Shown here in pieces: positions 1 to 34,170 of a DNA stretch of 34,170 bases (position 1 is the first letter of the stretch; every line of letters begins with the position of its first letter). The translations under genes were made by a program, and so were the position numbers. The DNA comes from Ligilactobacillus agilis DSM 20509 (GTDB lineage Bacteria; Bacillota; Bacilli; Lactobacillales; Lactobacillaceae). Below the pieces are notes generated by a model. It saw only the letters and a list, made by a program, of their open reading frames with translations, was not told the origin of the DNA and did no database searches. Location of the stretch: assembly GCF_001436215.1 (NCBI RefSeq), contig NZ_AYYP01000012.1, positions 18,418 to 52,587 of the forward strand. Direction: 5' to 3'.

Positions 1-690
1 CAACGTCGCTCAACGGGCTAAGTATTATCACGCCTTGATGACCAACCACATGTTAACAGCCGGTGAGAACTACCAAAGTTTAAAGGAGACCTACGTTATC
101 TTCTTGTGTCCCTTTAACCCCCTTATTACTGAGCAACAACGAGCGGTTGGGCACTATCAGATGATTTTTGAAGAAGGAGATTACTTAAATGATGGGACCC
201 ACACCTTGATTTTAAACGCCAGTGGTGATTGTGAAGGCGTCAGTGATGAACTCAAAGGAATTTTTCAGTTAGTATTGAGGCAGCCGGCGTCATTTGGCCA
301 GTTAGGAGCGCAAATTATGGATAAGATTGATGAAATTAAGCACAGTAAGACAGGAGGGCGCAAGTATATGGAACTAACAGGAGCATTTTGGCAGGACGCC
401 AGAAACGAAGGTCGAAAAGAAGGAAAAAAGCAGGTATTAAGATTGGTGAACGTCGTGGTAAAAAGGTAGGTCGTGAGGAAGGACGCAAGGAAGGAACTGA
501 CGAAGCGATTATCAAGTTAATCCTCAAGTTAATCCCGGACCTGGTTGCCCTAACCAATGACCGTCAGGCCGTCATCAAAATCTTGATGACTAAGATGAAT
601 CTAAGTCAAGAACAAGCAGGCCATGGCAGCGGGTCAAAAAGGAAAGTAAGTGTTCTTCTTAGCAGGAGCAAACTAAAAGGTCACCTCTAG
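1..690 (+). pseudogene. Rpn-family PD-(D/E)XK nuclease/putative transposase, C-terminal part, frameshifted
   Basis: The gene enters from the left edge. The frame starting at base 2 reads NVAQRAKYYHALM, then runs to a stop at 469. The QRA(K/R)YY segment, the 'F..P' loop and the EGRKEGKK tail are typical of the Rpn (recombination-promoting nuclease, DUF4351/PDDEXK transposase) family; the nuclease motifs themselves lie outside the window. The reading continues in the -1 frame (388-690) as GIKIGERRGKKVGREEGRKEG, then an Ile/Leu-rich helix, which is the expected C-terminal domain. The switch fits at A AAA AAG (424-430), so this is either a homopolymer indel or a programmed -1 slip. An internal ATG at 368 in the upstream frame has AGGAGG about ten bases before it, so a short C-terminal product is conceivable. 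Family assignment is fairly sure; functionality is not. Confidence 0.7.
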
Positions 691-712
691 CAGCGCTAGT
701 TGGTGGCCTTAT
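677..712. terminator. Hairpin between convergent genes
   Basis: AAGGTCACC (677-685) pairs with GGTGGCCTT (702-710) with one G-U pair, and CTAGC/GCTAG pair inside it. The stem lies between the broken nuclease gene and the convergent dehydrogenase gene. The T-tract is poor on both strands, so terminator strength is uncertain. Confidence 0.5.
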
Positions 713-717
713 TAGCT

Positions 718-1578
718 TTAATTGTAGCTATTAATTAACCCTTGTGTTCCTTGGTCGCCAAGCTTGCAATCATCAACCATTACTTGGTAGAGGCGTTTGG
801 CTTCCTTAGTGGCTGGTAAATCAAGGTTCATTGCTGCGGATTCTTCAAGTGCAATTCTTAAATCCTTTAAGAAATGACGGGAGAAAAATCCCGGTTTGAA
901 GTCGCCGGCTAAAATCCGCGGACCGTAGTTGGATAAGCTCCAGTTAGCCGCTGAGCCTTTGGAGACCGTTTCGAGAACCTTCTTAGGGTCGAGGCCAGCT
1001 TTTTTAGCATACAGCAACATTTCAGTTAAGCCGGTCATGGTGCCAGCAATCATGATTTGGTTAGCCATCTTGGTGTGTTGTCCGCTGCCGGCGGGACCGA
1101 AGTAGTTAACTGCTTGACCAATTTGGTTGAAAATTGGTTCAACCTTAGTGAAGGTTGCCTCAGCGCCCCCAACCATAATAGTTAGGGTGGCATTTTTGGC
1201 TCCCACGTCTCCACCGGAAACAGGCGCATCTAAGACTTCAATCCCTAATTTTTTGCCTGCAGCATAGAGTTTAGCCGCTAATTTTGGCTTGCTAGTAGTT
1301 AAGTCGACTGCAATTTTACCCGTGGCTAGGCCAGCAAAGACTCCATCGTCACTAAAGTAGACATTTTCTACATCGCTAGGCATTCCGACCATAGTAAAAA
1401 CCAGGTCGCTTCTAGTTGCAACTTCCTTAGGGCTGGCAGCCCACTTAGCTCCGAGGGCGACCAGGTTATCGGTCTTGGCCTTAGTCCGATTGTAGACGGT
1501 TAGGTTGTGACCGGCTTTAATCAAATTTTGGGAAATAGCGTTACCCATTACTCCGGTACCAATAAAACCAATTTGCAT
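718..1578 (-). CDS. NAD(P)-dependent 3-hydroxyisobutyrate dehydrogenase-like reductase
   Basis: A 286-residue beta-hydroxyacid dehydrogenase of the 3-hydroxyisobutyrate dehydrogenase/tartronate semialdehyde reductase group. It should interconvert a short beta-hydroxy acid and its semialdehyde with NAD(P). The N-terminal Rossmann motif is IGFIGTGVMG (residues 3-12). The substrate segment DAPVSGGDVGA and the G-x-x-x-K helix GSGQHTKMANQ, carrying the catalytic Lys, follow. Length is normal for the family. I start at 1578 (MQIGFIG), because GGGAGG sits seven bases upstream; the in-frame ATG at 1593 would place the binding site inside the gene. It is monocistronic with its own promoter. The exact substrate cannot be read from sequence. 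Confidence 0.85.
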   Translation of the reverse strand: MQIGFIGTGVMGNAISQNLIKAGHNLTVYNRTKAKTDNLVALGAKWAASPKEVATRSDLVFTMVGMPSDVENVYFSDDGVFAGLATGKIAVDLTTSKPKLAAKLYAAGKKLGIEVLDAPVSGGDVGAKNATLTIMVGGAEATFTKVEPIFNQIGQAVNYFGPAGSGQHTKMANQIMIAGTMTGLTEMLLYAKKAGLDPKKVLETVSKGSAANWSLSNYGPRILAGDFKPGFFSRHFLKDLRIALEESAAMNLDLPATKEAKRLYQVMVDDCKLGDQGTQGLINSYN

Positions 1579-1591
1579 AAAAATACCTCCC

Positions 1592-1643
1592 ATAATTAAA
1601 GTGCTTACAACTTAATTATAGGAGGATAAATTTAGTAAAACAA
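1592..1643 (-). promoter_or_regulatory. Promoter and palindrome of the dehydrogenase gene
   Basis: On the minus strand TTGTTT (1638-1643) and TATAAT (1615-1620) are 17 bp apart. The -10 box is half of an inverted repeat, ATAATTAA (1592-1599) and TTAATTAT (1612-1619), which would place an operator over the transcription start. The regulator is unknown. Confidence 0.5.
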
Positions 1644-1647
1644 ATAA

Positions 1648-1956
1648 CTAATCTTCACTGATGTGTTCTTTAACTTGCCTAAAAATCATGATGATGTGCT
1701 CATCGGCTAGCTGGTAGTTGACTTTTTGACCAGCGCGAATGCCTTTAACAAGACCAGTTTGGCGTAAGATTTTTAATTGGTGGGAGATAGCAGATTGTGA
1801 AAGACCGATAGCTGTGGCAATTTCTGTGACCGAGAGCGTCTTATTGAAGAGTAAGTATAAAATGCGGTAGCGGGTCTGATCGCCAAAGGCTTTAAAGATT
1901 TCTACACTCCGTTCGGTTTCTTCATCGGTTGGCAAGAAGTGGTTGCTTTTTTCCAT
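1648..1956 (-). CDS. ArsR/SmtB-family zinc-type metalloregulator
   Basis: A 102-residue winged-helix repressor. The DNA-recognition part is LSVTEIATAIGLSQSAISHQLKILRQTGLV (residues 41-70). The alpha-3 Cys site of cadmium/lead/arsenic sensors (ELCVCD) is absent: the position reads TLSVTEI. The alpha-5 site is complete, with D85, H87, H98 and E101 in the D-x-H...H-x-x-E spacing of SmtB/CzrA, the inter-subunit zinc site. It is therefore predicted to sense Zn(II) (possibly Co(II)) and release DNA when metal binds. It is divergent from a metal-exporting ATPase, its likely target. The SD is weak (AAAGG about 15 bases before the ATG), so the start is moderately certain. Confidence 0.88.
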   Translation of the reverse strand: MEKSNHFLPTDEETERSVEIFKAFGDQTRYRILYLLFNKTLSVTEIATAIGLSQSAISHQLKILRQTGLVKGIRAGQKVNYQLADEHIIMIFRQVKEHISED

Positions 1957-1978
1957 ATGATTTAGATTAAACCTTTCT

Positions 1979-2008
1979 AAATTAGTGATTAAACTAATTT
2001 TACGTCAA
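1979..2008 (-). promoter_or_regulatory. Candidate arsR promoter with palindromic operator
   Basis: A perfect inverted repeat, AAATTAGT (1979-1986) and ACTAATTT (1993-2000) with a 6-bp spacer, lies just upstream of arsR. A minus-strand TTGACG (2003-2008) could be its -35, which would place the palindrome over spacer and -10. This suggests autoregulation. The half-sites differ from the ATPase operator. Confidence 0.4.
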
Positions 2009-2034
2009 AAAATTTCTAGGCGCAAATAAGACTA

Positions 2035-2062
2035 TTGACTTACCTGCAAGCGGTGTTATACT
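2035..2062 (+). promoter_or_regulatory. Promoter of the metal-transporting ATPase gene
   Basis: TTGACT (2035-2040) and TATACT (2057-2062) with a 16-bp spacer form a strong sigma-A-type promoter. Transcription should start near 2069. Confidence 0.7.
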
Positions 2063-2074
2063 TTAGTTAGATAT

Positions 2075-2090
2075 ATGAGCATGTGTTCAT
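2075..2090 (+). promoter_or_regulatory. SmtB/CzrA-type operator
   Basis: ATGAGCA-TG-TGTTCAT is a near-perfect palindrome matching the TGAACA...TGTTCA pattern recognised by zinc-type ArsR repressors. It sits immediately downstream of the predicted transcription start, where bound repressor would block the promoter. The divergent ArsR protein is the likely ligand. Confidence 0.65.
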
Positions 2091-2115
2091 AAGTTTAGGT
2101 AAAGGGGGGCTAAAA

Positions 2116-3975
2116 ATGGTACTAACATTCGAGCAATTAACTAAAGAGGAACGACTTGATTTAAGTCAGATTGGCTTAAGCCTGCTCTTAGTGGTGTTAG
2201 CGCGGTTTTGTCTTGGGGACACGCAGTTGGCAGTCATTGTTTACATAGGGGCTTATTTAGTAGCCGGGTTTCAAATTATCGTAACGGCCGCTAAAAATAT
2301 TTGGCAGGGAGATTGGTTTGACGAAAATTTCCTAATGACGCTAGCAACATTGGGGGCGCTTTTGATTAAGCAATACCCAGAAGCCTGCGCCGTGATGATT
2401 TTCTACCGGTTGGGAGAGTTTTTTCAGGAACGAGCGGTTGCCAAGTCGCAACGGGCGATTACGTCTTTACTAGACTTGCGACCTGACTTTGCGAGACTGG
2501 CGGGTCAAAGTGAGCAGATTGATCCTGCCCAGGTAAAGGTTGGCCAAGTAATTTCAGTCTTACCAGGTGAACGAATCCCCCTAGATGGGATTGTTACCCA
2601 GGGAACAGCTTACCTCGATACCGCTGCCTTGACAGGGGAGTCTAAGCCAAGACCAGTAACTGTAGGGCAAGAAGTTTTAAGCGGGATGGTGGTACTATCT
2701 AGCAGTATCGAACTGCGGGTTACTAAGAGTTTTGGTCAGAGTACGGTTTCCAAGTTGTTGGACCTAGTCCAAAACAGCAGTCAGCAAAAGGCTCAGACTG
2801 AAAACTTCATCCGCCGGTTTGCCAAGCGTTATACTCCGGTAGTGGTGCTATTAGCCCTAGTCTTGGCCCTCCTTGGCCCCTTAGTTAGCGGGGGACCATT
2901 CCAAACTTGGCTTTATAGGGCCTGTGTTTTTTTGGTAATTTCTTGTCCCTGTGCTTTGGTAATCTCAATTCCCCTGGGCTTTTTCGGTGGAATCGGAGCA
3001 GCTTCACGTGCAGGGGTACTGATTAAGGGCAGTAATTACCTAGAAGCCCTAACCAAGGTGACAACGATTGTTTATGATAAAACGGGCACCCTAACGGAGG
3101 GAAAATTTAAGGTAAGTCAAGTTTTACCGGTTGAACCGGACCAAGCTGAAAAGCTAATCACCCTAGCAGCGCTAGCGGAAAAGGATTCACCTCACCCTGT
3201 TGCCCAGGCAATCGTTGCTAATTTCCCGGGAAATATTGCCACTTATAAAGTCGATCAAGTCGAACAACTGGTAGGTCTAGGTGTAAAGGCCCTTTATGAA
3301 GGCCACACGATTTTCTTGGGTAATGCTTGCTTGATGGAAAAACAAAAGATAGCCTACCAAGCTGTGGCTGCCCCCCAAGCCACTGTCTGTTACCTAGCAT
3401 ATGATGGTGTTTACCTAGGTGCAATCTTAGTCGCTGACGAATTGAAGAAGACCACCAAGCAAGCTTTAGCCAATTTGAAGCAACTAGGCATTAAGCAGCA
3501 GTTGATGCTGACTGGAGATAACCAGCAGGTAGCAACTAAGGTGGCAAGTGAGTTGGGGATTGGCGTCAAAAGTGAGCTCCTTCCGCAAGCAAAGGTTGCT
3601 GAAGTGGCTAAGCTAAAAGAACAGCTCAGTCCAACGGAGAAGTTGGCCTTTGTTGGCGACGGCTTAAATGATACCCCAGTTTTAAAACAAGCTGACATCG
3701 GAATTGCGATGGGAGCCTTGGGGTCGGATGCAGCTATCGAGGCAGCTGACATTGTCTTAATGAACGATGAGTTGCTAACGTTGACCCAGGCAATTTTGAT
3801 TGCACGTAAGACTAAACGGATTGTATGGGAAAATATCAGCTTTGCCTTAATCATTAAGGCTTTGTTCTTACTACTAGGTTTATTTGGGTTAACGACGATG
3901 TGGGTGGCTGTTTTTGCTGACGTAGGGGTAACCTTGTTGGCAGTAGCCAATGCGTTAAGGTTAGTCTTAAAGTAA
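2116..3975 (+). CDS. Zn/Cd-type P1B ATPase (CadA/ZntA-like)
   Basis: A 619-residue heavy-metal P-type ATPase that should pump Zn(II) or Cd(II) out of the cell. Motifs in order: actuator TGES; membrane metal site CPC at 277-279 in SCPCALVISIP; phosphorylation DKTGTLTEG with D321; SPHP at 358-361; the ATP-binding loop; GDGLNDTPVL from about 514; and an aspartate in the last helix pair (DVGVTLLAVANALR), characteristic of the Zn/Cd/Pb group. There is no N-terminal CxxC or His-rich metal-binding domain, so the protein is short. I start at ATG 2116 with AAAGGGGGG eight bases upstream; the GTG at 2083 lies inside the operator. Regulation by the divergent zinc-type ArsR is likely. Confidence 0.92.
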   Translation: MVLTFEQLTKEERLDLSQIGLSLLLVVLARFCLGDTQLAVIVYIGAYLVAGFQIIVTAAKNIWQGDWFDENFLMTLATLGALLIKQYPEACAVMIFYRLGEFFQERAVAKSQRAITSLLDLRPDFARLAGQSEQIDPAQVKVGQVISVLPGERIPLDGIVTQGTAYLDTAALTGESKPRPVTVGQEVLSGMVVLSSSIELRVTKSFGQSTVSKLLDLVQNSSQQKAQTENFIRRFAKRYTPVVVLLALVLALLGPLVSGGPFQTWLYRACVFLVISCPCALVISIPLGFFGGIGAASRAGVLIKGSNYLEALTKVTTIVYDKTGTLTEGKFKVSQVLPVEPDQAEKLITLAALAEKDSPHPVAQAIVANFPGNIATYKVDQVEQLVGLGVKALYEGHTIFLGNACLMEKQKIAYQAVAAPQATVCYLAYDGVYLGAILVADELKKTTKQALANLKQLGIKQQLMLTGDNQQVATKVASELGIGVKSELLPQAKVAEVAKLKEQLSPTEKLAFVGDGLNDTPVLKQADIGIAMGALGSDAAIEAADIVLMNDELLTLTQAILIARKTKRIVWENISFALIIKALFLLLGLFGLTTMWVAVFADVGVTLLAVANALRLVLK

Positions 3976-4024
3976 ATGAGTTGAAAATCCTCACCTTTCT
4001 CTATAAACTTGGCCGATTATTTAG

Positions 4025-4030
4025 TATAAT
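4025..4030 (+). promoter_or_regulatory. -10 box upstream of the BMP-family gene
   Basis: A perfect TATAAT lies about 50 bases before the GTG start. No convincing -35 is visible at normal spacing, so the call is tentative. Confidence 0.35.
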
Positions 4031-4080
4031 CAAGTTAAGTATTCGGCTGTAAGCGAATTCGGAAGGTGGGGTGTTTTTGT

Positions 4081-5109
4081 GTGAAAAAGATTGTGACAAT
4101 AATTGTTGGGTTAGTGTTATTAGGAGTGGTTTTTTGGTTTGGGGTTGTCTATTCAAATAACCGCAATCACAAGCAAATCCCAACGGTAGCTATGGTTACC
4201 GACGGGGGCGGTGTCGAAGATGGTTCCTTTAACGCTGCGACTTGGAAAGGGTTAGTAGAATGGGGTAAGGAACATCATGTAGCTAAGGGACCAAATGGTT
4301 ATACCTATGCGCAGTCCCTTTCCGATGCTGACTTTTTCCCTAATATGGATAAGTTGGTCAAAAAGGGATATAACACGATTATTGCGACTGGCTACCGCTT
4401 AACGGATGCGATTAAAAAAGCTTCCCAAAAGTATCCGGATACTAACTTTGTGATGATTGATACCGTAGTTAAGCGTCCTAATGTGGCATCGGTTCAATTT
4501 AGGGATAACGAGGCAGCTTTTTTGGCAGGCGTAGCCGCTGCTTAGACTAGTAAATCCAAGCAGGTCGGCTTTATCGGGGGGACCGATAGTCTGGTTATGG
4601 CTGTCTTTTACAAAGGTTTTGTTCAAGGAGTACATACTGTTGACCCTAATATTAGGATTAATAAAAAGTACGTGGGCACTTTTTCCCAGCCTAGAATTGG
4701 CCAGTCTTTGGCCGCAGCGATGTATGATAACGGAGTTGATGTTATTTACACTGTAGCAGGCGGTTCTGGTGAAGGGGCCTTTACTGCTGCCAAGGCGGTA
4801 AGAAAGAACCTTGGACGTACGGTTTGGGTAATTGGAGTTGACCAAGATCAAAGCGAGCTGGGCGAGTATGACGGTGGTAACGTCACCCTAGCCTCGACTA
4901 TAAAGCGGGTTGATGTTGCGGTTAAAGATATGGCTAACAAGGCGATGACTAAGAAATTTCCTGGAGGCAAGACAATCTATTATGATCTTAGCGACCGTGG
5001 GGTGGACATCGTTAATACTAGCTTGCCTAAAAGTACCTGGAAGTTAATCCAATCATACAAACAGCAAATTATAGCCGGGCAAATTAAGGTGGCGGGTCGG
5101 CAAAGTTAG
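4081..5109 (+). pseudogene. BMP/Med-family nucleoside-binding protein with in-frame TAG
   Basis: Both halves lie in one frame: a hydrophobic N-terminal helix, the TDGGGVEDGSFN motif of basic membrane protein/Med nucleoside receptors, then AGVAAA followed by TAG (4543-4545, codon 155). The frame continues directly as TSKSKQVGFIGGTDS and TVAGGSGEGAFTAAK to the normal C-terminus (total 342 codons plus stop). A single substitution such as CAG to TAG explains it. The start is GTG 4081 with AAGGTGGGG upstream; the GTG at 4066 would sit inside the binding site. The family feeds ABC importers of purine nucleosides. No lipobox Cys is present, so the protein would be held by an uncleaved helix. No matching importer genes are nearby. 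Confidence 0.85.
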
Positions 5110-5151
5110 GTCTGTCACTAAAAATTAATCTAAGCAAACGAGGTTTATTCT

Positions 5152-6030
5152 ATGCGAATCTTAACGTTAAATTGTCACTCACTGTTAGAGTATGAAGTCA
5201 ATGAACAGATTCAAGAGTTAGTTGATTTTGTTGTTAGGGAATCTGTTACAATCATTGCGCTACAAGAGGCTAGTCAGTCAATGAAAAGTCCACTTCTTTC
5301 ACAGACTGAGCTATTGGGCAGTGGTTTTGTTCCTCCTAGTGAAAGTGATGTACCTGTTAAGGTGGACAATTTTGCCTATTTATTAGTAAGAGCGCTTAGG
5401 AGAGTTAAGTTAAAATTTGCTTGGTCATGGACGGCCAGTCACGTTGGTTATGATAAGTTGGATGAAGGTATCGCCCTGCTTAGTTTGAAGCCACTGCAAG
5501 CAGTCCATGCTCCTGTAATCGTAGCTAAGCCAGAATTTGCGAGTTATCAAGATTACCGCCGGCGGAAGCTATTGCTAGCCAAGCTTGCTGGCAGCGGTAA
5601 CCTAACAATCGCTACCGGACACTTTGATGGCTGGCAGGCCGAGATTTTTGAAGCGGAGTGGCAACAAGCGTTGAGTCACTTTGATTTGAAAGAACCAGTC
5701 TATTTAATGGGTGACTTAAATGTCGATGCTGAACAAAATGATTGCAGTTATCAAAAAATCTGTCAATCCTTCCAGGATACCTATGAATTAGCAGTCGCTA
5801 AGGGTGATGGGCTAACAGTTCGTGGGGCGATTGATGGTTGGGAAGATAGTCAAGTTGGAAAAAGAATCGACTATATTTTAACGACCGCTAGTAATGAGGT
5901 GCTTTCTAGTCGTGTTTGCTTCGACGGCCAAGATTCAGCCCGCATCTCAGATCATGCCGGCATCATCGTTGAGGTAGCAGATACCCCTAGTTTAGCTACA
6001 GTCAAAAAACGTCAACATTATACTGCTTAG
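5152..6030 (+). CDS. Endonuclease/exonuclease/phosphatase-family protein
   Basis: A 292-residue protein with the EEP metallo-phosphoesterase fold. The N-terminal MRILTLNCHS supplies the metal-site Asn, LQEAS (E39) the metal-binding Glu, GHFDGW and GDLNVDAEQND the central motifs, and SDHAGIIVEV the C-terminal catalytic Asp-His. Close members include exodeoxyribonuclease III-like and sphingomyelinase-like hydrolases, so the substrate may be DNA, RNA or a phosphodiester metabolite. No signal peptide is visible, suggesting a cytosolic enzyme. The ATG has CGAGG about eight bases upstream. It begins 42 bases after the BMP pseudogene and could share its transcript. Confidence 0.82.
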   Translation: MRILTLNCHSLLEYEVNEQIQELVDFVVRESVTIIALQEASQSMKSPLLSQTELLGSGFVPPSESDVPVKVDNFAYLLVRALRRVKLKFAWSWTASHVGYDKLDEGIALLSLKPLQAVHAPVIVAKPEFASYQDYRRRKLLLAKLAGSGNLTIATGHFDGWQAEIFEAEWQQALSHFDLKEPVYLMGDLNVDAEQNDCSYQKICQSFQDTYELAVAKGDGLTVRGAIDGWEDSQVGKRIDYILTTASNEVLSSRVCFDGQDSARISDHAGIIVEVADTPSLATVKKRQHYTA

Positions 6031-6071
6031 TGTTAGAATTAAAGTTGAATTAATTTACAGGAGGGATTTTA

Positions 6072-6647
6072 ATGGCAAAGAAAATTGCAGTTATGATTGC
6101 AGATGGTTGTGAAGAAATCGAAGCCTTAACACCAGTCGATGTCTTACGGCGGCTAGGCCAAGACGTTGATATGGTAGGGTTAAAGGATCTAGCAGTAACA
6201 GGTGCCCACCAAATCAAGTTGACCTGCGATAAAGTTTTAGACGATAGTCTCCTTGATTATGACATGGTGGTCTTACCCGGTGGTTACCAAGGGGCTCAGA
6301 ATTTGCGCAACAGCGACCAGTTAATGGCGCTAATGCAAAAACGGAACCAAGCCGGTAAGTGGAATGCAGCCATGTGTGCAGCGCCTATGGCCTTTGCTAG
6401 GTACGGTTTATTAAATGACAGTGATTATACTTGTTATCCAGAGATGGAAAAAGAATTTGCAAGTGACGTAACTAATGGTCGGCACCATGAAGACATTGTA
6501 GTCGTTGATTCGTCCAAGCATATCATCACTAGCCGGGGGCCTGCAACCGCCTTGGCATATGCTTATAAAATTGCTGAGGTCCTCGGAGTAGACCCAGCCC
6601 CTCAAAAAGAGGCCATGCTTTATAATTTCTTGGCAACTAATATTTAA
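6072..6647 (+). CDS. DJ-1/PfpI-family protein (protein deglycase/chaperone type)
   Basis: A 191-residue ThiJ/PfpI-domain protein. The conserved parts are EEIEALTPVDVLRR (a Glu that activates the nucleophile), VVLPGG (residues 67-71) and the nucleophile elbow AAMCAAP with Cys102. This matches the DJ-1/YajL/YhbO group, associated with oxidative stress protection and repair of glycated proteins. AGGAGGG stands nine bases before the ATG. The gene ends at a strong terminator and is probably expressed alone or with the upstream phosphoesterase. Confidence 0.88.
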   Translation: MAKKIAVMIADGCEEIEALTPVDVLRRLGQDVDMVGLKDLAVTGAHQIKLTCDKVLDDSLLDYDMVVLPGGYQGAQNLRNSDQLMALMQKRNQAGKWNAAMCAAPMAFARYGLLNDSDYTCYPEMEKEFASDVTNGRHHEDIVVVDSSKHIITSRGPATALAYAYKIAEVLGVDPAPQKEAMLYNFLATNI

Positions 6648-6658
6648 GTTTAATGAAT

Positions 6659-6706
6659 AATAGCCCTAGCTTGCGGTGAGTCTGCAAGCTAGGGCTATTG
6701 TTTTTT
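6659..6706 (+). terminator. Intrinsic terminator
   Basis: A perfect 16-bp stem: AATAGCCCTAGCTTGC (6659-6674) with GCAAGCTAGGGCTATT (6684-6699), followed by GTTTTTT. It ends the DJ-1 gene and may also serve the convergent MFS gene. Confidence 0.92.
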
Positions 6707-6707
6707 A

Positions 6708-7883
6708 TTAGTTCTTAATAAAGAAGCTACTGATGAAGGCCAGTAGGGCCCATAAGACTAGGCAGAAGAAGGCGGCAGTAAAGGAGCCACCGCTAAGTTG
6801 GACGACTGCCCCAATCATGATAGGGGCGAGGAAGCCGCCTAGTTGTCCCCCGAAGTTAACTAACCCAATCGAAGCACCGTAGTTTTTGAGGTTAGGCGTT
6901 TGGGCAATGTAAGCAAAGCAGCTTGTGAAAGCTAGGGCTTTGAAGAAGAAGGTCAGCACTTCACAGACAATTACCCAGGTTAGAGCAGTGGCTTGGTACA
7001 TCCCAAACATAAAAATTAATGTTCCTAAGGTGCTGAGGGCAATTAGGAGCTTAGCTTGGTTTTTAAAGAGGTGAACTAGTAAAAAGCCGCTGATTAAGGC
7101 CGCAATCCCACCGGCAATTGTAGGTAGGGGGACCAACCAGGCGATATTTTTGAGGTTTAAATGCCGTTTGGCTAGCAAATAAGTCGGCATCCAGGTATCT
7201 AACCCCTTGGTCACGACATTAAGGCTCAGGCCGATAATGATGAAACTGATGATTTTAGCGTCGGCTTGCTTCAAGCTTAGCTTTTGTTTAGGTGCGCTTG
7301 AAATGGAAAATGTTTGGCTAAAGGGCCGTTCGTAGTAACAGTAACTTCCTAGGATAAGAAGCCCCAGTAAGCCTAAGGCAAAAAAGGCGCCCCGCCAGGA
7401 CCACTGACCGATGGCAAAGGTAATTAAAAAGGGCGCGATGGTTGCTCCGGCATAGTTGGATGACAGGGTGATGCTGGTAGCCTGTGAGCGTTTAGACTTT
7501 GGATAGGTTTCAGAAATTTGCTTTAAAGCTGCGGCTGGATAAGGACCCTCGGCTAAGCCAAAGGCAAACCTAATAATCAATAGGGAAAGTAAAGACCAGG
7601 CCAGCCCGGTGGCAATGGTGAGTAGTGACCACAAGCCTAGGGTGAAGGCGACCATTTTCTTACTACCTAGTTTATCGACTAGCCAGCCACCCGGGATTTG
7701 CATGAGGGAATAGCTGAAGAAAAAGGCGCTGGCTAGGCTGCCTAAAGCGGTGGGACTTAGGTGGAAGTCTTTGCCGATATAGGCAAGTGAGATATTTAAC
7801 ACGGAGCGGTCGATGAACAGCAGCATATAAGCTAGGTAGATTAAGCTTAAGGTTATTAGACGACTAGTACTTTTTTTATTCAT
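6708..7883 (-). CDS. MFS transporter of the anion:cation symporter type
   Basis: A 391-residue, 12-helix major facilitator. The first helices read LIYLAYMLLFIDRSVLNISLAYIGKDFHLS and SYSLMQIPGGWLVDKLGSK. They match the ACS family (hexuronate, glucarate, phthalate and allantoate importers), which takes up carboxylated organic anions by proton symport. It starts seven bases after the menI-like stop and must be co-transcribed with it, divergent from menB-menE. MenE uses o-succinylbenzoate, an aromatic dicarboxylate. No genes for making that compound are in the window, so uptake of it or of a related naphthoate is an attractive but unproven role. Family is well supported; substrate is inference. 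Confidence 0.85.
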   Translation of the reverse strand: MNKKSTSRLITLSLIYLAYMLLFIDRSVLNISLAYIGKDFHLSPTALGSLASAFFFSYSLMQIPGGWLVDKLGSKKMVAFTLGLWSLLTIATGLAWSLLSLLIIRFAFGLAEGPYPAAALKQISETYPKSKRSQATSITLSSNYAGATIAPFLITFAIGQWSWRGAFFALGLLGLLILGSYCYYERPFSQTFSISSAPKQKLSLKQADAKIISFIIIGLSLNVVTKGLDTWMPTYLLAKRHLNLKNIAWLVPLPTIAGGIAALISGFLLVHLFKNQAKLLIALSTLGTLIFMFGMYQATALTWVIVCEVLTFFFKALAFTSCFAYIAQTPNLKNYGASIGLVNFGGQLGGFLAPIMIGAVVQLSGGSFTAAFFCLVLWALLAFISSFFIKN

Positions 7884-7890
7884 GGTAAAA

Positions 7891-8256
7891 CTACTTTCTA
7901 TTAATTTTTAAGGTAATGGTTGAAAAGCTGGTTACAGTTTGATTGAGGTAAGTTTTTGCTTGCCAAACATGAATTGTTCGTCCAAGCGAAAGGGGGCTTG
8001 CGATTACGGTGAGTGTTTTTCCAGCTTGAGCAGCCTTTAAATGGTGGGTCGTAATGTCGAGTCCCACGGGGAATTGGTCAGGTTGACAGTAGAGGTTAGC
8101 CCCTAGGCTAGCGGCACTTTCTGCCAAGACGGCGTTTAGACCACCATGAAGGAGGCCATAAGGTTGGAGGTGCTTAGGCTTGATGGGCATGGTTAAGCGG
8201 ACCTCGGTTTTAGAGAGCAACTCTTGGTTAATCTCTAATTCTTCTAATAAATTCAT
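7891..8256 (-). CDS. menI: Hotdog-fold acyl-CoA thioesterase, probable DHNA-CoA thioesterase MenI
   Basis: A 121-residue single-hotdog thioesterase of the PaaI/4HBT group. The signature PYGLLHGGLNAVLAESAAS places His37, the Gly pair and the catalytic Glu46 in the usual order. Divergent to menB and menE, the natural reading is 1,4-dihydroxy-2-naphthoyl-CoA hydrolase, the step between MenB and MenA. I start at ATG 8256, preceded by AAGGGG with nine bases of spacing; a longer frame from 8286 has no binding site. General phenylacetyl-CoA-type thioesterases look alike, so the specific call rests on context. Confidence 0.8.
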   Translation of the reverse strand: MNLLEELEINQELLSKTEVRLTMPIKPKHLQPYGLLHGGLNAVLAESAASLGANLYCQPDQFPVGLDITTHHLKAAQAGKTLTVIASPLSLGRTIHVWQAKTYLNQTVTSFSTITLKINRK

Positions 8257-8284
8257 GGTATCACCCCTTAAATATATTGCTAAC

Positions 8285-8318
8285 AATGTTATAATAAGAG
8301 CGGTTCAATTATAACATT
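8285..8318. promoter_or_regulatory. Palindromic divergent promoter between menI and menB
   Basis: AATGTTATAAT (8285-8295) and ATTATAACATT (8308-8318) form a perfect 11-bp inverted repeat with a 12-bp spacer. Each arm contains a TATAAT box, one on each strand (8290-8295 plus, 8308-8313 minus), so the two transcripts would start within the palindrome. TTAAAT (8268-8273) is a weak -35 for menB. The symmetry may also be an operator controlling both sides. Confidence 0.55.
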
Positions 8319-8340
8319 TTTGTAAGGATGTGGATTATAA

Positions 8341-9162
8341 ATGTCAAATGTAACTTGGGAAAAAATCAAAGATTATTCTGAAATTATTTTTGAACGGATA
8401 GGAAAGATTGCCAAGATTACCATGAACCGGCCGGAAAAACTTAACGCCTTCACCCCGGTAACGGTTCAAGAGATGATTGACGCTTTTACTATTTGTCGCG
8501 ACGATAGTTCGATTGGGGTCATCATTTTAACTGGGGCTGGCGATAAGGCCTTTTCATCCGGGGGTGACCAAAGTGTCCGTGGAAACGGGGGCTACGTTGG
8601 CCCAGATAAGATTGCCCGCCTAAACGTTTTAGATTTGCAACACCTAATTAGAATTATCCCTAAACCAGTGATTGCCATGGTTAAAGGCTGGTCCGTCGGG
8701 GGCGGTAACATCTTACAGTTAGTCTGTGACTTAACCTTGGCTGCCGACAACGCTAAGTTTGGTCAAACCGGTCCTAAAGTAGGAAGCTTTGATGCAGGTT
8801 ACGGTTCAGGTTACCTAGCACGGGTAATTGGGCACAAGCGGGCTAAGGAAGTATGGTTCTTAAACCACTTCTACACGGCTCAAGAAGCCTATGAAATGAA
8901 TTGGATTAATAAGGTGGTTCCACTTGCAGACTTGGAAAAAGTTACCTTAGAGTGGTGCCATGAAATTTTGAAGAAGTCACCAACGGCAATCCGCTTTATT
9001 AAGGCGGCCATGAATGCAGATACGGACGGCTTGGCCGGTTTACAGCAATTTGCAGGGGATGCCACCATGCTCTTTTACACTACTGATGAAGGTAAGGAAG
9101 GGCGCGATGCCTTTAATGAAAAGCGCGAACCAGACTTTGATCAATTCCCTAAGTTTCCTTAA
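8341..9162 (+). CDS. menB: 1,4-dihydroxy-2-naphthoyl-CoA synthase
   Basis: A 273-residue crotonase-fold enzyme that cyclises o-succinylbenzoyl-CoA to DHNA-CoA. MenB-specific marks are [11 protein letters not shown] (residues 71-81), [21 protein letters not shown] (115-135) with the oxyanion glycines, and [23 protein letters not shown], with the conserved Asp and Tyr. The C-terminal [14 protein letters not shown] is also standard. AAGGATGTGG precedes the ATG. menE follows after five bases. No other menaquinone gene is directly joined, and the upstream divergent gene is menI-like. Confidence 0.97.
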
Positions 9163-9167
9163 AATAA

Positions 9168-10592
9168 ATGGAAAACTGGCTCAAAAAAAGAATTGCTTTA
9201 AGTCCCACTAAACTAGCAGTGGTCACCCCAGAAACTAAGCTCACCTTCAGGGAATTGGGCGACTTGGTTTCTAAGCAGATGGGCTTACTGGCAAAGCTTG
9301 TCAAGAAGGGGACGCACGTTGGGGTGTTGACCAATAATAATTTGACGGGTTACAGCTTAATCTTGGCGCTGCAACAACTAGGCTGTGTTATTGTCCTTCT
9401 CAATAAACGCCTAGCTGCGCCGGAACTTCAATATCAGCTAGCAGACGCTGAGGTGGAACTATTAATTTACGAAGATGACTTAGCGTTGGTAGACCTAACG
9501 GGGCTTGAGATGGTAAGCTTTAGTGAACTTGCTAACCAGACTAGCGAAGCTTGCCAAGGCCTAGCAGAATTTAAGCCTGATGAAGTCACTACGATTATGT
9601 ATACCTCGGGGACGAGTGGTCGGCCTAAAGGGGTCTGCCAAACCTATAATAACCACCTCTACTCAGCGTTGGGTTCGGCCTTGAATCTTGGCTTAACTAC
9701 TGAGGATAACTGGCTATGTGTGGCGCCTTTATTTCATATTAGTGGCCTGTCAATTATGATGCGGTCACTGATTTATGGCATGACGGTGACCCTGTTACCT
9801 AAGTTTGACGCTGACGAGGTAATGCGGTATTTAGTGGCAGCAGATATTACCGCGATTTCAGTGGTGCCAACCATGTTAAAGCAACTACTAGCACTGGGGC
9901 AATCTAGTTTGAATCCAGCCTTTCGCTTCTTCTTACTAGGTGGGGGACCAATTGATAAACCTAGCTTAGAAAAATGTCAGGCACAAGGGTGGCCGGTAAT
10001 TCAGTCTTATGGGATGACGGAAACAGCGTCTCAGGTTGTGGCCTTAAGTTTTAATGACGCTGCTAACCACCTCGGTTCCGCGGGCAAACCGCACTTTTTC
10101 ATCCAGTTAAAATTCGCTAGTGACGGGGAGATTATGCTTAAAGGTCCTAATATTAGCCCAGGTTACTATCACCAGGCATTAAAAAACCAGCGGACCTTTG
10201 TTGACGGTTGGTTTAAAACCGGAGACATCGGGAGTTTAGATCAAGATGGCTACCTGTATGTAAAGGGGCGGAAGGGTGACATGATTATTTCCGGGGGAGA
10301 AAATATCTTCCCACGGGAAATTGAGGATTGTTACCTTAAACTGGCTGCGGTGGCAGAGATAGTGGTTGCTGCTAAGGAAGATGCTAAGTGGGGCCAGGTG
10401 CCGGTGGCGTTTATAAAATTAAAAGAGGATATTTCCCGGGAAAAGTTAGTGACCTATGGTCGTAAGTTCCTGGCCCACTATAAGGTGCCCAAGGAATTCT
10501 ATCTAGTTACCGACTATCCCCGGACTGCCAGTGGGAAAATTCAGCGCTATAAATTACTGGCGCAGTTGGCAAAACTACAAAAAATTGTCTAA
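9168..10592 (+). CDS. menE: o-succinylbenzoate--CoA ligase
   Basis: A 474-residue adenylate-forming ligase that activates o-succinylbenzoate to its CoA ester. Motifs: P-loop YTSGTSGRPKG (145-155), SYGMTET (about 280), WFKTGDIG, KGRKGDMIISGGENIFPREIE and the C-terminal catalytic Lys in ASGKIQRYKLL. Length and order are those of MenE. It starts five bases after menB with no clear binding site, so translation is probably coupled. Other acyl-CoA ligases share these motifs; pairing with menB makes the call firm. Confidence 0.94.
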   Translation: MENWLKKRIALSPTKLAVVTPETKLTFRELGDLVSKQMGLLAKLVKKGTHVGVLTNNNLTGYSLILALQQLGCVIVLLNKRLAAPELQYQLADAEVELLIYEDDLALVDLTGLEMVSFSELANQTSEACQGLAEFKPDEVTTIMYTSGTSGRPKGVCQTYNNHLYSALGSALNLGLTTEDNWLCVAPLFHISGLSIMMRSLIYGMTVTLLPKFDADEVMRYLVAADITAISVVPTMLKQLLALGQSSLNPAFRFFLLGGGPIDKPSLEKCQAQGWPVIQSYGMTETASQVVALSFNDAANHLGSAGKPHFFIQLKFASDGEIMLKGPNISPGYYHQALKNQRTFVDGWFKTGDIGSLDQDGYLYVKGRKGDMIISGGENIFPREIEDCYLKLAAVAEIVVAAKEDAKWGQVPVAFIKLKEDISREKLVTYGRKFLAHYKVPKEFYLVTDYPRTASGKIQRYKLLAQLAKLQKIV

Positions 10593-10615
10593 AATTTAAA
10601 ATTCTTAGTAAATCT

Positions 10616-10644
10616 TTGGAAAAATTTAAATGTAGGCGTATACT
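10616..10644 (+). promoter_or_regulatory. cyd promoter P1
   Basis: TTGGAA (10616-10621) and TATACT (10639-10644) are separated by exactly 17 bp. Transcription from here would begin near 10651 and run through the large palindrome into cydA. Confidence 0.6.
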
Positions 10645-10660
10645 TCAAGTGTAGACTAAT

Positions 10661-10698
10661 TTGTGACGTGCAACTTAATTTTAAGTTGGACGCAACAA
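10661..10698. promoter_or_regulatory. 38-bp imperfect palindrome upstream of cydA
   Basis: The core CAACTTAA-TT-TTAAGTTG (10671-10688) is perfect. Outside it, TTGTGACGTG and GACGCAACAA continue the symmetry with mismatches (TTGT and CGT match). It lies between P1 and P2 and covers the P2 -35 box, so it reads as an operator. TTGTGA resembles half of a Rex site, but the other half does not fit the Rex consensus. Confidence 0.5.
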
Positions 10699-10716
10699 TT
10701 AAGGATATGTTAAAAT
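10686..10716 (+). promoter_or_regulatory. cyd promoter P2 with extended -10
   Basis: TTGGAC (10686-10691), a 19-bp spacer and TAAAAT (10711-10716) preceded by TGT, the extended -10 signature. The -35 lies within the palindrome. Confidence 0.5.
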
Positions 10717-10730
10717 CTAGCTTGGTTTAA

Positions 10731-10782
10731 GGTAACTAGGATGAAACTGTGCACTTGTTTGCTTATTTATAGCCTAGTTACC
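10731..10782 (+). other. Leader hairpin of the cyd operon
   Basis: GGTAACTAGG (10731-10740) and CCTAGTTACC (10773-10782) are perfectly complementary across a 32-nt loop. No T-tract follows, so it is not a simple terminator. The loop and right arm coincide with a small ORF that starts at 10741. Confidence 0.5.
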
Positions 10783-10788
10783 GTTTAA
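10741..10788 (+). CDS. Possible leader peptide of the cyd operon (15 codons)
   Basis: ATG 10741 to TAA 10788 encodes MKLCTCLLIYSLVTV. AAGG lies eight bases before the start, inside or next to the left arm of the leader hairpin, and the right arm lies within the last codons. Translation would therefore open the hairpin. Two cysteines flank a threonine. The frame is short enough to occur by chance; the geometry is what makes it worth listing. Confidence 0.3.
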   Translation: MKLCTCLLIYSLVTV

Positions 10789-10818
10789 GAATGTAAATTA
10801 AAACGGGAGGGGATTTCT

Positions 10819-12240
10819 ATGAGTATTGTGACTTTGGCACGCTTCCAATTTGCGATGACGACTATTTTCCACTTTTTCTTCGTACCTTTTACAATCGGTA
10901 CGGCTCTAGCAGTCGCAATTATGGAACTTTGTTATGTTAAAACAAATAATGAAGAGTATAAGAAATTAACCAAGTTCTGGGGTAATATCATGCTCTTGAG
11001 TTTTGCGGTGGGGGTTGTGACCGGGATTATCCAAGAATTCCAATTCGGGATGAACTGGTCTGATTACTCACGGTTTGTTGGTGATATTTTTGGGGCACCA
11101 TTGGCTGTTGAAGCATTGTTAGCCTTCTTCATGGAATCAACATTCTTAGGTTTATGGATGTTTACTTGGGATAAGGTCGGCAAGAAGCTACACGCAACTT
11201 TTATTTGGTTGGTAGTAGCAGGGTCAATGTTGTCTGCAATGTGGATTTTAGCCGCTAATAGTTTCATGCAACACCCAGTTGGATACACTATCCGTCATGG
11301 CCGGGCCGAAATGACCGACTTTTTAGCACTTATTACTAACTCACAGTTCTTCTATGAATATGGGCACGTAATTACCGGGGCAATTACCATGGGTGGGATT
11401 ATTGTCGCTGGTTTGGCTGCCTTTAGATTGTTGAAGAAGGACAAGTTATCGGCTACAACTACTAACCTTTACAAGAAATCAGTGCGTTTGGGCTTAGTGA
11501 TTTCATTAATCGGTTCAATTTCCGTAATGGGGATTGGTGACTTACAAATGAAAGCCTTACTTAACGACCAACCAATGAAGTTTGCCGCTATGGAAGGTGA
11601 CTACAAGGATTCTGGCGACCCAGCTGCTTGGACAGTGGTTGCTTGGGCTAACGAAGCCAAACACGAAGAAGTCTTTGGGGTTAAGATTCCTTACATGTTA
11701 AGTATCCTTTCTTACGGCAAGCCATCCGGTTCAGTTAAAGGGATGGATACCGTTAATAAGGAATTAACGGCTAAATATGGTAAGCGTAACTACTATCCAA
11801 TGGTTAACACGCTGTTCTATAGTTTCCGTTTGATGGCGGCCTTCGGGGTCTTGATGTTCTTAGTATCTGCTTTAGGACTCTTCTTCACACGCAAGAAGAA
11901 TCCAATCTTGTATGAGAAGAAGTGGATGCTATGGATTATGGGTCTGACAACCTTTGCCCCATTCCTAGCTAACACTTTTGGGTGGATGATTACCGAATTT
12001 GGTCGTTACCCATGGACTGTTTATGGTTTATTTACCATCCAACAAAGTGTGTCACCAAATGTTTCTGTGACCTCATTACTAATTTCTAACACGGTTTACT
12101 TCTTGCTCTTTACTTCCTTAGCAATCACGATGATTGGCTTAGTGGTTAGAGAATTGAAGAAGGGGCCGGAATATGAAGAAGAACAATTGCGGGCAGTAAC
12201 TAATGCTTCAGTTGATCCATTTGATAAGGGGGCGTTTTAG
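10819..12240 (+). CDS. cydA: Cytochrome bd ubiquinol/menaquinol oxidase subunit I
   Basis: A 473-residue membrane protein carrying the three hemes of the bd oxidase, which oxidises quinol and reduces O2 to water. Ligand positions are intact: His18 (heme b595), His183 and Met390 (heme b558), with Glu98 and Glu106 in GAPLAVEALLAFFMESTFLGLW. The Q-loop between helices is short, as usual in Firmicutes. GGGAGGGG precedes the ATG. It heads cydABCD, with cydB beginning directly at its stop. The heme needed is probably scavenged; no heme synthesis genes are seen. Confidence 0.97.
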   Translation: MSIVTLARFQFAMTTIFHFFFVPFTIGTALAVAIMELCYVKTNNEEYKKLTKFWGNIMLLSFAVGVVTGIIQEFQFGMNWSDYSRFVGDIFGAPLAVEALLAFFMESTFLGLWMFTWDKVGKKLHATFIWLVVAGSMLSAMWILAANSFMQHPVGYTIRHGRAEMTDFLALITNSQFFYEYGHVITGAITMGGIIVAGLAAFRLLKKDKLSATTTNLYKKSVRLGLVISLIGSISVMGIGDLQMKALLNDQPMKFAAMEGDYKDSGDPAAWTVVAWANEAKHEEVFGVKIPYMLSILSYGKPSGSVKGMDTVNKELTAKYGKRNYYPMVNTLFYSFRLMAAFGVLMFLVSALGLFFTRKKNPILYEKKWMLWIMGLTTFAPFLANTFGWMITEFGRYPWTVYGLFTIQQSVSPNVSVTSLLISNTVYFLLFTSLAITMIGLVVRELKKGPEYEEEQLRAVTNASVDPFDKGAF

Positions 12241-13269
12241 ATGAGTGGTTTACAATTCTTTTGGTTCTTACTAATCGGCGTCTTATTTTCAGGTTTCTTC
12301 TTCCTAGAAGGTTTCGACTACGGGGTAGGGATGGCTGTTCAGTCACTTGCTCACAATGAAGAAGAAAAAGACCAAATCGTTGCGACGATTGGACCGGTTT
12401 GGGATGGTAACGAAGTGTGGTTACTAACTGCTGGGGGGGCAATGTTTGCTTCCTTCCCATACTGGTATGCAACTTTATTTAGTGGCTACTACCTCATCTT
12501 ATTGATTATTCTCTTTGGTTTAATCATTCGGGGGGTATCCTTTGAATTTAGACACAAGGTTCCAGTTGAAAAGAAGCAACGTTGGAACTGGACTTTAAGT
12601 ATTGGTTCATGCATGGTACCTTTCTTCTTAGGGGTTATGTTTATTAGTATGGTCCAAGGAATGCCAATTGATGCTAACGGCAACATGTCAGCTACCTTTA
12701 CAGACTACATCAACGTCTTTTCTGTCGTTGGTGGGGTGGCCGTAGTACTTTTGACTTACCTCCACGGCTTGAACTACATTAGTTTGAAAACTGAAGGTCC
12801 TGTTAGAGAACGGGCTCGTAACTACGCCCAATTCTTATACTGGGTACTTTACCTAGGCTTGGTAGTCTTTGCGGTCTTACTCTTCTTTATGACCGACTTC
12901 TTTAAGCTTCATGCAGCTACAACCTTAATTACTCTAGTAGTCATTGTTTTACTAACAGTGATTGCTCACCTAGCTGTCTTTAAGCGTAAAGAAATGACTG
13001 CTTTTATTGCTAGTGGTCTTTCCCTAGTGAGCGTGGTAATCTTGCTCTTCCAAGGGCTCTTCCCACGGGTAATGATCAGCTCACTTGGTTCTAAGTATGA
13101 CTTATTGATTAAAGATGCTTCATCAACTCCATATACTTTGAAATTGATGTCAATCATTGCAATCACCTTGGTTCCATTTGTATTAGCTTACACTGTGTGG
13201 GCATACTACATCTTTAGAAAACGGATTAAGCAACCAGTCATTGTAACGGGGGAAAATAATGGTCGATAA
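12241..13269 (+). CDS. cydB: Cytochrome bd oxidase subunit II
   Basis: A 342-residue multi-helix partner of CydA that stabilises the heme centre. The N-terminal block FFFLEGFDYGVGMAVQSL and ATIGPVWDGNEVWLLTAGGAMFASFPYWYATLFSG are diagnostic. Its ATG immediately follows the cydA TAG, and its end overlaps cydD by 11 bases, so the four genes are translated as a coupled operon. Confidence 0.97.
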   Translation: MSGLQFFWFLLIGVLFSGFFFLEGFDYGVGMAVQSLAHNEEEKDQIVATIGPVWDGNEVWLLTAGGAMFASFPYWYATLFSGYYLILLIILFGLIIRGVSFEFRHKVPVEKKQRWNWTLSIGSCMVPFFLGVMFISMVQGMPIDANGNMSATFTDYINVFSVVGGVAVVLLTYLHGLNYISLKTEGPVRERARNYAQFLYWVLYLGLVVFAVLLFFMTDFFKLHAATTLITLVVIVLLTVIAHLAVFKRKEMTAFIASGLSLVSVVILLFQGLFPRVMISSLGSKYDLLIKDASSTPYTLKLMSIIAITLVPFVLAYTVWAYYIFRKRIKQPVIVTGENNGR

Positions 13270-14980
13270 AGCGATTATGCGCTTGTCGGGTATTCAGAAA
13301 TTAATGGGATTGCTTGCGGGGCTTGATGTCTTGCAAGCTTTCTTTATTATCGGACAAGCTTACTACTTGAGTAGTGCAATTACCGGCCTATGGTCGGGTG
13401 AAAGTTTAACAACACAAGGTCCGGCAATTGGGCTATTTGTCCTCTGCTATTTAGGCCGGCACCTAATCAATTACTTCAAGGATGAACGGCTAGATAGTTA
13501 CGCTGCAACGCAAGCGCGCTTATTACGGCGTCAGTTGCTCACCAAACTCTTTAAGCTCGGACCTCAAATTGTTCAAGAAGAAGGTACCGGGAACGTAATT
13601 ACCATGGCCTTAGATGGGGTTAGCCAGGTGGAAAATTACTTACACCTGATTTTAAACAAGATGGTCAACATGTCGATTATTCCATGGATTATCCTTGCCT
13701 TCGTCTTTTATCTCGATTGGCAATCAGGGCTAGTATTACTGATTGTTTTCCCCTTAATCATCATCTTTATGATTATCTTGGGTTATACGGCTAAGGCTAA
13801 GGCGGACCGGCAGTATGAATCCTACCAACGTTTATCTAACCATTTTTTAGATTCATTACGTGGGATTGATACCCTCAAGTTCTTTGGTTTAAGCAAGCGT
13901 TACGCTCAAAGCATCTACCGGACCAGTGAAAGTTTCCGCAAGGCAACGATGAGCACCTTAAGGATTGCGATTCTATCTACATTTGCGTTAGACTTCTTCA
14001 CGACCCTGTCAATCGCGGTGGTAGCTGTCCTGTTAGGATTGCGGTTAATCGACGGGCGGATGGAGCTTTTCCCAGCCCTAACCGCTCTAATCCTAGCGCC
14101 GGAGTACTTTTTACCGGTGCGTGACTTTGCTAATGATTACCACGCGACCCTTGACGGTAAAAACGCCATGCAAGCCATTCAAACTATCTTGACTAAAGAG
14201 GAAATCAAAAAAGAGCAAGTTAAATTGCCTACTTGGAGTGCGGATTCAGTCCTAGAGCTAAACAATGTAGGGATGGCCTACGGTCAAAAGGAAATCCTAG
14301 CGGGGACCAACCTAAAGTTTAAAGGTTACCAAAAGGTGGGGATTATCGGGATGAGTGGTTCCGGTAAATCAACCTTAATCAACCTTTTGAGTGGCTTCTT
14401 GCCTGCTAAGGAGGGTCAAATTAAATTGGCCGGTCAAGAGGTAGCTAACTTCGACCAAGCTGATTGGAAAAAGCAGTTACTCTATATTCCCCAAAACCCC
14501 TATGTCTTTGAGGGCAGCCTACGGGAGAATTTGACCTTCTATACCCCTAATGCTAGTGAAGCAGATATCCTTGAAGCTATTAAGGTGGTTGGTTTAGACG
14601 AGCTCTTAGCTGAACTGCCCCAGGGGTTAGAGACTAAGATTGGAAATGGCGCCCGGGCTTTAAGTGGGGGCCAGGCGCAAAGAATCGCGCTCGCCCGGGC
14701 CTTCTTGGATAAACAGCGGCGGGTAATGATTTTTGACGAGCCAACTGCTCACCTAGACATTGAAACTGAACTAGAACTTAAGGAAAAAATGTTGCCGCTA
14801 ATGGCCAACCGCTTGGTCTTGTTTGCGACCCACCGCCTCCACTGGTTAAATCAAATGGATTTGGTGGTAGTTTTGAATGAAGGTCAAGTCGTTGAAGTGG
14901 GACCTTATGCTGAGTTATTAGCCAAAAAGGGTTACCTCTATCAGCTTAAAAATGAAATGGGGGGTGGAGTCAATGAATAA
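13259..14980 (+). CDS. cydD: CydD half-transporter of the bd assembly ABC exporter
   Basis: A 573-residue type-1 ABC exporter half: six membrane helices, then an ATPase with Walker A GMSGSGKST (364-372), signature LSGGQAQR (468) and Walker B MIFDEPTAHLD. It pairs with CydC; the complex moves thiols or heme-related compounds and is required for bd oxidase assembly. The ATG overlaps the cydB end, with GGGGG seven bases before it. Confidence 0.94.
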   Translation: MVDKAIMRLSGIQKLMGLLAGLDVLQAFFIIGQAYYLSSAITGLWSGESLTTQGPAIGLFVLCYLGRHLINYFKDERLDSYAATQARLLRRQLLTKLFKLGPQIVQEEGTGNVITMALDGVSQVENYLHLILNKMVNMSIIPWIILAFVFYLDWQSGLVLLIVFPLIIIFMIILGYTAKAKADRQYESYQRLSNHFLDSLRGIDTLKFFGLSKRYAQSIYRTSESFRKATMSTLRIAILSTFALDFFTTLSIAVVAVLLGLRLIDGRMELFPALTALILAPEYFLPVRDFANDYHATLDGKNAMQAIQTILTKEEIKKEQVKLPTWSADSVLELNNVGMAYGQKEILAGTNLKFKGYQKVGIIGMSGSGKSTLINLLSGFLPAKEGQIKLAGQEVANFDQADWKKQLLYIPQNPYVFEGSLRENLTFYTPNASEADILEAIKVVGLDELLAELPQGLETKIGNGARALSGGQAQRIALARAFLDKQRRVMIFDEPTAHLDIETELELKEKMLPLMANRLVLFATHRLHWLNQMDLVVVLNEGQVVEVGPYAELLAKKGYLYQLKNEMGGGVNE

Positions 14981-16721
14981 GGTAGCGTTATTTAAGCAAC
15001 TTCAAGGCGATAAATGGGTGAAGCCCTTTTTGAAACAATATAAGAAAACCTTGTATTTGGCCCTATTTTTAGGGTTCTGCACCTTCTTTTGTGGGGGGGC
15101 ATTGATGTTTAATTCGGGCTATTTGATCAGTAAGTCGGCCTCACATCCAAGCAATATTTTGTTGGTTTACATTCCGATTGTGCTTACCCGGGCCTTTGGG
15201 ATTGGCCGCCCAGTATTTCGCTATGTCGAACGCCTAACCAGTCATAACTGGGTTTTAAAGATGACCTCCAACCTACGGGTGAAGCTTTACCGCATCCTAG
15301 AGCAAGATGCGATTTTCTTCAAGCGTGATTATAGCCTGGGGGATGTAATGGGGTTGTTGGCCGAAGATATTAACCACCTCCAAAACCTTTATTTACGGAC
15401 GATTTTTCCGACCGTAATCGCCTGGCTCTTGTACATCTTCATAGTGATTGCCTTAGGCTTTTACTCACTATGGTTTGCGCTTGTCATGCTCTTTTATTTT
15501 GGAATTATCCTCATTGTCTTTCCTTTATGGTCAGTGCTAGTTAACGGGGCCCGCCAAAAGCAAGAGAAGGTCCTAAAAAACGAGCTCTACACTAACCTCA
15601 CCGATAATGTTTTGGGAATTTCAGATTGGATCTTTAGTCAACGGGGCCAAGAGTACGTTGAACTACATGAACAGGCTCAAGCCGACTTGTATGCCGTTCA
15701 AGCTAAACTACGGAAATTCAATAACTTGCGGGGCTTATTATTTGAGCTAACCTACGGGGGGATGGCCTTAGTAACCTTGCTATGGGCTAGTGGTCAGTTT
15801 GTTGGTGACCACGGGGGCGCAGCCAATTGGATTGCAGCTTTTGTTTTAGCCATCTTTCCTTTAGTCGATGCTTTTGCCGGCCTACCAGCTGCTAGTCAGG
15901 AAACCAATGTTTATGCCGACTCGTTAGAACGATTAAATAAACTGCCAGACCAACGGGCGGCTAAAGAAGTCAGTGAGTTGCCACAAGCACCTTATGACTT
16001 GATCGTTAAAGACTTATCATTCCAGTATGGTAAAAACCAAAAAGAAGTGCTGACTGATTTGAACTTAACGATTAAACGGGGACAAAAGCTGGCTATTTTA
16101 GGGCGGAGTGGTTCTGGTAAGAGTACCTTAGCCAACTTATTACGTGGTGACCTCAAGCCTACCAAGGGCCAAATTACCCTCGGCGGTGTGGATGTCAGTG
16201 TCCTAAATGAACAAATGGCTGATTATATTGGGGTCATTCAGCAAGCGCCATATTTATTTAATACGACCTTAATTAACAACGTCCGGTTAGGTAATGAGGA
16301 TGCTAGCCCTGAGGATGTGTGGGCAGTGCTTGAACGGGTTGGACTTAAGAAGATGGTAGCTAGTTTACCAAAAGGCTTAGAGACAATGGTCGATGAAGCC
16401 GGCCTCCGCTTTTCTGGCGGGGAACGGCACCGCTTGGCTCTAGCTAGGATCTTACTTCAAGATACCCCGATTGTCCTCTTAGATGAGCCGACAGTTGGGC
16501 TAGACCCAGTAACGGAGCAGGCCCTAATTACGACCTTTATGGAACAGTTACAGGGCAAAACCTTGATTTGGATTACCCACCATTTGAAGGGAATCGAACA
16601 AGTAGATAAAGTAATCTTTATTGAGGATGGTCAGCTAGAGATGGAAGGTAGTCCAGAAGAATTGGCTAAGACCAGTCCTCGCTACCAAAAGCTAAAGGCG
16701 ATTGATGACGGGCGCCTTTAA
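14973..16721 (+). CDS. cydC: CydC half-transporter of the bd assembly ABC exporter
   Basis: A 582-residue ABC exporter half. The membrane part opens with a hydrophobic hairpin (ALFLGFCTFFCGGALMFNSGYLISK) typical of CydC. The ATPase has Walker A GRSGSGKST (377-385), a slightly divergent signature FSGGERHR (480) and Walker B IVLLDEPTVGLD. I prefer ATG 14973, which overlaps the cydD stop by eight bases and has a GGGGGTGGAG region before it; an ATG at 14952 is also in frame. A terminator follows directly. Confidence 0.93.
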   Translation: MNKVALFKQLQGDKWVKPFLKQYKKTLYLALFLGFCTFFCGGALMFNSGYLISKSASHPSNILLVYIPIVLTRAFGIGRPVFRYVERLTSHNWVLKMTSNLRVKLYRILEQDAIFFKRDYSLGDVMGLLAEDINHLQNLYLRTIFPTVIAWLLYIFIVIALGFYSLWFALVMLFYFGIILIVFPLWSVLVNGARQKQEKVLKNELYTNLTDNVLGISDWIFSQRGQEYVELHEQAQADLYAVQAKLRKFNNLRGLLFELTYGGMALVTLLWASGQFVGDHGGAANWIAAFVLAIFPLVDAFAGLPAASQETNVYADSLERLNKLPDQRAAKEVSELPQAPYDLIVKDLSFQYGKNQKEVLTDLNLTIKRGQKLAILGRSGSGKSTLANLLRGDLKPTKGQITLGGVDVSVLNEQMADYIGVIQQAPYLFNTTLINNVRLGNEDASPEDVWAVLERVGLKKMVASLPKGLETMVDEAGLRFSGGERHRLALARILLQDTPIVLLDEPTVGLDPVTEQALITTFMEQLQGKTLIWITHHLKGIEQVDKVIFIEDGQLEMEGSPEELAKTSPRYQKLKAIDDGRL

Positions 16722-16724
16722 ACT

Positions 16725-16760
16725 AAAAGTCACGCATGGAGATTCATGCGTGACTTTTTT
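16725..16760. terminator. Bidirectional intrinsic terminator
   Basis: AAAGTCACGCATG pairs with CATGCGTGACTTT around a six-base loop. T-tracts lie on both sides: TTTTTT on the plus strand and TTTT on the minus strand. It ends cydABCD and the convergent polyprenyl synthase gene. Confidence 0.93.
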
Positions 16761-16762
16761 AG

Positions 16763-17737
16763 TTAGATTTTACGTTTAAGTAAATGGTTGGTTAGTTTAG
16801 TAAGTTGCTTTTTGGTCTGAGACTTAGGTAGGCCCTCAATATCAACCAAGGCTTTGTGGGTAAATTTGCGGGCGACCTCACGAGCAGCATCGACTCCGCC
16901 TAAGGTTCTGACTAGGTTAGCGACGGCCTGCATATCTGCCAACTCCATTTGGTTTTGTTTATCTAAGTATGGTTTAAAAGCTGCCGGCTCTTTTTTTAGG
17001 GCCAAGAGCAGTGGAAGTGTATAGACCCCAGTATTTAGGTCCTCGATGACAGGTTTATTGAAGTCGGCCTGGTTAGCGCTGTAGTCCAAGATATCGTCTA
17101 GCATTTGGAAGGCTAGGCCGATATTAAGCCCGATTCGCCCGGCCCGGCGAACCACTTCGGGGCTAGCCCCACTAAAGTAGGCACCTTCTAAACTGGCCAG
17201 GCGAAAAAGTTCGGCCGTCTTACCAGAGATTGACCGTAAGTAATCGCGAATTGACTGGGTTTGGTTATAGCGGAGCTGCATTTGGTCTAGTTCGCCTAGT
17301 AAAATCTTTTTCATAGCGGCTGCGTTAATCTGCATATAATGAGAACCGTTCATAGTTTCTAAGGTCAAGTCAAAGAAAATGGTAAACAATAAGTCACCAG
17401 TATAAACGGCGATGTTTTTCCCAAATTTAGCTTGGATAGAAACCGTGCCACGCCGTAAGGGGGAGTCGTCAATAATATCATCATGGATTAGGGTCGCCAT
17501 ATGTAAGATTTCTAGGGAAGCGGCGATTTTAGTTAGCCGGTCTTCGTCTTGATTGGGGCCAAAGTTGGTAAATAAAAAGAAAAAGGCCGGACGCAGGTAC
17601 TTACCCCCAGCCTGAGCTAGCTGGGCGACCGCCTGGGAGATTTCTGGATTACGAACTTGGACGCGTTGTTCGATTAGGTTTTTAACTAGCGCAACTTGCT
17701 TTTCTAAAACAGGGTATGTTTTCCAATATGATGACAT
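16763..17737 (-). CDS. Long-chain polyprenyl diphosphate synthase
   Basis: A 324-residue trans-prenyltransferase that builds the isoprenoid side chain of the quinone. GGKYLRP (44-50), the first Asp-rich motif HDDIIDDSPLRRG (D86-D91) and the second, MLDDILDYS (D214-D218), are intact. Small residues before the first motif (HMATLIH) fit a long-chain (hexa- to octaprenyl) rather than a farnesyl enzyme. No partner subunit of the HepS type is next to it, so it is probably homomeric (IspB-like). It is divergent from menA, which uses its product. Chain length cannot be read with certainty. Confidence 0.9.
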   Translation of the reverse strand: MSSYWKTYPVLEKQVALVKNLIEQRVQVRNPEISQAVAQLAQAGGKYLRPAFFFLFTNFGPNQDEDRLTKIAASLEILHMATLIHDDIIDDSPLRRGTVSIQAKFGKNIAVYTGDLLFTIFFDLTLETMNGSHYMQINAAAMKKILLGELDQMQLRYNQTQSIRDYLRSISGKTAELFRLASLEGAYFSGASPEVVRRAGRIGLNIGLAFQMLDDILDYSANQADFNKPVIEDLNTGVYTLPLLLALKKEPAAFKPYLDKQNQMELADMQAVANLVRTLGGVDAAREVARKFTHKALVDIEGLPKSQTKKQLTKLTNHLLKRKI

Positions 17738-17846
17738 GAATAAACCTCTTTACTAACGTTTAGATACAAGTTTAATTCTACCCGTTTAAAAGCTTAAAAG
17801 CTAGTTAAGAAATTAAATTGTAAACGATTTTAATTTGGCAAAATAT

Positions 17847-17875
17847 TTTTCAAATTTAAGAGATTGCTTTATAAT
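17847..17875 (+). promoter_or_regulatory. menA promoter
   Basis: TATAAT (17870-17875) stands about 40 bases before the menA ATG. A poor -35 (TTTTCA, 17847-17852) is at 17 bp. Confidence 0.5.
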
Positions 17876-17914
17876 AATTATGTAAAAGTTTTATTGAGAG
17901 AAGGGTACTTGAAG

Positions 17915-18817
17915 ATGACTGTCCCAGTTTTTTTGGAATTGGTCGAAATGAAAGCTAAGACGGCCAGTGTTTTACCCTTTTTAATTGGTCTTTGTTTTAG
18001 CTATTACTACTATGGTACGGTCCATGTTGCCTATGTTCTCATGTATTTTGTGGCCATGTTTTTATTTAACATGTTCGTCGACATTTGGGATAACTATAAT
18101 GATTATCACCGGGCGGTCGATGTTCATGATTACAAACAAAATACCAATATCATTGGCCGTGAGCACCTATCTTTAGTCCAAGTCAAAACAATAATGGCTT
18201 GCTTTTTTATTAGTTCACTGTTGATAGGGTTAGTGCTAGCCTGGCTAGTAGGCTGGCCCCTGTTGATTATGGGGGGCTTTTGTTTCTTGGTGGGCTTACT
18301 TTATTCGGCTGGACCTAGGCCGTTATCGAGCCTGCCACTAGGTGAATTTTTCTCTGGGTTTACCATGGGCTTTGTAATCAGTTTAATCTGTGTCTACCTC
18401 AACACCTACCAAGATTTTGCTTGGACCTGGGCGAATTTAGGGCGGATTTTGCTAATTGCCTTGCCTAACACACTGTGGATTGCTAATTTGATGTTAGCCA
18501 ATAACCTGTGTGATAAGGAAGAAGACGAAAAAAATCACCGCTACACCCTGGTCCATTACATAGGCTTAAAGGGTGGGCTATGGCTGTTTGCCGGGGCCAA
18601 TGTCGTAGCTTTATTAGCAATTATTGGAGAGTTTTTATGGGGGCTTGCCCCAGCTACAGTTTTGCTGAGTTTACTATTGATTCCATTTATCTACAAGCAA
18701 ACTAAGTTGTTGTGGCAAAAACAAGTAAAAATGGAAACGTTTATCTGTGGAGTAAGGATTCTTGCAGTGGGTTCTTTAACCCAAGTAGTGACTTACTTAA
18801 TCGGAATTATATTGTAA
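17915..18817 (+). CDS. menA: 1,4-dihydroxy-2-naphthoate polyprenyltransferase
   Basis: A 300-residue UbiA-superfamily membrane prenyltransferase that attaches the polyprenyl chain to DHNA, giving demethylmenaquinone. The first Asp motif is NMFVDIWDNYND (residues 52-63) and the second NNLCDKEEDEKNHRYTL; about eight hydrophobic helices surround them. I start at ATG 17915, with AGAAGGG nine bases upstream; the frame opens earlier at 17864 without a binding site and over the -10 box. It leads an operon with ndh and a lipoprotein. Confidence 0.92.
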   Translation: MTVPVFLELVEMKAKTASVLPFLIGLCFSYYYYGTVHVAYVLMYFVAMFLFNMFVDIWDNYNDYHRAVDVHDYKQNTNIIGREHLSLVQVKTIMACFFISSLLIGLVLAWLVGWPLLIMGGFCFLVGLLYSAGPRPLSSLPLGEFFSGFTMGFVISLICVYLNTYQDFAWTWANLGRILLIALPNTLWIANLMLANNLCDKEEDEKNHRYTLVHYIGLKGGLWLFAGANVVALLAIIGEFLWGLAPATVLLSLLLIPFIYKQTKLLWQKQVKMETFICGVRILAVGSLTQVVTYLIGIIL

Positions 18818-18834
18818 AGGAGTTCGTGCTGACT

Positions 18835-20043
18835 ATGAAGGAAGTATTAGTATTAGGTGCAGGTTATGCAGGTTTAAAGACTGTTCGTAATTTGCAAAAG
18901 GAAAGTGGAGATTTCCACATCACTTTAGTTGATATGAATGACTATCACTATGAAGCAACTGAGTTACACGAAGTTGCTGCTGGTTCTCAACCAAAGGATA
19001 AGATTACATACCCGATTAGAGATGTCTTAAACGACAAGAAGGTTACCTTCTTACAAGACGAAGTTACTAAGATTGACCCAGCTAATAAGTTGGTATCAGT
19101 TAAGAAGAATGGTAGTCTCCACTATGACTACGTGGTTGTTGCCCTAGGTTTTTGCTCAGAAACATTTGGTATCAAAGGGGCCCAAGAAAATGCCTTGCAA
19201 ATGGTTGACATTGATACTGCCGAAGCAATTCACCAACACATCATCGCCATGATGAAGAAATACAAGGAAACTAAGGATAAGAACTACCTCAAGTTACTTA
19301 TCTGTGGGGCTGGTTTTACCGGGATTGAATTAGCTGGGGCTTTCGTTGACGAACGCAAGAAGTATGCCCAAATTGCCGGCGTAGATGAAAGTGAAATCGA
19401 AATTATCTGTGTAGAAGCAGCTACCCGGATTTTACCAATGTTTGATGATGAAATGGCTCAATACGGGGTTAACCTAATTAAGAAATTAGGGGTTAACTTG
19501 ATGACGGGCTGCATGATTAAGGAAATCCGTCCAGGGCAAGTTGTTTACGCTAAGGGCAAAGATGATCCAGAAGAACATGTAGTAGAAGCAGCTACAATCG
19601 TTTGGACTACTGGTGTCAGTGGTAGCCCTGTTATCGGTGAATCTGGCTTTGAACAACGTCGGGGTCGGGTAATGGTTAAGCCTAACTTAACTGCCCCAGA
19701 TTATGATGATGTTTACATTATCGGGGACGTTTCCGCATTAATGGATTCAGCTTCTAACCGGCCATTCCCAACTACTGCTCAAATCGCAACCCGGATGGGA
19801 GCTCACGTAGCTACTAACTTAGCTCACCAATTAAAGGGAGAAGCAACAGAAGACTTCGACTTCAAGTCACTAGGGACAGTTGCTTCCGTAGGTAACACCC
19901 ACGCCTTTGGGGTGGTTGGTACTAAGAAAATCAAGGGGTACCCTGCTTCCTTTGTTAAGAAGGCAATCATGAACAAGTCTTTAGTTGATATTGGTGGTTT
20001 GAAGGAATTATTAGCCAAGGGACGTTTTGATTTGTACCACTAA
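18835..20043 (+). CDS. ndh: Type II NADH dehydrogenase
   Basis: A 402-residue flavoprotein that oxidises NADH and reduces the quinone without pumping protons. FAD-binding VLGAGYAGLKTV (6-17), NADH-binding LLICGAGFTGIELAG (154-168), the AAATIVWTTGV-type segment and the FAD contact VYIIGDVSALMD are all present. The C-terminal membrane-anchoring helix is modest. AAAGGAG overlaps the menA stop but lies 12 bases before the chosen ATG; a GTG at 18826 is closer than usual. Placement after menA ties it to the same respiratory chain. Confidence 0.92.
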   Translation: MKEVLVLGAGYAGLKTVRNLQKESGDFHITLVDMNDYHYEATELHEVAAGSQPKDKITYPIRDVLNDKKVTFLQDEVTKIDPANKLVSVKKNGSLHYDYVVVALGFCSETFGIKGAQENALQMVDIDTAEAIHQHIIAMMKKYKETKDKNYLKLLICGAGFTGIELAGAFVDERKKYAQIAGVDESEIEIICVEAATRILPMFDDEMAQYGVNLIKKLGVNLMTGCMIKEIRPGQVVYAKGKDDPEEHVVEAATIVWTTGVSGSPVIGESGFEQRRGRVMVKPNLTAPDYDDVYIIGDVSALMDSASNRPFPTTAQIATRMGAHVATNLAHQLKGEATEDFDFKSLGTVASVGNTHAFGVVGTKKIKGYPASFVKKAIMNKSLVDIGGLKELLAKGRFDLYH

Positions 20044-20078
20044 AAAATGTCCCGACGTCAAGATTGGGGGAAAAGGCT

Positions 20079-20984
20079 ATGAAAAAAACGTTGATAGTTT
20101 CGTTAGCAGCCTTAGCCTTAGTGTTAGCGGGCTGTGGTAACCAAGCGGAGAATCAAACGCAAGCTACTAGCAGCGATAAGGTTTCCACGAGCCAAAAGAA
20201 GCAAGCACAGACTAAAAAAGCAAGTTCTACTAGTAGTTCAAGTTCGGTTTCTAGTCAAAGCAGTAGTGAAACAGGTAGTAGTCAAGCTCAAAGTAGAGCT
20301 ACTAGTTCGAGTGCACCTGACTACTCTGGTCAGGTACAGATTTCAGCAACGCAAAACTTGCAGCGGCTAGGCCAGTTTAATTACTTGCTAAAGTATAACT
20401 TAGGTAAGGAGATTGTGCTTCCTAATAATCCAGGTTATAACGACGAAAGTAAGAAGTTAAACGTCTGGTATGAAGGTGATGGCAACAACTATAGTATTCA
20501 CTACAGCCAGGCTGCCAGTGGTCAAGACTTTAACGCTAATAGTTTGCGTGATGTGACCGATTATGCCGTCTTTACCAAGAAGACCTATGGTTCCGCTAGC
20601 GAAGCCCAGGCTGAGATCAATTACCAAACGACAGCCATGACCCAAGGTCTACCTAAGGTTAACCTGGGGTATGGAATTATTGGGACGATTGATTCCGGGG
20701 CAGGTCAAAAGTACTTGCACTGGAATGAAGGTCGCTGGTCTTTAGGTGTCCACGCAGTGGCAGTCAATGGTGAGGATCCGGTACCAACTGCCCGCAAAGT
20801 AGTGGAACTGTTAGAGCAGTATTACTTACCTGCTCCGGATAATTATGGATCTGGTAGCTTTAGTGTAGCTAGTTCTAGTGGCCAACAGGCACCTACCTTA
20901 AAGTGGCAGGCTGGTAATAGCGTTTATAGCCTGGAAGCCAAGGATTTAACTGTATTAGTTAGAATGGCTTCAACTGTCAAATAA
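20079..20984 (+). CDS. Lipoprotein of unknown function downstream of ndh
   Basis: A 301-residue secreted lipoprotein: MKKTLIVSLAALALVLAGC with the lipobox LAGC. A Ser/Gln/Thr-rich linker runs to about residue 80. A globular C-terminal part follows that I do not recognise (KYNLGKEIVLPNNPGY, LHWNEGRWSLGVHAV, ARKVVELLEQYYLPA). There is no heme CxxCH and no FMN-binding motif. It begins 35 bases after ndh with a GGGGGAAAAGG binding region and precedes a terminator, so it is co-transcribed with menA-ndh. The context hints at a role at the outer face of the membrane in the redox system, but nothing in the protein proves it. Confidence 0.85.
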   Translation: MKKTLIVSLAALALVLAGCGNQAENQTQATSSDKVSTSQKKQAQTKKASSTSSSSSVSSQSSSETGSSQAQSRATSSSAPDYSGQVQISATQNLQRLGQFNYLLKYNLGKEIVLPNNPGYNDESKKLNVWYEGDGNNYSIHYSQAASGQDFNANSLRDVTDYAVFTKKTYGSASEAQAEINYQTTAMTQGLPKVNLGYGIIGTIDSGAGQKYLHWNEGRWSLGVHAVAVNGEDPVPTARKVVELLEQYYLPAPDNYGSGSFSVASSSGQQAPTLKWQAGNSVYSLEAKDLTVLVRMASTVK

Positions 20985-20985
20985 T

Positions 20986-21033
20986 ATAAGAATGACCTCT
21001 ACGTTGAAAACACAACGTAGGGGTCATTCTTAT
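20986..21033 (+). terminator. Terminator of the menA-ndh-lipoprotein operon
   Basis: ATAAGAATGACCTCTACGTTG pairs with CAACGTAGGGGTCATTCTTAT as a long stem with one G-U pair. The T-tract is short (TATT). Confidence 0.8.
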
Positions 21034-21064
21034 TAGTGTTGGTTTGTAATCTCAATGACATTTT

Positions 21065-21190
21065 TTATTTAAGTTTATTTAATGTAAATTGAATAAAAAT
21101 GCTAGCATAATAATTATAGATAGTGTATTATCCTAGGAGTGCTAATATATCGTGCACTAAGAAACGTGAAAAGCCACGCAGCGGTGGCTT
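21065..21190 (+). promoter_or_regulatory. potA upstream region: direct repeat, AT-rich promoter zone and leader hairpin
   Basis: TTATTTAA occurs twice with 10-bp period (21065-21072 and 21075-21082). TTGAAT (21089-21094) is a possible -35 with a poorly defined AT-rich -10 near 21112. Closer to potA, AAGCCAC (21171-21177) and GTGGCTT (21184-21190) form a hairpin about ten bases before the SD. I do not match it to a known riboswitch. Confidence 0.35.
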
Positions 21191-21211
21191 ATAAAACAAG
21201 GGGGTTAGATT

Positions 21212-22300
21212 GTGAAACAAGCAATTATTTCATTTAATAACGTCATGAAGTCTTATGACGACGACGTGCCAGTTTTGAAAAATATCAGTTTTGACATCGA
21301 GGAGGGGAAGTTTTACACCTTACTGGGGCCTTCAGGGTGTGGTAAGACGACGATTCTCCGCATGATCGCAGGTTTTTCAGAGCCAACTAAGGGAGACATT
21401 TACTTTGAGGGAAAACGAATTAACAAGGTTCCGGCTAATAAGCGCCAAGTTAATACTGTTTTCCAAGACTATGCTTTGTTCCCACATATGAATGTATTTG
21501 ATAATATTGCCTTTGGATTGAAGATGCGGCATTTACCTAAGGAACAGATTGAAACCAAGGTAAAAGAAGCTTTGAAGATGGTTCGCTTGGATGGTTACGA
21601 AAAGCGCGGGATTAATGAGATGTCAGGGGGACAAAAACAACGGGTGGCGATTGCCAGAGCGATTGTTAATGAACCTAAGATTTTACTATTAGACGAGCCG
21701 CTTTCAGCTTTAGACCATAAGTTAAGAACTGATATGCAGTATGAATTGCGGGAATTGCAACGGCGGTTGGGAATCACCTTTATCTTCGTGACCCATGACC
21801 AGGAAGAAGCTTTGGCCATGAGCGATGAAATCTTCGTCCTCAATAACGGATCAATCGTTCAAAGTGGAACACCGGTTGATATTTATGACGAGCCGATTAA
21901 CCACTATGTGGCTGACTTTATCGGGGAAAGTAACATTGTTGATGGAACCATGATTGCAGACGAATTGGTCGAATTTGTCGGGCACCAGTTTGCCTGTGTT
22001 GATGGGGGGATGCGTCCTAACGAACCCGTGGAAGTGGTGTTACGTCCAGAAGATTTGACTTTGACTAGCGTGGAAGCGGGTAAACTCAAGGTTAAAGTCG
22101 ATACCCAACTCTTCCGGGGAGTTCACTATGAAATTATCTGCTATGATGAAGCAGGTAATGAGTGGATGATTCATTCCACCCATAAGGCAGTTCCTGGACA
22201 AGAATACGGCTTAAACTTTGAACCAGAAGACATTCACGTTATGCGTTTCAATGAGTCGGAAGAAGATTTCGATGCCCGGCTTGAAAGTTACGAAGATTAG
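21212..22300 (+). CDS. potA: Spermidine/putrescine ABC importer, ATPase
   Basis: A 362-residue ABC ATPase with a C-terminal TOBE-type regulatory domain. Walker A is GPSGCGKTT (39-47), signature MSGGQKQR, Walker [12 protein letters not shown] and switch [10 protein letters not shown]. It energises polyamine uptake through PotB and PotC. The start is GTG 21212, with AAGGGGG nine bases upstream. It is first of four tightly packed pot genes. Confidence 0.94.
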
Positions 22301-22311
22301 GGGGGCTAGTT

Positions 22312-23115
22312 ATGAAGAAGATGCAGACCCTCTTTGCCATCCCATATTTTTTATGGTTGGTACTCTTTGTTTTTGCGCCGGTGGCGTTAATTGTCTTTTA
22401 CTCATTTTTAGATCCCCAGGGTCACTTTACCTTAACTAATTATCAGACCTACTTTGCTTCGGGCAAGTATTTGCTGATGACTTTTAATTCGGTGTGGTAT
22501 GCTTTTTTGATTACGATTATCACCTTAGCGATTAGTTACCCCACCGCTTATTTCTTAACAAAGTTAAAGCACAAAGACCTTTGGTTGTTGTTGGTTATCC
22601 TTCCAACCTGGATTAACCTCTTACTGAAGGCCTATGCTTTTATCGGCATCTTTGGAATTCACGGGGGCATTAACCGCTTCTTGGGCTTTTTTGGCCTTGC
22701 TCCGCACCAGCTCTTATTTACAGATGCTAGCTTTTTGATTGTAGCGATGTATATTGAGTTACCCTTTATGATTATTCCGATTTTTAATGCCCTAGAGGAG
22801 CTAAATCCTTCCTTGCTTTCTGCTAGCAAGGATTTAGGGGCTAATAGTGCGCAGACCTTTTGGAAAGTCATCTTGCCTTTATCCATGAATGGGGTTAAAA
22901 GTGGAATTCAAGCAGTCTTCATTCCTTCTTTATCCCTCTTCATGTTGACGCGGTTAATTGGTGGTAACCGGGTAATCACATTGGGGACTGCGATTGAAGA
23001 ACACTTCTTAGTGACTCAAAATTGGGGCATGGGTTCAACCATCGGGGTGGTTTTGATTATTGCCATGTTTATCGTGATGTTACTAACCGGTGAGAAAAAG
23101 AAAGGGGGTAAGTAA
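22312..23115 (+). CDS. potB: Spermidine/putrescine ABC importer, permease PotB
   Basis: A 267-residue inner-membrane permease with six helices. The cytoplasmic EAA loop reads SASKDLGANSAQTFWKVILPLS, the contact for PotA. GGGGGG lies six bases before the ATG, and the gene follows potA after 11 bases. Confidence 0.93.
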   Translation: MKKMQTLFAIPYFLWLVLFVFAPVALIVFYSFLDPQGHFTLTNYQTYFASGKYLLMTFNSVWYAFLITIITLAISYPTAYFLTKLKHKDLWLLLVILPTWINLLLKAYAFIGIFGIHGGINRFLGFFGLAPHQLLFTDASFLIVAMYIELPFMIIPIFNALEELNPSLLSASKDLGANSAQTFWKVILPLSMNGVKSGIQAVFIPSLSLFMLTRLIGGNRVITLGTAIEEHFLVTQNWGMGSTIGVVLIIAMFIVMLLTGEKKKGGK

Positions 23116-23116
23116 G

Positions 23117-23944
23117 GTGAAACAATTAAAGTGGTCAAACTTGTATTTAACCCTAGTCTTTATCTTCTTATACTTGCCCATCGCCTACTTGATTTTTTAC
23201 TCCTTCAATGCTGGCGATTCGATGAGTAGCTTTAAGGGCTTTTCCTTGGTTCACTTTCAAGAGTTATTTGGTGATACCCGCCTCATCATCATCTTGCTTA
23301 ACACCTTTATGTTAGCCTTTTTATCTGCCTTAATTGCGACAGTGATTGGCATCTTTGGGGCCATGAGCATTTACTACCTCAAGAAACGGGCAGCTAAGAC
23401 AGCGATGCTTTCGGCTAATAACGTCTTAATGGTTTCACCTGACGTTATTATCGGGGCCAGCTTCTTGATTTTCTTTACCTTTTTAGGTAATCTTTTTTCT
23501 GGCTTTGGCCTTGGTTTTACCACGGTACTGTTATCGCACATTGCCTTCAGTATCCCGATTGTAGTCTTGATGGTCTTGCCAAAATTACAGGAAATGAATG
23601 ACTCAATGATTTCGGCCGCCTATGACTTGGGAGCTAATAATTGGCAAATCTTAACCAACGTTATCTTGCCTTATCTAACCCCAGGAATTATCGCGGGTTA
23701 CTTTATGGCATTTACCTATTCGCTTGATGATTTTGCCGTGACCTTCTTCGTGACGGGGAATGGCTTTACCACTTTGTCTGTAGAAATTTACTCACGGGCG
23801 CGGCAGGGGATTAGCTTAGAAATCAATGCCCTCAGTACCTTAGTCTTCCTCTTTTCCTTGGTGTTAGTGGTGGGCTACTACTTCATTAGTAAAGATAGTC
23901 GGAAGCGCCGCGGTAAGAAGAGAAGGGGGGCGTTACTTAAATGA
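23117..23944 (+). CDS. potC: Spermidine/putrescine ABC importer, permease PotC
   Basis: A 275-residue permease with six helices and the EAA loop ISAAYDLGANNWQILTNVILPYL. I choose GTG 23117, one base after potB ends, with GGGGG eight bases upstream; the frame is open to 23090 but without a binding site. Its TGA overlaps the potD ATG. Confidence 0.92.
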   Translation: MKQLKWSNLYLTLVFIFLYLPIAYLIFYSFNAGDSMSSFKGFSLVHFQELFGDTRLIIILLNTFMLAFLSALIATVIGIFGAMSIYYLKKRAAKTAMLSANNVLMVSPDVIIGASFLIFFTFLGNLFSGFGLGFTTVLLSHIAFSIPIVVLMVLPKLQEMNDSMISAAYDLGANNWQILTNVILPYLTPGIIAGYFMAFTYSLDDFAVTFFVTGNGFTTLSVEIYSRARQGISLEINALSTLVFLFSLVLVVGYYFISKDSRKRRGKKRRGALLK

Positions 23945-25014
23945 AAAAACTCCGTTCACTTTTAATTGGCATTATTGTTATCATTATAGTCTTGGTGGTA
24001 GGGGCCTATGAACTCAATAAATCGACGGGCCAGGCCGGAGCAAAGATTGTTAATATTTATAACTGGGGTGATTATATTGACCCGGCTTTAATAACTAAGT
24101 TTGAAAAGGAAACAGGTTATAAAGTTAACTACGAAACCTTTGACTCTAACGAGGCGATGTATACCAAGATTCAGCAGGGAGGGACTAGCTACGACATAGC
24201 GGTCCCAAGTGAATATATGGTGGAAAAGATGAGAAATGACCACCTCTTAGTCAAGTTAGACAAAAAGAAGTTACCTAACCTTAAATACATTGGGAAGGAA
24301 TACTTAAACGAAAGCTTTGATCCCCATAATGCCTATTCAGTTCCTTATTTCTGGGGAACGCTGGGTATCATTTATAATGATAAATATTATCAGGCCAGTG
24401 ATGTTGATACTTGGGCTAAGTTATGGAATCCGCGCTTTAAAAATCAAATCATGTTTATTGATGGAGCCCGTGAGTTTATTGGAATTGGGCTCAGTAGCCT
24501 AGGTTACTCGCTTAACAGCACCAATGATAAGCAGGTTGAACAGGCCTATGAAAAATTGAAATCCTTAACTCCGAATGCTAAGGCAATAGTTTCCGATGAA
24601 ATTAAGATGTACATGGTTAACGGGGAAAGTAACCTAGCTGTAACCTACTCTGGTGAAGCGGTGGATATGCTGTCCAAAAATAAGCACCTTCACTATGTTA
24701 TTCCAGAGGAAGGAACCAACCTGTGGTTTGATAACATCGTAATTCCTAAGGGGGCTAAGAACTTGAAGGGGGCTTATGCCTTCATTAACTTCATGCTCCG
24801 TCCGGAAAATGCCGCTCAAAATGCTGAGTACGTCGGGTACTCAACGCCTGATGAAGGGGCGTTGAAGTTATTGCCTAAGTCAGTAACTGGGGATAAACAA
24901 TTCTATCCAAGTAAGCAACAGTTAGCTAAGATGGAAGTTTATAAGAACTTAGGGCCTAAGTGGCTGGAGCGCTATAACGATCTGTTCTTGGAATTAAAGA
25001 TGTACCGGAATTGA
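23941..25014 (+). CDS. potD: Spermidine/putrescine-binding protein PotD
   Basis: A 357-residue extracellular solute-binding protein. After an N-terminal hydrophobic helix comes VNIYNWGDYIDPALITKFEKETGYKVNYETFDSNEAMYTKI, the hallmark PotD start, and later VTYSGEAVDML and PENAAQNAEYVGYSTP. There is no lipobox Cys, so an uncleaved membrane anchor seems to hold it at the surface. The ATG overlaps the potC stop (ATGA), the last coupling in potABCD. It ends upstream of a candidate sRNA gene whose terminator would also stop pot transcripts. Confidence 0.93.
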   Translation: MKKLRSLLIGIIVIIIVLVVGAYELNKSTGQAGAKIVNIYNWGDYIDPALITKFEKETGYKVNYETFDSNEAMYTKIQQGGTSYDIAVPSEYMVEKMRNDHLLVKLDKKKLPNLKYIGKEYLNESFDPHNAYSVPYFWGTLGIIYNDKYYQASDVDTWAKLWNPRFKNQIMFIDGAREFIGIGLSSLGYSLNSTNDKQVEQAYEKLKSLTPNAKAIVSDEIKMYMVNGESNLAVTYSGEAVDMLSKNKHLHYVIPEEGTNLWFDNIVIPKGAKNLKGAYAFINFMLRPENAAQNAEYVGYSTPDEGALKLLPKSVTGDKQFYPSKQQLAKMEVYKNLGPKWLERYNDLFLELKMYRN

Positions 25015-25059
25015 TTTTAAGAAAAGCTTAGGATTTTATCGAACTTTCCTAAAAAATTG

Positions 25060-25091
25060 TTCACAAAATCTTCACTTCCACTCGGTATAGT
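25060..25091 (+). promoter_or_regulatory. Direct-repeat promoter of sRNA candidate A
   Basis: TTCACA (25060-25065), five bases, TTCACT (25071-25076), nine bases, then TATAGT (25086-25091). The 11-bp period and fixed distance to the -10 resemble sites of OmpR-type response regulators such as PhoP or CiaR. The same spacing occurs at 30666 and 30892. Confidence 0.6.
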
Positions 25092-25097
25092 ATAAGC

Positions 25098-25215
25098 ATA
25101 CCCAATAAATAAAAAACTTTTTCATAGATATTTCTTCCCCTAAAAGAAATAAATACTCCTTTTGAATAAAGGTCTCGTACTAAGGATAATTCCTTGGTGC
25201 GAGACCTTATTTGTT
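25098..25215 (+). ncRNA. Candidate small RNA A (CCCCU-loop, anti-SD family)
   Basis: Predicted transcript of about 115 nt between potD and a convergent hydrolase. It has an A-rich 5' part ending in AAACTTTTTCAT. Next is an 8-bp hairpin, TATTTCTT/AAGAAATA (25129-25151), with a seven-base loop CCCCTAA. A single-stranded ACTCCTTTT (25155-25163), complementary to strong Shine-Dalgarno sites, precedes an intrinsic terminator. No ORF with a binding site is present. Blocks and order are shared with candidate B, which argues for a selected RNA. I cannot match it to a named RNA family. Confidence 0.55.
25165..25215. terminator. Intrinsic terminator of sRNA A, also serving the convergent hydrolase gene
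   Basis: AAGGTCTCGTACTAAGGA pairs with TCCTTGGTGCGAGACCTT, with G-U pairs and loop TAAT, followed by ATTTGTTT. The hydrolase stop codon (25207-25209) lies in the right arm. Confidence 0.85.
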
Positions 25216-26241
25216 TAGGGCTGCAAACAGTGGTAAATCGAAGGTATAGTTGACTCCGCCCTTGGTGTAAGCAGTAACGTTTGACTGGACTAGGACGGCC
25301 TGCTGCCCGTCAGGACTGATGGTAACCGAAGTTTCGTCCCCTAACTGGGTTCCGTGTAAATGATAGACGCCAGACTGAAGGTGGTAAAAGCCGGCACTAT
25401 AATAGGGAAAAGCAGCAGTAGGTGGCTTATTATAAAGGGTGGCTGTTAAGTTTGGAGCCAGTAGCTTACTTTGTAAAAAGGCGGCTAAGAGGTAATAAAG
25501 GTCACGACCATTCATGGCTACCTGTCCAGCTCCGTAGTTATTATAAGGATTATAGTCTGTTTGGCTAAAGAAGCCACCTCTTAGGTAGGAATAGCTTTTA
25601 AGGGCGGTGGCTTGCATTAAGTCCAAGTGGATGCCTAGTGGGGTAGTTATGGCTTGCTTCAAAAAAGTAGCATAGGATTGACCGCTAACTTGGGTGATGA
25701 TGCCAGCTAGTAAATTATAGTTGTAGGAAGAATAGTGCCAGCTGTTAATATTTTGCGGGTCAATCTTAGCCTGGTGTACCAGGTCTGTTAGGTAAGTCTG
25801 GTAAGAGTCATAGTGCTTATGTAGAGAAAAATAGCTAGTATCAAGGCCTGAACGGTGATTAAGTAGCTCAGCTAAGGTGACCTTGCTTGCTCCAGGTAGA
25901 TTAGGATAATAAGTGGCTAAGCGGTCAGTTAAAGCTAGCTTCTTATTTTGGGCTAAAAGAGCGATTAATTGAGCGGTAATGGCTTTGGAAACCGAACCAA
26001 TCATATATGGGGTAGTAGCCGTGTTTTTGACTTTAGTCTGGTAATTTTGGTAACCATTTGAAATTTGGGCAATAATCTGACCATTTTTGACCAGGGTAAT
26101 AGTCCCGGCAAAATGTTTCTGTTTAATCAGTTTGTGTGCCAGCTTAATGGCGTGGGTATTAGGGTTAGTTTGGGCCTTGGTAGTTATAGGATTACTTACA
26201 AGCAAGGCCACCAAGATAAGCATCAAGTTAAACTTTTTCAT
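25207..26241 (-). CDS. Secreted serine hydrolase of the beta-lactamase/class C PBP-like fold
   Basis: A 344-residue protein with a signal peptide (MKKFNLMLILVALLVSNPITTKA). The nucleophile motif is SVSK (Ser83, Lys86). The second motif reads YSS where most members have YSN (Tyr171), and HGTQLGDE near the end replaces the KTG box. Such proteins act as D-Ala-D-Ala carboxypeptidase-like or esterase enzymes on the cell surface; none of the residues shows true beta-lactamase activity. AAGGTGG lies seven bases before the ATG. It stands alone, with its own promoter. Confidence 0.85.
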   Translation of the reverse strand: MKKFNLMLILVALLVSNPITTKAQTNPNTHAIKLAHKLIKQKHFAGTITLVKNGQIIAQISNGYQNYQTKVKNTATTPYMIGSVSKAITAQLIALLAQNKKLALTDRLATYYPNLPGASKVTLAELLNHRSGLDTSYFSLHKHYDSYQTYLTDLVHQAKIDPQNINSWHYSSYNYNLLAGIITQVSGQSYATFLKQAITTPLGIHLDLMQATALKSYSYLRGGFFSQTDYNPYNNYGAGQVAMNGRDLYYLLAAFLQSKLLAPNLTATLYNKPPTAAFPYYSAGFYHLQSGVYHLHGTQLGDETSVTISPDGQQAVLVQSNVTAYTKGGVNYTFDLPLFAALNK

Positions 26242-26270
26242 GTTGAGCCACCTTAAATTAAATTGCCTTT

Positions 26271-26279
26271 ATTGTAGCA
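26271..26279 (-). promoter_or_regulatory. Extended -10 of the serine hydrolase gene
   Basis: The minus strand reads TGCTACAAT, an extended -10 box, about 30 bases upstream of the ATG. The -35 is poor. Confidence 0.4.
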
Positions 26280-26333
26280 GGTAAAGTTAAATAATCATTA
26301 ACCAGGAAAGAAAAAATTACTAAAGCTAGCTAG

Positions 26334-26363
26334 TTGGTAAATAGAAATTGTTGGCGCTATAAT
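26334..26363 (+). promoter_or_regulatory. Promoter of the GalT-like gene
   Basis: TTGGTA (26334-26339) and TATAAT (26358-26363) with an 18-bp spacer, 34 bases before the ATG. Confidence 0.6.
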
Positions 26364-26397
26364 TTACTTAAGAAATCAACTAGGTAGGTGAAGCTTA

Positions 26398-27186
26398 ATG
26401 ACCCCCTTAGAATTTATTCCCGCCATTGCGCAGCAAAAACCGACTAATCAAGATGCCTGCCCCTTTTGTAACCTGGCCAGCCTGGAGAAAATCATTGATC
26501 AAACGGGTGATTTCTTGTGGTTGGATAATAAGTACCCGACCATCAAGGATACCTACCAAACCCTGGTGATTGAAAGCCAGGAGCACCTCGGAGATATTAG
26601 CAACTATTCCTATGCTTATAATAGGCGCTTATTTAATTATCTTTGGGACTGTTTTGATAAGTTGCAGGCCACCGGAGCTTACCAAAGTGTGGTAATGTTT
26701 CGTAATTTTGGGCCAAGGTCGGGGGGCAGTTTGCGCCATCCCCATACCCAAATTATCGGTTTTGACCACGTAGATGCCTACGAGCAACTTGAGGAAGCTA
26801 ATTTCTTAGGAAAAGAATTATTAGCGGAAACGACGGCCAGTCCTGAAATTACCCTTTCTCGTCAGCCTTTGATAGGTTTTAGTGAATTTAACGTGCTAGT
26901 TTCGAAGCGACAAGCCCTAGCCAAGTTAGCTGATGGGGTGAAAGAATTGGTCGGCTACCTAATGACGGCATATTTTAACGGGCGGTGTGATTCCTATAAC
27001 CTCTTTTTTTATGAACGGCCAGGAAAGTTTATCTGTAAGGTGGTTCCCCGCTTTATTGCCTCGCCTTACTACATTGGTTATAAACTGCCCCAAGTTGATG
27101 ATGCAGTTAGGCAAGCGGAAGTGAAAGCAGAATTTTTCGCTTACCGGGCGCAATTAAGAAAGGATTTGTTAGATGAAGAAGCGTAA
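26398..27186 (+). CDS. GalT-like HIT-superfamily protein (DUF4931 type)
   Basis: A 262-residue protein related to galactose-1-phosphate uridylyltransferase. CPFC (21-24) is a half zinc site. RHPHTQIIG (His114, His116, Gln118) is the nucleotidyl-transfer HPHxQ motif, with the family's FRNFGPRSGGSLRHPH lead-in. It is shorter than true GalT, and there are no gal genes beside it, so it may transfer or hydrolyse another nucleotide ester. AGGTAGGTG precedes the ATG. The next small gene overlaps its last 14 bases. Confidence 0.8.
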   Translation: MTPLEFIPAIAQQKPTNQDACPFCNLASLEKIIDQTGDFLWLDNKYPTIKDTYQTLVIESQEHLGDISNYSYAYNRRLFNYLWDCFDKLQATGAYQSVVMFRNFGPRSGGSLRHPHTQIIGFDHVDAYEQLEEANFLGKELLAETTASPEITLSRQPLIGFSEFNVLVSKRQALAKLADGVKELVGYLMTAYFNGRCDSYNLFFYERPGKFICKVVPRFIASPYYIGYKLPQVDDAVRQAEVKAEFFAYRAQLRKDLLDEEA

Positions 27187-27355
27187 CTTATGGTTGGGCT
27201 TGGGTTGGTTTGTCCTTGCCTTAGCGATTGGAGCCGTGCTAATGTACCGTTTTACACATTCAGGCCATATGGGGATTGGGCCCGTTAGAAGTTTTAAGCT
27301 AATGGCTTTAATGGTGGCGGCTTTAGCGGCTGCAATTTACCAGTTTAATAAATAA
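27173..27355 (+). CDS. Small two-helix membrane protein
   Basis: A 60-residue protein of two hydrophobic helices (LWLGLGWFVLALAIGAVLMY and LMALMVAALAAAIYQF) joined by a short His/Gly-containing loop. Its ATG lies within the end of the GalT-like gene with AAAGG upstream, implying coupled translation. I recognise no family. Overlap, binding site and a terminator right after it support a real gene. Confidence 0.65.
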   Translation: MKKRNLWLGLGWFVLALAIGAVLMYRFTHSGHMGIGPVRSFKLMALMVAALAAAIYQFNK

Positions 27356-27401
27356 GGCCTGGTATCTCTTCCAATTTTGGGTGAGATACCAGGTCTTATT
27401 T
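27350..27401. terminator. Bidirectional terminator
   Basis: AAATAAGGCCTGGTATCTC pairs with GAGATACCAGGTCTTATTT with one G-U pair. It lies between the small membrane gene and the convergent MFS gene, with T-rich flanks on both strands. Confidence 0.88.
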
Positions 27402-27410
27402 ACTTACTGC

Positions 27411-28760
27411 TTACTTACTTTTGATAAATAGGGCTAATCCTAAGCCACAGAGCTCGAGAACTAGCATGGTATAACAGACGTAACTAAAAGCAGTTAAGGT
27501 TGCGGCTAGGTGTGTTAGGCCTAGCAGTTGTTGGTGGTCACTAACCTGGGTGAGGATGATGGTTGCTAGGGCAACGCCAGCGGAGCCTAGCACCTGCCGG
27601 ACGGTCGTAATAACAGCTGTTCCATGTGAAACTAACTTGGGAGAAAGAAAGTTAGAACCGAGGGTGATAGCAGGCATCATTACAAAGGCGTTACCTCCTT
27701 CGATGATGGCAGCACAGATTATCATCAAGGTTAGTGATTGAAAGGAGAGCAGGTTACTTGTTAAGTACCAACCACCGCTAATCATAATCAGTCCAATTAA
27801 AATGGTGGGTTTGAAACCAAGGTGGTCGGCTAATTTACCGGCTAAAAAATTAAGGAGACTTAAAAAGACTGCTCCAGGGACCAGGGCTAAGCCTGAAATA
27901 AAGGGCGATACCCTTAGGACACCTTGATAATAAAGGGGAAAGATAATGGTGACTACGATTAAGGCAATGTAGGAACAAGCGGTTAATAGGAGGGCAAGGT
28001 CATAGTTGAAACTCTTCAAAACCCGTAGGTCTAAAAGGGGACTAGTAGCTTGTAGTTGCCGGTAAACAAATAAAGCTAGTAGCACTAAACTGACTACTAA
28101 TAGACCGAGGTTAACTTTGAGATTACCTGTTCCCTTAGCCAGGCTGTTAAAGACATATACTAACCCAATTAAACCAAGCGAGAAGAAAACAGAATACCAA
28201 TCTAATTTGCTGGGATGACGGGGCATGACGTCTTTAATGAAGCCACTGGCTGCTAAAATAATAACCAGGGAAATAAGGGAGATGAAGACGACAAAGAGGC
28301 TTTGCCACTTGAAGAATTTCAGAATTAAACCGGAAATAATGGGGCCACAAGCTAGCGCGGAGCCCATGACTAATCCGGCAAGCCCCATGGTACTACCACG
28401 TTTGGCTGGCGGGGTAATTGTTAGGAGGACCGTTTGGTAGGAAGGAAATAAAATCCCGACAGCAAAGGCTTCTAAAATGCGGCCAAGCATCATGATGGCG
28501 AAGCCAAAACTTTGCAGTTTTAACGGGGTTAAGACAATAATTAAGGACCCCAAGTCAAATAAGATGAGGGCTCCTAGAAACATCGTTTTGAAAGAAAAGT
28601 TATTCAGCAACCAGGGACTTAAGGGCATACTAATGCACATTACGAGCATAAAGCCGGTAGTAAGCCATTGGATAGTGGCTGCTGATAAGTGAAAGGCACT
28701 CATTAAGGTGGGATAGGCAGTCGACAGGGCGGATTGACTAATCGACATATCTAGATCCAT
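27411..28760 (-). CDS. DHA2-type MFS multidrug exporter with short N-terminus
   Basis: A 449-residue transporter of the EmrB/QacA/LmrB group. Helices from STAYPTLMSAFHLSAATIQWLTTGFML, the motif A-like region, motif C GLVMGSALACGPIISG and later helices are normal. The usual first helix (about 15-20 hydrophobic residues before the D..I.NVALPT motif) is missing: the protein begins MDLDMSISQSALSTAYP. An in-frame TAG lies just upstream, AGGAG is nine bases before the ATG, and a TTGACA/TATAAT promoter gives a start about 20 bases upstream, so the short form is what the cell would express. Substrate unknown. Confidence 0.85.
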   Translation of the reverse strand: MDLDMSISQSALSTAYPTLMSAFHLSAATIQWLTTGFMLVMCISMPLSPWLLNNFSFKTMFLGALILFDLGSLIIVLTPLKLQSFGFAIMMLGRILEAFAVGILFPSYQTVLLTITPPAKRGSTMGLAGLVMGSALACGPIISGLILKFFKWQSLFVVFISLISLVIILAASGFIKDVMPRHPSKLDWYSVFFSLGLIGLVYVFNSLAKGTGNLKVNLGLLVVSLVLLALFVYRQLQATSPLLDLRVLKSFNYDLALLLTACSYIALIVVTIIFPLYYQGVLRVSPFISGLALVPGAVFLSLLNFLAGKLADHLGFKPTILIGLIMISGGWYLTSNLLSFQSLTLMIICAAIIEGGNAFVMMPAITLGSNFLSPKLVSHGTAVITTVRQVLGSAGVALATIILTQVSDHQQLLGLTHLAATLTAFSYVCYTMLVLELCGLGLALFIKSK

Positions 28761-28785
28761 TTTTAAACACTCCTAAATAATAAAA

Positions 28786-28812
28786 ATTATAAATTAATCC
28801 TTTCGGTGTCAA
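28786..28812 (-). promoter_or_regulatory. Promoter of the DHA2 exporter gene
   Basis: On the minus strand TTGACA (28807-28812) and TATAAT (28786-28791) are 15 bp apart. Transcription should start near 28779. Confidence 0.6.
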
Positions 28813-28852
28813 TTATAGGAGCAATTTCGATAAATGTAAATATAACTAGTTT

Positions 28853-29623
28853 TTAAAACCAGAGAAATTCTAAGTAGCGTTGGTTTTGTTCTTGCCAGCT
28901 AGCTTCGTTGTGTTGACCATACTCTTGTAAGTAGAAGTAGGTTTTAGCCCCCTTTGCCTGCAAGGCGGCTTCGAGGCTGAGATTGCGTTTGACGGCCGGA
29001 GTCTGGAATGGGTCAAGCTGATTTTGGTTTGCCTGGGCTTCGAGTTGCCCGATTGAAAGGTAGAAACGCGAATCGTCATTAAGTTCTTGCTTACTAAGGT
29101 TGGTCATCAGTTCTTCAAAATTAAAGCTAAGTGCAGACGATAGGCAGGCCATCTTAGAAAAGTAATTATTAAAGGCAATTCCTGCGTAAGCTGCCATTAA
29201 ACCACCCATACTAGAGCCGGCAATTCCGGTTGCTTCTCTAAAGGGATAGGTGCGAAATTTTTGATCGATATAAGGCTTTAGTTCTGAAACTAACCAATTT
29301 AAAGTCTCCTTGCCGTAAGCTTCTATCTGGCCAAAGGGTTCTTCGAAAAATGAGTAGGGAGAATACTCGGCCAAACGTTGGTTACCTTGGTGGCTACACT
29401 CAATGCCTACGACAATCATTTTTTTAGGCCAAACATCAAGAAAGTCTTTTAGGCCCCAAGAGGTTCCAAAGCTAGCTTCGTAATCGAAAAACAGGTTTTG
29501 ACCATCGAAGTAATACATGCAGGGATAAGCTTCTTGGCTTTGATAGTAATCGTCAGGCAAATAGATATGTAAAGTGCGACTAGAGTTAGCAGGAGTAAAG
29601 GGAAAATCTTTAGTAACAATCAT
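28853..29623 (-). CDS. Alpha/beta-hydrolase, putative esterase (esterase D/Fes-like)
   Basis: A 256-residue cytosolic hydrolase of the putative-esterase family (PF00756 type). Lead-in LHIYLPDDYY...YPCMYYFDGQNLF, nucleophile elbow GIAGSSMGGLMA (Ser138) and the catalytic His in EYGQHNEASW near the C-terminus are clear. Relatives hydrolyse S-formylglutathione, siderophore or acetyl-xylan esters. GAGG stands eight bases before the ATG. It is downstream of treR on the same strand, but a strong terminator separates them. Confidence 0.85.
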   Translation of the reverse strand: MIVTKDFPFTPANSSRTLHIYLPDDYYQSQEAYPCMYYFDGQNLFFDYEASFGTSWGLKDFLDVWPKKMIVVGIECSHQGNQRLAEYSPYSFFEEPFGQIEAYGKETLNWLVSELKPYIDQKFRTYPFREATGIAGSSMGGLMAAYAGIAFNNYFSKMACLSSALSFNFEELMTNLSKQELNDDSRFYLSIGQLEAQANQNQLDPFQTPAVKRNLSLEAALQAKGAKTYFYLQEYGQHNEASWQEQNQRYLEFLWF

Positions 29624-29686
29624 ATTGACGACCTCGCTTTAGTGTTGTTGCCTTAATTTTAGTTAGCTAGGAAAAATTTAGCAAGT

Positions 29687-29729
29687 AAAAAAACAGTGAC
29701 TAGCCTTGAAGTGAAGGCTAGTCACTGTT
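29687..29729 (-). terminator. Intrinsic terminator of treR
   Basis: A perfect 16-bp stem, AACAGTGACTAGCCTT and AAGGCTAGTCACTGTT, with a six-base loop, followed on the minus strand by seven T residues. Confidence 0.94.
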
Positions 29730-29733
29730 AAGC

Positions 29734-30462
29734 TTAGCTACGAGCGGCATTCTTTCTGCGCTCGAAATCGATAAACTTGAACTTATCTGGACGCTGGTAG
29801 GAAGTTGTCAGTTGGAATAACCGGGTGTCATCCAAATAAGACATACTTCGAATCACAGCGGCATAGTGATCATCTGTTAGTTTGAGAATTTTGGCAATCC
29901 GCTCAGGTACCCGTTCAACGGTAATCTCTTTTGTTGAATAAGAGATGTTAAGGCCTAAGGTTCTCTCGAGGTAACTGTAAAGTGAATTGATTACATCTGC
30001 CTTGGTGATGATGGGAACGGCTTCTTTGAACAGGAACTCTTGGTTTAGCACACTGGGAATATTATCAATATAGCGCAAGTGTTCCACGTAGTATGAAGGC
30101 GCCCGCCTGTTTAAATTATGTCCCCCAAAAGTAGAAGGCGATGTCCGTTCACTTAGGTTTAAAACCTCAATGTCGCTAGACTTACCTTGTTGCTTATCGA
30201 AGTCCTTAAAGCTTACCACCCCAGAAATAGGGAAGGTAAAGTTTTGAACGTCTAAGACAAGTGACCCCTTGCCCCGAATTTTTTGAATCAGCCCTAGGCT
30301 AGTTAACTGAGCTAACGCTTTCCGGACTGTTTCACGAGAAGTACCATATAACTCACACAAACGATGTTCACTAGGCAAGTAGTCACCAGGTTTATATTGA
30401 GCAAAACGAATTTTTTGAATAATATCTTGTGCAATAATTTCTTTTTTTGATTGGACTGGCAT
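29734..30462 (-). CDS. treR: GntR-family trehalose operon repressor
   Basis: A 242-residue GntR/HutC regulator. The winged helix covers residues 5-70 (LPSEHRLCELYGTSRETVRKALAQLTSLGLIQKIRGKGSLVL). It is followed by FPISGVVSFKDF, a stretch I associate with TreR, and a UTRA ligand domain to the end. In B. subtilis TreR senses trehalose-6-phosphate and represses treP/treA. I start at ATG 30462 with AAAGGGG nine bases before it; an ATG at 30495 overlaps the -10 box. No trehalose transporter or hydrolase lies in the window, so it acts at a distance. Confidence 0.8.
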   Translation of the reverse strand: MPVQSKKEIIAQDIIQKIRFAQYKPGDYLPSEHRLCELYGTSRETVRKALAQLTSLGLIQKIRGKGSLVLDVQNFTFPISGVVSFKDFDKQQGKSSDIEVLNLSERTSPSTFGGHNLNRRAPSYYVEHLRYIDNIPSVLNQEFLFKEAVPIITKADVINSLYSYLERTLGLNISYSTKEITVERVPERIAKILKLTDDHYAAVIRSMSYLDDTRLFQLTTSYQRPDKFKFIDFERRKNAARS

Positions 30463-30493
30463 GTTACTGATCCCCTTTAGTATGAACAATATC

Positions 30494-30522
30494 ATTATAT
30501 GCCAATTTAATTAGCTAGACAA
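30494..30522 (-). promoter_or_regulatory. treR promoter
   Basis: On the minus strand TTGTCT (30517-30522) and a perfect TATAAT (30494-30499) with a 17-bp spacer. Confidence 0.75.
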
Positions 30523-30665
30523 GTTATAGACCTTAAAATAACGGTAAAGTTAGGGGAGTTAGATTTACTTAGTGTACAAGTTATTGGGCGGAGTTGGAGG
30601 TCTTAATAGCAGCCAAAATGGAGAGGATAATTTTACTTACTATTTTTCAGAGTTCTTTTCCAAAA

Positions 30666-30697
30666 TTCACACTTTCTTCACAAAATAAGTGTACTAT
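30666..30697 (+). promoter_or_regulatory. Direct-repeat promoter of sRNA candidate B
   Basis: TTCACA (30666-30671), five bases, TTCACA (30677-30682), nine bases, then TACTAT (30692-30697). AGCATA follows 18 bases after the second repeat, exactly as at candidate A. Confidence 0.6.
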
Positions 30698-30703
30698 ACA
30701 AGC

Positions 30704-30848
30704 ATAGGCTAATAACCAAAATAAACTTTTTTCATTTACTTATCTCCCCTATAGATAGGAAATGATGAAGAAAAATTACTGTTTCCCCTAACAGTGATTT
30801 TATTACTCCTTTTTTCACCGTAACTTCTCCTGGTTACGGTGTTTTTTT
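30704..30848 (+). ncRNA. Candidate small RNA B (two CCCCU-loop hairpins)
   Basis: Predicted transcript of about 145 nt. It shares AAACTTTTTTCAT with candidate A. Hairpin 1 (30739-30759) has stem CTTATCT/AGATAGG and loop CCCCTAT. Hairpin 2 (30775-30798) has stem ATTACTGTT/AACAGTGAT and loop TCCCCT. ACTCCTTTT (30805-30813) then follows, and an intrinsic terminator whose loop also contains CTCC. Exposed C-rich loops and an anti-Shine-Dalgarno stretch point to pairing with ribosome binding sites of mRNAs. There is no credible ORF. Confidence 0.6.
30816..30848 (+). terminator. Intrinsic terminator of sRNA B
   Basis: CACCGTAAC (30816-30824) pairs perfectly with GTTACGGTG (30833-30841), followed by TTTTTTT. 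Confidence 0.93.
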
Positions 30849-30891
30849 AGGTTGGAAATATTTTTAGGTATTTCGTGATTATCCAAAACTC

Positions 30892-30923
30892 TTTACAAAA
30901 AATTTACACAAATTATATATACA
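30892..30923 (+). promoter_or_regulatory. Third direct-repeat promoter, upstream of the GNAT gene
   Basis: TTTACA (30892-30897), five bases, TTTACA (30903-30908), nine bases, TATACA (30918-30923): the same geometry as at both sRNA candidates. An extended -10 TGCTATAAT at 30938-30946 may provide a second start. Confidence 0.55.
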
Positions 30924-30929
30924 AAAAGT

Positions 30930-31027
30930 AAGTTAGTTGCTATAATTAAAAAGCAGACTAGGAGAGTTTCCAGTTTTGTTGGCGGATTAACGCTTTAATT
31001 AGGGAAATTCTACTTGGTCTATTTTTT
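30930..31027 (+). ncRNA. Terminated leader or third small RNA upstream of the GNAT gene
   Basis: A long interrupted stem pairs AGACTAGG...GAGTTTCC (30955-30971) with GGAAATTC...CTTGGTCT (31003-31020), followed by ATTTTTT (31021-31027). An inner GCG/CGC hairpin lies in the loop. This can stop transcription 37 bases before the GNAT ATG. It is either an attenuator or a separate RNA. It lacks the CCCCU loops of A and B. Confidence 0.45.
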
Positions 31028-31063
31028 GTGTAAAACTTATTCTTATGAAAAGAGGTGTCTGAA

Positions 31064-31498
31064 ATGGAAATCAGAAAAGTTACTTTATTCAGTCCAGTTC
31101 ACTATGCAGCGTTAGCTTTACGCGAGGAGGTACTAGGCTCCAAACCTGACCTAGAGTTAGAAGAAAAGTTAACCGTATTTGTAGCAATTTTAAATGGACA
31201 AGTAATCGGGACAGCGGCGGTACAACTATATCCTTTAGGTATTGCTAGAATCCGGCAGGTGGCGACAGCGAAAGCAGCGAGGGGCCAAAATGTTGGGACC
31301 ATGTTGATGGATGCTTGCGAGGAATACGCCTTAACCAAAGGAGCTCACCAGGTGGTGTTAACGGGACGGCAAAGTGCAAGTGGTTTCTATTACAAGCGGG
31401 GTTACGAACAATTTTTATTACCTTTTTCTAGCCACGGCATTGACTTTTTATGGATGAGAAAGGGACTAGCAGTTGAGACGGAAGCCGAAATTGCCTAA
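31064..31498 (+). CDS. GNAT-family N-acetyltransferase
   Basis: A 144-residue acetyl-CoA-dependent acetyltransferase. The fold elements are visible: VFVAILNGQVIGTAAVQLYP, the core RQVATAKAARGQNVGTMLMDACEEYA with the acetyl-CoA pyrophosphate loop (R-G-Q-N-V-G), and ASGFYYKRGYEQ near the end. It belongs to the small ElaA/YjcF-like group; substrate unknown. I start at ATG 31064, eight bases after AGAGG; the GTG at 31055 overlaps that site. Expression may depend on read-through of the leader terminator. Confidence 0.85.
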   Translation: MEIRKVTLFSPVHYAALALREEVLGSKPDLELEEKLTVFVAILNGQVIGTAAVQLYPLGIARIRQVATAKAARGQNVGTMLMDACEEYALTKGAHQVVLTGRQSASGFYYKRGYEQFLLPFSSHGIDFLWMRKGLAVETEAEIA

Positions 31499-31537
31499 CA
31501 TACAAAGGATTGATTATTATGTCAGAAGACAGTAGGT

Positions 31538-31575
31538 AAAAGACTGAGACGAATTAATTTGTCTCAGTCTTTTTT
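31538..31575 (+). terminator. Terminator of the GNAT gene
   Basis: AAGACTGAGACGAATT pairs with AATTTGTCTCAGTCTT with one G-U pair, followed by TTTTT. Confidence 0.92.
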
Positions 31576-31594
31576 GCTAGGAAAACTTAAAAAT

Positions 31595-31626
31595 TTCATT
31601 AAATCTTCAAAACTATTTGGGACAAT
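31595..31626 (+). promoter_or_regulatory. Weak fourth copy of the direct-repeat promoter
   Basis: TTCATT (31595-31600), five bases, TTCAAA (31606-31611), nine bases, GACAAT (31621-31626). The spacing is identical to the three stronger copies, but the repeats and -10 are degenerate. It would drive the four-helix membrane protein gene. Confidence 0.35.
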
Positions 31627-31665
31627 GTGGGTAAATTAATTTGTAACGTTAGGACGGCATAAAAA

Positions 31666-32151
31666 ATGAAAAAATTACTAAAAATTTGGCTCGTAGTTAT
31701 TTTATGTTTGGTGCCTAGTCCCTTAATCTACCTCCTCAATCGGGGGGAAGGTAAGATTTTGTGGGCAGCCAGTTGCTTTATTCTAGCCTATTGTTGGCTT
31801 TTGTTGGGAATGTGTCTGGCGGTTAATTACCACCACGTGCTAGCTTGCTTGGCTGTGGATGAGAATAAATTTAATCTGAAAGTTAAGCACTGGCCGCCTA
31901 GGATACGAGCGCTACTAGCTAGTTGCTACTATGTTTGTGATTTTAAGGTAAGACGAGGAATTAAGTGGTTGTTCTTTTTACTCCTGGTAGTTTTGTGGGG
32001 AGTGATTCAATTTCAAGAGGTATTTACCAGTAACGTCACCTTTATTTTGGCCCTCAATGGCTACACCTTTGTCGGGATTATTATTTATATGGCCAAGTTA
32101 TTGTTTGGTTCTAATTTAGATGAAGAGTGGTTATATCACGAAAATAAATAA
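31666..32151 (+). CDS. Membrane protein of unknown function, four predicted helices
   Basis: A 161-residue protein with helices at about 5-25, 32-55, 100-118 and 123-145, and a basic cytoplasmic loop between the second and third (KHWPPRIRALLASCYYVCDFKVRRG). The C-terminus is acidic (LDEEWLYHENK). I recognise no family. It is single, with AGGA about 11 bases before the ATG and a terminator after it. Confidence 0.7.
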   Translation: MKKLLKIWLVVILCLVPSPLIYLLNRGEGKILWAASCFILAYCWLLLGMCLAVNYHHVLACLAVDENKFNLKVKHWPPRIRALLASCYYVCDFKVRRGIKWLFFLLLVVLWGVIQFQEVFTSNVTFILALNGYTFVGIIIYMAKLLFGSNLDEEWLYHENK

Positions 32152-32187
32152 GTCCGGACTACCAGGAGAGGTAATCCGGACTATTTT
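32151..32187. terminator. Terminator after the four-helix membrane protein gene
   Basis: AGTCCGGACTACC pairs with GGTAATCCGGACT with one mismatch, then ATTTT. It may also serve the convergent DUF1002 gene. Confidence 0.82.
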
Positions 32188-32191
32188 AAAA

Positions 32192-33172
32192 TTAGCTAAA
32201 TAAACTTTGAATCCAGGCGATTAATTTTTGGAACCAATTTTGAGCGGTCTCGCTAGCTTTTTTGGTATCGAGGCTGCTTGCCCAGTCCTTAGCCTTATTC
32301 ATCAAGTTGCCGGTTGAGTTCTTAACGTTGTTGATGGTATTACCAACGTTAGAAACGTACTTGGAACTGGATGAAATTGGTGAATTTTGGAAGTTAACGA
32401 GGACGTTAACGATGTTATTGACTTGGTTAGTAGTCGTTTGTTCTGAAATTCCCCGCTTAGCTAATGCTTCTTCCAGGAGTTTAGCGATTTGGTCGGTAGT
32501 TAAACTGTTACCGTCTTGTTTTTCTTGGGCGATTTGCTTAGTGGTATCACCGACGGCTGCCATTAACTTACCAGGATAGGTCTTATCATCTGAGTTAGCG
32601 TTAATGGCATCTTGGGTAGCATCTAGCATCTGGTTGGCGGTGGCAGTATTAGTCGTATTTAAGGTAGCACCATCAGCGGCAAAAGCTTTATAAACCCCAG
32701 TTAGGGCAGCTTCACCAGAAACAGGACGGTTAGCTGTGACAACGATTGTCACGTCAGTAACCCCGGCCATTTGGGCAACGAGGGCGTATTGCTGAGCGGT
32801 TACGGTTGTAATGTTATTGCTACCATTATAGTCCTTAATATTAACTTTCACCCCAGAACCAGGATCTCCTGGTGCAATCGCAACGGAACTGATCATGGCC
32901 GCGTCCGTTGTGTTAGTGGAATCAGAGATATATTTACGGTAGTCGCTTGCAGTTGAGGTGAGCTTCTTGAAGTTAGAATCTGTTCCTAAGACATTATCTA
33001 AATCAGCGTAGTGCTCAGATGCTACCCCGGCCCCATAGACTACGTATGAACTGTTAAGGGTATGAGTAGTGGTGCTTTGACCATCAGCCTTAGCAAGTAG
33101 CGGGACACTCAAACTTGCAAGCAAGATAGCCAGCAGTGAATAGGTAAATCGGCGTAATGATTTAAACATCAT
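32192..33172 (-). CDS. Exported DUF1002-family protein
   Basis: A 326-residue secreted protein with signal peptide (SLRRFTYSLLAILLASLSVPLLAKA). The DUF1002 body has YVVYGAGV near the start, MISSVAIAPGDPGSGVKVNI, AGVTDVTIVVTANRPVSGEAALTGVYKAF and a helical region with GISEQTTTNQVNNIVNVL. The Trp-rich end WFQKLIAWIQSLF is amphipathic and may touch the membrane. Function of the family is unknown. AAAAGGAGG lies five bases before the first of two adjacent ATG codons (33172, 33169), so either could be used. Confidence 0.85.
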   Translation of the reverse strand: MMFKSLRRFTYSLLAILLASLSVPLLAKADGQSTTTHTLNSSYVVYGAGVASEHYADLDNVLGTDSNFKKLTSTASDYRKYISDSTNTTDAAMISSVAIAPGDPGSGVKVNIKDYNGSNNITTVTAQQYALVAQMAGVTDVTIVVTANRPVSGEAALTGVYKAFAADGATLNTTNTATANQMLDATQDAINANSDDKTYPGKLMAAVGDTTKQIAQEKQDGNSLTTDQIAKLLEEALAKRGISEQTTTNQVNNIVNVLVNFQNSPISSSSKYVSNVGNTINNVKNSTGNLMNKAKDWASSLDTKKASETAQNWFQKLIAWIQSLFS

Positions 33173-33206
33173 AACTACCTCCTTTTTATGTTATTAACCT
33201 ACCTTA

Positions 33207-33215
33207 ATTGTAACA
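33207..33215 (-). promoter_or_regulatory. Extended -10 of the DUF1002 gene
   Basis: The minus strand reads TGTTACAAT, an extended -10, with TTGGTT about 15 bp further upstream as a weak -35. Confidence 0.45.
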
Positions 33216-33257
33216 CTAAGAGGCGTTAACCAAGATTAAGATATTGGAAAATAAAAC

Positions 33258-33908
33258 TTAGTGAATTCCTAAGAAGAAGACTAAGATTACGGGCGCGTTG
33301 TTTAAGACATGCAGGGTCAAGGAGGCGCTTAAATTTTTGGTATGTTTATAAACAAAGGCCAAGGTCCAACCTAAGGCCGAGTAAAGCAGGGTCCCTAAGA
33401 TATTAAAGTTTGAGTGAGCTAGACCAAAGAGGAGTCCGCTGACAATAATAGGTAAGAAAAATTTTTGGGGCCAAAATAGTTTCATGAAGATACCTCTGAA
33501 AAGCATTTCTTCGCATAAGGGTGCAAAGATGCAGGCGATAATCACAATCATTAAGGCGGTGGTCTGGTTATGACCCATAGCCGCCCTGATGAGGTTATCA
33601 TTTTTGGTATCCGTTTGGTGATACAACCACTGGCTTAAGTCAGCGTAAACTAGTTTAATCATGGTCAGAGCAAAGTAGCCCACGATAATAGCGACCCAGT
33701 CGTTTTTACTCAGTTTGTGGAAGGCGTCCTTTTTAAGCACCCAAAAGTAAAGACAAATCAAGAGGGCATAGAGTCCAAAGAAGGCTAGCCAGGCGAGGGC
33801 TTTTTTGCCAGGAAGAGTGGCTAAGCGTAAGCTGATTTGTGGCACGAAGAGTGCAACGGCTAGCAGTCCAAAACTGATAGTTGCTAGCAAGAATTGTTTT
33901 AGTTTCAT
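33258..33908 (-). CDS. CPBP-family intramembrane glutamic endopeptidase
   Basis: A 216-residue membrane protein of the CAAX protease/bacteriocin-processing family with about six helices. The catalytic motifs are complete: EEMLFRG (Glu133-Glu134, Arg138), FGLAHS (His165) and HVLNN (His200, Asn204). Members process prenylated-type substrates, cleave anti-sigma factors or give bacteriocin self-immunity; no bacteriocin gene is beside it. I start at ATG 33908 with AAAGGGG eight bases before it, rather than ATG 33926. It lies upstream of the DUF1002 gene on the same strand, which has its own promoter. Confidence 0.87.
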   Translation of the reverse strand: MKLKQFLLATISFGLLAVALFVPQISLRLATLPGKKALAWLAFFGLYALLICLYFWVLKKDAFHKLSKNDWVAIIVGYFALTMIKLVYADLSQWLYHQTDTKNDNLIRAAMGHNQTTALMIVIIACIFAPLCEEMLFRGIFMKLFWPQKFFLPIIVSGLLFGLAHSNFNILGTLLYSALGWTLAFVYKHTKNLSASLTLHVLNNAPVILVFFLGIH

Positions 33909-34054
33909 TATTATGGCCCCTTTCAATTAGCTGCCTTTAGATTAACAAATTTTACTATAAAAGACTAGTTTGTTTAATTTTTGTGAAAGGCTGGGGGCAA
34001 AACGTGCTTTTTAACCTGAAAAAAGTTATACTTAGTTTACAGATAACTCATAAC

Positions 34055-34092
34055 ACAAATAAAGCTGGTGCGTAAGTGCCGGCTTTATTTGT
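34055..34092 (+). terminator. Intrinsic terminator-like hairpin near the right edge
   Basis: ACAAATAAAGCTGG pairs with CCGGCTTTATTTGT with one G-U pair. A TATACT box at 34027-34032 would leave only a very short transcript, so the parent gene is unclear. The remainder (34093-34170) shows nothing I can name. Confidence 0.65.
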
Positions 34093-34170
34093 TAGTAGCA
34101 AGGCTCATTTTACAAACTGAAACTTGAAAGCAAAAAAGAGCATAAAAATTCTCTATTCTCTTGATATAAG

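Follow-up and report, generated by a model that had tools for sequence, protein, structure and literature searches.

The DNA examined here (the window, 34,170 nucleotides of Ligilactobacillus agilis DSM 20509) holds two intergenic regions, A and B, in which the following elements were assigned. Model R2, named as evidence below, is a sequence-only model built from 28 copies, none from Listeria.

Copy A
25060..25076, + strand: direct repeats TTCACA-N5-TTCACT, a probable LisR box predicted from the window motif scan, in the single register that most of 33 copies have in common
25086..25091, + strand: putative -10 element TATAGT (sequence)
25096..25216, + strand: predicted sRNA gene of about 121 nt, both ends approximate (sequence, R2 match, folding)
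25116..25125, + strand: ACUUUUUCAU, antisense of AUGAAAAAGU, i.e., start codon and Lys codons (sequence; kept in alignment A3)
25129..25151, + strand: hairpin of 8 bp, loop CCCCUAA at 25137-25143 (folding)
25155..25163, + strand: single-stranded ACUCCUUUU, anti-SD (sequence, folding)
25164..25216, + strand: intrinsic terminator, overlapping the stop codon of the convergent gene 25207-26241 (sequence, folding)

Copy B
30666..30682, + strand: direct repeats TTCACA-N5-TTCACA, a probable LisR box predicted from sequence and from window and genome motif scans
30692..30697, + strand: putative -10 element TACTAT (sequence)
30702..30848, + strand: predicted sRNA gene of about 147 nt, both ends approximate (sequence, R2 match, folding, sub-threshold Rfam Ref84 and LhrC matches)
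30725..30735, + strand: ACUUUUUUCAU, antisense of AUGAAAAAAGU (sequence; alignment A3)
30732..30765, + strand: hairpin 1, loop CCCCUAU at 30746-30752 (folding)
30772..30801, + strand: hairpin 2, loop UCCCCU at 30784-30789 (folding, orthologue comparison)
30805..30815, + strand: single-stranded ACUCCUUUUUU, anti-SD (sequence, folding)
30816..30848, + strand: intrinsic terminator, loop UUCUCC, which adds a further CUCC (folding)

The initial annotation had proposed two related anti-SD sRNA genes, and this was borne out: promoter plan, 5' arm, C-rich loops, anti-SD stretch and terminator are found in both. As described there, AGCATA lies 18 bases 3' of the second repeat, AAACTTTTT(T)CAT, ACTCCTTTT and the terminator are present in both copies, and folding gives the same CCCCU loops, one in A and two in B. 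UCCC occurs in loop A of both copies, and the single-stranded stretch holds only UCC (ACUCCUUUU). Scores against R2, which was partly built from both, are 55.4 bits for A and 54.9 bits for B. TTCACA-N5-TTCAC has exactly two sites in the window, 25060 and 30666, against 0.02 expected from shuffles. Two other candidate markers were discarded, namely AAACTTTTT(T)CAT alone, with 6 whole-genome matches against 5 for its backward control, and the pattern AGCATA-N-CTTTTT-CAT, whose matches were mostly chance-like. Specificity comes from AAACTTTTT(T)CAT combined with the promoter boxes and the CATA start.

Both whole transcripts fold with z = -7.0. After removal of the terminator, copy B is still significant (z -4.5, 0 of 200 shuffles); copy A is not (z -1.25, with 21 of 200 shuffles folding equally well), and its hairpin therefore rests on comparison with relatives. 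Of 80 hairpin loops in the sRNA copies, 52 contain a C-run; shuffles gave 10.2 of 61.9. Before this count, transcripts A, C and G009_C76 were trimmed, and G020 was cut anew by hand at its terminator. That stems differ while loops are kept, as first claimed, held up as well, with compensatory stem changes around unchanged loops in orthologues. They were counted on three copy E orthologues and one copy B pair. In the former, 8 of 30 pairs are compensatory against 0 of 500 shuffles, the structure having been folded from one of the three, which favours covariation; in the latter, 5 of the 12 pairs of hairpin 2 are altered on both sides in Ligilactobacillus ubinensis around an identical loop. Aligning 13 first hairpins with MAFFT gave too poor a result to read covariation from, and it was dropped. 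We also considered that CUUUUUCAU-CCCCU is kept for a small gene on the opposite strand (SD plus MKK peptide) rather than for a plus-strand RNA: its complement resembles a ribosome-binding site followed by ATGAAAAAG, and would encode MKKVLMLLAML in genome G009. The minus-strand frames, however, are by eye very short and unlike one another (17 codons in A, 8 in B, 3 in C, 11 in G009), and in the copies inspected the plus strand is indicated by the promoter repeats and -10 elements as well as by the terminators and C-rich loops, which makes this reading barely credible.

Both genes appear real, and only their number had been understated, since the host genome holds five copies, each matching R2 at E <= 1.3e-12. 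It is highly improbable that A and B are 5' leaders or terminated read-through of neighbouring genes. Both regions are intergenic and A lies 3' of, and on the same strand as, the solute-binding protein gene 23941-25014, as such a reading would have it. Against it stand the predicted promoter and terminator that each copy has of its own, the position of the five copies at five places on three contigs, and tandem arrays of free-standing copies in relatives; A cannot be the leader of gene 25207-26241 because it is convergent with it.

Among sampled Lactobacillales, R2 matches 242 of 395 genomes at E <= 0.001 (229 of 382 without the 13 training-copy genomes, all of which matched) and 53 of 80 genera; weak matches in this search may be chance, and ten candidates were scored per genome, so that ten is the ceiling of the copies shown. 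Of 26 congeneric genomes, only about 10 have convincing copies. An exact-pattern contig scan gave at least 119 stretches, 80 of them listed. A test of 16 listed loci with model R1 indicated likely copies in four (L174, L123, L164 and L149), and R2 returned the same four over all 80 listed. These 80 pattern-preselected loci also served as a specificity control: the five best matches are from Lactobacillales and score 30-48 bits, and three of the five are training copies or duplicates of one. Next comes a Lachnospiraceae locus (21.6 bits, E 9.6e-5), and the remainder score <= 18 bits; isolated R2 matches near 20 bits are thus untrustworthy.

R2 also matched in 11 of 11 Listeria-like genomes (family f8). 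Thirty loci were fetched and 17, covering all 11 genomes, were given to Rfam; each of the 17 holds LhrC (RF00616) at 90-142 bits. In one R2 run that included the window, all 24 matches outside it lie on LhrC genes; at locus L408 the match sits at a contig end and the LhrC gene there lies some 100 bases away. Four weaker matches in Listeria-like genomes fall outside arrays (E 0.001-0.007). A likeness to LhrC in principle only had been noted at the outset. The shared principle stands, and the restriction to it does not: a model without Listeria training finds LhrC genes, which indicates common descent of promoter and 5' arm, and by this measure the window RNAs are divergent relatives of both Listeria LhrC and Rfam Ref84, scoring under the Rfam cut-off of either family. 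In the Rfam scan B reached 28.1 bits against the RF00616 gathering cut-off of 110 bits and A had no listed match, and an LhrC search of the host genome gave no match at E <= 0.001. A direct LhrC search of 398 class genomes gave one sub-threshold match, by eye beside a groEL end, and was discarded.

Missed at first reading was a conserved ACUUUUUCAU located 5' of CCCCU and antisense to AUGAAAAAGU, so that the arm matches the SD, the start codon and the first Lys codons. UUUUUCAU also belongs to the 5' arm of these sRNAs. The arm ACUUUUUCAU...CCCCU is, by complementarity, antisense to SD-AUG-Lys-Lys starts, and the RNAs should thus repress exported proteins. Predicted pairing of the five arms favours 34 exported over 344 other starts by 3.07 kcal/mol; shuffled arms give 1.10 +/- 0.29, the largest of 100 being 1.79. 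The preference was reached by 3 of 100 shuffles for copy F and by 1 of 100 for copy C. This statistic comes from a simple gene and signal-peptide caller applied to about 21% of the genome, with mRNA accessibility ignored; of its 10 'lipo' calls, 3 or more look mistaken, and many of the best-ranked starts fall outside the exported class. GGGG occurs in the SD region of 13 of 34 exported and 61 of 344 other starts (p 0.011). Two predicted targets lie in the window:

4081..4545, + strand: start of a gene for a Bmp/PnrA-like exported protein, ranked 1st of 403 for mean pairing energy; its reading frame looks interrupted
20079..20984, + strand: lipoprotein MKKTLIVSLAALALVLAGCGN, SD GGGGG, ranked 3rd of 403 for mean pairing energy and 2nd of 403 for copy B

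The targets named in the initial annotation fared poorly by the same mean energy, with DUF1002, treR, CPBP and menI (taken as the thioesterase gene 7891-8286) at ranks 302, 294, 211 and 190 among the 403 sampled starts.

As to the regulator, the host genome encodes a LisR orthologue that shares 78-79% identity with the corresponding protein of three Listeria-like genomes, the next best reaching 45-46%, and the order gnd-RR-HK-yidC, which we take to be the lisRK locus, is common to host and genome G165. Its putative recognition helix, at the position we assume for it, is the same in all 8 aligned sequences apart from one I/V change. The exact box TTCAYAN5TTCAYA has four sites in the genome, a count made without a separate control: three precede these sRNAs and the fourth is inside a reading frame. 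With one mismatch the backward control was commoner than the box in the host genome (58 against 37), so only exact matches were used and a larger box regulon was dropped. Extension to four half-sites was found in some copies only (copy E, one G009 copy), and no box was seen upstream of the LisR orthologue itself. An HtrA-like gene of the host has degenerate repeats plus CATA in front of it. The LisR orthologue would thus read TTCACA-N5-TTCACA and drive both the copies and htrA. The same sRNA family might instead answer to another OmpR-type regulator, e.g., PhoP under phosphate starvation. Bacillus PhoP boxes are TTNACA repeats at 11-bp spacing, which the sRNA promoter repeat resembles; seven OmpR-family regulators are present in the host genome, one of them PhoP-like by start and position as judged by eye, and a TTTACA-N5-TTTACA pair lies near copy B at 30892-30908. 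We consider this unlikely, given the conserved helix, the related promoter of the HtrA-like gene and the LisR dependence of LhrC itself (excerpt of PMC4132741). In Listeria, htrA is called LisR-regulated in part of PMC6305404. The LisR-responsive element of lhrC5 was mapped upstream of -53 (excerpt of PMC4132741), unlike the box of the window copies at about -36 to -20.

We are thus fairly confident that A and B are two of five trans-acting sRNA copies homologous to listerial LhrC, driven by LisR and repressing exported-protein mRNAs. Envelope stress would switch on LisK-LisR, and LisR would bind TTCACA-N5-TTCACA just upstream of each sRNA and a weaker form of the box upstream of htrA. A short RNA would be made from near GCAUA and end at its own terminator. 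The exposed CCCCU/CUCC loops and ACUCCUUUU, a structure supported by comparison, could make first contact with G-rich Shine-Dalgarno sequences; the stem would then open and the arm CAUACC..AAUAAC..ACUUUUUCAU..CCCCU zip along SD, AUG and first codons, blocking translation. Such opening and zipping is reported for Listeria LhrC4 and lapB, where the duplex spans -21 to +7 after loop-first contact (excerpt of PMC4132741). Favoured targets would be mRNAs of lipoproteins and other exported proteins, so that the cell would lower traffic into a stressed envelope. The probable role of the two sRNA genes is thus to shut down synthesis of secreted and surface proteins under envelope stress.

Among known systems, listerial LhrC1-5, Rli22 and Rli33-1 (RF00616) have the promoter layout of the window copies. 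They also share a CCCC/UCCC loop, a CU-rich single-stranded stretch, a terminator sometimes with a C-rich loop, multiple and tandem copies, a LisR orthologue and exported targets (predicted here), and their 5' arm CAUAAGCUAAYAAC...ACWUUUUYCAU is nearly identical in two Ligilactobacillus copies of genome G009. The number of C-loop hairpins varies, and stems are not alignable. A further difference is that no Hfq gene was found in the lactobacillus host genome, and Hfq can therefore not take part; Hfq binding is not defining for the LhrC family as a whole, being seen for LhrC1-5 and not for Rli22 and Rli33-1 (PMC8079631).

Enterococcal Ref84 (RF02846) has the same type of arm, CAUACCAACAACAACC..CUUUUU..UUUCAUUUUACUC, plus ACUCCUUUU and a terminator. 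In Rfam it stands alone, without a clan. Its model scores copy B at 30.8 bits, short of the cut-off of 52, and a Desemzia copy at 43.9 bits; a search of the host genome gave no match at E <= 0.01. High-scoring Ref84 loci of genomes G051, G153, G161 and G169 lack both a CCCC loop and a clear TTCACA box. The likeness to streptococcal csRNAs that had been drawn earlier fails on the promoter: the CiaR box is TTTAAG-N5-TTTAAG, and the repeats here are TTCACA. No csRNA-named family was listed in the Rfam scan at E <= 10. The csRNAs likewise exist in several copies under one two-component system and carry anti-SD CCUCCU (PMC4691137). Excerpts of PMC3166299 and a term search of PMC10117718 gave no mention of Ref84 by that name. 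Enterococcal Ern0160/Ref19C was set apart on its published description, PMC12870237 reporting pairing inside the coding sequence.

The family is large, mostly unrecognised and related to the Listeria regulator LhrC. LhrC is described as conserved among Listeria species. On a wider reading, whose chances we see as evenly balanced, it would be one branch of an order-wide family rather than a Listeria speciality, a LisR-driven brake that slows secretion under envelope stress without Hfq. The basic form would be almost perfectly antisense to the generic start of an exported protein (SD, AUG-Lys-Lys, first hydrophobic codons), present in at least ten copies in some genomes and lowering many lipoproteins at once. 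If so, lactobacilli, Carnobacteriaceae (Desemzia), Ref84-bearing enterococci and Listeria would share a largely unstudied envelope-stress control. This would explain how a single conserved two-component system lowers many surface proteins with no binding site for it, give many unannotated intergenic RNAs a common explanation and reveal how such a system operates where Hfq is absent. In Gram-negative bacteria the sigma-E sRNAs RybB and MicA shut off outer-membrane proteins, and the family would, on the same wider reading, be their Gram-positive counterpart.

The initial annotation had proposed two small RNA genes of one plan in the window, which are placed here at:
25096-25216, small RNA gene, copy A
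30702-30848, small RNA gene, copy B

The elements described for both copies are present, namely the promoter boxes (direct repeats TTCACA-N5-TTCACT in A and TTCACA-N5-TTCACA in B, a probable LisR site), AGCATA at equal distance, ACTTTTT(T)CAT, C-rich loops, the ACTCCTTTT stretch and terminators. The window holds exactly two TTCACA-N5-TTCAC sites (0.02 expected), and a scan of the window at Rfam's own cut-offs gave no match. By pattern search, a third copy was found in the source genome (G000; 2.06 Mb, 72 contigs) on contig C64 and one copy in G009. These and copies A and B were used to build a sequence-only model, R1. Searching 26 congeneric genomes with R1 revealed five strong copies in the source genome: two on C44 (A and B), the contig of which the window covers 18418-52587, and three others (copies C, E and F) at C64:15119, C64:8415 and C69:50618. 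Each of the five matches a second sequence-only model, R2, at E <= 1.3e-12, all five being in the R2 training set. About five copies were found in G009, about six in G019, and one or two each in G010, G020, G006, G023, G018, G003 and G011. By this tally, convincing copies occur in about 10 of the 26 congeneric genomes. The other 16 gave weak R1 matches only, of which part were inspected; some weak matches represent the antisense strand of lipoprotein starts. Loci L094, L095 and L096 (G001, G018 and G003) hold a variant of reduced length, in which the promoter repeats are similar and a AAATAACATCCCTAGTTATTT hairpin is present but the CTTTTTCAT arm is absent. Near copy C, at locus L067, a T-box leader (1756-1978, minus strand; 88 bits, just under the cut-off of 93) and a THF riboswitch (2275-2369, plus strand; 51 bits, over cut-off) were observed.

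Compensatory stem changes, named earlier as a sign of selection on RNA structure, are seen in two comparisons. Among three copy E orthologues, both sides are changed in 8 of 30 pairs and 96.6% of cells remain paired, a result reached by 0 of 500 shuffles; the CCUAA of loop 2 is unchanged. Hairpin 2 of B and that of the L. ubinensis orthologue differ on both sides in 5 of 12 pairs (two sequences only, with 22 of 500 shuffles as high), and the stretch UUUCCCCUAA is identical. Folding of 28 transcripts placed a C-run in 52 of 80 hairpin loops, compared to 10.2 of 61.9 in dinucleotide shuffles; conversely, 49 of 108 C-runs lay within loops, compared to 9.2 of 76.

Beyond the genus, R1 matched loci in Desemzia incerta (two copies), Pisciglobus halotolerans and Lapidilactobacillus achengensis. 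The Rfam model Ref84 (RF02846) scored 30.8 bits on B and 43.9 bits on Desemzia, both below its cut-off of 52; it matched 68 of 198 order genomes at E <= 0.01, 22 of these over cut-off and sometimes in tandem. R2, built from 28 copies of both the R1 and the Ref84 type, matched 242 of 395 order genomes and 53 of 80 genera at E <= 0.001, where E-values of both R1 and R2 are rough owing to short calibration and 13 of the 242 genomes had given training copies. Several genomes showed at least 10 R2 matches, with the best ten candidates per genome scored. Common to most listed copies are TCAYA-N6-TTCAYA, a -10 element, CAUACC..AAYAAC, ACUUUUUCAU and CCCCU or CUCCUCC as the anti-SD sequence of a loop or stretch. 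Copies G009_C76 and G142 have a poor box, in G019_C12_190529 and G085 it is offset by a base or two, and none is evident in high-scoring Ref84 loci. At L307, L308 and L309 (G119, G056 and G039), three or four Ref84/LhrC-like genes that are nearly identical stand in tandem, spaced by about 195 bp in G056 and G039 and 212 bp in G119; G048 (L310) carries several such genes at uneven distances.

ACUUUUUCAU upstream of CCCCU is the antisense, in the right order, of AGGGG-N-AUGAAAAAGU. Weak R1 matches were found antisense to lipoprotein starts, e.g., MKKGTVLGMLALSLILAGCGN (G019) and MKKVILLGMSALTALSLSACQ (G009); about half of 22 inspected lay on exported-protein starts, the rest on or inside other genes. 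Targets were assessed in the window and a further 400 kb of the source genome, together about 21% of it, in which a simple script called 403 genes (10 lipoprotein, 24 secreted, 25 membrane, 344 other). The SD region contained GGGG in 13/34 exported versus 61/344 other genes (p 0.011), and a ATGAAAAA start was present in 5/34 versus 6/344 (p 0.0014). Averaged over the arms (conserved 5' parts) of the five copies, predicted pairing energy favoured exported starts by 3.07 kcal/mol (shuffles 1.10 +/- 0.29, largest of 100 being 1.79) and lipoprotein calls by 4.99 (shuffles 1.59 +/- 0.53, largest 3.04). Taken singly, copies A, B and E had 0 of 100 shuffles reaching the exported value, C had 1 and F had 3; reversed arms gave a smaller exported-versus-other difference for all five copies. 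An oppA-like gene (SBP_bac_5) ranked 50th of 403. The DUF1002, treR, menI and CPBP genes, which the initial annotation had named as targets, ranked only 190th to 302nd. Predicted targets ranking first and third of 403 are a Bmp/PnrA-like gene, of the family that includes TcsA, and a lipoprotein gene, both in the window. TcsA is a known LhrC target, according to PMC8079631.

4066-5109 (+), Bmp/PnrA-like substrate-binding protein gene, apparently split in two frames (4066-4545 and 4597-5109)
20079-20984 (+), lipoprotein gene, no Pfam or NCBIfam match
10819-20984 (+), cytochrome bd-type oxidase subunit, CydD, prenyl-diphosphate synthase, UbiA prenyltransferase, pyridine-nucleotide oxidoreductase and lipoprotein grouped

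The first Bmp/PnrA-like frame covers profile positions 3-119 of 301 only, and the split gene appears to be a pseudogene or a sequencing error. The gene content of 10819-20984 suggests a respiratory or extracellular-electron-transfer locus.

In the source genome, exact TTCAYAN5TTCAYA was located at B, E and F and at a fourth place within a reading frame; the A and C boxes have one mismatch each, and the E box comprises three overlapping pairs with four half-sites. Degenerate repeats and CATA are likewise found ahead of an HtrA-like gene (G000:C52:7384; R2 E 1.7e-4), whose product has trypsin and PDZ domains and serine protease HtrA as best NCBIfam match, under the curated cut-off. Of the seven OmpR-family regulators of the source genome, one is arranged as gnd-RR-HK-yidC, an order shared with the LhrC-bearing G165 and matching the lisRK locus. 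In G161, gnd, RR and HK stand together and no yidC was seen there. With its counterparts in three Listeria-like genomes the regulator shares 78-79% identity (next-best match there 45-46%), and the putative recognition helix shows one I/V change across 8 aligned sequences. In Listeria, LhrC1-5 need LisR (PMC4132741) and htrA is under LisR regulation (PMC6305404). Counting against LisR control, the element mapped in Listeria lhrC5 (PMC4132741) lies upstream of -53, farther out than the box found here. Expression, LisR control and targets of the source-genome small RNAs are predictions from sequence. Another possible small RNA or leader was observed between B and the GNAT gene:
30892-31032 (+), candidate region, in which ~108 nt after the TATATA box fold as a single long hairpin with a U-run end (z -4.3, 0/200 shuffles)
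30892-30908, its TTTACA-N5-TTTACA repeats, followed by a TATATA box

According to PMC4132741, LhrC4 first contacts lapB by its loops, and the final duplex, which spans -21 to +7 with the AUG included, involves stem A on its 5' side. The window RNAs would follow the same order of events, with loop contact first and then a 5'-arm duplex over the start. Lactobacilli are said there to be without Hfq (PMC4132741), and a search of the source genome for an Hfq gene found none; LhrC-mRNA pairing is Hfq-independent, according to PMC8079631.

In family f8, 11 genomes were tested, each with 2-7 R2 matches. LhrC (RF00616) was detected at 90-142 bits in 17/17 f8 loci given to Rfam, mostly as tandem arrays; these are a subset of the 30 loci fetched, with all 11 genomes represented. 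Judged from the presence of LhrC, the 11 genomes are presumably Listeria. In a joint search, 24/24 R2 matches outside the window fall on LhrC genes (22-36 bits), and R2 training included no Listeria sequence. In the alignment, LhrC CATAAGCTAACAACAAGCAAAACATTTTCATTCTTC-CCC faces G009 CATAAGCTAATAACACAAATAACTTTTTTCATAATACTTCTCCC. LhrC is conserved among Listeria species, as stated in PMC4132741 and PMC4691137, and literature searches for LhrC with Enterococcus, with Lactobacillus and more broadly, covering few subscription journals, yielded no link between LhrC and genera beyond Listeria in the texts accessible. We conclude that the window family and LhrC share common descent. As judged from these comparisons, A and B are real, conserved and LhrC-related; falling below the Rfam cut-off, they represent a variant and by that measure not a member.
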